Source of the DNA: Liolophura sinensis
Taxonomy: Eukaryota > Mollusca > Polyplacophora > Chitonida > Chitonidae
Reading direction: 5' to 3'
NCBI RefSeq assembly: GCF_032854445.1
Contig: NC_088305.1
Coordinates: 31,771,645 to 31,835,644 of the forward strand
DNA length: 64,000 nucleotides
The notes below the pieces were generated by a model that did not search any database, was not told the DNA's origin, and saw only the letters and a list, made by a program, of their open reading frames with translations. Position 1 is the first letter of the stretch. Every line of letters begins with the position of its first letter. Of this stretch, positions 1-64,000 are shown in pieces. A program made the translations under genes and the position numbers.

Positions 1-88
1 ATTGATTGAGTTGCCTTCAATAAATAAAGATATTGTTATTATTAGGCCCTTAAAGCCATGTCTGGCTAAGGCCAAACTGTCTTCTCAC

Positions 89-217
89 CTGTCGGTCGTA
101 GACGACCTGTACCTCCTCCAGGGCGCCAAACTTGGAGAAAACGTCCCTCAGCTCACGCTCCTGTGTGTACAGACTCAGCCCAAATATACCCAGACATCGT
201 GTCGGCTCTGGATTCTC
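89..217 (-). CDS. TRA2: TRA2 coding exon 6 (RRM, first half)
   Basis: 129 nt = 43 codons, acceptor TGTACCAG, donor GTGAGAAG. It encodes [20 protein letters not shown] followed by [23 protein letters not shown]. This is beta strand 1 with RNP2, helix 1 and strand 2 of the TRA2 RRM. RNP1 (normally RGFAFVYF) would be in the next exon, outside the window. Confidence 0.95.
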
Positions 218-3200
218 CTGGTACACAAAAATACATCTGTAAATGTAAGCAGCTTATCCTTGTGAGGGTGTTCAGGAATTGTTCACAAGATTACTCAGAG
301 ACTGCACAGGTAAACACAGGTAGCCAACAGTCCACAGAAGATCTTGTCAGACTATAAGGGACAAGGAAACTTATGTGATATTCCAGCAAACACAGACCCT
401 AACACCAAAGACTGAAATATTAACCCAGCATCACAGGTATCAATCTCAAATTCTTCACAAATTTCATTTAGATTCTTATTTATGCCATTTATTTAACTGC
501 TGTTCAATGACATACTGAAGAATTTTTTTTACATGTACAAGGCAGTCAACTTAATGAGTAGAAGAAACTGGAATGTCTGGCGGAAAAACCACAGCCATTC
601 GGCAGGTGACTCAAAGCTTTTCCCACAGGTTACTTAATACACTGCACATGTACATGCCACACTGGTGGACAACATGTGGTCTCCCTGCAAATGCAAGAAT
701 GGCCACAAGACAGGTATCAACCAACTTTATAACCAAGGACCCAAAAATATTGAAGAAAGGCAGTCCAGCAATTGCTGTATAAGGTTGGAGTTGAACTAGC
801 AACAAATGTACCAACAATTGGGAGTCCCTCGCCTTACCAATATGCCAGGCCCTGCTCCCCTTAATGGGGTTTTATACTGAAAAATTTGCTCCAACATTCT
901 TCTGTTCTGGCAAGCAATACATATGCAAATTATCACATGGCCTAATTTCTCAATCTTTTGGGTAAGAAAGAGCATCTTTTAGTGTAATTTATGTGCATTT
1001 TTACTTACAATTTGGAGACAAAACTACTTGGCTTGACCACATTCAGGGCATAAAAATAATTTTATCAGGTTCAACAGAATAATGCCCTCAGAATATGCCT
1101 TGTGGAAAGATCTTCAGAAATGTGGCAAATGTTGAGACACTGCACTAGACCATGTCATAAAGATGTCCTCTCACCCTGTTTCCCTGGTGTCTGCGTCGGC
1201 CAGACATGGGTGATCGGCTATGGCTGCGGTAATACCCTCTCCTCCTGTCACTGTACCCATCACGCCGCCTGTACTCGTTGCTGAAACACACACGGCAAAA
1301 CACAATTATCAAAGGCTTCCAAAAACTGAGCTATGGAAAGTTCTACGTCGCATTGTTAACCTCATTGGAATGAGGCAGACACTGGGATGAAAAAGAGGAA
1401 ACTTTACATCATACACATAATTTGGACGTTTTTAGTATTACTAAATTAAATTATCACTCGTACGCATAATATTTATAAGAGGCAAAATGATTCTGAAGTT
1501 AGGAAAGGTGACCTACATTTTACCAACTTTAATACTGATTTTGAACCACTGCATATGCAAAGATGAGGTTGATCATTTGTGAAACGTATCTATTTCGAAT
1601 ATTGGAAAATAATAGCAAAAATATGACTGGATTTGAACTTATCGGCTGGTATAATCTCTTAAAGTTTATGAGACCTTCTGGGATCCTGAGGCAATACATA
1701 CATGCAATGCATAAGCAATTTTCACAAGGCTGTGTGTGTGTGTAGCAAATACTTCAATCCCGATGAGCCTTGGTAGCCTCCAAAAATAAATGACAAATGC
1801 ACATTTAAATAAATGCTTTCTCATGTTGTATAACATGGTAATCTACACTAAGTTTCACTATGGAAGTCCTACCTTCTGCTGCGAGAGCTGAAAACAGAAG
1901 GGAAAGAAGAAACATAAATTTGGCAGCTTACTGTAAGTCAGCATCACAAACTGTAAAAACTATACAAATAATTTAACATGACATCTTGTATAGTCAGCAT
2001 GTGAACTGAATTCTAAATAATCACAACAATATAAAAGTGCAACTTTCAGTTTAATTTATGCGCATTTTTAACTTGATTTTGGAGACAAAAAACACCATTG
2101 TTTGGATCAGCAAATTTCAGGGCTTCACAAAAAGTATAATTTTATCAGTCTACACCCAATATTACCTTCAGAATATGCCTGAATGAACACTTTAAAGACA
2201 TGCGAACATATTGAAGAATTACATTATTTACCATGATCAAACTGATGCTACTGTGTAACACCCTGTAACCTAAAATCAATAAATGGCCCAAAATTTCCCT
2301 TCCACTCTATTATACCTAAACTGCCATTGGTTTGGTTAATGGTATACTCTTCAGGTGCTGATTTCATGAAGCCAAATCTGTCTTAAATCAGAATTTGAAA
2401 CAATTTCAGCTTGTTTTTTTTAAAAATTAAGAATACCTCATCAATGTTGTCTTCAAATGATCAGTCAAAATTCCAATACCAAAATTTATGCACTGTGAAT
2501 TAAGCATTAAGTTGTTGCCTTAAGTTAGAAATGGCTTCGAGGAAACAGCCCCAGAAACAGAAAAAAGCAAGAAATGAAGACCAGCATATAGAAAGTTAGT
2601 GATAAATTCCTGCCATATTCCTCTACAGAGGCTATACTGAGATTTTTGGCAAAAAATGCATATTCCCTAATCAAATCATTATGTCTTGACAAAGATTTAC
2701 AAAAAGCTAAAATTAATGCCCAAAATTTTGTGAAAAATAATTATATGGGCTACCCTAAAATAACAGCCAAAATTTGATTGGATTTGCAATGATTGATATT
2801 TTTTGGTAAAAATCTCTGATATGGCCATTTTAATATTGTGAGTGTTGAGAAATGTCTATGTGATGTACAGCACGTACTGTCTGCTGCGGCGCCTGTACCG
2901 GCTGCGATTCCTCGAGCCTGATCTAGAGCGAGAGTGATGGTGACGCCTCCGTCTACTGTAACTCCGGGACCTGCCAGGACACAAAAGTTTATCTTTAGTG
3001 AATTTTTAACATGGTGATCTTCACTGACCTGAAAAACTGGGCCGTTCTCACCACAGAGAAATCAGCCAAAATCTGTTGTACATACAGCTATACAGTTTAC
3101 ACAAATTTTATTAAAATATCATCAATATGAAGCCGCTATCCACCATGGAATATTTTTACATTGTGAAGTAACACACATCATTTATTATTTTACCACAGGG

Positions 3201-6200
3201 ATATACATGTAGTACTGAAGTGCCAGGAACAATTATGTAATAAGGGTGCTGTAATCTACAACTGACCAGGCCAGACAATGCAAAGCTTAAACCTGGCAAT
3301 TCTCATCACAGTCTGAAAGCAAGAGTCCCAAATCGTCTGTGAAGAACAGAAAGCTTGCAATACTAAAGGCATCAAACCTTGATCTGGAGTAGGAGCGTCT
3401 GTATCTGCGACCTCGAGACCTGGATCGTGAGCGGGAAGGGGACCGTGAGTACGATCGTGATCGCTTGGACTTTGACATCTTCGAGTGTTTGGATCCTTCT
3501 GATGGAGGTGATCCCCTGGATTCCATTGAAGGGGAGCGAGATCGGCTGACCTGTAGGAAGAGGAAACGGTCAACGTTTGGTTTATTCAAAGGATTGTTTC
3601 CATCATCCTCCACATAATTTCATTTAAATGAGAGAGGTCTAACCATCAAAATAACAACTGAAGAGCATTAACTTTTAGCATTAACATAAAGACTGGTGCA
3701 TGTACATCTAAATGTGACTCGTGGATGATTTTAAAATTGTGCCATTCACTGAGACACTGTGAATACGTATCTCTGAAATAAAGCGTACTGCACAAATCCA
3801 AATGTTAACATGCCCGAAAAACATTCTCCACTTGATATAACCACTGTACTGGCTGGTCACAAAAACATCATAGTTTTCTGGATGTTTATAATGCCACAAA
3901 TTGGCTGGAAGAAAATCAGAAAGACAGCCACATTACTTCCAAAATGCCTGCACTCAGATGCAGAGACCACCGTAAACTATTTGGCTTTTCAAAAATGTTG
4001 GCATAGATCCGCTCTGTACTACTTAAGTTCTAATAATAATGTGACAACAAAATTATGAGTTAAATATTATCGTTTGATGAGGGCTGTAAACTGTAAATGT
4101 AGTAGGAGTGTGTCCTTTTATTCAGGATACTTTCTCAGAAATATTGATGAACTAATGATGTCAGAATTAGCATGACTAGAAACCAGATTGCATGTTTAGA
4201 CATCAACACTTGTCAGACAGTAGTTGGTTTACCAGTTTCAACGCATTTCTGCTTTAGTTCACGCCACGACAGAATGCCTAATGACCTCAAGACCAATATT
4301 TTTTAAATTACTCTGCAAATATGATCTGTTCACAATTGATTTCACTTTTAGTTAGGCTAAATTTTGCAGTTTTGAAGGTCTAATAGGTCATTCACCAGAA
4401 ATGGTTGAACAAGAATAACAGTAGTCAATCTAGATGGACACAGTACGCTCTTTTAAAATCCTGACATTCATCGTAACACCGAGTCCATGGGTGCCTCTCA
4501 ACAAACATGGCGTTGAATTAAACCTCCCATCTTCTTCCCACTCATGACAATCTAACTCACCTCCTTTGCTCATTTATAATGTATGTAATTTTCCGTGGAA
4601 TCTCTAACACTATCCTTGTAATTTACAACCCTCGCTAATGAAACTACTGAGCTTGCTGCCCTGGGGTCATATTGGCTTTTTATTTTTTGGCTTTTTTGGG
4701 GGGAGAGGGGTGGAGGGGAGATATGCATTCCCCATATTGTAAACTCCAAAGGTAAATCGCATAAACTGTCCAATGTTTTTCGAATTCTGGCAGTACACAT
4801 TATTCCCAATTTCATGCCTAAATTTGTAATCTTTGAAGTAAAAAAATCTGCAAACAAGACAAAAGTCAACATTAAAAATTTAAAACTGGTTTTCAGTCAG
4901 TGTTTGTAATGCATGTAGTGAGAAATCGGTCTCTGGAGTGCATTATTTTGAGTTTACACACATGTACTGTTGTACATGAAGACCTGTATGTAAATACGTT
5001 AACCTTTTGTTCGAGCAGATATCCAAAATTCATTTCTGTCGCTCTTTCTATTTATTTTGTAAAAAGATACAAAAATATACAAAGCTTGTCCCTTGGTCCC
5101 AAAGCCGAAGTGAGAAAGTGATATGATGCATGATTTCATCTTGGATGTTTGTTCGTCCTGTAAACCTAGTTGGTGTGGCTGTCACAAACATGTAGTTCAA
5201 GTGAGACGCGACAGGACAAGTCACCGTCGGAAATGGGCATTGCATATCACATAGTACAACACTTCCGGTGCTCAGTCAGGTCACAGGCACGTGCTAGGGT
5301 TACAGATTGCCATAACTAGGTCAGCGATACCAGCAGTGATCTTTTACATCAGGACCAGCTACGAAATGACACCCAGCTGTCCAATGACAATTCAGAGCAG
5401 TTTACAGCTTTACTTTGCTGTGGATAAGCTTGATAAGCCAGCAGTATGTGAACAAATACCTGCCGGAGCTCCACTGACTACCAGCTTGAAATGAAAACCC
5501 TGCCACTGCAGTCTGCAATAATTACTTCAACCTTCTTAATTCAAAGGCATAAACAAAACTTTGTATTTTTAGTTCAGATAAGCTTAGGTGTCATAGGCTT
5601 GGATTTCAAGGAGACCAATTTCATCGAGTAGTAGTTTGGAAATGTGCGGCAATTGTTTTGAGAGGCAACGATGGGCAGTATTAAGATGAATGTCAGAATT
5701 TAAACACTGCACGAGTCCATCTAGAAAACAGGAGCTGACTGTGATCCAACAATAGTTTGATCCCTTTTTCCTTTGCAGATTGACAAATTTTCACATAAGG
5801 AACTCACTACACAACGTCTAAAGGAGGATAGGAGAATACCCATTGTTTTCGGAAAGGTCATCTGTTGGACTTTGCACCATTAGCATACAACGTGTGATTC
5901 AAAACGTGTGCAAAAGCCAAGTTGAGGTAGCCCGAGTCCTTGGTCTAAGTGTGGCTTATATGTACTGAAACGCGGTGACCGATGGCAACCCTTGGTGCGA
6001 GTGTTATGTGGACCCAAATCCGGTATAATGTTTACAAAGAGCTACCCCCTCATTCAATAAAGATGCATGCGCATTAGATTTGTCCTGAATACACATAAAG
6101 TTTGTCCATTCTGAAAGCTAAAATATTTACGCACATTTTGCCACAATCATTACTTGCCTTTACACCCTCAATCTCCTGTAAATCTTAGCCTAAGTCGAGA

Positions 6201-6811
6201 ACGTGCTTGTAGTTAGCAGGTCCTGCACACATGTGAATTATCTTGGATTTAACAGGTCTAAAGGCTACAGAAATTGGCAAAAATTGGCAGAGGAACAGAA
6301 AATGTCTTGGTGAATAAATTTTAGTGGAGTTGTGCCCGATAAATGCATGTATTGGTTCATTTGGCACAGATTTTTGTGGCACAGAGTTTCTACGCGCTCA
6401 GCTTTGTTTTTAAATACCATTATTTTAACCTGGATGACTCCTCGGCTGTGATCTACGACTAACCCCAAATTAAAAGATCTCAGCCGAGATCCTTGGCTAA
6501 AGTTGAGGTTGCTATCACATGGTAAAGTGATGTCAATTCATTAAAGAAGAAACTTTTCACAATGAGCGTCTAAAATATCTATCTATTCGTTCTTTTCAGA
6601 CCTTAATTGAAGCTTCTCCCCATAAATCTTACAAAGGAGATACTCAAAAAGATTACCTCACTTCACAACTTCACGCAGATGTTGCCAACCGATAAATGAA
6701 ATGTACGGTAAGGGTAAATGTAATTGGTTATTTGGTTCAAACCTTCTGATCAATTCGAAAACACTGAACTCTTACATAAACTATGGCTAATCTCACCTCT
6801 CTGTCACTCAT
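89..6811 (-). CDS. TRA2: Transformer-2 (TRA2) splicing regulator, 5' six coding exons (gene continues off left edge)
   Basis: Nuclear SR-like protein that binds GAA-rich exonic enhancers and activates exon inclusion. Six coding exons (6797-6811, 3378-3550, 2878-2970, 1873-1887, 1175-1280, 89-217) join with consistent phases (0,2,2,2,0,0), all with GT-AG borders on the minus strand. They encode about 177 residues: start MSDRE, an Arg/Ser-rich N-terminal RS1 region (residues about 6-130), the linker [15 protein letters not shown], then the start of an RRM with RNP2-like [10 protein letters not shown] and helix 1 [16 protein letters not shown]. This order (RS1, linker, RRM) and the MSGRRRH..GN..NPEP..CLG..GLS signature are typical of metazoan TRA2. 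The rest of the RRM, the Gly linker and RS2 lie off the left edge. The gene is divergently paired with ICE2. It cannot be assigned to a TRA2A- or TRA2B-like paralogue. Confidence 0.93.
218..1174 (-). other. TRA2 intron 5
   Basis: About 960 bases between the RRM exon and the linker exon. No open frame with coding character, no tandem array and no clear SINE seen. Confidence 0.75.
1175..1280 (-). CDS. TRA2: TRA2 coding exon 5 (end of RS1 and linker)
   Basis: 106 nt, acceptor TGTGTTTCAG, donor GTGAGAGG. It encodes [17 protein letters not shown] and then [18 protein letters not shown], the strongly conserved stretch that precedes the TRA2 RRM. It ends in phase 0 at the exon border found just before the RRM. 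Confidence 0.93.
1281..2877 (-). other. TRA2 introns 3 and 4 around the microexon
   Basis: Two AT-rich introns (1281-1872 and 1888-2877). They contain a similar sentence twice, near 940-1100 and near 2040-2190 (TTTATG.GCATTTTTA, then TTTGGAGACAAA and AGAATATGCCT). This looks like an old duplication of intron sequence across exons. No gene seen. Confidence 0.6.
1873..1887 (-). CDS. TRA2: TRA2 15-nt microexon
   Basis: CTCTCGCAGCAGAAG lies between the acceptor TGTTTTCAG and the donor GTAGGACT on the minus strand. In phase it completes His and adds Ser-Arg-Ser-Arg before the codon split with the next exon. Its 15 nt keep the frame whether it is included or skipped. The phases of both neighbouring exons (2 out, 1 base in) require either this exon or direct joining, and both give an open frame. 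Confidence 0.72.
2878..2970 (-). CDS. TRA2: TRA2 coding exon 3 (RS1 domain)
   Basis: 93 nt, acceptor TGTCCTGGCAG, donor GTACGTGC, phase 2 on both sides. It encodes Ser/Arg/His-rich sequence ([17 protein letters not shown], then [10 protein letters not shown]) that continues RS1. Being a multiple of three with equal phases, it could be skipped without a frameshift. Confidence 0.9.
3378..3550 (-). CDS. TRA2: TRA2 coding exon 2 (RS1 domain)
   Basis: 173 nt, phase 0 in and 2 out. The acceptor is CTTCCTACAG and the donor GTTTGATG is rather weak. It encodes a Ser/Arg-rich stretch with [12 protein letters not shown], then [23 protein letters not shown]-type repeats cut into dipeptides, forming the first part of the RS1 domain. 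RS dipeptides are phosphorylated in known TRA2 and SR proteins and drive protein-protein contacts. Confidence 0.92.
3551..6796 (-). other. TRA2 intron 1
   Basis: A 3.2-kb AT-rich intron between the five-codon first exon and the RS1 exon. Apart from the candidate cassette exon at 4561-4847 I see no gene, no tandem repeat and no full SINE. Confidence 0.7.
4561..4847 (-). other. Possible TRA2 poison (stop-containing) cassette exon in intron 1
   Basis: On the minus strand a strong acceptor (TTTTGTCTTGTTTGCAG) and a strong donor (GGAG then GTGAGTTAG) bracket 287 nt in the 3.2-kb first intron. Joined to exon 1 (MSDRE) in phase 0 it would add nine residues and then reach TAG. A purine-rich GGGAAGAAGATGGGAGG lies just past the donor. 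Vertebrate TRA2 genes autoregulate through a poison exon in the same relative place. This candidate is inferred from splice-site pattern only. Confidence 0.35.
6797..6811 (-). CDS. TRA2: TRA2 coding exon 1 (start codon)
   Basis: Fifteen coding bases, ATG AGT GAC AGA GAG (MSDRE), followed directly by the donor GTGAGATT. The start was chosen because MSD.E is the usual TRA2 N-terminus and the exon joins exon 2 ([11 protein letters not shown]) in phase 0. The 5' UTR must lie at higher coordinates and would overlap the ICE2 start region. Confidence 0.85.
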
Positions 6812-6895
6812 TTTTAAACCGTCTGATCAACTGGGAATTAAGAAAACGTATTTCGCGTAACCAAGGAAGGCCACTTTGTGTCCCTTTGAACGAAA
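6812..6895. promoter_or_regulatory. Head-to-head TRA2/ICE2 promoter region
   Basis: Only 84 bp separate the two putative start codons, so the core promoters and 5' UTRs must overlap or be very short. The stretch includes a CpG-bearing patch (ACGTATTTCGCG) and an adjacent AAAATGGCGGC at 6893-6903 that fits the YY1 consensus AANATGGCGGC and also contains the proposed ICE2 ATG. No TATA box is evident. Function is inferred from gene layout. Confidence 0.5.
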
Positions 6896-6960
6896 ATGGC
6901 GGCAGGAAACACCGGATGTACGGTAGATCAGTCTATTTTTAACAGGAATTTAGATGTTAC
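6896..6960 (+). CDS. ICE2: ICE2 exon 1 (proposed start)
   Basis: ATG GCG GCA begins a 65-nt coding exon (MAAGNTGCTVDQ, then NRNLDV) that joins exon 2 in phase 2 through the weak donor GTGTTG. An alternative donor at 6923 (GTAGAT) looks better but leaves the wrong phase and hits a stop in exon 2. The resulting NLDVTNVPPINGTSVFF resembles the N-terminal block of the human protein. Confidence 0.5.
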
Positions 6961-9900
6961 GTGTTGTTTTTATATTTTAAAATACTTCTAAAATTTCAAA
7001 TATTCAATGAATTAATATATGACATTTTCAATTTTTTATGTAACAGTAGATGTTTTCGTTGCAAAAAGCTTGTAAGCAAAAATATTAAAAAGTTTTTCTT
7101 CGATTTTAATTTGCTCTTATACCCCCTAATACTTCTTTGGTTTAGTATATTCCATTCAAGGGGAGACAATCAGTGCTACATGTGCTCTCACGTGGAAAAC
7201 GAACATGAAACGATTTGATGATGGTTGAATGTCAAGAGTTGAACTGGTGAGACTTGTTCCGAGGAACTGTTGGGCAATGTTTTTATTTGAAGCTGTTCCT
7301 GTGTGCAAGCCAGATCAGAGAGAGAGAGAGAGACCAATACTACAGACACACTGCCATTTCATTCCCACTGCAGAATGTGCCGTAGCTATTTATGCAATAT
7401 ATTTATTTATTAACATGAAGCATGTCTGGGCTTTGAAGAGGGGAGAATATTTTCCCGGAATTTTCATGGTTTAGTGCCAAAGTCCTTTGGGAAAAAAGTC
7501 CACAGAACAGAAGCCCACAGCACATAAATATAACAGAAATGATTAAAAATAGATGTTAATGTTTATTTTATTTCAAATCAATTGAACTACCTCAAGGTAA
7601 CAAATAGGATAACCAGTTACAACAGTCTGTACTTTTTCCTTATCCAGTCAATGTTTATTCAACTCCTTCTGTGTCAAGGTGATACCAGAAAACTGAATTA
7701 TGGGAATTAGTCATGTAAATTGCAAGAGGAAAGAATTACTGTGGAATTCTACATGTAATTCAAGTTAATTGTAATACAAGGCAGGTATTTGGAAAGCTGT
7801 AATAAAACCGTCAAAAAATGGTGCTATATAAAAATGTGTTAGTCAACATAATATAATATAAGATAATGAAATGATTTGTTTTTATTTTGTAATATTCTGC
7901 TAAGGGTGTGCTCTAAAATATATAGTAAAGTTTCCTAGCTTTCTACTTGGGGCCCCAAGATGACTTCAAACTACAGTTTTCCCAAGACCCCAGTGGTCAG
8001 TCCAGGAATTATGTAGCCTGCATTTGGTCAATTCCAAGTAACTTGTTCACTTATGCTAATTTTTTGAACCTGAATCCTGCTATATAAATTGTGTACTGTC
8101 TAAAAGAAAAAGGTATGTTCACATAACTGATCCAGGAGTGTTCCAAAAAATACTTTTGAAGACAGAGTAGTCCCTGCAATGAGGACTGATATTGGGGGTG
8201 CTAAGTTCAAGAAATTCACTAAAATTCAAACACCGGGTTATACAAGACACTTGTGCGTATATTTCCAAACATTTGTCACTTTGTTTTAGGTCTGTTTGTG
8301 TAATCAATCTCTGCTGCAACACCTTCTGTTAGTAGCTAATCTATCACAGATCACATGGTCTGTCCTGTTCAGTCAGCTCATTTGCATGAGAGCTAATTAA
8401 AATTTAGTGTAAATATTAACAACACTTTGAAATTACTTCTTGTTGCTACCGATCATTTAGAACATATAAAGTATGCTACCTGTATATTTCATGACACAAT
8501 CTTCATTGAAGTTTTAATAGCTATCATATATTCACTGAAGGTCCCACATGATATTCTGAGTTCGACTGTACTGATTCATACACAGTATTCACTCATCTAA
8601 TCTTCATCCACAAAATTAAGGCTCAGTCTTACAGGAAATCACAGGATCTGTAAAGATGTCAAAGTGATGCGCCAACAATGATTTTTGTCTGTAGCATCCA
8701 TCGCACTATACAAATTAACCTCTACTATGAATGGTTGATATCCCTGACTAACTTTGGCTCTCTTGATATATTCCCAGGCCATTTCTTACTGTGGTAAGAA
8801 TAGCAGTGTCTTTAAAATATTTAACTGTGTATTTGATACCTGAATAATAAAATCAAAATAATATTTATTTATGTATTTATTTGATTTGTGTTTTACGTCG
8901 TACTGAAGAATATTGCACTTATACGACAGCAGCCAGCATTATGGTGGGAGGAGACCAGGCTTAAAATAATAAAAAAATTTTTTTTTACATTTCCTTTAAA
9001 AGCATAAGCGTTATTTTAGCCATCCTTTAAGTAAGCACACCTGTACATATCATCATAGTTTATATGGTACCTAGCGATATAATGCTTGAATGAAACAAAT
9101 TTGATTAAACATAAATATATAGGCTATATCTAACATGTGTGACTGACATTTTTTTTCCAAATTTAGGAATGTGCCGCCCATCAATGGAACGTCTGTATTT
9201 TTTACACCTGAAAGTTTTGAGCGCTTTAGTTACACGCGGACATATGATGACGACTCTGACTTTGAGGCTTTTCTACGGAGAAAGAATGAAGAGCTAACTG
9301 GGGGCTTACAGAGTCGAGATCAGGGCAGTAGCAAAGCACATCAGGATGGCAGTGCGCTTGAGAAGCGCTTCCCTGTGTCAACGGGCCAAGGACATGAGCA
9401 CGGACAGGGGAAGAAATTGGCTGATGAGAAAGCATCAGGTGTGTCGAAGGCAGGGTAGGTGTCAGGAGCCACAGTGAAGAGAGAGATGTATAGATGTATT
9501 TTGACCACTAGATATCACAGTAGTTGGAGTCAGTGCATTGAGATTTTTGTGGCGGCTCCTGCACATACGTGAAATAACTGAGAGCTGATAAAGAAAACAG
9601 AGTGTAATATGTTAGTGAGGCATTCTTGAATATGAAGCCTCTTTAGCTGAGTGCTTAGCGCCCTCAGTGGCTGAGTGTTCAGTGCCCTCAGTGGCTGAGT
9701 GTTCAGTGCCCTCAGTGGCTGAGTGTTCAGTGCCCTCAGTGGCTGAGGGCTTAGTGCCCTCAGTGGCTGAGTGCTTAGCACCCTCAGTGGCTGAGTGTTT
9801 AGTGTCCTCAGTCGCTGAGTACTTATTTTCCTCAGTGGCTGAGTGCTTAATGTCTTCAGTGGCTGAGTGTTTAGTGTCCTCAGTGGCTGAGTGCTTAGTG

Positions 9901-12900
9901 CCCTTAGTGGCTGAGTGCTTAACGTCCTCAGTGGCTGAGTGCTTAGCACCCTCAGTGGCTGAGTGCTTAGCGTCCTCAGTGGCTGAGTGCTTATTACCCT
10001 CAGTGGCTGAGTGCTTAACGTCCTCAGTGGCCGAGTGCTTAACACCCTCAGTGGCCGAGTGCTTATTGCCCTCAGTGGCTGAGTGCTAAGCACCCTCAGT
10101 GGCTGAGTGCTTAGTGTCCTCAGTGGCTGAGTGCTTAACGTCCTCAGTGGCTGAGTGCTTAGCACCCTCAGTGGCTGAGTGCTTAGGCACCCTCAGTGGC
10201 TGAGTGCGTAGCATCCTCAGTGGCTGAGTACTTATTGCCCCTCAGTGGCTGAGTGATTAACGTCCTCAGTGGCTGAGTGCTTAGTGTCCTCAGTGGCTGA
10301 GTGCTTAGTGTCCTCAGTGGCTAAGTGCTTAGCATCCTCAGTGGCTAAGTGCTTAGCATTCTAGTGTAGAGTAGTAACTTGAGAGGCACTCTCATCGGTT
10401 CATGCGATAATGAAAGTTACCTGTAAAGCATTAATTCTATTTCCTGACTTACATCGGATCTCCTTCAGAGTAAATATTTCAGGAAATAAAGTTGATGGGT
10501 CATGAATAATACTTGATATTGTGTATAAGCTGCCCATGTTAAAATGCTCTGATTTTCTGCACCATGTCTGACACTGCAAACATTACAGCCCAAAATGGCC
10601 TTACCACAATTTTGTAACATCTCAGCTTGTATTTAAGTGTCTCATTTCAATGTATAGTTCATCCAGCTAGTGCCAGCCGTTTGCCAGTTTGCAGATAGTT
10701 TCAGTGGTGTATGTGTGCTCATTTCAGGGTCATGTGTCAGAAAACAGCCAGTGTGGCGTACCCGCGGAAATCTGGCTAAACCTCGGGGAGCAGAGGCGAT
10801 ACCTGGAGCTCTACACTCGCTACCACAATTGTCCTCCGCTCCATCCCACGGAGGAGAAAGGATAGAGATGAACATCCTCAAGGTAGATTTATGTCCCCTG
10901 TTCCTCACAAACTGTCCCTTGCTCAATCCCTCAGAGGAGGAGAGGATAGAGATGAACATGGTCAGGGTAGATCATCACAACTGTCCTCCCGCTCCATCCC
11001 ATGGAGGAGGATTGGGTGGTGTGGGCAGGGTTATGTCCCTTGATATCCATAGAGCCATGCAACATACAACCTTCGATTTGAAATGCTTTTGGTTAACAAT
11101 TGTGAAATGAATTTCAATGAAATGCAATGTGATTTGAGAAATTGAAGTGAAGTATGGTGCTGCTTTCAAGTGAAGAATGACACATAACATGAAACTTCTG
11201 TTTATGTTCTTGGTGTTACTGTAGTTAGTTGAAGAAGAAACAAGGCCTGGTTTACCAGTTTTCAGTAGACATTGGGATGTGAATTCTGGCCAGTATGACC
11301 AGCTTCATTTAGTCAACAATTCAGAGCCAGCACAATAATGCTGGCTGCCTTTGTATAAGATAAATATTTTTGACCATGGCACAAAACTCAAGTATATAAA
11401 TAAATATATAAGTACAGTGTCTGGTATTGTCGTGGCATAAAAGTAAAAATGAATTTCCCAAAATCACTGGCCAATAGGTCCTGTGTGTTTTTGAGAAATG
11501 CTAATACTCCTCGAATGTTAGCTAGTCCTTCCATCAATTAAAGAAAAACAAATGTATAACATCTGTAATAGAGGCCATGGTTGTTTTTTACAGACATGAT
11601 AGGACAAGTTTTTCAGCATTTATCAGGAATGCATTGGAGAATGTTTTCTAAAGTAGGCGTATAATTTTGTCATACCTGGATTTTTAGCATTTCTTCTCTT
11701 TCATCTATGGTTATCATGAATATCTCTGATTGGTCAACATAGGAGCTACATACAACGGTGAGCTGTGAACAAGAGGAGTTCCAAAATTATCTGCGACACC
11801 TGGCTGAGTGCAATGTATCCAGTTATAACTTTTTACAGCCAGCAGCCAAGACGTACATCCAGGTGAGTGCAATGTTTGGAGTTATAACATCTTACAGCCA
11901 ACAGCCAAGACGTACATCCAGGTGAGTGCAGTGTATCAGGTTATAACATCTTACAGCCAGCAGCCAAGACTTACATCCAGGTGAGTGCAATGTTTGGAGT
12001 TATAACATCTTACAGCCAGCAGCCAAGACTTACATCCAGGTGAGTGCAATGTTTGGAGTTATAACATCTTACAGCCAGCAGCCAAGACTTACATCCAGGT
12101 GAGTGCAATGTTTGGAGTTATAACATCTTACAGCCAGCAGCCAAGAGGTACATCCAGGTGAGTGCAATGTTTGGAGTTATAACATCTTACAGCCAGCAGC
12201 CAAGACGTACATCCAGGTGAGTGCAATGTTTGGAGTTATAACATCTTACAGCCAGCAGCCAAGACGTACATCCAGGTGAGTGCAATGTTTGGAGTTATAA
12301 CATCTTACAGCCAGCAGCCAAGACGTACATCCAGGTGAGTGCAATGTTTGGAGTTATAACATCTTACAGCCAGCAGCCCAGACTTACATCCAGGTGAGTG
12401 CAATGTTTGGAGTTATAACATCTTACAGCCAGCAGCCAAGACTTACATCCAGGTGAGTGCAATGTTTGGAGTTATAACATCTTACAGCCAGCAGCCAAGA
12501 CTTACATCCAGGTGAGTGCAATGTTTGGAGTTATAACATCTTACAGCCAGCAGCCAAGACTTACATCCAGGTGAGTGCAATGTTTGGAGTTATAACATCT
12601 TACAGCCAGCAACCAAGACTTACATCCAGGTGGGTGTAATCTGCATGGTTAGAATCTTCATTTTTCGTCCAAAGATTAGTTTGTTTAAAATCTCTACCAT
12701 TTCTTCATTAAGCAACACAATTGTCCTGATTTTCTAGGCTTTCCGGTCATGCCAATATATCGTCAATGTGAAAAATTACCTGGTCCATATTTTTCAGAAA
12801 CTAAATGATTATTAATTTTTTTATACCATCCTCCAACATTTATGCTGCCCGTAAAAGCACCAGTTTAAGTTGGTGTAGCCTGTAATAACCAAAATTCCCC

Positions 12901-15900
12901 ACTGACCTTGGCTATTTTTTCTGTTAGTCTAGTTCCATGGAACAAAGTATTTTTTGAGGATAGCCAAACCTCACCTATCCACAATCAGCACATGCTTCTG
13001 TACAGACACGGAGTATTTATACGGTGTTACAATCTCAAAGATCGTCTGATGAAGAACCAAAGTGGTTCTTTTATTTATTTGTGTGGAACATAAAGTATTC
13101 ACCAAAAGATTTTGAGCTGTAACGGTTCAATATGTTTTGGTTGTTTATTCACAATCTTTTCACAGAGATTTAGAATGTATGCTGAGTACATTTACTGAAG
13201 TATGGCCAAATATTTACCTGTTTTATTTGACTGTTTCTGTTTAAAACAAAAATGTTTTATGATTCCAGGAGAAAATCAGCCATGCTTGCAAAAGGGTCCG
13301 TCAATATCCTCGATTCTATGAGACCATTGATGCAGTCTCCTTAACGGTCCCAGTGGAGCAGAAAGAGTTTCCTCCCTTGGTATATGTCCGTCCACTCTTG
13401 GAATTGGTGAGCACTTTTAGATTTGATAAGCAGCTTTATTTGTCAATCTTTGGATTGGTCATTTAGTAAAACTGTTGACATCCTGTCCTTTCACATGGTC
13501 GCTTTACTTTACAGTCAATACTGTAAAGTAATTGTTTTATATTCTGGAATTTAGTTTTGTGGATTTTCTCCAAAAATATGTTCATGGGAATTAATTTTCA
13601 CATATTTAAGAGAATACTGAGAAAGAAATCTTAAAATTTTCCAAGATATAGTATGGCCGACATTATTCAAGCACGTCAGACAGGTATCATCATGGGTGGC
13701 TTTAATCCTCCTTTGTTTCCTGCGGTGTCGCTAATCCTCGTGATCAGAGATTAAAACAATGGGGGATGGATTATCACAACGTAAGATGATTACCTTCACA
13801 TTTACCGTGAGCAGTACTCAAACAGGTGTCACTTCTTTTCGAATCATTGATGTGTACTTTTAAACACCTGGCAAAGTGACCTGTCACCTTTTGAGCAATT
13901 CAGCGAAAAACATATGAATTCACCATTATCAGCACCAGTCACTCATTCTTTATCAAGCAACACAGAAAGTTTTGCATTATTTTCAGTTTTAATCGTCCTC
14001 TGTAGCAGGTCAGAAACTGCAAACATTGCCGTAGCTGTCAAATGGCCATTGTATTGTTGTACACACTTCACAGTTTGTTAGAAGCTCACTGATTGGACTT
14101 CCACCAATGCAATGTTTGTACATGTACGTCATTCATGGGAAAGCTTGTTAGTAACTTGCCAAAGGTCAGCGGTTTACCATGGGCACTCCGGTTTGCCCCA
14201 CCCATAAAACTTGCCAAAGGTCAGTGGTTTACCATGGGCACTCCGGTTTGCCCCACCCATAAAACTTGCCAAAGGTCAGTGGTTTACCATGGGCACTCCG
14301 GTTTGCCCCACCCATAAAACTTGCCAAAGGTCAGTGGTTTACCATGGGCACTCCTGGTTGCCCCATCCATGGCATTCCGGTTTGCCGCACCCATAAAACT
14401 TGTCAAAGGTCAGTGGTTTACCATTGGCACACAGGTTGGCCCCACCCATAAAATTTGCCAATGATCAGTGGTTTACCATGGGCACTCCAATTTGCCCCAT
14501 CCATAAAATAACTGCCATTGTGTGCATGAAACATTCTTGAGTATGGTGTGAAATAAAATGAAATTAATGAATAAATAAATATACGTGTGTTTGTTATGAA
14601 TCCTTGTTGACAGGGCCAGGTCCCTAAGGTGATCCTGCCTAACATGTCATGTGGAGCCAAACCTGTTCTGCCTACAGACCACGACAAAGTATCAGAGCAT
14701 TGTCCTCCGGCGGGACGGAAAACCACTGCCTCAAATACATGGAACAAACAGGTAACAGTCTAGTGTAATATACATCTACTGTCAAAGTCTGTAGTTGGAA
14801 TAATTTAGGAAATTTTGAAAATCATAGTGATAATTTAATATTAATGTGGTGTACTCTGTATGATCACTCCTTGGCCTCTAGGTTGATGGTTGTAATATTA
14901 ATGTGGTGTACTCTGTATGATCACTCCTTGGCCTCTGGGTTGATGGTTGTAATATTAATGTGGTGTACTCTGTATGATCACTCCTTGGCCTCTAGGTTGA
15001 TGGTTGTAATATTAATGTGGTGTACTCTGTATGATCACTCCTTGGCCTCTGGGTTGATGGTTGTAATATTAATGTGGTGTACTGTGTATGATCACTCCTT
15101 GGCCTCTGGGTTGATGGTTGTAATATTAATGTGGTGTACTCTGTATGATCACTCCTTGGCCTCTGGGTTGATGGTTGTAATATTAATGTGGTGTACTGTG
15201 TATGATCACTCCTTGGCCTCTAGGTTGATGGTTGTAATATTAATGTGGTGTACTGTGTATGATCACTCCTTGGCCTCTAGGTTGATGGTTGTAATATTAA
15301 TGTGGTGTACTGTGTATGATCACTCCTTGGCCTCTAGGTTGATGGTTGTAATATTAATGTGGTGTACCCTGTATGATCACTCCTTGGCCTCTAGGTTGAT
15401 GGTTGTAATATTAATGTGGTGTACTGTGTATGATCACTCCTTGGCCTCTAGGTTGATGGTTGTAATATTAATGTGGTGTACCCTGTATGATCACTCCTTG
15501 GCCTCTAGGTTGATGGTTGTAATATTAATGTGGTGTACTGTGTATGATCACTCCTTGGCCTCTAGGTTGATGGTTGTAATATTAATGTGATGTACTGTGT
15601 ATGATCACTCCTTGGCCTCTAGGTTGATGGTTGTAATATTAATGTGGTGTACCCTGTATGATCACTCCTTGGCCTCTAGGTTGATGGTTGTAATATTAAT
15701 GTGGTGTACCCTGTATGATCACTCCTTGGCCTCTAGGTTGATGGTTGTAATATTAATGTGGTGTACTGTGTATGATCACTCCTTGGCCTCTAGGTTGATG
15801 GTTGTAATATTAATGTGGTGTACTCTGTATGATCACTCCTTGGCCTCTAGGTTGATGGTTGTAATATTAATGTGGTGTACTGTGTATGATCACTCCTTGG

Positions 15901-18900
15901 CCTCTTGGTTGATAGTTGTAATATTAATGTGATGTACTGTGTATGATCACTCCTTGGCCTCTGGGTTGATGGTTGTAATATTAATGTGGTGTACTGTGTA
16001 TGATCACTCCTTGGCCTCTGGGTTGATGGTTGTAATATTAATGTGGTGTACTCTGTATGATCACTCCTTGGCCTCTAGGTTGATGGTTGTAATATTAATG
16101 TGGTGTACTCTGTATGATCACTCCTTGGCCTCTAGGTTGATGGTTGTAATATTAATGTGGTGTACTGTGTATGATCACTCCTTGGCCTCTAGGTTGATGG
16201 TTATTGCACTTTGCACACTGTAAGTGTCATGCCTTTGACAGCATAAATATCTTGCATCCTGCTCACTCTGGCGTTCTCCACCAGTTAACCCAAACACTGT
16301 CGTATAAGTGAAAAACTCCTGAGTGCATTCAGGTAAATACCAGTAATTATTTTATATTTATTACTACATAATCCTGGCGGCCATCGTATAAGTGAAATAT
16401 TCTGGAGTATGGCGTAAAACACCAATCAAATGAATAAATGAATGAATGTATTTTTGCTTGACTGATGTTTTATGCTGTACTCAAGAATATTTCACTTATA
16501 CGGTGGTAGCCGGCATATTTGTGGGAGGACACTGGGCAGAGCAGGGGGAAACCGATTAAACAAATAAAATGTTAGAAATGTTATTGCTGCAGGAAATGAT
16601 GATTCCTCTTGTCATCCTTCACCAGGATTTAGGCAGATTGAATATCTGTCAGTGTATTCATTGTTTTTTTTTCATCTGTAAAGAAACTTTTGTAACAGTT
16701 TGTTCTATTTTAAAGGTAAGTTTATGATACCATACTTAATCAAGTGTTTACAGTATGTTAATTCATGCACACCTGTCTGGGAATTTTCGGCCTTACTTTG
16801 GACGCATCCAAACAACTTCGGGCATATTTGTACTCATTTGGAGGTCATTTAATAAATCCCTGGGATTAATCTTGTTAGGCTATGGAAGTCTGTTCTTACG
16901 TTCAGTGCAGTGAAAGATCATCAGTTTGTTGCTTTTTGATTATGCCAGCAGTCTTTACCGTAACTCTAAAGGTGTAATCTGAAATCCTGATGTGGTGAGT
17001 TCCTGTAATTATCAATATCTGCATGAAATTTTGTTTGGCACAGCTGATTATTTACAGCATTGTTGGTATTTAGTATATTTATCTCACTTTTTGCAGGCCT
17101 GTAGTCAGGATTGGAATGCTGAAGTTCTAGCACAGAAGTATGGCTGTCAAATAGTGCTGTCATCAGGCGGACTGAAATGTCTCCTTGACAACCAGTCACC
17201 AGGATACCAGCGTGATTGGCAGCTGCCTGTCATCGTCAAAGAATATCCTGTAGTGGGTCAGTTGTACATGTTTGTGTTGTATGTGTTGATTTCATGGACC
17301 GATTTTTACTGTGACAGAATTTATTGATTTATTTATTTGGTTGGTGTTTAATGCTGTACTCAATAATATTTCTCTTACGCGATGGCAGCTAGCATTATGA
17401 CTGGAGGAATTTTGTCAAAAAGTTGCACGAATCGTAAGTAAATGAAGTACATTTGTTATTGTAATTTCAATTAAATAAATCTTTCGCATGGCTGAAAGCA
17501 GTCTTCCAAAGCATGGTATTTATCAACCATTTATTCAAGATCGACAGTTCCCTGTTTAGTGACCTGTAACATCAGCCTGTTTTTAAAAGTATAATAGCGA
17601 AGCACTGACCGATGGGTTTGCATGCTCAGATCTAGCTAGCCAGGAGGCATAAGATGTAGGATCAGTTGCAAGGATTCCCCTGGTCTCACTAATTGGGGGT
17701 GCCTTGGTGACAAGAAACCACCAGTGGCACTCACAGTTCCTTATTTGCAGCCTTATGTTAACTGAATGTCACTTGTCATCTATCAATATGGCAAGCAAAT
17801 CTGTACATATAACAAGGAAAAGTGTGTTGTTCACCAATTGTGCTCCGATTTTCTTCACCCATAAAAATTGCCACCGTCTTATGAGCGAAAGCTTATTAAA
17901 CAACAATAAGTCAGTCAGTCAAAGCCATCTGTTGCTTGGCTTGTTTTTGGCATTTAATCTAACAATCCTCTCCAGGCTCTGCCTGGTTTTCTCTGAGCAT
18001 AAACGCAGATGCCTTGATGTATGCAAAATATTCCTGAACATCTTGTTATACCTCAGTGAAATTAATAAATGAAGTACATAAATAAAACTGTATAAATGAA
18101 AGTGTATGAAGTGAGTTTGACCTGGAAATTATTCACGGACTTCTAGTTTGAAATTTGAATTTTGAATTCGATGACATAACTGTAGAATATTGCCTGTCCT
18201 CTCTGTGTCACTGAGACCTGAGGACGGCTTGTCTCTTACACATTAGATCTTCAGTTACTCTTTATATGTAGGGACTACAGTAATTTCTCACATATTTCTT
18301 TGAGGACCAGTTTTCTAGGTTATTTTGGAAATGAAGATTATTGACCTTTTCTGTTTTTCGATTGGTATATGAACATCAAACTTGGCACTAAGATTTGACC
18401 TGTACAGTGCCATGTACAAGTACATATTGGTGTAAATGGATGACCTGTTTCTGTTTTTATGGCTTTGCTTTCAGATAATGGAAAAACCTTCCTTCACAAG
18501 GTCGTTTACATTGACAAACCTCTTGTGAACCAGAAGATGACTGTGAGAGAGAAGAATAGCAAATTCCACAAAGCTGCTTTGAAAACTCTGGTGTGTAACA
18601 TTCTAAAGTCTCACAGGTTGGGGTCAAAGAGGTCAGAGGTCATTGGTGAAATCAAACCAATGATTAACGTCAAGAAGGAGAAAGGCAAGACTAAGTCATC
18701 CAATCAGAGTGTTTGTAAAAAGACAAACTCCAGTAAGGTGTCAGATGATTTCTTCAGCTCTGGAGATATTGAAATGGACAGCTTGGAAACATTTGGAATG
18801 TCAGCGGGACTGACAAGGCAAAGTAAAAAGACTGACACAAAAATGGCTGAGGACGATGGTATCAAACCCAAGTCTGCTGATGTAACGAAAATGTCTTCTC

Positions 18901-21900
18901 ATGAAATTTCCACTGAATTTACTGCAGAGCCTGTTGTTAAAGTGGAAGTGGATAACATAACAACAGATAACATTGCAACTGGCAAGGTGGCAAGAGATAA
19001 CACGGCATCAGGCAATATGGCAACAGATAACATGACTCGAGTCGATATAGCTACAGATAACATAGCACTAGTCGATATAGCCACAGATAACATTGTATCG
19101 GTAACAAATAACATGGCAACTGGCAAGGTGACAACAGATAACATGGCACCAGTTCACATAGCTCCAGATAACATGGCAACTGGCAAGGTGACAACAGATA
19201 ACATGGCAATAGACAATGAGCCAACTGAAATAAAAGCAGATTTAATTGATGTCAAGAAAAGTTCCAGCACTGTCAGTGATGAAGCTGCACACAGCAATGT
19301 GATGGACAAACAGGGCCTAGAGGAATGTGATGTAAAGATCATTCCTGGGAAGAAACTAGCAGAGAGACCAATGTTGGGTGTTAAACTGGAGAAAGATGGA
19401 GGAGAAAAGAATTGGCAAGGCCTAGTCTTAAAAACAGTGGAAACTGTACGCAGTCATCAAGATGGAGTCCCAGCTCTGGAGAAAGGTTTAAATGGTGTGA
19501 ATCAAACTGAGGTTTCCAAGGACCTGTCGTTGGCTGTGGTGGCTCAAACATCAGAGGTTGAAAGAAAATCTGTTTCTGTAGAATCACATGTGAGTGTTCT
19601 GGACGATGAGTTTGAAGAAGAAGTTATTGTTATTCGCAGACGAAGAGGACGGCCTAGAAAAGCACCAGCCTCCCCAGTGATTGTCAAAAGAGAAAGTGTG
19701 AATTCTAGGATTGATCTGGTTGAACCGGTCGAGGAGGCTAAAACTTCACCTGTCAAAGATGTAAAACAGGAGAAGACTACATCTGTAGTCATGGTGGCAC
19801 CAGAAGCCGGATCTAGGGGTAAAATGTGTTTGAGGAGAAGCCCAAGAGTTCTGCAGAGAAAAACATCGACTCTGTGTAACATACAAGGTTTTCCTGTGTC
19901 ACAAGTGGCTGAAAGCCCTGTTCAACCTGAATTGCAAGGAGATGACCCAGTTGCAAAGCTGTTTGTCTCTGATGGTCAGTCCACTGAAACCAGTGACGAT
20001 GACAAGTTGGTGATAGCTGAGCCATGTTCTACACCTACACATCCAGCAAAGACTTCCACCAAGGGGGCTAAGTCTGCTGAGCTTTCTGTGAGCAAAGATC
20101 AGATTGGTAGACATAAATCCGTTGTGTCGACAGAGTCATCTGACGACGAATCCCATTTGATCATTGACGCCCCTGAGCCAGTGGAATCTGAAAAGTCTGT
20201 GACACGACGCCGGTCCTTGCGCATCTCGGCTATGAGTGCCGCAGATTCGGCCGATGCTGACACGGAAGCTGATACACCTAAGCCACCACAAAAACGGGCC
20301 CGTAAAACAAGAGGTAAGAAGGCTGAAACAAAGGCTGTACCTCTGCCAACAGAATCACCTCGTGTAAGGACAGAGCGCCGGCGCTCTGGACGACTGGCTG
20401 CCAAGGACAAGGTCAGGTGAGTGGTCAATGTCAGGTGAGGGTTCAAGGTCAGGTCACGGTTATCCAGCAATGCTTTTATAATTTTCTGCCTGATGAATAA
20501 CTGGAACAGTAATGATTGTAATTTGGGGTCTGTTTTGTGAAAGGAGTCAGGCATCTACATGTACACATGGCCTACTTGGCATGACAATGTTTGCAGTGCA
20601 AGCCAGCCAAAACTCTAGCCTGTGGTGTGGTGGCTCAGCAGTGTGGCACCAGACTGCCAGTGCTTTGCCTGTAGAATGATGATAGACTGGCAATAGGTAG
20701 GTATGGTTTCAGTCGTCTGGTCGCCATGTGTCAGATCAATGGAATAAATCATAACCTGTGGTGGAATGGTCGTGGAATGCTGGAAGTGTGCCCCTGGCGA
20801 GCTAGCAATGAGCTAGTGGTCAACACGTGGTACACTAGTGATGGGCTGGCAGTGAGCTAGCGGTCAACACGTGGTACACTAGTGGTGGGCTGGCAGTGAG
20901 CTAATGGTCAACATGTGGTACACTAGTGGTGGGCTGGCAGTGAGCTAGTGGTCAACACGTGGTACACTAGTGGTTAAGTGGCAGTGAGCTAATGGTCAAC
21001 ACGTGGTACACTAGTGATGGGCTGGCAGTGAGCTAGCGGTCAACACGTGGTACACTAGTGGTGGGCTGGCAGTGAGCTAATGGTCAACATGTGGTACACT
21101 AGTGGTGGGCTGGCAGTGAGCTAGTGGTCAACACGTGGTACACTAGTGGTTAAGTGGCAGTGAGGTAATGGTCAACACGTGGTACACTAGTGGTGGGCTG
21201 GCAGTGAGCTAGTGGTCAACACGTGGTACACTAGTGGTTAAGTGGCAGTGAGCTAGTGGTCAACACGTGGTACACTAGTGGTTAAGTGGCAGTGAGCTAA
21301 TGGTCAACATGTGGTACACTAGTGATGGGCTGGCAGTGAGCTAGCGGTCAACACGTGGTACACTAGTGGTTAAGTGGCAGTGAGCTAATGGTCAACGCGT
21401 GGTACACTAGTGATGGGCTGGCAGTTAGCTAGCGGTCAACACGTGGTACACTAGTGGTTAAGTGGCAGTGAGCTAATGGTCAACACGTGCTACACTAGTG
21501 GTGGGCTGGATGTGAACTAGTGGTCAACACGTGGTACACTAGAGGTGAGCTGGCTGTGAGCTAGTGGTCAACACGTGGTACACTAGTGGTGAGCGGGCAG
21601 TGAGCTAGTGGTCAACACGTGGTACACTAGAGGTGAGCTGGCTGTGAGCTAGTGGTCAACACGGGGTACACTAGTGGTGAGCGGGCAGTGAGCTAGTGGT
21701 CAACACATGGTACACGAGTGGTGAGCTGGTGGTGAGCTAATGGTCAACATGTGGTACACTAGTGGTGAGCTGGCAGTGAGATAATGGTCAACACGTGGTA
21801 CTCTAGTGGTGAGCGGGCAGTGAGCTAGTGGTCAACACATGGTACACTAGTGGTTAAGTGGCAGTGAACTAGTGGTGAACATGTGGTACACTAGTGGTGA

Positions 21901-24900
21901 GTGGGCAGTGAGCTAGTGGTCAACACATGGTACACGAGTGGTGAGCTGGTGGTGAGCTAATGGTCAACATGTGGTACACTAGTGGTGAGCTGGCAGTGAA
22001 CTAATGGTCAACATGTGGTACACTATTGGTGTGCGGGCAGTGAGCCAGTGGTCAACACGTGGTACACAAGTGGTGAGCTGGCAGTGAACTAGTGGTCAAC
22101 ATGTGGTACACTAGTGGTGAGCTGGCAGTGAGCTAGTGGTACACAAGTGGTGAGCTGGCAGTGAACTAGTGGTCAACACGTGGTACACTAGTGGTGTGCT
22201 GGCAGTGAGCTAGTGGTCAACATGTGGTACACGAGTGCTGAGCTGGATGTGAGTTAGTGGTCAACACGTGGTACACCAGTGGTGAGCTGGCAGTGAGCTA
22301 GTGGTCAACACGTGGTACACTAGTGGTTAACACATGGTACACGAGTGGTGAGCTGGCTGTGAACTAATGGTCAACACGTGGTACACTAATGGTGTGCCTC
22401 TAACAACCCTCAAGCGACAGAAACATACAGGGTTTAATACTAACTGAAAATATAGTACCTGTAGCCTTTAGTATGTCATATTTAAAGCCGTGTGGAAATA
22501 AGACTTTAGACTAAGGAATTCGAAATATTTCAAGATGATGTACAATGCAATGAATGATCTCTTTTGCTTCTCTGATGTAATTGTGGACTTTTAATTTCCT
22601 TATTTCCTTATTTCCTTATGCTACATTTGTTATTGAAAGCATCAAGGTTGAACCCAGTGATCAGGAAACTCAGAAGGAGACCAATAGCAGACAAACACTG
22701 AAGCGACAGAAAGATGACAGCGCCAAAGCTACCTCCCATGAAACAGAGAGACATGATTTAGAAATGGACAACCGGAATGATGTTGCTGCTGATGTAGAGA
22801 GTAAAGTGGACCCAGGTGTAATCACAGACGTAGCCTTGGCTACAGGTGGTCCAGGAAACATCGACAATTCTCTGTCACCAGAGAAGATCGAGAGACATTT
22901 GTCAGAGATTGAGGAAATTCAAGAGCCGAGTGACATGAGTGAGGCAGACGCTGACAGCTTTCATCCTCTCATCATACCACTGAGCCCCGTGTACACCAGC
23001 AATGTTACCATGGCGATGACGGATATATCCATGCAGCCAGCTCAGCCAGAGCTAGGTCAGTTATAATCCTGTTTTTGATACATGTACCCCTGCTGTTAAG
23101 GTGTATGTATGTGTGCCCGTCTGTCTGTTTGTACTTTCTGTCTGTGAGCAACTTCATGGAAGAAGTTTTGTGGGAATTTAGGTGAAATATTATGCACTGG
23201 TGAACTTGGAATATATAAGGACCATTTTGTTACATTTTGGTGGTGATCCATACCATCCTGGGATTTTTGAAGTGATTCTGTGCGAAGATAGGACAGAAAT
23301 ACAAAGTGTTGTCCTTTTGTTTGCAGTCTGAATTTGTACATGGTATCTATGGCAGACGTTTTTGCTGTGTGAGTGTCTTCTAGTTTATGATAGTGGTCAG
23401 GTTGTTTCCGTCTGAAATGATGGTGAAGTGCTACAAAGTGAGCTTGAAACTTAATGTTATCTGAGATTTTGCACACTGAAACATATCTGAGATCTTTCTG
23501 TCTCCAGGCATCCAACAGAAACATGGCGTGAATGATGATACAGGCTCAGGATTCACAAGTCCTAAGGCAAGAGTGCGAAGGTCAAGCTCCAGGAAGACCC
23601 TTGACCCACTGAATACCATCCTGAGCCTCCAAGACAAGATGTTACACTCCACACCTGTCCACAACTTCTCTTCTTCTGCCTCTCCCAGTCACCCTACAGG
23701 CCCGTCTTGTCTTGCCCAGTCAGCACCTCACCTTTCAAACCAATCCAGATTTCCTCCCCACCAATCCCAAGCTCCGCCTCATAACTCCCAAGCTCATCCC
23801 CAATTCTCTCAAGCTCCAGCCCACCAGTTCCAAGCTCCACCCCAAGCTCCGGCCCACCAGTTCCAAGCTCCACCCCAAGCTCCAGCCCATCAGTTCCAAG
23901 CTCCACCCCAAGCTCCGGCCCAAGCTCCAGCCCACCAGTTCCAAGCTCCGGCCCACCAGTTCCAAGCTCCACCCCAGCAGCCCCAAGCCCCTGCTGTGAA
24001 GGAAAACCCTTCAGACTATCAACAACCCCAGGATCCTCTGAACGTCACGTATCACCTCTGGTCGTTTGGTGGTAGAATGGTCCTTATACGCTGCAGTTGT
24101 CATGGTTATCGCAGGGATGGTAACCAGAGGGTGAGTCAGAAATATGATTGGTCATGGTCATATTTCTGCTGGATGGAATGAGAATTTACTGTGTTTATTT
24201 GTCAGATACAATCAGGTGCTAGGCGTTCTGCATTAAGGGATAGTGGTTGACTGGTATCAGTATAATGACTCAGTATAATGGGGCGGTTTGCTTGCCTTTG
24301 GTAAGTCATCTCTGTGAAGCATCACTAGATAAAAGAGCCGTGGAAATCCGTCCTGCAACAATGAGGCATATTACATGCCATCTAAGGACTTTTTCTTCAT
24401 CATTTGATTGAAAAATTGTTAGGTACGACATTAAACCCAAGCATTCACTCACTCTAAATTGTTCATGCTGCAGAAAATAAGCCCCTGATGAATGGGGTCA
24501 CAGAATTCCAGCCCTTGCTTTCAGCATGTTCATTTGCTGGAACATGCGTGGGTTCAAACTCAGCCTTTGACAGGAAGTTTATGGATTGCTAAACTCTTTC
24601 TACATTTTCTTGTGGAGTCCTGGATGGAATCGGTGGTAGACTATCATCATTTAACCACTCTCAAACACTCATTGGAGTTTAGCCTTTTCCAAGTAGACAT
24701 CATTATGACATAAATGAAAGAGTGTTGAAAGCAATCAGTGGAATATAGAAATAAAAAATGGTATTGTTAATATGTCAGTTCTGTATTCATTTCATGTTCC
24801 CTTAGATGTCCTTCCTGACAATAGCCACAAAGTTGGAATATCAGACAAACTACGGAATGGAGCAGATGACCAGTGGCGAGCTGGTCAGGATTGGATTAGC

Positions 24901-27900
24901 TGTTACATCCGGCAGAACTGTCCATTGATTAGAGGTAAGTGTTCCTTCTGTCACCTTCTGATTGTCAGGCATACTACATGTATTTCCGGGATTGTATTAG
25001 CTGTTACATCCGGCAGAACTGTCCATTGATTAGAGGTAAGTGTTCCTTCTGTAACCTGCTGATTGTCAGACAAACTATGTCAGGGATTGGATTAGCTGGT
25101 ACATCCGGCAGAACTATCCATGGATTAGAGGTAAGTGTTTCTTCTGTCACCTTCTTATTGTCAGGCATACTATGTCCAGGATTGTATTAGCTGTTACATC
25201 CGGCAATACTGTCCATTGATTAGAGGTAAGTGTTCCTTCTGTAACCTGCTGATTGTCAGACAAACTATGTCAGCGATTGGATTAGCTGTTACATCCGGCA
25301 GAACTATCCATTGATTAGAGGTAAGTGTTTCTTCTGTCACCTTCTTATTGTCAGGCATACTACATGTATGTCCGGGATTGTATTAGCTGTTACATCTGGC
25401 AGAACTGTCCATTGATTAGAGATAATCGTTCCTTTTGTCACCTCATTGTCAGACAAACTGTTTCAGGGATTGGATTAGCTATTACATCTGGCAGAACTGT
25501 CCATTGATTAGAGGTAATTGTTCCTTCTGTCACCTTTTGATTGTCAGACAAACTATGTCAGGGATTGAATTAGCTGGTACATCTGGCAGAACTGTCCATT
25601 GATTAGAGGTAATTGTTCCTTCTGTCACCTTTTGATTGTCAGACAAACTATGTCAGGGATTGGATTAGCTGGTACATCTGGCAGAACTGTCCCTTGATTA
25701 GAGGTAAGTGTTCCTTCTGTCACCCGCTGATTGTCAGACAAACTATGTCAGGGACTGGATTACCTGTTACATTTGGCAGAACTGTCCATTGATTAGAGGT
25801 AATTGTTCCTTCTGTCACCCGCTGATTGTCAGACAAACTATGTCAGGGACTGGATTACCTGGTACATCTGGCAGAACTGTCCATTGATTAGAGGTAAGTG
25901 TTCCTTCTGTCACCTTCTCATTGTCAGACAAATTATGTCAGGGACTGGATTAGCTGTTACTTCCTGCAGAACTGTTTGTTGATTAGAGGTAAGTGTTCCT
26001 TCTGTCATCTGCTGATTGTCAGACAAATTATGTCAAGGATTGGATTAGCTTTTACATCTGGGAGATCTGTCCACTGATTAGAGGTAAATGTTCCTTCTGT
26101 CACCTTCTGATTGTCGGACAAACTATGTCAGGGATAAGATTACCTGTTACATCTGGCAGATCTAATTAGAGGTAAATGTTCCTTCTGTCATCTGCTGATT
26201 GTCAGACAAACTATGTCAGGGATTGGATTAGCTGGTACATCCGGCAGAACTGTCCATTGATTAGAGGTAAGTGTTTCTTCTGTAACCTGCTGATTGTCAG
26301 ACAAACTATGTCAAGGATTGGATTAGCTGATACATCCGGCAGAACTGTCCATTGATTAGAGGTAAGTGTTTCTGCTCTCACCTGCTGTTTGGACAGCATA
26401 TCCCTGTCAGACAAACTGTGTCAGGGATTGGATTAGCTGGTACATCTGGCAGAACTGTCCATTGATTAGAGGTAAGTGTTTCTTCTGTCACTTGCTGATT
26501 GTCAGACAAACTATGTCAGGGATTGGATTAGCTGGTACATCCGGCAAAAGTGTCCATTGATTAGAGGTAAGTGTTTCTTCTGTCACCTGCCGATTGTCAG
26601 ACAAACTATGTCAGGGATTGGATTAGCTGATACATCCGGCAGAACTGTCCATTGATTACAGGTAAGTGTTTCTGCTCTCACCTGCTGTTTGGACAGCATA
26701 TCCCTGTCAGCAACAGGCAACAAATTGTGTCAGCTGGTTAGCAAGTTTAATCCTGATCACCAGATTTTTCTTTCATTTTGTTTTTAATGTCATCTCCTTT
26801 TGTTATTTTTCCTGTTCAGTCTGAAGGTGTATCTGTACTCTCTCTGCAGTATGTGTTCTCTCTCTGCAGTATGTGTCCTCTCTCTGCAGTATCTGTACTC
26901 CCTCTGCAGTATCTGTACTCTGTCTGCAGTATCTGTACTGTCTCTGCAGTATGTGTACTCTCTCTGCAGTATCTGCACTCTCTCTGCAGTATCTGTACTC
27001 TCTCTGCAGTATGTGTACTCTCTCTGCAGTATCTGTACTCTCTTCTGCAGTATCTGTACTCTCTCTGCAGTATGTGTACTCTCTCTGCAGTATCTGTACT
27101 CTCTTCTGCAGTATCTGTACTCTCTCTGCAGTGTGTGTACTCTCTCTGCAGTATCTGTACTGTCTCTGCAGTATGTGTACTCTCTCTGCAGTATCTGCAC
27201 TCTCTCTGCAGTATCTGTACTCTCTCTGCAGTGTGTGTACTCTCTCTACTCCCTCTGCAGTATCTGTACTCTCTCTGCAGTATGTGTACTCTCTCTGCAT
27301 TATCTGTACTCTCTCTGCAGTATCTGTACTCCCTCTGCAGTATCTGTACTCTCTCTGCAGTATCTGTACTCCCTCTGCAGTATCTGTTCTCTCTCTGCAG
27401 TATCTGTACTCCCTCTGCAGTATCTGTACTCTCTGCAGTATCTGTACTCCCTCTGCAGTATCTGTACTCTCTCTGCAGTATCTGTACTCCCTCTGCAGTA
27501 TCTGTACTCCCTCTGCAGTATCTGTACTCTCTCTGCAGTATCTGTACTCCCTCTGCAGTATCTGTACTCTCTCTGCAGTATCTGTACTCCCTCTGCAGTA
27601 TGTGTACTCTCTCTGCAGTATCTGTACTCTCTCTGCAGTATCCGTACTCTCTCTGCAGTATTTGTACTCTCTGCAGTATCCATACTCTCTCTGCAGTATG
27701 TGTACCCTCTCTGCAGTATGTGTACTCCTTCTGCAGTATCTGTACTCTCTCTGCAGTATCTGTACTCTCTCTGCAGTATCTGTACTCTCTCTGCAGTATC
27801 TGCACTCCCTCTGCAGTATGTGTACTCTCTCTGCAGTATCTGCACTCTCTCTGCAGTATGTGTACTCTCTCTGCAGTATGTGTACTCCCTCTGCAGTATC

Positions 27901-30900
27901 TGTACTCTCTCTGCAGTATCTGTACTCCCTCTGCAGTATCTGTACTCTCTCTGCAGTATCTGTACTCTCTCTGCAGTATCTGTACTCCCTCTGCAGTATC
28001 TGTACTCTCTCTGCAGTATCTGTACTCTCTTCTGCAGTATCTGTACTCTCTCTGCAGTATCTGTACTCTCTCTGCAGTATCTGTACTCCCTCTGCAGTAT
28101 CTGTACTCTCTCTGCAGTATCTGTACTCTCTTCTGTAGTATCTGTACTCCCTCTGCAGTATGTGTACTCTCTCTGCAGTATCTGTACTCTCTTCTGCAGT
28201 GTCTGTACTTCCTCTGCAGTATCTGTACTCTCTCTGCAGTATCTGTACTCTCTCTGCAGATGAAATCAGTCCATTCTTCTTAATTTGATACATTGTTTGT
28301 GATGTGATGGACAAGTTATTGCAATGGCAATATCCAGAATCCAGAATTTAAAGCTAGGATCATGAAAATAAGTGTAAAATCACTTCTGATTCAGTAGTTA
28401 TACAGAGTTTTACTGAAGGTTTGCAAAGGTAGTGTCATTTTTAAAAAAGTTGCATGCTTGTATAGGATACAATTGTTGTAATTGTTCCACTCCAGTGCAG
28501 ACAGATGTAGAGACAAATTTTCAGCTGTTTTTCACCACCAGCAGTATTTGAGACCCATTCCACTCCAGTGCAGACAGATGTAGAGACAAATTTTCAGCTG
28601 TTTTTCACCACCAGCAGGATTAGAGACCCATTCCACTCCAGTGCAGACAGATGTAGAGACAAATTTTCAGCTGTTTTTCACCACCAGCAGTATTAGAGAC
28701 CCATTCCACTCCAGTGCAGACAGATGTAGAGACAAATTTTCAGCTGTTTTTCACCACCAGCAGGATTAGAGACCCATTCCACTCCAGTGCAGACAGATGT
28801 AGAGACAAATTTTTAGCTGTTTTTCACCACCAGCAGTATTAGAGACCCATTCCACTCCAGTGCAGACAGATGTAGAGACAAATTTTCAGCTGTTTTTCAC
28901 CACCAGTAGGATTAGAGATCCCAATGTGAACATCTCCGCTATTTATATTAGGAAGTAACCGAACTTTTAGTGAGGTCCTGTCGTGAGCCAGGAACATACA
29001 AATGAAATCCAGTTACACCAACTGAACCCTCCTACGCTTAATCTTCAGCCAGAGTTGAGCTGGTTACTGTAAGGAGTGGATATCAGCTAGACTTACATTG
29101 TACATGAGCCTCTTGATTTGTTTTCAGCCAGAGTTAATGCGTTGACATCAGAGCTGGTCATGTTGGAAGAAGTGTATGCCAGCAAGACTTACATTGTACA
29201 TGAACCTCTTGTTTTGTTTTCAGCCAGAGTTAATGCGTTGACATCAGAGCTGGTCATGTTGGAAGAAGTGGATGCCAGCAAGACTTACATTGTACATGAA
29301 CCTCTTGTTTTGTTTTCAGCCAGAGTTAATGCGTTGACATCAGAGCTGGTCATGTTGGAAGAAGTGGATGCCAGCAAGACTAACATTGTACATGAACCTC
29401 TTGATTTGTTTTCAGCCAGAGTTAATGCGTTGACATCAGAGCTGGTCATGTTGGAAGAAGTGTATGCCAGCAAGACTTACATTGTACATGAACCTCTTGT
29501 TTTGTTTTCAGCCAGAGTTAATGGGTTGACATCAGAGCTGGTCATGTTGGAAGAAGTGGATGCCAGCAAGACTTACATTGTACATGAACCTCTTGTTTTG
29601 TTTTCAGCCAGAGTTAATGGGTTGACATCAGAGCTGGTCATGTTGGAAGAAGTGGATGTGAGCAAGACTTACATTGTACATGAACCTCTTGTTTTGTTTT
29701 CAGCCAGAGTTAATGGGTTGACAGAGCTGGTCATGTTGGAAGAAGTGGATGCCAGCAAGACTTACATTGTACATGAACCTCTTGTTTTGTTTTCAGCCAG
29801 AGTTAATGCGTTGACATCAGAGCTGGTCATGTTGGAAGAAGTGGATGCCATGAGGATTATACCACAATGTCAAAGTCATTTGTAAGCTATTACATCAGAT
29901 AGGTTTAATCGTGCAATCTATTCCTTAAAGGCAAATAAAACACTAAAAGGAAGGGTATGAATATATTATAAGAAGAGAGACGATTGAACACTGGTCACGA
30001 AAATAGTTTGATTTTTAATTTCCATTGTGGGTATATAGGGTTCTGTGGTGGTATGTTGAGACCCAGAGGGTATCAGTGACATCCCGGCCCTGTGTGGTGG
30101 TCTACTGAGACCCAGAGGGTATCAGTGACGTTCTGATCCGCTGTGGTGGTCTGTTGAGACCCAGAGGGTATCAGTGACGTCCTGGCCCTCTGTGGTGGTC
30201 TATTGAGACCCAGAGGGTATCTGGGTCTCAGCTGGGGATATCGGGGACCTCCCGGCCCTCTGTGGTGGCCTGCTGAGACCCAGGGGGTATCGGGCATGTC
30301 CCGGCCCTCTCTGGTGGTTTGTTGAGACCCAGAGGGTATCAGGGACGTCCCGGCCCTATGTTTGGCTTCAAGGTCCATGTCATGAGTTCATTGTTCTAAA
30401 TGTAGATGTATTTTGCATGATGAAATCTGGCAGTCTGTGTGTCTCCAGTGGTAAAAACCTTATGTGACATCACTGCTCCCAATATGGTCAGAAAAGGCCA
30501 CCGCAGAATTCAATGTTCCAAATGATTTTTTCTAAAGTCAAAAAGAATTCTAAAAAAAACAAATAAATTAAACTGTTTTCCTAGACAGTATTTAATGATC
30601 TTTTATCTGACATATAATTCATGCTGGTGTTTTATTTGCCTTTAAAATGTTCAGGTGACAGTTATTCTCCAAACTCCACACACCACATGAGTTGTTTCAA
30701 TTAGTGAGTCATGCAGGTAGTAAATCAAATCAAGTTTAAGTGAGAAGTTATTTTATTTTTGTTTATGGTGTGAACTTAACAGGAAGGACATCAAAACTAA
30801 CGTTGTGGTATTGTGGTTTTAATTATCTAGTGTGTCTAGTAGTTAAAGGTGATTGCCTTTCAATCGCTAGGACACAGGAGTTTAGGGTTCAGACCCAACC

Positions 30901-33900
30901 TTGGACAGGGAATTTGTAGATTTACCTGCTCTCACTGCTTGTGGGGTCATGGTGACAATAACAGTGCTGGTTGTGGCCATTTGCGCATTGTTACAACGTG
31001 CAAAGAGCACCTGTTTTTCACCAATATGATGAGCAGGTCTGTGCATCACAAGTGGGAATGTTTGTCAGTAACTTGTCTAATGTCAAATGTTTCCTCTGTG
31101 CTTTCCCCACTGTCAAAAATGACATAGAAGTGAAAAATTCTTAAATATCATGTTACGAATCAGTTAAATAAATTATACAGTAGTACATTTTAATTATAAA
31201 TAAAATGTATTTGATACCTATATGTCAAAATCTATGTAATGTCAAACCCTTGCTGCTCTTCTTGCAGACCCCCTCAAGGCCTTCAACGTATGAACAAAGT
31301 GTTGTCAAAGTTAGATACGTAAGTTGACTGTCTTTGGTTCAGTAGACTTTCCTTGGTTCGGTGGACTCTGCCGGTTTGGTGGATTTCCCTGGATTGGTGG
31401 ATTTCCTTGGTTGGTTGGAATTCAAATTGGGTTAGTGGACTTTAAAGGTTTGGTGGATTTCCTGGGTTCTCTGGATTTCCTTGCTTTGGTGGACTTTCCT
31501 TGCTTTGGTGGACTTTCCTTGCTTTGGTGGACTTTCCTTGGTTCAGTGGACTTTTCTTGGTTCAGTGGACTTTTCTTGGTTCAGTGGACTTTCCTTGGTT
31601 CAGTGGATTTTCCTTGGTTCAGTGAACTTTCCTTGGTTCAGTGGACTTTCCTTGGTTCAGTGAACTTTCCTTGGTTCAGTGGATTTTCCTTGGTTCAGTG
31701 GATTTTCCTTGGTTCAGTGGACTTTCCTTGGTTCAGTGGACTTTCCTTGCTTTGGTGGACTTTCCTTGGTTCAGTGGATTTTCCTTGGTTCAGTGGACTT
31801 TCCTTGATCCAGTGGACTTTCCTTGGTTCAATGGACTTTCCTTGCTTTGGTGGACTTTCCTTGGTTCAGTGGACTGTCCTTGATTCAGTGGACTTTCCTT
31901 GGTTCAGTGGACTTTCCTTGGTTCAGTGGACTTTCCTTGGTTCAGTGGACTTTTTCCTTGGTTCAGTGGACTTTCCTTGATTCAGTGGACTTTCCTTGGT
32001 TCAGTGGACTTTCCTTGGTTCAGTGGACTTTCCTTGGTTCCTGGACACAGTGGATTTCCTGGGCACAGTGGATTTCCTGGGCACAGTGGATTTCCTGGAC
32101 AGTGGATTTCCCAGGCCAGACAGTAGATTTTCCATGTCCAGTGGGTTTCCCAGGACTGGTTCTGTTGTGGACTTCAGAGTTATTAATGAAATGACACATT
32201 GTAGTTCAGTCTACATGTACAGTAAATCTGCCAAGACCAGTCAAATAAATAAATAAGTAAATACATAAATACATATACTAAAAAGTTTAAACCGTGTAAC
32301 TGTATATTTGCTCATGGCATAAATAGTAAATACCTTGTTTTCATAAAGATTTACCCAGCAGTTTCATCCAGTGTTAAATATCATCTTACAAATATAATGT
32401 CAATTTACCTGTAATGAGGTGTTTAAACATTTTAGGTTAGAAGTGGGCAGTTACTTATTGAGTCATTCACCTGGCGACAGCCACTGTAAGCTAAGGAAGG
32501 CTGTGGAAGGTAACAAAAGGTGAGCCTAAAAACACATCTCTGCTTCACCTCTGACCTTGATGTACTGGTACCTTGTTTTTCCTAGTGTCTGGTGTAAGTG
32601 AAACTGGCCAGGAAACTGGACAGTACACCAATCTGACTGCTGTGAGTTCAAGTCCAGCTCATGCTGGCTTCCTCGCCGGCCGTTTGAAGGTCTGCCAGCA
32701 AACTGCAGATGGTCATGGGTTTCCCCTGGGCTCTGCAGAGTTTCCTCCAACCATAATGCTAATGACCATATTTAGGTGCTCTGAGTTACTCCAGGTGCCT
32801 AGATTTACTCCAGGCGCTCAGATTTACTCCAGGCACTCAGATTTACTCCAGGCGCTCAGATTTACCCCAGGCACTCTGGTTTACTCCAGGCACTCTAGCT
32901 TACTGCAGACACTCTTGTTTACTCCAGATGCTCAGAATTACTCCAGGCACTCTGTTTTACTCCAGGTGTTCTGGTTTACTCCAGGTCCTCTGGTGTACTC
33001 CAGGCACTCTGGTTTACTCCAGGTGCTGTGGTTTACTCCAGGCACTCTGGTGTACTCCAGGCACTTTGGTTTACTCCAGGCACTCTGGTTTACTCCAGGT
33101 CTTCTGGTGTACTGCAAGCACTCTGATTTACTCTGGTGCTCTGATTTACTCCAGGCACTCTGGTTTACTCCTGACACTCTGGTTTACTCGGGGTCCTCTG
33201 TTGTACTCCAAGCGCTCTGGTTTACTCCAGGTGCTCTGGTTTACTTCAGGTGCTCTGGTTTACTTCAGGTGCTCTGGTGTACTCCAGGCGCTCTGGTGTA
33301 CTCCAGGCACTCTGGTTTACTCCATGTCCTCTGGTGTACTGCAAGCACTCTTTACTCCAGGCACTCTGGTTTACTCCAGACACTCTGGTTTACTTCCTGC
33401 ACTCTGCTTTACTTTACACATAAAAATGTTTGGTACTGTATGTAAGTGAAATATTCTTGAGCAAGGTGTAAAGGACCGTCAATGTAAAGAGTGGCACATT
33501 TCATAATGTTAATTAGCTGATCTGAAACCGTTGGGCTTAAAACATGATATAGATTTGTGAAAAAATTTGCCTTCATTTGTCTTATTATAAAATAATGTAA
33601 AATTTGTTATTAATTGTTGTAATGCAAGAAAAGGATAAGTAAGGTTTATTGCTGTGTTGTTGTTAAGCTACCATTGTGTACTCCTCAGTAGAATGAGTAT
33701 GCATTGTACCACTGATTCCGCTATGCTAAAATCTGTATTTTGACATTCGTACCCCCATACTGCATCAACTAAATACAGCCTTTTCTCATGACCAACGCAG
33801 GCCTGGGATCAAACCCGCGTCGGGTCATACCAAGACTTTTAAAAATGGTGTACGCTTTTGCCTTGCTTCGTGCTCAGCTGAGAGGCTTGAGCAAGGAAAC

Positions 33901-35646
33901 AGGACTCGTTGGCCTGATGCCAGTGTAATGTGACTGGGTGGGGTATCATGTCTGCTGGCGGCAGCACTTTGGCGGCAGGACTTTGCGGCAAGACACAGTA
34001 TATGTACACACACCTATATGATTCTTCATTGACATATGACTGAAAAATTGTTAAGTATGACCTTGAACCCCAAGCATACATACATACATTACAAGGTTTG
34101 GGACAGGCAATGTACTTGCAGTGGGGGTTTTTTCTGAAGTTTTGTTGGCGACAGTGACCTCGACCAGACATTTAAAAAAAAAAAAAAGAACCAAAAAGCG
34201 GTTTGTTTCCAATAAGAGGGAGGAATTTTTACAAATTTTACCCAGAAAATACAGTGTAATTGTTTCTGGAGAAATACAGTGAGGGAAGCATGTTAGACTT
34301 TACAGACTTCTTATGTGACTTTATCAAAGTCATATTCAATTTCTAAAAACTGGATTAAAATGCCATCTTATGTCAACAGAGGTGCATATGACCTTCATTT
34401 CACCTACACCGGGTTCACGTGTACCGACTCCGACCTCCCCGCAGTGCCGCCTTGGATTCCTATAGACCCTGCCATCATTTTGCCCTCCCACTGGAAAAAG
34501 AGTCGCATACCTGCTACATTTGATCCTCCGGGTGAGTTTACAGTTCTTGTTTATCCTGCATTTCCAGAAAGTTGCAAACATACACTGAACAGATCTATGT
34601 ATTTGAATGATGTTTGACGCCATACTCAAGGATATTTCACTTACTCCAAGGCGGTCAGGTTGTTTAGAACAGATTAGGAAGGAGTCTTCAAACGGGGTTT
34701 GGAGGCAATATATTCCTTGGTGGTTATGTTAAATTGGTCATTGGAATGTCCATTATGGGCGATGGCTAGGAAAGTGATGTCTGTGTAACGCGTAGATTTT
34801 ATATTGCGTTAAAAATTAAAATTATCATGAGTTATAAGATTGATTGATAAGAATGATGTCCAGAAAGGAGAGATAAAGAGGGTTGAAGATCAATATCTTC
34901 TTGTCTTATCTTTGTCGATGGAACTTCCCAGAACAGTAGTTAAAAAGTCTGTTAATAGTTATTAAAACAGGATTTAAATCTTTTAATAAGTCATCAGCTT
35001 TGTACAGTTTTCTGCAGTGTTGTGCTGTGGATAAATTTGGATTAAGGAACTAAACAGTTCATGAAAATAACTTGTTGCTTTCGATCTACGATGTTTTGTT
35101 ACTCTTTTTTGGAAAAAAAACGTAGCAATGTATATATTTCAATATTGCTGAAGGACACTAGAGATCTTTAGTTAGTAATTACAAATTCAACTTGTAACTT
35201 CTGACTTCCATTCAGAATAAATAACCTTTTTCTGGCTTGAAATTACAAGTTCGTACTTGCAACTTGTAACTGATGATCTCTAGTAACTGTCTTACTCGTT
35301 GAAGGACTCGTGGAAGTACAGATGTATATCACGAATAACACGTTACGAAGATTACACAGTTTCAACCTGACTGTTTCAGCAGATAAGATTCCCAACAGCA
35401 TCACTATCGTGTATTCAGGTTGATCAGCATGTTTCCTTAAGAGAATTATTTCCGAAGAAGCTTTATGGCGGTATAATGCTGGCTTGTAAACTAAACTCTT
35501 ACCTCTTGTTTCTAACACCAGATTTCACAGCAGGTCCCAATGTGGGTCAGAAGAGACGGCACTTCCAGGCGTGTCATCACCAAGGCCATCACAACACTGG
35601 CAAGGCCAAGAAGAACAAGGGCAAGAAGAAACAGTTCAAGAAGTGA
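6896..35646 (+). CDS. ICE2: ICE2 (NARG2) subunit of the little elongation complex, 16 exons
   Basis: Nuclear factor that in animals joins ELL and ICE1 in the little elongation complex, supporting Pol II transcription of snRNA genes. Sixteen exons with GT-AG borders join to about 1,547 codons, longer than the roughly 980 residues of the human protein. Recognisable parts, in order: an N-terminal NGTSVFF..E block; EQRRYLELYTRY; the Cys/Tyr-rich QEKISHACKRVRQYPRFYE block; SSGGLKCLLDN plus VVYIDKPLVNQKMTVREKN; a long low-complexity middle with an AT-hook-like RRRRGRPRKAP; LDPLNTILSLQDKML; and the NARG2 C-terminal domain from about residue 1310 (VLIRCS, TKLEYQTNYGME, GSYLLSHSPGD, PWIPIDP). The extra length is in the repeat-rich middle. 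Exons 3 and 11 each seem to lack one base. Identity is secure; some borders are tentative. Confidence 0.9.
6961..9166 (+). other. ICE2 intron 1
   Basis: AT-rich. Holds a short (GA)n run at about 7,317-7,332 and the SINE fragment at 8,862-8,965. No minisatellite and no other exon that I can support. Confidence 0.65.
8862..8965 (-). mobile_element. SINE 3' fragment, ICE2 intron 1
   Basis: TTATTTGATTTGTGTTTTAC, GTCGTACTGAAGAATATTGC, ACTTATACGACAGCAGCCAG, CATTATGGTGGGAGGAGACC. This is the reverse complement of the common SINE tail and body end. Confidence 0.8.
9167..9438 (+). CDS. ICE2: ICE2 exon 2
   Basis: Acceptor TTTTTCCAAATTTAG. Encodes NVPPINGTSVFFTPESFERF, an acidic DDDSDFEAFLRRKNEEL segment and a polar tail. 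The 3' border is uncertain: CAG|GTGTGT at 9438 gives phase 1, which fits the acceptor at 10,740; a second donor at 9454 (GTAGGT) gives phase 2, which fits no visible acceptor. Confidence 0.7.
9645..10362. repeat. 24-bp minisatellite in ICE2 intron 2
   Basis: About 30 copies of CTCAGTGGCTGAGTGCTTAGTGTC-type units with point variants. The unit is a multiple of three, so both strands stay open for long stretches. The array sits entirely inside intron 2. Confidence 0.95.
10741..10882 (+). CDS. ICE2: ICE2 exon 3 (one-base frame break)
   Basis: Encodes ENSQCGVPAEIWLNLGEQRR and YLELYTRYHNCPPLHPTEE, matching the EQR.Y.DL block of ICE2 proteins. Then the frame breaks at GAGGAGAAAGGATAG (about 10,850-10,864), which reads into TAG. 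One added base restores EERIEMNILK and the phase-0 join to exon 4. A tandem copy at 10,907-10,962 keeps the open version (PSEEERIEMNMVR). This could be an assembly error or a true lesion. An upstream acceptor at 10,727 is also possible. Confidence 0.65.
10834..11015 (+). repeat. Three tandem copies of the ICE2 exon 3 end
   Basis: The final 50 or so bases of exon 3 and its donor recur at about 10,907-10,962 (donor changed to GGTAGAT) and, truncated, at about 10,977-11,015. Shared core: CAACTGTCC..GCTC.ATCCC then GGAGGA and, in the first two copies, GGATAGAGATGAACAT. Confidence 0.85.
11743..11862 (+). CDS. ICE2: ICE2 exon 4
   Basis: 120 nt = 40 codons, phase 0 on both sides, acceptor TTGGTCAACATAG, donor CAG|GTGAGTGC. 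Encodes ELHTTVSCEQEEFQNYLRHL then AECNVSSYNFLQPAAKTYIQ, matching the EF..FL..A....Y region of animal ICE2. Its last 40 bases and donor seed the following 59-bp array. Confidence 0.9.
11823..12633 (+). repeat. 59-bp array of exon 4 end plus splice donor, 14 copies
   Basis: Exon 4's last about 40 bases plus the first intron bases are repeated 14 times with very few changes. Every copy but the last keeps CATCCAG|GTGAGT; the last has GTGGGT. In the downstream copies an acceptor-like ATCTTACAG precedes a 24-nt segment reading PAAKTYIQ in the ICE2 frame. Most substitutions in that segment are silent (ACG/ACT); a few are not (AGG, CCC). Confidence 0.95.
12634..13268 (+). other. Rest of ICE2 intron 4
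   Basis: AT-rich unique sequence between the 59-bp array and exon 5, ending in a plain acceptor (TTTATGATTCCAG). No gene seen. Confidence 0.7.
13269..13406 (+). CDS. ICE2: ICE2 exon 5
   Basis: 138 nt, phase 0 to 0, donor GTGAGCAC. Encodes EKISHACKRVRQYPRFYETI then DAVSLTVPVEQKEFPPLVYV, corresponding to the conserved I..A...V..YP.FY....V stretch of ICE2. Confidence 0.93.
14156..14470 (+). repeat. 55-bp minisatellite inside a SINE-like element, ICE2 intron 5
   Basis: Five or six units of the type CTTGCCAAAGGTCAGTGG, TTTACCATGGGCACTCCGG, TTTGCCCCACCCATAAAA. The flanks match the body and the ATTCTTGAGTATGG..AATAAATAAAT tail of the SINE family, so the array arose by duplication within the SINE (about 14,080-14,582). 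Confidence 0.88.
14614..14751 (+). CDS. ICE2: ICE2 exon 6
   Basis: 138 nt, phase 0 to 0, acceptor TGTTGACAG, donor GTAACAGT. Encodes GQVPKVILPNMSCGAKPVLP followed by TDHDKVSEHCPPAGRKTTAS. It aligns with the LG.V..V..P.MP segment of the human protein. Confidence 0.9.
14843..16203. repeat. 57-bp minisatellite, about 24 copies, ICE2 intron 6
   Basis: Near-identical units (TTAATGTGGTGTACTSTGTA, TGATCACTCCTTGGCCTC, then TAGGTTGATGGTTGTAATA). The main variation is CTCTG/CTGTG/CCCTG and TAGG/TGGG. 57 is a multiple of three, so frames stay open across the array, but this is not coding. Confidence 0.96.
16204..17096. mobile_element. SINE 3' ends and remaining ICE2 intron 6
   Basis: A plus-strand SINE tail (about 16,250-16,445, ending GGCGTAAAACACCAATCAAA and TGAATGAATG) lies back to back with a minus-strand tail (about 16,446-16,560, starting TTGACTGATGTTTTATGC). 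The remainder up to exon 7 is unique AT-rich sequence. Confidence 0.75.
17097..17256 (+). CDS. ICE2: ICE2 exon 7
   Basis: 160 nt, phase 0 in, 1 out, acceptor CACTTTTTGCAG, donor GTCAGTTG. Encodes ACSQDWNAEVLAQKYGCQIV then LSSGGLKCLLDNQSPGYQRD and WQLPVIVKEYPVV. This matches the A..L...Y...IALTS..L..LL.N.GP.Y...W.IPV block of ICE2. Confidence 0.95.
17257..18474 (+). other. ICE2 intron 7 with SINE remnants
   Basis: Contains a minus-strand SINE tail at about 17,325-17,405 (TTTATTTGGTTGGTGTTTAATGC) and degraded SINE-like sequence at about 17,615-18,070 ending near ATTAATAAATGAAG. No tandem array here. Confidence 0.65.
18475..20416 (+). CDS. ICE2: ICE2 exon 8 (large central exon)
   Basis: 1,942 nt, phase 1 in, 2 out, donor CAG|GTGAGT. 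Starts with the conserved DNGKTFLHKVVYIDKPLVNQ and KMTVREKNSKFH. The middle is polar, Ser/Lys/Glu-rich and contains a degenerate repeat of ATDNMATGKVTTDN-type units (18,949-19,215). An acidic DDEFEEE patch precedes an AT-hook-like RRRRGRPRKAP (about 19,635-19,667), which suggests a DNA-minor-groove contact. Three Ser/Arg basic clusters follow (RRSPRVLQRK, TRRRSLRI, RRRSGRLAAK). The repeat and AT-hook are not part of the human ICE2 as I know it. Confidence 0.92.
20800..22395. repeat. 43-bp minisatellite rich in CACGTG, ICE2 intron 8
   Basis: About 37 degenerate units of the form GGCAGTGAGCTAGTGGTCAA, CACGTGGTACACTAGTGGT. Most units contain the palindrome CACGTG (canonical E-box); others have CATGTG or CACATG. 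The array fills most of the intron between exons 8 and 9. Confidence 0.95.
22640..23055 (+). CDS. ICE2: ICE2 exon 9
   Basis: 416 nt, phase 2 in, 1 out, acceptor TTGTTATTGAAAG, donor GTCAGTTA. Encodes SIKVEPSDQETQKETNSRQT, then polar sequence and a short acidic stretch LSEIEEIQEPSDMSEADADS. IKVEPSDQE resembles a sumoylation consensus (psi-K-x-E with downstream SD). No known domain. Confidence 0.85.
23508..24130 (+). CDS. ICE2: ICE2 exon 10 (Pro/Gln repeats and start of NARG2 C domain)
   Basis: 623 nt, phase 1 in, 0 out, acceptor TTCTGTCTCCAG, donor GTGAGTCA. Begins GIQQKHGVNDDTGSGFTS, then the conserved motif LDPLNTILSLQDKML. Next is a Pro/Gln/His region with imperfect QAPAHQFQAPP units (23,754-23,996), then NVTYHLWSFGGRMVLIRCSC, the start of the conserved C-terminal domain. 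Confidence 0.92.
24225..24460 (+). mobile_element. SINE-like element, second family
   Basis: Shares GGAAATCCGTCCTGCAACAA, ACATTACATGC-type body and the tail TGAAAAATTGTTAGGTACGA followed by AAACCCAAGCATTCACTCAC with copies at 54,555-54,775 and, in part, 33,780-34,100. Confidence 0.7.
24806..24934 (+). CDS. ICE2: ICE2 exon 11 (one-base frame break)
   Basis: Acceptor TTCATGTTCCCTTAG, donor AGAG|GTAAGTG. Reads MSFLTIATKLEYQTNYGMEQ and MTSGELVR in phase from exon 10, homologous to the P.VEYQ..YG.E....SELCRLW part of the domain. Then the frame needs one more base at GTCAGGATTGG (about 24,885-24,895). In the shifted frame it continues DWISCYIRQNCPLIRG and leaves in phase 1, as exon 12 requires. 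Most of the downstream tandem copies carry GTCAGGGA with the extra base. Confidence 0.75.
24886..26695 (+). repeat. 95-bp array of exon 11 end plus donor, about 19 copies
   Basis: Unit: TGTCAGGGATTGGATTAGC, TGTTACATCCGGCAGAACTG, TCCATTGATTAGAGGTAAGT, then TTCCTTCTGTCACCTGCTGA, TTGTCAGACAAACTA. The unit is exon 11 with about 30 bases deleted inside (exon text CAGACAAACTAC is fused near GTCAGG). Most copies keep AGAG|GTAAGTG, and each has a pyrimidine-rich acceptor-like TTCTGTCACCTGCTGATTGTCAG. Confidence 0.93.
26826..28262. repeat. 20-bp (TCTGCAGTATCTGTACTCTC)n array, about 72 copies, ICE2 intron 11
   Basis: Highly regular with small length changes (18, 20, 21) and CCCTC/CTCTC, ATC/ATG variants. 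Each unit holds CTCTCTCTGCAG, a good splice-acceptor look-alike and a PstI palindrome. It produces artificial open frames of up to about 500 codons on both strands. Confidence 0.97.
28486..28918. repeat. 72-bp minisatellite, 6 copies, ICE2 intron 11
   Basis: Near-identical units of CCACTCCAGTGCAGACAGA, TGTAGAGACAAATTTTCAGC, TGTTTTTCACCACCAGCAG, GATTAGAGACCCATT. Almost no divergence, so expansion is recent or homogenised. Confidence 0.95.
29100..29850 (+). repeat. 96-bp array of exon 12 start plus acceptor, 8 copies
   Basis: Each unit has TTGTTTTCAG|CCAGAGTTAA, TGCGTTGACATCAGAGCTGG, TCATGTTGGAAGAAGTGGAT, then GCCAGCAAGACTTACATTG and TACATGAACCTC. Unit length 96 (one copy 93), all multiples of three, so the ICE2 frame stays open through all copies. 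The last copy is the canonical exon 12. Confidence 0.95.
29797..29881 (+). CDS. ICE2: ICE2 exon 12
   Basis: 85 nt, phase 1 in, 2 out, donor GTAAGCTA. Encodes ARVNALTSELVMLEEVDAMR and IIPQCQSH, matching the IDAFTSKLFLLEEI part of the human domain. Seven upstream acceptors from 29,128 onwards would extend the exon in frame (open from 29,118 to 29,885). Confidence 0.9.
30047..30358. repeat. About 49-bp minisatellite, ICE2 intron 12
   Basis: Six to seven imperfect copies of TGTGGTGGTCTGTTGAGACC, CAGAGGGTATCAGTGACGTC, CCGGCCCTC. Confidence 0.92.
30820..31175 (+). mobile_element. Diverged full-length SINE, ICE2 intron 12
   Basis: tRNA-like head with box-B-like GGTTCAGACCCAACC near 30,887-30,901, a body similar to the 14.1-kb element (CACCAATATGATGAGCAG, AACTTGTCTAATGTC), and a tail resembling AAGTGAAATATTCTTGAG then AATCAGTTAAATAAAT. 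Confidence 0.6.
31268..31318 (+). CDS. ICE2: ICE2 exon 13
   Basis: 51 nt, phase 2 both sides, acceptor CTGCTCTTCTTGCAG, donor GTAAGTTG. Encodes PPQGLQRMNKVLSKLDT, corresponding to the helix before the GSYLLSH motif (L..IL..L in the human protein). Confidence 0.9.
31331..32150. repeat. 19-bp minisatellite (GGTTCAGTGGACTTTCCTT)n, ICE2 intron 13
   Basis: About 42 copies with variants (GCTTTGGTGGAC, TTTTCTTGG, and CACAGTGGATTTCCTGGG at the 3' end). It starts only about 12 bases after the exon 13 donor. Confidence 0.95.
32436..32519 (+). CDS. ICE2: ICE2 exon 14
   Basis: 84 nt, phase 2 both sides, acceptor CATTTTAG, donor AAAAG|GTGAGC. Encodes LEVGSYLLSHSPGDSHCKLR and KAVEGNK. GSYLLSH is the hallmark of the NARG2 C-terminal domain. 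Confidence 0.94.
32570..33480 (+). mobile_element. SINE with internal 19-bp array, ICE2 intron 14
   Basis: tRNA-like head (AACTGGCCAGG..CAGTACACC, then GTGAGTTCAAGTCCAGC) and the usual body (TGCTGGCTTCCTCGCCGGCC, GGTTTCCCCTGGGCTCTGC, TTTCCTCCAACCATAATGCT). The tail GTAAGTGAAATATTCTTGAG is split from the body by the array at 32,776-33,412. Confidence 0.8.
32776..33412. repeat. 19-bp (TTTACTCCAGGCACTCTGG)n array inside a SINE
   Basis: About 33 copies with variants (TGTACTCCAG, AGGTGCT). The array interrupts a SINE between body and tail. Each unit holds an acceptor-like TTTACTCCAG. Confidence 0.94.
33780..34100 (+). mobile_element. SINE-like element, second family, partial
   Basis: Head region includes GGGATCAAACCCGCGTCGGG. 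The 3' end CATATGACTGAAAAATTGTTAAGTATGA, interrupted here for length, then CCCCAAGCATACATACATAC, matches the second SINE family at 24.2 and 54.6 kb. Confidence 0.55.
34380..34531 (+). CDS. ICE2: ICE2 exon 15
   Basis: 152 nt, phase 2 in, 1 out, acceptor CTTATGTCAACAG, donor GTGAGTTT. Encodes GAYDLHFTYTGFTCTDSDLP then AVPPWIPIDPAIILPSHWKK and SRIPATFDPP. PW.P.DP...LP.H...GRIP.TF is the C-terminal signature of ICE2. Confidence 0.95.
34532..35521 (+). other. ICE2 intron 15
   Basis: AT-rich. A minus-strand SINE tail remnant near 34,595-34,680 (GATGTTTGACGCCATACTCAAGG). A short inverted similarity near 35,160-35,285 (AATTACAAATTCAACTTG with AATTACAAGTTCGTACTTGC). No array. Confidence 0.6.
35522..35646 (+). 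CDS. ICE2: ICE2 exon 16 (stop codon)
   Basis: 125 nt from the acceptor TCTAACACCAG, phase 1 in. Encodes DFTAGPNVGQKRRHFQACHH then QGHHNTGKAKKNKGKKKQFK and ends KK-TGA. The basic Lys tail resembles a nuclear localisation signal. AATAAA follows 38 bases after the stop. Confidence 0.88.
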
Positions 35647-35683
35647 AAAATCTCTTGTGTTCTTTAATGTTCCCGATCTGTAC

Positions 35684-35689
35684 AATAAA
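35684..35689 (+). terminator. ICE2 polyadenylation signal
   Basis: AATAAA in TGTACAATAAACACG, 38 bases after the ICE2 stop codon. Position and context fit a short 3' UTR. Confidence 0.75.
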
Positions 35690-37199
35690 CACGACATTGG
35701 CAATGAAGCCTCATGAGCCTGGGTTTGTTGATTGTTTCACAGGATGCTATTTATCACACTGACGTCCACAATTCAAGAAAATATACACGTGTGAAGTTTC
35801 AGTCGTTTTAGTCGAAGCAGAGCCTGTCTTATTTTCATCGGAGATATTTCATTCAGATTGCTCAAATTGCGCTTTAATTTTCTTACAATTGGTGGACATT
35901 GACCAGTGTGTCAAGTTTCATATTCATTCGCATTATGTCCGAAATGGGCCGATGTATAAGCTACAAAATTACTATCCCTAAATCTTCACATGACGAATTT
36001 GTAGTTCAGCTAAATTGTCCTTGATAGTACTGGAAAACAGAAGGCATGAATATTGACCATCAACGTCCATTGACAGATCTGGTCCTTCATGACCGGTACC
36101 GGTACATGTAACTGAAGAATCCTGCATCTGCTGGGTTAATTTCGGTTAATGTCTGTTCACAGTTTGTAGCATACGTTTCCGTTAACGTTTTTAAATGCGG
36201 ACGCGCACTAGTATATGCCAAGCCGTTTTCACCTTTCACGTTTTCACGCACAAGATTTCCGTCCCCAGTAAGCCGGGTCATGCTGATAGGTTCTATAAAA
36301 TTCCTGTCTTATCTTATTTGTTCTTCTGCGTATTTGGGCGCCGGTATAACCTGTCGTCTGGGTTGCAGCTCCTGAAAGCACGCCTTTGGTGCAGGAATGA
36401 CAAATGGAGTCTAGTTTTTTGGAAACCCGACCTGGGTGGCCAGACCGAGTCTCTACGGCAATGAGGCTTTACGATATGAGGGTGCTTTACGACATGAGGC
36501 TTTACGACATGAGGAGATGACATATTTGGCCAAGAGCGGTGGTTCACTCTGGGCTCGGTTTGGTTCGCTGTACGGATACTCAAAAAACTCACCTGGAGAC
36601 TTCATCCCACCACGATATTTTTACGGTGTGTTGTCATCCCCAATAAGGTTGTCTAGAATCATCGTTCACCCGTCGCCTGCCTTAATTCATGAGGTTACAC
36701 CTTGTCAAGACAGGTGGTTGTTCGGTCGAAGAAATCGGTTTCCTCAACCTAAGCATTAAAAAACTACAGCCATCGAAGCAAGAAAAGTCTTGATTACACG
36801 GAATTGGTGTTGAGGAATTAAATTGATGGGAGACAACTTATGTAGGGATTCGAGAAGCGAACAGTTGTAGTTTGCTTAAGAGTTGTCTACCCTTGGAAGA
36901 AGCAGTACTGCGCATGAGAAAAGTCCACGACTCTGCAGCTTTAGAGCGCAGGTGATCGTGATATGAATCAGCGCATGTGTCGCTTCGTACGCTCGCTTGA
37001 CATCATTGCTACCACTAACAATTTTGTGCATAAATCTTGAACAACGTTAAGTCACTGAGGTGGCGATGATATGGAAAAATAACTCTCATTAAAACCTTCG
37101 TTTCTGTTAATACATGATGTATATCCATTCTCTGTATGCAGTATGCACAAATGATTCTAATAGATACCTGAAACAATTTCATTCATGATTCTCCTCCAG
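35690..37199. other. Intergenic sequence after ICE2
   Basis: No gene recognised. A small cluster of (C)TTTACGACATGAGG repeats lies at 36,460-36,520. No full SINE. Confidence 0.6.
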
Positions 37200-37294
37200 G
37201 GGACATCAGTGGTGAGGCTGTCATAAACAGGAGGCGTTCCAAAGGTAACACGTCTCTAGTGGTGGCAGCTAAGTTAAGCCAGCCCAGAGAGTGA
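37200..37294 (+). CDS. Possible alternative ICE2 last exon
   Basis: A good acceptor (TTCATGATTCTCCTCCAG) is followed by an open frame that continues from exon 15's phase 1: GDISGEAVINRRRSKGNTSL then VVAAKLSQPRE-TGA. It would replace exon 16 with a 31-residue basic tail. No polyA signal was placed. The frame could be open by chance. Confidence 0.25.
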
Positions 37295-37319
37295 CTGGTG
37301 TGGTGTAAGGAGTAAGTGA

Positions 37320-37505
37320 CAAAAACATTGATTTGATTTATTTATTTGATGCCTTACTCACTTATTTTATTTATTTCACTTAGATGCTGGCAGTCAGCAT
37401 TATGTTGGAAGGGAACCAGAGCCCCAGGGAAACTCACTATCATCCGCAGGTTTCTGGCAAACCTTCCCACGGATACGACTGGAGAGAAAGCCAGCATGAA
37501 ACTTG
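37320..37505 (-). mobile_element. SINE, minus strand, 3' two-thirds
   Basis: Reads in reverse as body and tail of the SINE family: AGCATTATGTTGGAAGGGAA, CAGGGAAACTCACTATCATC, CGCAGGTTTCTGGCAAACCT, and ATTTATTTATTTGATGCC at the tail end. Confidence 0.75.
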
Positions 37506-40500
37506 TTTATAATGAGGGAATGAGACGCCAGAAGTTGCGTCCATCTGTCCATCTGTCCGTGTAGACGATTTGTTCGCTATATAAGCCATGCCACAAGAGA
37601 TAGGGCTTCAAATTTGGTGTTTATGTTCAGTTGATGAATCCGGAAACTCAAGAATTTCACTTTTATTTATGCCAACCATACAAAGAAGCCAGGTCACATG
37701 ATCTGCTTTACAGCCGACGTGGAACAATACCAACAACTTCAGAATGCAAGACGACATAGTGTCGGTCTTGCATTCACCTGCGTGCATTTTTCTCTGTCTA
37801 GGGACCGTATAGTCGTCGTGTTGAATTACATCGCCACGTAGGATATATCAACTGGTTTACTGATTATCGACACGATTTGGATAGTGATTTTATTCATTCG
37901 CCTCCTTGCGTCTTTCAGTCATCACAAAAACTGTATACTACTTTTCTTTGTAGGAATCCGTCTTATGTTTTCATACCTTATATCCTTTTTTTTAAAGTTC
38001 TTTAGTGGTTCGGCGATTATTACCGGAAAAGCCCACTTTGGTTGACGGATGCATACGAATGTCTGTTTTGACCACTAGACACCAACTTCTGGTTCATTTG
38101 ATACAAATGTCATGACTGATGCTTACATATAATGGTGTAAACTAAACCTACCAGAATTCTGGACGATTACAGTATATGTTTTTGTTACCGAGTACAGCAG
38201 TCCTGCTATACAAACAAGGATTACGGCATGTCGCCATGTGAAAGGCCAACCCAGCCCCACGTGTGTTATATAATACACACAGGCTGTCCTGAAGAGTGGA
38301 CCGTGTACATCCCCACTGATATTGCTCAGAACAGCTCGTGGGACACTTAACTGACGAGACTAGCTGGTTTAAGGAGATTCTCCTCGGCTCCTCCGTGTCT
38401 AATTAGTCATCCTCCAGAGGCACTCAAACCAGAGGCAGTCTCAACATAGGAAACGTGCCAACACCGAGCTCACGGCGCAAATAATGGTCTCTGGTGTTAA
38501 TAGCCGCCGTTTTGGGCCAACTCTGTATGCTGTCAACGTCAATACAAGGTCAGACGCCATCCATGTCTTCAGAGTGTAAAAGGTTTCGATTTACGATTCA
38601 AAGTTAATTCACTAAGCTACATGGGTTGAGTAACATGGATGCAATTAGCAACAGCAAAGGGAAAAGCTGTAGAAGGACAGAGTTCAGCGAATTGATGGTG
38701 TCATGTGCATGCCAATTATCGTCTGCCGGAAAAATAGTCTGAAAAAAGTCTAAAAAAAAACAGGAGGCAAAGTGAGCGAAATTGAGAGGGTTTATTAAAA
38801 AGCAGAAAGCAATTAACATTGATTGTGAAGACAGCGTCTTCTGTGAAGAACTGAACGGGGTTTGATGGATGTGTGTGAAGACAAGAATTCGTTCAGCTTA
38901 ACATCAAGCGGTGGCGGAGCCACTGGTGCTAAGTGGCTCCTAAATTAACATTTATCTCTATATCTTTTCTTGCATCGGTTGTCACAATGTTGGTGGTCAC
39001 CTGTTTATTGTAACTGTGGTTCATTTAAAAAGAGTAACCATTATTCTTTTAAGGATATAATCCTTTGCCCGCTCACTTAGTTTCCAAATCCTTATCTCTA
39101 CGCATTGATTCAAACTGACCATTTGATTCTTTGGAGGAGTCGGCTATTCCTCTTGGCCAATATACATGTCCATATAATTGTAACAGGAATAGACGCGGTC
39201 TCTTTTTTCACATTATTAGTCCATCATTTCAATTTGCCTTTCCGAAACAAATGAAAGACAAATGTAATGTTTTGCATTCAGCATTACCAATATCCCTCGT
39301 AAAGAATTACATCAGTATTTTTAATGATACAATCCCTTGCCTGCTTTCACACCCTCATCCCAATGCATTGATTCAAACTGACCATTTACAGAGGTATTGT
39401 CAATGATACAGCTGTTAAACTCACTATTACTGATAAAATTTCCATTCCAAACCGTCTAGAGGATAATACAGCGTTAAACACTAATACATTGTGACACAGG
39501 CGGTCCCTCGAGGAAATAAAAGGCGAGCATGGTGGCAACGACCAGCCGTTATCCCCACCCATTCATGGTTTAGATCCCCGTTCTCTGCAATTCAATTTTC
39601 CGAATGATCAAATACAGTCAAGTTCGTGGTTCGCGCGAGGAAATGAAAAGTTTATGAGAATTCTTTAGTGGTGGAAATTACCAACCCTACAGGATTGTTT
39701 CCGTGAGGCAGTAAATAACAATTTGGGCAGCAAGTGAGATATCCCGGGGGAGAGATCGATGATTATTTCCCGCCACTACCCGGACATCCAGGCACAGTCG
39801 GAGAAACTCCTCACCCGTGGCCCCCATTCGTCTTACGGCGGTATTTGTCGACAACTGTAATGAGAGCCGTCATCAAGTTAAAATGACTCCGGTCTAGATA
39901 CCTGACATCAGGACACCACTAAACCTGTTTTTTAGCCATGGCTATTTCGTTTAAATCAGGGAATTCTGGAAGGTGCCAACCTTGTGTTGTAATGTGTGGC
40001 CATCTTGGATAGGTGAGAAAAAAAATCCGATACGAAACCGCATGTTCTGCTGTAAAAATGCAACAATCCTAATTTTTAGGCAGTGCCATCTTCCAGAGTC
40101 ATATCCCAAACACCCCGAGATTCATATGGATACGAATCCGCGTATTCTGACATAAAATTCGTTGTCATTCCATTACCGTTTTTGCCAGATTTTACATCCT
40201 CCCTATAACAACAAAGTCACGCACTCGAATCCAACCCCAAGTGGAAGTTCAACTGCTCAAATCGGGGAATTTTATTGCCAGTCACCGTACCTGGCAAAAG
40301 GTAGTAGCTTTCTCCTCCCTGTCCGGTTCTTGTTAACTTGACCGCCGCCGTATGAGCAAAATTATGACGTATAGGCTACGAGAAGTAATCACATATACGT
40401 TCGCTGCTAAAGAATAGTGAATTAAATATTTTATGCCAAAGTATCCATGGATATAAAGTACTAACTGTACTATATGGGTCGTATAATCCAGTCCAGAATG

Positions 40501-42464
40501 AAAGTTTGTGCTCTCAAACATGTTTAAAACTCGCTACACCTGGATGGCAGTGATGTTTCTGCCATGTATATACGATGTATGCAAAGGATACACTGGCTAC
40601 CAAACCTCAGCGGCCATTGGTGGTGAACAACCATAGTAATAACTTTCAACCGAGTTCAGCTGATGACGACAAATTCACAAGGCTTGGAGGCCAACTCTTG
40701 ACTAGCCTTGAAAAAGGCGAATGACGTTCTGGTTATCTGTTCCAAATAGCTAATGGGAGGCTGGGTGTCAAGCTTAACACCAGCAGTGTTACACTTCATA
40801 TATTTCAAAGAGAAAACAAATGTGAGAACGGAACCACGTTATTCTGTCCCAATGGTATTCAAGTGTATCTGGATTTGAAAGATATGGCTTGTGCGGATAA
40901 TAAGATTTTAGAAATTGTCAGAGGGTTGTGAGAGGTCCTTAGCAGAGAAAATTATCCCACACCAGAGATTTTATGGTTGGCAGTTCTGTAAACTACGTCT
41001 CCGTCTCACGGGGATACAACTTTGAAAAGTCGCCCGCGTCTTTATTTCGCAGGAAGACGTTAAGAATGTCTAATGTTCTAAGAAAACACGGCTCGCCGAG
41101 ACGTTCATTTACCGCATAGACGAAGAGAGAGTGAGTTAAAGACTTAACGAGAAGTCGAATTTTTTTTATTTCGCTCACAATGAATATAAAATCCAAATCG
41201 AATTTGGATGACAGTGTGGTAATTGGTAAAGCAGAGAAGTTACAGACAACTGATATACTCTGTCAGCTCAGCCACAGGTTTATGTGATCCTTTCACCTCA
41301 TAGCTGTACCACAGGGCACTCTTCCTTATACCACCACAGTTAGGACAGAAGAAAAATAAAGTAATATACTAATAAACAAGATGCTCCTTATTTCCAACGA
41401 CCAGACTGGTAAAATCAAAGCATCACATCCTCACACCCAGATTGATGAATAAGGTGATGGCAGGTATGCCGCAGACGCCAAATGTCAATATTTTAATATC
41501 TCAGCAACCCAGATAATGTCGGCATGAATTTCTGATGACAAAAAGACCAGGTTGTCTCCAAAACACTGCGTATCATTTACAAATAAAATATAAATGTACC
41601 TGTAGAGTAAGAGAAAGTGTCTGGATAATTCAACTCTGTACAAATATCTGCGCTAACACCTCTTTCACGAAACCAGAGCGAGTGATGTCTAACCGCAAGT
41701 ACAACCACAATAACGAAATTTTTAAAGAAATCTTGTTCACATATAATTACACTTTGACTTGGTGTCTTATTATGTGATAATTAACAAAACAAAGATTGAT
41801 AATAGCCTGTTTGGAATCGTCATCGTATAATACATCGACATAATTTTATTGTAACATAATTCTAATCGAGGATAAAAATTACTGTAAGTTTTGCAAGCAT
41901 CCGTGATGTGTACCAGTACATGGACAAATTAGTTTGTGTGTGATGAATGGAGTAATGTTCCTACCAATGTTACAAGAGCTATTGACTATTGTGACAAGCC
42001 AGATGGAGTTGAAATGTAATGACAGGAAACCATTTCTAAGCAAACACAAGGGCCTACTAATTTTCCACTCTAAGCCACAAGCTTCCTTTTTACCTATCTC
42101 CACACTGGACACACTCTGAACTGTATCCTTATCTGGTCATGCGCAAGGTTCCCGGGACACACGGGAACAGCCCAACAAGGTCATCTTTAATGTCACGTAG
42201 TTTGTTTTATGACATGCTCTTCCTGACTCAACGCGATAAGACAAGCTTAGCCCGAAAAACGCAATATACGACGTCCAGATAACCGGAAGTTATAAGATTG
42301 GAGTTTTGGCCTAGACGCAGTATTGCAGGTTCATGTTATTCAAGACAAACGTTTTCCCCGGAGACGTTATCAGAGCTGGCCAAATCCCATGTCATGGTCA
42401 CCGAAGACCGAACGATATATTACAGAAGTCTCGCTCTGAATAGATTTCTCATAAAGCTGTCAAA

Positions 42465-43445
42465 TGGCCTCTAACATGACTTGATGCTATCGTGATCAAT
42501 CCAAATATTCAATTATCTTCCGTGCGACGGTGAAGTTGAACAAAGACCAAAGATTTAAACCGTAGTCAGCAGCTACTGATGGAGATGTCCTACATTAGCC
42601 GGAGTATAACCTGTCGGAATTCTTTCCTGGTTGTCGGATGGAAAGGGTAGTGGTGTGCCTGTTTCAGCGTGAGTTCCCATCCTCGAGCACTACTGGGTAA
42701 CTGTGAACAGAAGGATTCAGTCGAAGCTACGACGATAATTAAAAAGTGTTATTTTTAATACAGTGACTAAGAAGACAGCCAACTGCTACATGTGCCACTC
42801 ATGCCAGGTTTAGACTTTTTTCGTTGACATACTGTAGGTTTTAGCAGAAAACATGAAAATATTAGAACTATCCAGGCCTTGGGGATGCTTAGTCCATCAG
42901 AATGGCCCGGGCCTTGTGGATGCTTAGTCCACCAGAATGGCCCAGTTTTTGAGGATGCTCAGTCCACCAGCAGGGTCCAGGCCTTTGGGATTCTTAGTCC
43001 AAAAGCAGAATCCTGGTTTGTGCAGAAACACTGTACTATAAAAGATAGAGGACAGTATAGAGAGTAAATCCAAGTCATATTCACGTCATTTAAAAATGTT
43101 TTCCATGTTTTTTTATGAACTTAGTGGGCGATGATTTGACGGGCTGATTCATTTCATTATTTAATTGATTGGTGTTTTACGCCGTTCTCAAGAATATTTG
43201 ACCTAATCGACGGTCGAAATAATTTGTGATGTGAACAAGAATGACAAACCCCACAGTGAAATGCCAGGAAGGTAAACTCTGACACTTAACAAGGTACACC
43301 AAAAAGGAGAACCTTCAAATATCCGCAGTGCTATTATACTATCGGACAACCCATCGAAGAATTGGCCAGCAAAATCCTGAAATAGAGCACTGGACAATTG
43401 TCAATAGATATTATATATGAGGTGGGCCTGAAGGAGGCCGGAAAT
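42465..43445 (+). repeat. 1.5-kb tandem duplication, first copy (shared about 980 bp)
   Basis: From GGCCTCTAACATGACTTGAT to GGTGGGCCTGAA this stretch is almost identical to 43,973-44,950, offset 1,508 bp. It includes a 36-bp minisatellite (GATGCTTAGTCCACCAGAA, four units at about 42,865-42,995) and a truncated minus-strand SINE tail (43,155-43,215). Confidence 0.92.
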
Positions 43446-43479
43446 TACAACTCAAGCTGTAACCTGGGCAAATTTATCT

Positions 43480-43985
43480 GTGGTGATAATATCTACCTTC
43501 ACGTCTGATCGTGTGGGACAAATTAGTTTTAACGAGTAGAGTCTGTTCAAAAAATATGCTCTTAAACAAAAAACGAGACGATTAAAAAAATTGTTTTCGG
43601 ATGGGCGCTTGGAAGCAGACATTCCGGAATGGGGATGAGGGCAAACAGTTAGACACAATTTAACATCTGTCCGTCGTGAAGGTTTTCCTCCCACGCACGA
43701 AACCTATCTATCAGTCTTGACAGAGAGGCTTGTCCTGCCTCAAACAAGCACTTATGCCGCCAGAGAGATCCTTCTGTTTGTCACACATCACGCATCTTAA
43801 AGCCATCAAAACGCAGACATAATCGCTTCTCCCCAACGTTTATTGGAAACAAATGAGGTTTTCATTCTATCATGCTGATGGACATCTCCATTCGTCCTCC
43901 GCTCACTGCTCGTCACTGGGACCCCAGAGAATAACGTATTGCAGACAAACAATCGCCATTACAGCCTCTCTGTGGCCTCTAACAT
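43480..43985 (+). repeat. Direct repeat of 47,085-47,545
   Basis: Shares CGTGTGGGACAAATTAGTTT, GGAAGCAGACATTCCGGAAT, ACAAGCACTTATGCCGCCAG, TCACTGCTCGTCACTGGGAC. It belongs to the same mosaic and joins the 1.5-kb duplicated segment at CCTCTCTGTG. Confidence 0.85.
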
Positions 43986-44950
43986 GACTTGATGCTATCG
44001 TCATCAATCCGAATATTCAATTATCTTCCGTGCGACGGTGAAGTCGAACAAAGACCAAAGATCTAAACCGTAGTCAGCAGCTACTGATGGAGATGTCCTA
44101 CATTAGCCGGAGTATAACCTGTCGGAATTCTTTCCTGGTTGTCGGATGGAAAGGGTAGTGGTGTGCCTGTTTCAGCGTCAGTTCCCATCCTCGAGCACTA
44201 CTGGGTAACTGTGAACAGAAGGATTCAGCCGAAGCTACGACGATAATTAAAAAGTGTTATTTTTAATACAGTGACTAAGAAGACAGCCAACTGCTACATG
44301 TGCCACTCATGCCAGGTTTAGACTTTTTTCGTTGACATACTGTAGGTTTTAGCAGAAAACATGAAAATATTAGAACTATCCAGGCCTTGGGGATGCTTAG
44401 TCCATCAGAATGGCCCGGGCCTTGTGGATGCTTAGTCCACCAGAATGGCCCAGTTTTTGAGGATGCTCAGTCCACCAGCAGGGTCCAGGCCTTTGGGATT
44501 CTTAGTCCAAAAGCAGAATCCTGGTTTGTGCAGAAACACTGTACTATAAAAGATAGAGGACAGTATAGAGAGTAAATCCAAGTCATATTCACGTCATTTA
44601 AAAATGTTTTCCATGTTTTTTTATGAACTTAGTGGGCGATGATTTGACGGGCTGATTCGTTTAATTATTTATTTGATTGGTGTTTTACGCCGTTCTCAAG
44701 AATATTTGACCTAATCGACGGTCGAAATAATTTGTGATGTGAACAAGAATGACAAACCCCACAGTGAAATGCCAGGAAGGTAAACTCTGACACTTAACAA
44801 GGTACACCAAAAAGGAGAACCTTCAAATATCCGCAGTGCTATTATACTATCGGACAACCCATCGAAGAATTGGCCAGCAAAATCCTGAAATAGAGCACCG
44901 GACAATTGTCAATAGATAATATAAATGAGGTGGGCCTGAAGCAGAGCTGA
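43973..44950 (+). repeat. 1.5-kb tandem duplication, second copy
   Basis: Near-perfect copy of 42,465-43,445 including the 36-bp units (44,375-44,505) and the SINE tail (44,660-44,720). Further partial copies follow at about 45,005-45,460 (six 36-bp units) and 46,795-47,060. Confidence 0.92.
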
Positions 44951-45459
44951 AATTACAACTCAAGCTGTAACGTGGGCAGAAGACGTCAACTGGACGTCAG
45001 ACAATTCCTTACTCATGCCAGGTTTAGACTTTTTTCGCTGACATACTGTAGGTTTTAGCATGAAACATGAATATATTACAAGGGCCCAGGTCTTGGGGAT
45101 GCTTAGTCCACTAGAAGGGTCCAGGCCTTGAGGATGCTTAGCCTACCAGCAGAACCCAGTCCCTGTAGATGCTTAGTCCACCAGAAGGGCCCAGTCCCTG
45201 TAGATGCTTAGTCCACCAGCAGGGCCCAGGCCTTGGGGATGCTTAGTCCAAAAGCAGAATCATGGATTGTGCAGGAATACTATACTACAAAAGATAGAGT
45301 ACAGCATAGAGAGTAAATCCAAGTCAGACTCATGTCATTTAAATATGTTTTCCATGTTTTTTATGACCTTTGTGGGCGATGATTTGACAGTCTGATTGAT
45401 TTAATTATTTATTTAATTCGTGTTTTACGCCGTTCTCAAGAATATTTAGGTTCATTTTT

Positions 45460-46790
45460 TGGAGGAAATGTCACCAAATAATAAAGACATTATCATGGCT
45501 GCTGTACACGGTCAAGTTTATTCGGTGAGAGTGAAACATGGGAAAAGTGTCCAGTGGTGGGTACCTCATGGAACCTGTATAATGACAAAACAATTTAATT
45601 AGTTCTCTGCAAAGACACTTCACCTCGAACTCAGAACCTATCAGTATACCCAATGTATCAGTACAACTTTATCGGGAGCTATTAAAACCAATTAATCAAA
45701 ATCAATCACAACATAGTGGTTAACCGAAAAAACCATTCATATACATTAAATATTGCGCAGTATTATCGAATGACAAGGGGATTATCAGAAACTTAATTCA
45801 CTTATAACCTTATTAACTTATAGCCATGTGTTTACTGGTGTCACATCTCAAAATATCATTGAACCTGCACATTAGTGCTGCCATGCAATATCAGCATTTA
45901 ATGAAATAACTCCATTTAATGAAATTAACTCCAAATCTACATTTATATCAGGTAAAGATTTCAAGAAATTTTCAAATAAAAGAAAATATTTTCAGCTACA
46001 CGATAGCAAAGCATTAATGAAAATGAAACCCTTATGGCACTCGGTCATTAACAGGAACACCTCAGTATCTATTAGAACTAACTGTAACCTATAGTAGGTT
46101 ATAATGAACGCTAAATATATGGACCAATACTTTCTAACCGAACGGAGTGGTCCTGATTGAAACATCATGGTTCCACAACAGTTTAACTATCTGCACTAAA
46201 TGCTATACTACATCACTATTGCACCAACACTTCACACACATCTGCATTACAGCTAAACCCTAATGAGTGTACATTCACTTAACTCAGAGAAATGAACATG
46301 TACAGTATACATGTTAAACATAAATGCATCATTATGCAATACATTGAACTGTACATTTGGTCTCTTAATTAGAAATAATCATCAAATACTGGCAAAATTA
46401 CCTGGCTGCTCATCATGCAGACTGATCAAACCCAGCCAGGTCTACACCAGCCGTAACAAATATTTCCTTGTCAGTTATATACTGTAACGTGTTCAGCTCA
46501 TGCTAATATTTACAGGTACATAGTTCTTTGATCTCCGCATTCATGACATGTTACAAGATTTCCTTCCCTCAACAAAACTTTTACAACATGGAAGTAGTCC
46601 CGAACTACTTTATCGCTCTCTCCCACTACACTTTGTCAATGAAATCCGATAATGCCTCGCACCATCAACAGTTCCTTTCAAATACCACAATGGTGTTTAG
46701 AGCTAGAAAAACTGGAAACATTAGGAAACAACAAAACAAGAAACCTTCAAACACCAATCTGCATCGCTGAACTATGCCGCATCAGCATCT
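45460..46790. other. Unique AT-rich stretch inside the mosaic
   Basis: No second copy noticed in the window and no coding signal. It may be an insertion into the repeat array. Confidence 0.5.
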
Positions 46791-48779
46791 CTATCTTCCA
46801 CGAGCAGAGCTAAGAAGTCACACCAAGAAAGTAAACTCTGAAAACTAAACAAGGTACACCAAGAAGGAGAAGCTTCAAATAATCGCAGTGCTATGATACC
46901 ATCGGAGAATCCATCGAAGAATTGGCCAGCAAAATCCTGAAATAGAGCACCGGACAATTGTCAATATATATTATAAATGAGGTCCGCCTGAAGCAGAACG
47001 GAAATTACAACTCAAGATGTAACGTGGGCAGAAGACGTCAACTGGACGTCAGACAATTGCTGAGGTGATATCAGCCCAAATCGCCATGATGATTGCCTCG
47101 TGTGGGACAAATTAGTTTTAACGAGTAGAGTCTGTTTGAAAAGAAATCTCTTAAACAAAAACGAGACGATTAAAATTATTGTTTTCGGAAGGGCGTTTGG
47201 AAGCAGACATTCCGGAATGGGGATGAGGGCAAACAGTTAGACACAATTTAACATCTCCCCGCACGAAACCTATTCATCAGTCTTGATAGAGAGGCTTGTC
47301 CTGCTTCAAACAAGCACTTATGCCGCCAGAGAGATCGTTCTGTTTGTCACACATCACACATCATAAAGCCATCAAAACCCAGACATAATCGCTTCTCCAC
47401 AAGGTTTATTGGAAACAAATGAGGTTTTCATTCTATCATGCCGATGGACATCTCCCTTCGTCCTCCGCTCACTGCTCGTCACTGGGACCCCAGAGAATAA
47501 CGTATTGCAGACAAATAATCGCCATTACAGCCTCTCTGTGTCCACTAGAGCTGGCAGGATGACCAAGATCACCACTCATTCCACCTTTAACGGGTTGAAT
47601 GTTTGCAATCAGCGATTATCCCATATTCGATCACTCGTACTTTTGACAACATATGGAATAATGTCCGGTCTGTTTTATTTTTATTTGGTTCAAATTCCAC
47701 GCCGGTCTAGTTTGCCCAAGAAGCTCTAAGAGTTATGATTTATTTCCACAACATAATTTGTTAGGTGTGATTGCCTTTTCTGTGTTGTGTGGTTTGTCAG
47801 TCTTTGTCAAAAAACAGAATTCTGGCATAGTGCGCTGTAGAGCTGTGGCATTGTGCATGGGCTGAAGCTTTCGTCTATGAAATTTGATCATGATCAGTTG
47901 TAATTTTGAGAGGGTATGTCACCCATGAACATACATGTTATTCAGTTTCACAGAAGCCGTGCAAACGAACAGTTAGAATGAAACCTTGACAGATGTAAAC
48001 TTATAAGAGACCGGATTCTATCGGTTACATGAGAAGAGTTGCCGATTATGACTCGGTCGTCATTGCTGTGCTTTTGCTCTCTATCCTCAAGTATTTTGTA
48101 ACCTAAAGAACTGACTAAAATGTGGAACATGTTGAACACACGTCAGAAACTCAAAACGTAACTGTTGCGATGTCTTGTTCTTCACTGGAACACAAGTAAC
48201 CTCAGGAAAGATGTAAGCCCTAGCAGTATCACCCCAGTCTAGGGTGTCAGTATTAGGTCTATACCCTGTTACGATAAGCCAGTGCGGTGCTCACCCTAAT
48301 GACCGTCTTACATCTGCCCAAGGGGAGGCATGAAGTCATCTTAGTCACAATATATCCCGACTCAATTATCATTACACAATCCCGGGCTCAAGCGGATGTA
48401 ATTCTCATTCTCTCGGCTATAACACGACTGTTTCTATTGGTTGACACCAATCCTGTTCACCTTTAGACGAGAAGGGAGAGAGTAAAGGAGTAATTGGCTT
48501 CTTTAAGAGTCCGTTTTTCAGGACTGCAGATATCCTGGGAGATTTCTTACAGTGGGGGATGTCTGCAGACTTTAAGACAGCTGGGGGAATGTTAGAAAAG
48601 CAGACATGGAAATAACATCACTTTCTTTAATGGAGTTTTCCGTATCGCTATTGAGAAGAGAAAGACGAGATGTGAATATGCTCTGCCCTTAGAACCAAGT
48701 GTCCATCCTGTCGAACCTCCTTGGCCGATGGGGACAGCACGCCAGTGCGGCGCAATGACCCACCAGTAATTATTGAAAT

Positions 48780-50880
48780 TATTCTCACGTGTTTAATTAG
48801 GAAATGATAAAATTAAGAGAAAGTTTAACTACAAAAACCTCAGGTGTTTCATTATGAACCAGAAACCCCGTAGACCCCATCTTGGTGATCTTATCATGAA
48901 ATGAGTACAAAGATAAACATATAATCCACATGAACGTCCACGAGGTTACGAGTTGCTGACGACAAATTTACAAGGCTTGGATGCAAACTCTTGACATTTC
49001 TTGAAAAAGGCGAAACCGTATTGTTGAAGAAAATGTAGTTACGTGTTGTATACAAATAACACCAGACTAGGTGTCAAGCCTTATATTACCAGCGGTACAG
49101 TTCATTTAGCTTTCATGAAGAAGAAATGTGGCATTTCCCAATGGCATTCAATTTTAACTGGATTTGAAAGATATGGCCTGCGTGGATAATGGGATTTTAG
49201 GAATTGTCAGACAAAGCAAGGTGTGTTCGTGACAAAACGAATACATTATGAAGCGTCGTTATCAGACAAAATCACCTCACACCAGAGTTTTCTCTGGGTG
49301 CCAATTCTGTAAACTGCCTCGTAGTCTCACCGGAAGCTCCACACTGAAAGATTTTAAGCATGTCTAATGGTCTATAAAGATATCACTCGCCGAGACGTTC
49401 ATTTACGCCATAGACGAAGAGGGAATAGGTTATAGATTTTATGTTTGAAGTGAAACGGATTTGTTTTTATTCCTGTCGTTATGGAAATAAAATCCAAATT
49501 GAAGAGAACAAAACGACAGACGAGGCGACAGTGTGGTCATTGGTATTTAGTCACGCATGAGCAGAGATGTTACAGACAATTGACATTCTCTCTCATCTGA
49601 GTCACAGCTTTATGTGTTCTTTTTAGGTCATGTCATAACTGTAGCCGTGGTCATCACACCTGAGACATAACTAAGGTAAAATTAATAAAATAATAAAGAA
49701 GATTTTGTACTTTTCTTTCCGGTGACCACACAATAAGATTAGAGTGCTCACCTGCTGTTAACAAGTCGACTTTGTGGGGAGTGAAGACCTCGAATAAGCT
49801 GTAGCAGTGGGCATTGCTCTATTTAACTACATTTATTATTGTGATAAGACAATGCAATATTTCACCAGCTGTCAGATTTGTTTCAACAGCGTGATGTTAT
49901 TATCGGATAACTGTAAACGATCGTGAAAATCATTGTAAATTTTACAAGTCTGAAATGTGCCCAATCACTGGGACAGTAGTTTGTGGTTAAATGTACAAGA
50001 GAATTTTCAATCAAGACAATGTTAATACAGACTCTAACCCTGTGTTAAGCTTCATTGGATACTGATGAAACTGTAGCAGAGTATCTTTACACTCCGTCTA
50101 TATTAGCTCAAAATAAAATCACACGCATTCGAAGGCCTTACATCGTATATCACTTAAATAGTCATACATTGATTATATCAATCAAATCGAGCTAAAACAT
50201 GATACCAGGAGCCCATTTCTACTGATTTTTTTCGGTCATAACGTTATAGGCCAAAATCTAGCTTTCTATGAAATAATCAGAAAGGAAACTTTAGAAACAC
50301 TTGCCCCACCCTGGCCTATCGGAGGTCTTTTAACATCAAATCTGTTTTCCCGGGACCCACGGAAGCAGAATAAAACAAGAAGGTCAGCTTTGATGATCAC
50401 GAAGCTTCGTCTATGACATGACGCTTTTCCTGATTCAACACGGTCAAATACTGCGAGACAGTCTAAGGCTGGGGAATGCAATAAACACCGTCGTGTTATT
50501 CAAGACAAACGTTATCAGAGCTGGCCAAATCCCCTGCTAGCGTCACCGGCAATATATTACAGAAGTCTAACTCCCAAAACATTCCTCATAAAGCTGTCAA
50601 ATGGCTTCTAGCATGACTCGATGCTATCGTGATCAATTCAAAAATTCAATTATCTTGCGCACGATGGTAAAGTCGGACAAAGACCAGAGATTTAAACCCT
50701 AGTCAGCAGCTACTGATGGAGATGTCCAACGTTAGCCGGAGTATAGCCTGTCGGAATTCTTTCTTGGTTGTCGGAAAGAAATGGTAGCAACATGCCTGTT
50801 TCAGCGTCGGTTCCCGGTTTCTAGATAATCGTGAAAAGAACCATTGAACTGAAGCTACGGCGATAATTAAAATCGGTTGC
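48780..50880 (+). repeat. Long direct repeat of 55,500-57,990
   Basis: About 2 kb shared, with small indels, from TCAGGTGTTT..ATTATGAACCAGAAAC through CAGCTGTCAGATTTGTTTCA and CCCGGTTTCTAGATAATCGT. The 55.5-kb copy has an extra piece at about 56,500-56,880. Confidence 0.88.
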
Positions 50881-51749
50881 ATACGAACAACTTTGGGTGA
50901 CGGATGCATGCGAATGTCTGTTTTGACCACTAGACACCAACTTCTGGTTCATTTGATACAAATGTCATGACTAACGCTTACATATAATGGTGTAAACTAA
51001 ACCTACCAGAATTCTGGACGATTACAGTATATGTTTTTGTTACCGAGTACAGCAGTCCTGCTATACAAACAAGGATTACGTCATGTCGCCATGTGAAAGC
51101 CCACCCCAGCCCCACGCGTGTTATACAACACACACAGGCTGTCCTGAAGAGTGGACCGTGTACATCCCCACTGATATTGCTCAGAACAGTCCGTGGAACA
51201 CTTAACTGACGAGACTAGCTGGTTTAAGGAGATCTTTTCAACTCCTCCGTGTCTAATTAGTCATCCTCCAGAGGCACTCAATCCAGAGGCAGTCTCAACA
51301 TGGGAACCGTTTCAACACAAGCTGACGGCGCAAATAATGGTTTCTGGTTTGAATAGCCTCCATTTTGGACCAACTTTCAATGCTCTGGGCGTCAACGCAA
51401 TGTTAGACACCATCCATGCCTTCAGAGTGTAAAAGAAATCGACTTACTATTTAAAAGGTGTACATGGAGATATATGCTTTGAGTAACATGGTAATGTAAA
51501 TATCAGTCGAATACCATTGAGAAGAGTATGCATTTTCTCGCAGGAGCATGCCATAAAAAATAAGTTGATAAATTATAAATAAAGTCAGCGCCCAAATCCG
51601 CTGTGGGCGATTCCATTTTGCCTGGTCATTTTAACTGTTACTGATATGTAGAGTAACCCTTATAATTTTAATGATACAATCCCTTATCCCCGCACACAGT
51701 TTCCAGATCCTGATCTCTATCTATGGGCGTTGATTTAAACTGACCATTT

Positions 51750-51905
51750 GGAGTCCTGCGTGGCCGAGTGGGGTTTTGGTCGTGTTGATGGTCGTGGATT
51801 TCTTCCGGAATCTGCCCCGTTTCCTCCCACTATAAAGCTGGCCGCGTCATATAAGTGAAGTATTCTTGAGTAGGGCGTAAAACACCAATCAAATAAATAA
51901 AATAA
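51750..51905 (+). mobile_element. SINE, short copy
   Basis: tRNA-like GCGTGGCCGAGTGGGG head, CCCCGTTTCCTCCCACTATA body, ATAAGTGAAGTATTCTTGAG and GGGCGTAAAACACCAATCAA tail with (AAAT)n. Confidence 0.8.
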
Positions 51906-53234
51906 ACGGACCATTTGATTTTTGGGAGATGTTGTCCGCTTCTTTTAGCCAATACACATGTACATGTAATGGTAACAGAAATACACGCATTCTCTTTTGT
52001 GGCATGATTAGTCCACCAAGTGAAGAACATGTAGACATCCTTGATTTTCCTAAAACACCGAGAGACAAATGTAAACTTTTGATTTCAGTACTCCTAATAT
52101 CTGTCCTACATTACATTAGTATTTTCATGGTATAGCCCCTTACCCAAGGACTCAATTCACGACCTGGTCTCTACGTAATGATTTTTCAGTACGGCTTAAA
52201 ACACCAATAAAATAAAAAGAGAATAATCAGTTTGTATCAGCGGCAGATTGGCTTCAGGACGTTTGGACCAATGGAGGCTTTCTGCTTCCCTCAGGCAAGA
52301 AGAATTTTCTTGAATTGTCCATTGTATATAAATGGTACCCATATATTATAAGTAATAATCAAACATACAAAAGGACCGCTAATTAAAATCCCTTGAGATA
52401 TTCATTTTGCGTTACACACAAATGATTTTCATTGACATCATACGAACAAGTGTAAACATTCTGCTTTGAAAAAGCTAATCTCTGCGCGTTGACTTAAGCT
52501 GACCATTGTCGGGATAATTCTCACTCATACAGCTGTCTGACCGTTTTGCTAATGAATCTACCAAACCGTCTGGAGGATAATACACCAATACATTGTGACA
52601 TGGGCCGCCCCCCAAGGCTGGCAGGATGACAATGACCAGCAGTTATGCCCCGCCCATTCACGGTTTCTATACCTGTCTTCAGCAATTCAATTTTCGGAAC
52701 GGTCAAAATACAATCAAGTCCGAGGTTCGTGTGAGGAAATGTCAAGTTTATGAGAATTCCTTAGTGGTGGAAATTACCAGCCCTACAGGATTGTTTCCTT
52801 GGGACAGTAAATAACAACCTCAGCAGCAAGTGAGATATCCCGGGGGATAGGTTCGATGTTCATTTCCCGCAACTACCCGGAGAGTCATTGACAGTCGGAA
52901 AAACTCCACCCATTCGTCTTACAGTGGTATTGGTCGACTACGTCAGTTAAACTTGAATGCCACTGGGACAGAATATTGTGCTTCCGTTGTCACATTTGTT
53001 TTCTAATTAAAGTCTGTGGACTGTAGCATTGCTGCTTTTAAGCTTGACACCCGATGGTGACATCTGCAGATGTCAATATGTTAGCGAGTCAGAAAATGAC
53101 GGCATGAATTCCTGATGACAAAAAGACCAGATTGTCTTCCGAAACACAGTGGATAGCTTACAACCAATCTGTTAATGTTCAGAGCAGGAGAAATAGGCCG
53201 TGTAAGATTGATGTACCGCTATACAGGCATATGT

Positions 53235-53490
53235 GTTAGTAGCTCACGTCTTAGCGGCTCAGTTGATTAGCGCGCCAGCGCAGTGTAATGACCCAGGTGT
53301 CTCTCACCCAGGAGTCGCTGCGAGTGCAAGTCCAGCTTATGCTGGCTTCCTTTCCAGTCGTACGTGGATAGGCCTGCAGCAACCAGCGGATTGTCGTGTG
53401 TTTCCCCCGAGCTCTGTCCGGTTTCCACCCACTATAATGCTGGCGTAAAACACCAATCAATAAAATAAATAAATAAATAAAATAACTTTT
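53235..53490 (+). mobile_element. Full-length tRNA-derived SINE
   Basis: Box-A-like GGCTCAGTTGATTAGCGCG and box-B-like AGTGCAAGTCCAGC head, body TATGCTGGCTTCCTTTCCAG, GTTTCCCCCGAGCTCTGTCC, GGTTTCCACCCACTATAATG, tail GCGTAAAACACCAATCAATA then (AAAT)n. From memory it resembles V-type SINEs (RUDI-like) of molluscs; a library match is needed. Confidence 0.85.
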
Positions 53491-54009
53491 GCCTTACTCT
53501 GGCCGGCATTATTTTCTGGTCAAGCGGAAGGCTTTTTTTAAAACCAAATTTGCTTTCGCGGGACACACGGAAGCAGACTAAAACAACAAGATCGTCTTTA
53601 ATGTCACGTAGTTTGTTTTATGACATGATGCTTTTCCTGATCCAACACGATAAGACAAGCTTAGCCCGAAAAACGCAATATACGACGTCCAGATGACGAG
53701 AAGCGAGAGAGTAAAGGAGTAATTGGCTTCTTTAAGAGTCCGTTTTTTAGGACTGCAGATATCCTGGGAGATTTCTTACAGTGGGGGATGTCTCCTGACT
53801 TTAAGACAGGATTTCCAGCTGGGGGAATGTTAGAAAAGCAGACATGGACATAACATCACTTTCTTTAATGGAGTTTTCCGTATCGCTATTGAGAAGAGAG
53901 CGACAAGATGTGAATGTGCCTCTGCCCTTTGAACCAAGTTTCTTACGGTGTCTTACAGCTCGTAGCAGACTAACGGGATCTAGTGTTCGAATCCAGCTCA
54001 AGTTCAGGT

Positions 54010-54380
54010 CGGACCTCTTTGGAAGATGGGGATAGCACGCCAGTGCGGCGCAATGACCCACCAGTCTCCCACAAATGCGGTCTAGCTCATGCTGCCTTCC
54101 TCTCCGGCCGTGCGTGGGTTTGGTCGTGGGTTTCCACAGGGTTCAACCCTGTTTTCACCTATTATATAAGTGAAATATTCTTGAGTACACCAATGCGGTC
54201 CCTGTGAGTTTCAGTCCAGCTCGCGCTGGCTTCCTCTCCGGCTGTACGTGGGAAGGTCTGGTAGTAGCCAGACGATGGTCGCGGGTTTTCCTCTATTACT
54301 CTTTCCGGTTTCCTCCCACCATAATGCTGGTCGCCGTCTTGCAAGTGAAGTATTCTTGAGTATGGCGTAAAACTATGTAG
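54010..54380 (+). mobile_element. Two SINE copies in tandem
   Basis: First copy head CACGCCAGTGCGGCGCAATG to ATTCTTGAGTACACC. The second begins CCAATGCGGTCCCTGTGAGT and runs to ATTCTTGAGTATGGCGTAAA. A head-only fragment of the same kind ends abruptly at about 48,770. Confidence 0.78.
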
Positions 54381-54554
54381 CAGTCGAGGCTTTCTACTTT
54401 CCCCATGCGTTAAAAATATTCTTTATTGTCCATTGTATATAAATGACACCGCCATTTTATAACCAATGACCAAAGAAATAAACCACCTGACAAGCATGGG
54501 TCGATCCCCAGGACCTTAGACCTTAAAAGAGGAAGTTGTAACTTCCTCGCGTGA

Positions 54555-54775
54555 TGTTCAGCCTAAAGGGGACAGTGCCACGACTGATTGAACTGTATCA
54601 GTATAATGGCTCGGGCGGAGCGTCTTACTTGCCTTCTGTAAGGCATCTCGGTGAAGGAACACTGGAAATCCGTCCTGCAACAAGGAGACACATTACATGC
54701 ACTCTAAGGATTTTTTCGTTGTTATGTGACTGAAAAATTGTTAAGTGTTAAATCCCAAGCACTCACTCACTCACT
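54555..54775 (+). mobile_element. SINE-like element, second family, full copy
   Basis: GACTGATTGAACTGTATCAG, TGGAAATCCGTCCTGCAACA, TGTGACTGAAAAATTGTTAA, then CCCAAGCACTCACTCACTCA. Ends in an (ACTC)n tail. Confidence 0.75.
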
Positions 54776-57700
54776 CAAAGAAATGAAAACAATGAAAACA
54801 CATTTGACACATTTATTCTGCCTTACATTCAAATAACTTTGACATCTTATGAACAAGTTTAAACTTTCTGCTTTGAAAAGCTGATCTCTACGCATTGATT
54901 TAAACTGACCATTCACAAGACAATGGTCAGTGACACAGCTGTCTGACTGTCTTACTGATACATCTACCGAACAGCCTACAGAATAATTAAACGCTGAACA
55001 CCAATACCAGGTGACACGGACGGTCCATCAAGGAAATTGAAGGCGGGCACGGTGACAATGACAAGCAGTTATCCCCGCCCATTCATTTACATACCCGTTT
55101 TCAGCAGATGAATTTTCCGAATTTGTAGTGGTGGAAATCATCGGCTTTATGAGATTGCTTCCTTGGGGCAGTGAAGAACAAGTGAGGTATCCCTGGGAAA
55201 CGATGGACGTTCATTTCTCGCCACAGCCCGAACAGCCAAGGACAGTCGGAGAAACTCAACACCCATAGCCGCGACTCCTCTTACGACTGTAATTGTCGAC
55301 ATCTTCAGTTAGAGCCGAGATGAAGTTAAAACGACTTGGCCTAGGTACCCATCACTAAACCTGCTTTTTAGCTTTCCATTGTTTGAATCTAACCCCAAGA
55401 TTGCTGTACGAGTCGTTATTCTCATGTGGTGTAGGCTAATTGAAATAATCAGTGCAGCTCTCTGCTCTAAAGCTCACCAGTTTTAAAACTAGTTTTTAAA
55501 ACTCGTCGTGAGAATGTTCTCACATGTGTATTTAGGAAATGATGAAGTTAAGGGAAAGTTTAACTACAAAAACCTCAGGTGTTTTATTATGAACCAGAAA
55601 CCCCGTAGACCCCATCTTGGTGATCTTATCATGAAATGAGTACAAAGATAAACATATAATCCACATAAACGTCCACGAGGTTACGAGTTGCTGACGATAA
55701 ATTTACAAGGCTTGGATGCAAACTCTTGACATTTCTAAAAAAAAGGCGAAACCGTATTGTTGAGAAATGTAGTTACGTGTTGTATACACATATCTCCAGA
55801 CTAGGTGTCAAGCCTAATATTACCAGCGGTACAGTTCATTTAGCTTACATGAAGAAGAAATGTGGAATTTCCCAATGGCATTCAATTTTTAACTGGATTT
55901 GAAAGATATGGCCTGTGTGGATAATGGGATTTTAGGAATTGCCAGATAAAGCAAGGTGTGTTCGTGACAAAACGAATACTTTATGAGCGTCGTTATCAGA
56001 CAAAATCACCTCACACCAGAGTTTTCTCTGGGTGCCAATTCTGTAAACTGCCTCGTAGTCTCACCGGAAGCTCCACACTGAAAGATTTTAAGCATGTCTA
56101 ATGGTCTATATAGATATCACTCGCCGAGACGTTCATTTACGCCATGGACGAAGATGGAATAGGTTTTGTTTTTATTCCTGTCGTTATGGAAATAAAATCA
56201 AATCGAAGAGAACAAAACGAGAGACGAGGCGAGAGTGTGGTCATTGGTATTTGGTCACGCATGAGCAGAGACGTTACAGACAATTGACATTCTCTCTCAT
56301 CTGAGTCCACAGTTTTATGTGTTCTTTTTATGTCATAACTGTAGCTGTGGGCATCACTCTTGGGACATAACTAAGGGTAAAATTAATAAAATTATAAAGA
56401 AGATGTTGTACCTTTGTTTCCGATGACCACACAGTAAGATTAGAGTGCTCACCTGCTGCTAACAAGCGGACTCTGTGGGGAATGAAGACCACGAGTAAAC
56501 TGTAGCAGTGGGCACTGGATGGGAAAATCAAGGCATCACATCCTTACACCCAGACTGATGTGTACGGTAAAAGTGTTTATGCTTCAGACATCAAATGTCA
56601 GACCTTGCCGATACCAATATGTCAGCAAGCCAGAAAATGTCGGCATGATTTTCTGATAATAAGAAGACCAGTTTGTCTTGAAACAAACAGGGGAGACAAC
56701 TACTCTATAAATGTTCAGAGAAGGAGAGACAGTCTGTGCAAGATTGATGTAACTCTGTGCAGACAAATGTGTTAATAGCTCTTCCCAGACGTGGTTTGGA
56801 AAATATAACTGGGGAAGACGTTTATGGCCAACAACAATAATACTTAACAAGTCTTGTTCGCTGATCAGTCTTCTATTCAAACTACATTTAGTATTGTGAT
56901 AAGAGATTGCAATATTTCACCAGCTGTCAGATTTGTTTCAACAGTCTGATGTTATTATCGGATAACTGTAAACGATCATGAAAATTATTGTCAATTTTAC
57001 AAGTCTGAAATGTACCCAACCTCTGGGACAGTAGTTTGTGGTTAAATGTACAAGAGAATTTTCAATCAAGACAATGTTAATACAGCCACTAACCCTGTAT
57101 TTAGCTTCATCGGATACTGATGAAACTGTAGTAGAGTATCTTTATACTCCGTCTTATATTAACTCAAAATAAAATCACTCGCATTCGAAGGCCTTACATC
57201 GTATATCACTTAAATAGACATACATTGATTATATCAATCAAATCGAGCTAAAACATGATACCAGGAGCCCATTTCTACTGATTTTTTTCGGTCATAACGT
57301 TATAGGCTACACTCTTGCTTTCTATGAAATAATCAGAAAGGAAACTGTGGAAACACTTGCCCCACCCTGGCCTATCGAAGGGCTTTTAACATCAAATCTG
57401 TTTTCCCGGGACCCACGGAAGCAGAATAAAACAAGAAGGTCAGCTTTGATGGTCACGGAGCTTGGTCTCTGACATGACGCTTTTCCTTATTCAACACGGT
57501 GAGATACTGCGAGACAGTCTAAGGTTGGGGAATGCAATAAACACCGTCCAGATGACCTAAGGTGATAGGGTTGGAGCTCTGCACTCAGACCCAACACTGC
57601 AGGTCCCAATCGTGTTATTCAAGACAAACGTTATCAGAGCTGGCCAAATCCCCTCCCAGCGTCAGCGGAGATATATTTTAGAAGTCTAACTCCCAAAACA

Positions 57701-58254
57701 TTCCTCATAAAGCTATCAAATGGCCTCTAGCATGACTCGATGCTATCGTGATCAATTCAAAAATTCAATTATCTTCGCACGATGGTAAAGTCGGACAAAG
57801 ACCAGAGATTTAAACCCTAGTCAGCAGCTACTGATGGAGATGTCCAACTTTAGCCGGAGTTAGCCTGTCGGAATTCTTTCTTGGTTGTCGGAAAGAAATG
57901 GTAGCAACATGCCTGTTTTAGCGTCGGTTCCCGGTTTCTAGATAATCGTGAAAGAACGACTGAACTGAAGCTACGGCGATAACGATAATCTGTTATTTCA
58001 GTATGGTAACTGAGAAGGCGGTTTACTGTTATATTTGCAACTCATGACTGTTTTGGATATTTGCCGTTTCCTGACATATTGTAGATCTTAGTTTGGATGA
58101 TCGTAGAGAAGGTGCACGGTGTTCAATTTATAACGTTATACACAATTAAAACAACTTCTGTTACAAATTGTAAATGACACGAGAATGCAATTATAGCACA
58201 ATTGCAATACTTACTAAGCCATGCATAAATTCTAATTTTGTGTTTTATGTACTT

Positions 58255-58375
58255 TCTTGGCATGGGATGGTGGATGGTGGTATTTTCTCTGGGCTCTGCC
58301 CGGTTTCCTCCCACCACAATGCTGGCCTTGAATACGACGTAACATACCAATCAAATAAACAAATAAATAAGTATT
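58255..58375 (+). mobile_element. SINE 3' fragment
   Basis: TCTGGGCTCTGCCCGGTTTC, CTCCCACCACAATGCTGGCC, ACCAATCAAATAAACAAATA. A related, more decayed fragment is at about 62,830-62,935 in the next unit, so the insertion predates block duplication. Confidence 0.72.
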
Positions 58376-59024
58376 TTCTTAAATTTTTTTGCACTGGTGA
58401 TTTAAGATGAATGTTGTTCTGGGAATTGCCCTTGCGATTATTGACCAGGAAACTGCATTGTGATTGACGGCTGGTATATGAATGTCTGTTTGGACGACCA
58501 GATTGTCATCTTGATATATATCTCTGCTTCACTTTAAGGTTATAGCAGTGACAGTGGTATCTCCGTACAATATGTAGTATGTAGGAACAATAAGTAATAC
58601 CAAAAATTTCAGACTGCAAGACCGACACCTGTCTCCAGCTCTTTTCTAGCTCTAGGGACCGTGCATTCGTCGCGTTTAGTCTGATAGCCTCACTGGACGT
58701 ATGAACTGCGATACATATTTAAATCATCGACACGATTTGGATAATGATTTCATTGATTCGCCTAGAACTTTCCTTGAGTCTTTCAGTGATCACGTAAACT
58801 GCTGACTGCGTGTCTTTCCATGAATCTGTCTTAATGTTTCATACTTTATACACTGTCTTAGTTCTTTGATGGTTTGTGTTTGGTTTGTTTTTGCAAATGG
58901 GCCATGTGATTATTGACCTGGAACGTCCATTTTGGTTGACGGATGTATAGGAATGTCAGCTTCTAGTTCCCTAGATGTAAATGTGAGGACAAATACTTAA
59001 ATATTCCGGTGTAAACTAAAATTT

Positions 59025-59260
59025 CTATTTATTTGTTTATTTAAATGATTGGTAATTTAGCCCTACTCGATAATATTTCAGTCATTGGTATTTTACGGGG
59101 TAAATCATAACCATCCGCAGGTTGCTGGATGACTTTCCCATCTGCGGCCGGGGAGGAAGTCTTGCACCATGAGCTAAACTGAACTCAAAGCGATCACAAT
59201 GGTGAGAGGCTTCAGGGTCATTGTACCGCGCTAGCACGGTAACCACCTCGGCCACGGAGA
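59025..59260 (-). mobile_element. Full-length SINE, minus strand
   Basis: In reverse: tRNA-like TCCGTGGCCGAGGTGGTTAC head with ACCGTGCTAGCGCGGTACAA, the SINE body, and the tail as ATTTATTTGTTTATTTAAAT. It is orthologous in position to the copy at 63,500-63,760. Confidence 0.82.
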
Positions 59261-59372
59261 CGCCCAGAAAGCTTCTAATATTTAGGTCTGTTGATGTTAC
59301 GTTACCGGGTACAGCAGTCCTGCTATACAAACAAGGCGTGTCGTCATGTAAAAACCCACCTCAGCTCCACGC

Positions 59373-59386
59373 GTGTTATATAACAC
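59373..59386. promoter_or_regulatory. TATA-containing palindrome in the macrosatellite marker block
   Basis: GTGTTATATAACAC is a perfect 14-bp palindrome holding TATATAA. The same 14-mer is at 63,858-63,871, and one-base variants occur at about 38,263 and 51,118. A core-promoter role is only a possibility. Confidence 0.3.
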
Positions 59387-60261
59387 ACAAAGGCTGTCCT
59401 GAAGAGCGGACTGTGTACATCTCCACTGATATTGCTCAGAACAGCCATTTACAGACAAATGTAAACTTTTGATTTCAGCACTGCTAATATCTGTCCTACA
59501 TTACATTAGTATTTTCATGGTATAGGTCCTCTTCATTCACACCCTGGTCTCTACGTAATGATTCTTCAGTACGGCATAAACACCAATAAAATAAAAAGAG
59601 AATGAATCAATTTGGATCAGCGGCAGATTAGCTTCAGGACGTTTGGACCAATGGAGGCTTTCTGCTTTCCCCAGGCAAGAAGAATTTTCTGGAATTGTCC
59701 ATTGTATATAAATGGTACCGGCTTTTATAAATAATCATCAAACGTATAAAATACCGCTAATGAAAAGCCCACGATACGCCTCATTCTACTTTACACGCGA
59801 ACAATTTTCATTGACATCATGTGAACAAACGTGAACGTTGTGCTTTGACAAGCAAACCTCAACGCATTGATCTGAGCTAATCATTTACAGATAATAGTCA
59901 GTAATACAGCTGTCTGATCGTCTTGATAAGGAATATACCAAACCGTCTAGAGGATAATAAAGCGTTAAACACAAATACGAGATGACGTGGGCGGTCCCCC
60001 AAAGGAAATTAAAGACGAGGACGATGAAAATGACAAGCAGTTATGCCCGCCCATTTCCGATTTCTATACCTGTCTTCAGCTATTCTTTTTCCGGAATGGT
60101 CAAAATACAATCAAGTCCGTAATTCGCGTGAGGAAATGTAAAGTTTATGAGAATTCTTTAGTGGTGGAAATTACCAACCCTACAGGATTGTTTCTGTGAG
60201 GCAGTAAATAACAATTTGGGCAGCAAGTGAGATATCCCAGAGGAGAGGATCGACGATCACC

Positions 60262-60497
60262 GCCACAGTCAGAGGAGCCCCACACCCGTAGCCTCAGCCT
60301 CAGACACAGTTGGATGAACTCCACACCCATAGCCTCAGCCTCAGACACAGTCGGATGAACTCCACACCGTAGCCTCAGCCTCAGACACAGTCGGATGAAC
60401 TCCACACCCGTAGCCTCAGCCTCAGACACAGTCGGATGAACTCCACACCCGTAGCCTCAGCCTCAGACACAGTCGGATGAACTCCACACCCGTAGCC
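60262..60497. repeat. 41-bp minisatellite
   Basis: Five to six units of GTAGCCTCAGCCTCAGACAC, AGTCGGATGAACTCCACACCC, inserted in the third unit of the mosaic where other units have a single GACAGTCGGA. Confidence 0.92.
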
Positions 60498-63400
60498 CCT
60501 ATTCGTCTTACGGCGGTATTAGCCGACACTTTAATGAGAGCCGAGATCAAGTTAGACTGTCTCGAGCTTAGGTACATTACATCCGGGATTCAATAAACCT
60601 CTTTTTCCACCATGGCTACTTTGCTTAACGTCAAAGTTTCCTACAAACGTTGACGTTAAGCTAGAAGGTGTGAAATTTGTGTAACATACTGTGGCCATCT
60701 TGGACAGGTGCTGAATTGAAGTGTTTAGAGCAATTACAAACACCGCAGAAAACCATTTATTCTGATGTGTAGGTTGAGCAATCGTTACCTGTTACATATA
60801 GCTGACGGGAGACTGGGTGTCAAGCTTAACACTAGCAGTGTTAGACTTCATAAATTTCACAGAGAAACCAAATATGACAAAGGAACCACGTAATTATGTC
60901 CCAATGGCAATCAAGTTTAACTGGTTTAAAAAGATATGGCCTGTGTGGATTATAGGCTTTTAGAAATTGTCTGATAAAACAAGCTGTGTGCGTGACAAAA
61001 CGGATACTTTGTGAGACGTTCTTAGAGAAAATTGCCCCACACCAGAGTTTTCTCTGGGCGCCAATTCTGTAAACTACATCACTGTCCCAACGGGATACAA
61101 CTTTGAGAAGTCACGGCGTCTTTATTTCGCAGAAAGACGTTAAGAATGTCTAATGTTCAAAGAAAACACCGTTCGGCGAAACGTTATTTACCTCGTAGAC
61201 GAAGAGGAACTGGATTTTTGGAAATCTAAAATATGAAGTGAGGTTCATCATAAACACAACTGAAAACTATGCGTAAAAATACCTACATTTATTTTTCAGA
61301 TGTTCTTGAGAGTGTTGAAAGGCATTTTAATATTTAACAGCTATGGTGAGCCTTATGAGCCATACTGACGGTATCTAGGAACTCTGACGTCACATCACCT
61401 TTTTTCCTCATGTTCACCACAAGGATGGAATTTGGGGAACATTTTTTCAGTAATCTTTCACTCATGGGTAAATCGAGTTATTCCAACATTCAGTGTGGTA
61501 ATTAGAGCTTAATAAACTTTCTGTGACGTCAGAGTTCCTAACCTGTGACAGTGTGGTCCATAAAGCTCATTCTAGAAGTCAAATGTTTGAGCATAAAAAT
61601 CCAAAGAAAAATAAATGAAAGTACATGTATGCAGTTTGAAGTTGTCTACATAGTGATGCCTACTTTGATTTTTAGAGTCTTTTCCTTTAACGTAAAACCG
61701 ATTTGTTTTTATTCCTCTCACAATGAAAATAAAAATCCAAATCGAACAGAACAAAACGAGAGATGAGCCGATAGTGTGGTCATTGAATATGTCTGCACGA
61801 ATTTCTGATAACAAAAAGACCAGGTTGTTCCGCAACAAACAGGGGAGACAACTACTCTACAAATTTTCAGGGAACAGTCTGTGCAAGACTGATGTATCTG
61901 TCCAGACATATGTGTTCATAGTTCTTCCCAGACGTGGTTTCGGAATTTAATCTGAGGAAGGCGTTTATGGCCAGAGATATGCATTTTTAACATAAGTACA
62001 ATCTAAACAACAAAAATACTTAACAAGGTTTGTTCGCAGATCAGTCTTCTATTTAACCATATTTACTATTGTGACACGACGATGAAACATTTTCACCAGG
62101 TTTCAGATTTGTTTCAACAGCCTGATGTTACTACTGGATAACGGTAAACGATGGTGAAAACTATTGTAAATTTTACAAATGTATGGAAATGGTAGCAACA
62201 TGCCTGTTTCGGCGTCAGTTCCCGGTTTCTAGATAACCGTGAAAAGAACGATTCAACTGAAGCTACGGCGATAATTAAAATCTGCTATTTCAGTATGGTA
62301 ACTGAGAAGGTGGCCTACTGCTACATTTGCAACTCATGACAGGCGTGGACTTTTGCCGCTTCCTTGTAGACTTTAGTTTGAAGGATGAACATCTTAGAAA
62401 AGCTCTTCGGTGTTCAATTTGTAAAAGCCATACACAATTAAAACAACTTATGTGACGAATTGTGAATGACACGAGAAGAATACCATGTTTTCAGATTATA
62501 CACTTGTGCCAAATCCTACATTTTGGGAAAGAAGAGCTTGAGTAAGATTCAGGTCATTTGAATATCTGTTCCATGGTTTTGATCAATTTTGTAGGAAATG
62601 ATTTCACAGGTTCGTAGATGCAAATAGTGAGTGAATTTTCAGCTCAAATGATACTTTTCAAGTTAACACAACCGATAGACTGCTAAACTGTTATCGCGTT
62701 GAAGAAGGTTGCCACATCGAACATAGGAATATTCATATCGGAAATATGAATAATTACAATCATAAGGCAAATGAGTTACTTACTAAACCATGAATAAATT
62801 CTAATTTCGTGTTTTATATACTTTCTTAGCGTGGGAAGACATGGCACCAAGCTGTGGATGGTGGCGAGTTATCTTTGGGCTTTGCACGGTTTTCTCCCAC
62901 CACAATGCTGGCCGAAATAAATATTTTCTTAATTTTTTGCACTGGTGATTTAGGTTGAATGTTGTTTTGAAAATTGCCCTTGTTATTATTGACCAGGAAA
63001 CTGCATTGTGATTGACGGTTGGTATATGAATGTCTGAACGACCAGACTATCATTGGCATCGTGATATATATCTCTGCTTCACTTTTATGTCATGTAACTT
63101 TCACTTTTAACAGTGACAGAGATATCTTCGTACAATATGTAGTGAGTAGGAACAACAAGTAATACCAAAAATTTCAGAATGCAAGACCGACACCTGTCTC
63201 CAGCTCTTTTCTAGCTCTAGGGACCGTGTATTCGTCGCGTTTAATCAGATAGCCACACTGGACATATGAACTGCGATATATATTTAAATGATGGACACGA
63301 TTTGGATAATGATTTCATTGTTCACTGTCTTAGTTCTTTGATGGTTTGTGTTTGGTTTGTTTTTGCAAATGGGCCATGTGATTATTGACCTGGAACGTCC

Positions 63401-63499
63401 ATTTTGGTTGACGGATGTATAGGAATGTCAGCTTCTAGTTCCCTAGATGTAAATGTGAGGACAAATACTTAAATATTCCGGTGTAAACTAAAATTTCTA

Positions 63500-63760
63500 T
63501 TTATTTGTTTATTTAATTGATTGGTGTTTTACTCAAGAGTATTTCAGTCATACGACGCCGGCCAGTACCGGTAATATAGTGGGAGAAAATCGGGCAGACC
63601 TCAGGGGAAAATCATAACCATCCACAGGTTGCTGTCATACCTTCCCAGGAAGTCCTGCACCATGAGTTAAACTTTAACTCAAAGCGATCACATTGGTGAG
63701 ATGCTTTTGGGTCTTTGCGCCGTGCTAGCACGCCATTCACCTCGGCCATGGAGAAAGCTT
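63500..63760 (-). mobile_element. Full-length SINE, minus strand
   Basis: Same family and same flanking block as 59,025-59,260 (both precede the marker block), so it was duplicated with the unit. Head in reverse: CCATGGCCGAGGTGAATGGC. Confidence 0.82.
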
Positions 63761-64000
63761 CTAAAATTCAGGGCTGTTGATGTTACGTTACCGGATACAG
63801 CACTCCTGCTATACAAACAAGGATTACGTTATGTAAAAGCCCACCCCAGCCCCACGCGTGTTATATAACACACAAAGGCTGCCCTGAAGAGTGGACCGTG
63901 TACATCTTCCACTGATATTGCTCAGAACAGCCATTTACTCGTCGGACACTTAACAGACGAGAATAGCTGGTTTAAGGGGATTCTCCTCAGCTCCTCCGTG

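Follow-up and report, generated by a model that had tools for sequence, protein, structure and literature searches.

In this study, we show that a minisatellite spans the boundary between an intron and exon 10 of the ICE2 gene of the chiton Liolophura sinensis, its last copy being the complete exon, and that it is one of a class of arrays seeded at splice junctions, which in a sample comprising ICE2 and myosin genes occur at several exon edges of the chiton. The window (the whole stretch of 64,000 nt analysed here) contains eight tandem acceptors of the form TTGTTTTCAG/CCAGAG (the slash marks the splice junction), with exonic first bases at 29128, 29224, 29320, 29416, 29512, 29608, 29704, and 29797. 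As the initial annotation of this DNA had proposed, they are spaced by 96 bp, with one step, the last, of 93 bp. Of eight arrays at exon edges, this one alone has a unit that is both a multiple of three and open, which is near chance expectation, so the open reading frame looks accidental. The last acceptor is likely to be the one that dominates splicing.

Results

Anatomy of the array at ICE2 exon 10

Tandem Repeats Finder (TRF) reported the array at 29071–29850 with a period of 96, 8.2 copies, and 96% matches, statistics that rule out a chance match. The unit straddles the exon–intron boundary as tandem direct repeats, the splice signal is retained in the units, and the outermost copy is the complete exon, which continues to the donor at 29882; these are anatomical features of a mirage. 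It was correctly recognized at the outset that the 5′ portion of the exon is what is repeated, the extent being about the first 53 nt of 85, and that there are eight good units; to these a decayed ninth, upstream at 29049, must be added, and the frame read from its acceptor runs into a TGA. The exon itself ends at 29881 and not at 29885 as first given (Table 1). One frame is open in all eight units up to the end of the last exon, while the other two are closed, in agreement with the earlier reading. The units differ by substitutions and by one 3-bp deletion, the sole indel among the eight open units, and the differences between units read as the amino-acid changes D/Y, A/G, A/V, Y/N, and V/D. 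A genome search with the array, in which simple repeats were skipped, returned a single place, the window's own locus.

Table 1. Positions of the features discussed, in window coordinates
Feature	Position	Strand	Basis
Seven additional units, each holding the 3′ end of the intron and about 53 nt of the exon start	29128..29796	+	TRF, unit comparison, alignment
Ninth unit, decayed, bordering the array on the intron side; acceptor CTTCAG/CC at 29049	29049..29127	+	Alignment to full unit
Authentic exon 10 (85 nt), donor TTT/GTAAGC at 29882	29797..29881	+	Gene model, profile match
Exon 9, ending ...TTAGAG/GTAAGT, which precedes the array's intron	24806..24934	+	Gene model; its end lies within the NARG2_C match
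Exon 11, PPQGLQRMNKVLSKLD	31268..31318	+	Sequence, gene model, profile match
ICE2 exon with the end of NARG2_C (gene identity)	34380..34531	+	PF10505 match
Donor-side array of 19 units of ~95 bp, built from the 3′ end of exon 9 and its 5′ splice site	24884..26691	+	TRF, donor check
Donor-side array: final 59 bp of the exon at 11743-11862, 14 times with CAG/GTGAGTG (last copy GTGGGTG)	11805..12640	+	TRF
20-bp intronic array, 72 copies, unit with acceptor-like CTCTCTGCAG	26829..28259	+	TRF, motif scoring
73-bp intronic array, 6 copies, unit with acceptor-like TTTTCAG	28485..28923	+	TRF, motif scoring
19/18-bp array from base +4 of the intron after exon 11; touches the junction, holds no exon sequence	31322..32111	+	TRF

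The ICE2 model built from the sequence has 13 exons, of which 12 are 51–623 nt in length, and exons 5′ of 9167 may be missing from it. In this model the array exon is exon 10, rather than 12 as originally numbered. The gene was identified as ICE2/NARG2 by the NARG2_C domain (PF10505), which scored 35.2 bits for the open frame of a single exon and 53.5 bits for the joined model against a cut-off of 30.8; that exon (34380–34531) is the sole NARG2_C match at E 0.001, with five candidates scored in the genome. When exons 9–11 are joined at the last acceptor, they match profile positions 71–134 of 211 as one stretch of 25.1 bits, which alone is below the 30.8 cut-off. It follows that the insert site lies inside the NARG2 C-terminal domain, as had been suggested, and that the profile fits the insert-free join. 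The totals for the forms with no, one, and two inserts (53.5, 46.4, and 52.2 bits) do not rank the forms, because the two-insert form picks up a third matched stretch. Profile positions between 134 and 163 are uncovered. The model may therefore lack an exon between 31318 and 34380, but none is needed there to make the phases fit. When translated, the array also matched Orbi_VP7 in Pfam (E 4.5e-8), a hit that was rejected as a repeat artefact, as no single stretch passes. Tandem repeats of about 30 and 33 bp, both multiples of three, are present within ICE2 coding exons at 18951–19213 and 23810–23988.

Splice sites and reading frame

From −46 to +53, two upstream acceptors are identical to the last one (99/99 bases) and three more share 96–98 bases with it, while 29128 shares 93/99 and the decayed 29049 only 36/99; the low ungapped match of 29704 (75/99) is due to its 3-bp deletion. 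This comparison supports the view that the acceptors would not be distinguishable by local sequence. In generic matrices, made from animal splice-site frequencies and not trained on the chiton genome, 29128 was weaker, with 8.6 bits against 10.4 bits. Tandem exon duplication, a class in which every copy is flanked by an acceptor and a donor of its own, was rejected, given that a donor-like site above 3 bits is present in only one of the seven extra units, unit 6 (GAT/GTGAGC at 29658). The claim that one extra copy alone holds an incidental donor is thus borne out, but this site scores above the authentic donor (6.7 versus 4.3 bits, generic matrix).

The phases agree across the intron: exon 9 ends AGA G/ and exon 10 starts /CC AGA, and each extra unit likewise has a G before CC. 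The frame is therefore retained with any of the eight acceptors, as originally claimed. Of the 144 donor–acceptor pairs that the array's intron offers, only eight are open to exon 11, and all eight use the first donor. If ICE2 is made, the exon-proximal donor must accordingly be chosen frequently, and exon-proximal choice is probably the rule, which on the acceptor side means 29797.

Other junction arrays in ICE2

Of the 4,862 bp of the intron upstream of exon 10, 4,378 bp lie in four tandem arrays; the intron starts with a donor array and ends with the acceptor array. In the donor array of exon 9, the GT is kept in 18 of the 19 units and lost in one, the donors read GTAAGT, GTAATT, or GTAAAT, and a stop is met from every donor past the first. 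Across both ICE2 donor arrays, the downstream donors lead to stops in all three frames; the exception is copy two of the 59-bp array, from which reading stays open, though in a frame displaced by 59. Most units of the 59-bp array also hold an acceptor-like TCTTACAG, and hence a possible 24-nt exon.

Junction arrays in myosin genes

The myosin sample consists of nine stretches chosen by exon density before the arrays in them were looked at, from a listing that also displayed open-frame lengths; 39 of the 81 listed myosin matches fall inside these stretches. Exon edges were taken as HMM match ends, which are uncertain by a few bases. Tandem arrays lie on a junction in 4 of the 39 HMM-defined exons. 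Three of them comprise the exon end and donor (31 bp with 6 donors, 31 bp with 18 donors, and 66 bp with 8 donors), and the fourth comprises the acceptor and exon start (32 bp, 39 copies as counted by pattern). The 66-bp array was considered as a second in-frame case and discarded because it contains an in-frame stop. The ~39 tandem 32-bp acceptors precede their myosin exon at L028:1346-2706; an N gap lies directly ahead, and the unit resumes beyond it (883–1145), so the actual copy number may differ from this count. Between myosin exon matches there are also a 65-bp array of 52 copies (L032:650-4035), in an 8.7-kb stretch that is 62.5% tandem repeat, and an 82-bp array (L034:4191-5234) with a very strong donor motif (12.3 bits) that touches no exon match and is possibly an older junction array or the mark of a missed exon.

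Arrays of the ICE2 and myosin sample are enriched at exon edges

The ICE2 and myosin set comprises 27 intronic arrays, 15 of them in myosin genes, after two in coding exons (window 18995 and 23810) were dropped and four TRF-split arrays (window 14367, 30234, and 32038; L028 883) were merged (unmerged counts 31 and 16). Eight of the 27 reach an exon edge, compared with 2.1 under random placement (5,000 placements, P 0.0014). The excess persists when the studied array is removed (7/26, P 0.0024) and in myosin alone (4/15, null 1.1, P 0.019). Because the window was picked on account of the array finding, the independent evidence comes from the myosin set, which is small.

A strong donor or acceptor motif in the sense orientation was present in 17 of the 27 units, compared with 5.0 in matched non-array intron pieces, a count reached in none of 300 controls; the antisense motif was present in two of 27. 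For myosin alone, the sense motif was found in 7/15 and the antisense motif in none (control 3.2, reached in 7/300). The thresholds (donor 8 and acceptor 7 bits) had been set after the scores were seen, and the test was repeated so as to cover five threshold pairs. At the other four pairs the pooled excess persisted (reached in 0, 0, 0, and 2 of 300), while that of myosin alone was reached in 12, 5, 4, and 189 of 300, weakening or vanishing at the ends; at the strictest threshold there was no myosin excess (1/15 versus 1.0). In dinucleotide shuffles made before merging, none of 300 reached the combined sense counts of either myosin (8/16) or ICE2 without the studied array (9/14); acceptor motif counts alone were not significant against shuffles (reached by 68/300 and 30/300). 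A paired sense/antisense Wilcoxon test on 33 arrays gave P 0.005 for acceptors and P 0.063, not significant, for donors. The splice-motif excess was absent from 39 arrays in 20 random 10-kb stretches (11 versus 9.9).

The open frame is near chance expectation

Unit lengths in the eight edge arrays are 59, 95, 96, 19, 31, 32, 31, and 66 bp; all but the 19-bp array, which merely touches its junction, extend across one. Two of the eight units are multiples of three, and one, the 96-bp unit of ICE2, is also open. For the 43-nt intron tails upstream of 12 ICE2 acceptors, 16 of the 36 frames are open, so that, with one length in three being a multiple of three, an open multiple-of-three unit is expected in about one in seven acceptor arrays. 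The observed one in eight is near chance, and hence the open frame of the ICE2 array looks accidental. The units give no sign of protein constraint, the data being too few to prove neutrality.

Discussion

The anatomy of the array shows that the minisatellite grew out of the 3′ splice junction of the ICE2 exon: the end of the intron and roughly the first 53 nt of the exon were duplicated in tandem, and the copies on the intron side then multiplied and were homogenized, so that the complete exon remained as the last copy. The exon-proximal acceptor 29797 would be mainly used, paired across the 85-nt exon with the donor at 29882, and the upstream copies would usually be removed along with the intron. 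Upstream acceptors may occasionally be used, each unit adding 31–32 residues, an event that would be tolerated because, by accident, the unit is open and its length divisible by three. The extra splice sites are probably harmless to the finished message.

We regard dominance of the last acceptor as likely for three reasons: the exon so defined is 85 nt in length, ICE2 is obtained with no other donor of this intron than the exon-proximal one, and boundaries duplicated in other systems follow the same pattern. In amphioxus arrays made of the intron 3′ end and the exon 5′ part in tandem, RT-PCR suggests regular splicing (PMC3087553), and the accessible text of PMC3902484 gives no aberrant mRNA for the Adh and troponin C mirages. 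Human CBS 844ins68 is a duplicated intron 7/exon 8 junction at which, according to a partial text of PMC2630376, the more distal site is strongly favoured; the wording in that text is ‘donor’, whereas the title cited there refers to a 3′ splice site. Against dominance it can be said that most copies are locally identical or nearly so, that the authentic donor is weak, and that wrong products could be made and then degraded.

It is also conceivable, although unlikely, that several of the acceptors are used, so that the ICE2 proteins form a ladder with anything from no additional unit to seven, perhaps under regulation. All eight acceptors keep the frame, six of the eight are of equal local strength, and the sole indel among the open units is one of 3 bp; moreover, in the portion of PMC2812944 available, human repeats at exon–intron boundaries often have spliced and retained forms both present. 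However, one open multiple-of-three unit among eight edge arrays is about what the expectation of one in seven predicts, the differences between units, though few, are amino-acid changes with no sign of protein constraint, and the inserts would fall inside NARG2_C, whose profile fits an insert-free join across the site. The idea of a special functional system of tandem acceptors, which the initial annotation had described as NAGNAG-like, finds no support: the genome has donor and acceptor arrays at other junctions where a switch of site would shift or stop the frame, and the amphioxus arrays are reported to splice normally. The wider proposal, that a mutational process of the chiton seeds minisatellites at splice junctions, leaving many introns with competing rows of donors or acceptors, and that in ICE2, where the units are in frame, changes in unit number from one individual or cell to another produce a ladder of protein lengths inside NARG2_C, seems to us rather improbable as a whole.

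We consider it very unlikely that 29128, the 5′-most good acceptor and the first to be transcribed, is the site used, in which case most mRNAs would carry a 754-nt exon with all seven inserts. Models in which acceptors are chosen on a first-come basis or by proximity to the intron would favour this site, and the frame remains open from it. But it is the weaker site by the scores above, and with an intron of 4.9 kb and 12 of 13 exons at 51–623 nt, the shorter exon of 85 nt should have the advantage in pairing across the exon; the amphioxus and CBS precedents also point the opposite way. Multiplication of one unit during assembly is less probable still. Tandem arrays are error-prone and a single assembly was used, but HiFi reads averaging 8.3 kb at 14X, as stated in the accessible text of PMC11068029, can span 0.8 kb, the units differ by substitutions and a deletion, and similar arrays occur at unrelated loci. 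Predominant use of the exon-proximal acceptor, with the upstream copies spliced out as part of the intron, is the reading that we prefer.

The anatomy of the array is already known from the mirages of amphioxus (Adh3, troponin C, globin BflGb6/BflGb9, and PGBD5), which likewise have tandem boundary copies with splice signals in many units, an intact exon at the outer end, and edge units that escape homogenization. Among these, BflGb6, with 6 and 3 units of 150–160 bp in two haplotypes, is of the same acceptor-side type. The ICE2 array differs from the amphioxus mirages in being from a mollusc, in having more copies, in arrays at both ends of one intron, and in its fully open frame. CBS 844ins68 is alike in its duplicated junction with two competing sites for one exon, and unlike in having one extra copy, of 68 bp, and in that its splicing has been measured. 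Internal tandem repeats at human exon–intron boundaries similarly show, in the part of PMC2812944 at hand, that minisatellite variation can change exon structure, but they belong to recent paralogs in segmental duplications, and that part makes no claim of a preferential origin at junctions.

NAGNAG sites are neighbouring acceptors, three bases apart, that keep the reading frame. The ICE2 array had been likened to them and also keeps the frame, but no two AGs three bases apart were found: the acceptors are 96 or 93 bases apart, inside a unit the following AG lies 4 nt further along, and the origin is different.

In the literature found, in which few subscription papers were covered, the recurring class of junction arrays is known from cephalochordates, with boundary repeats also present in recent human paralogs according to partial texts. 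Within that literature, the phylum, the occurrence at several exons of unrelated genes, the arrays at both ends of an intron, and the fully open frame are new. The available portions of the chiton genome paper (PMC11068029) and of the comparative chiton genome paper (PMC12005716) contained no mention of tandem repeats and introns and of tandem repeats and minisatellites, respectively, and we found no literature on CBS 844ins68 splicing together with hnRNP. The presence of arrays at several exons of unrelated mollusc genes suggests a convergent or general process linking the birth of tandem repeats to splice junctions, and such a process would bear on how introns grow and are gained. These arrays are natural competition experiments, each lining up between 6 and about 40 near-identical splice sites. 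Because the sites differ mainly in position, RNA reads alone would show how position decides the choice of splice site.

Outside ICE2, one 35-bp unit occurs in three arrays of the window (42872–43001, 44380–44509, and 45080–45250), two of which have identical statistics, which suggests a larger duplication. Genome searches for GFP (PF01353) and bindin (PF02084) returned no match, but these misses carry little weight, as control genomes lacked matches to both families too. Comparison of the haemocyanin found in the genome with solved structures left its class as broad as before. Eight haemocyanin domain matches in a row at C8:37880506-37891931 mark a complete-looking mollusc haemocyanin gene.
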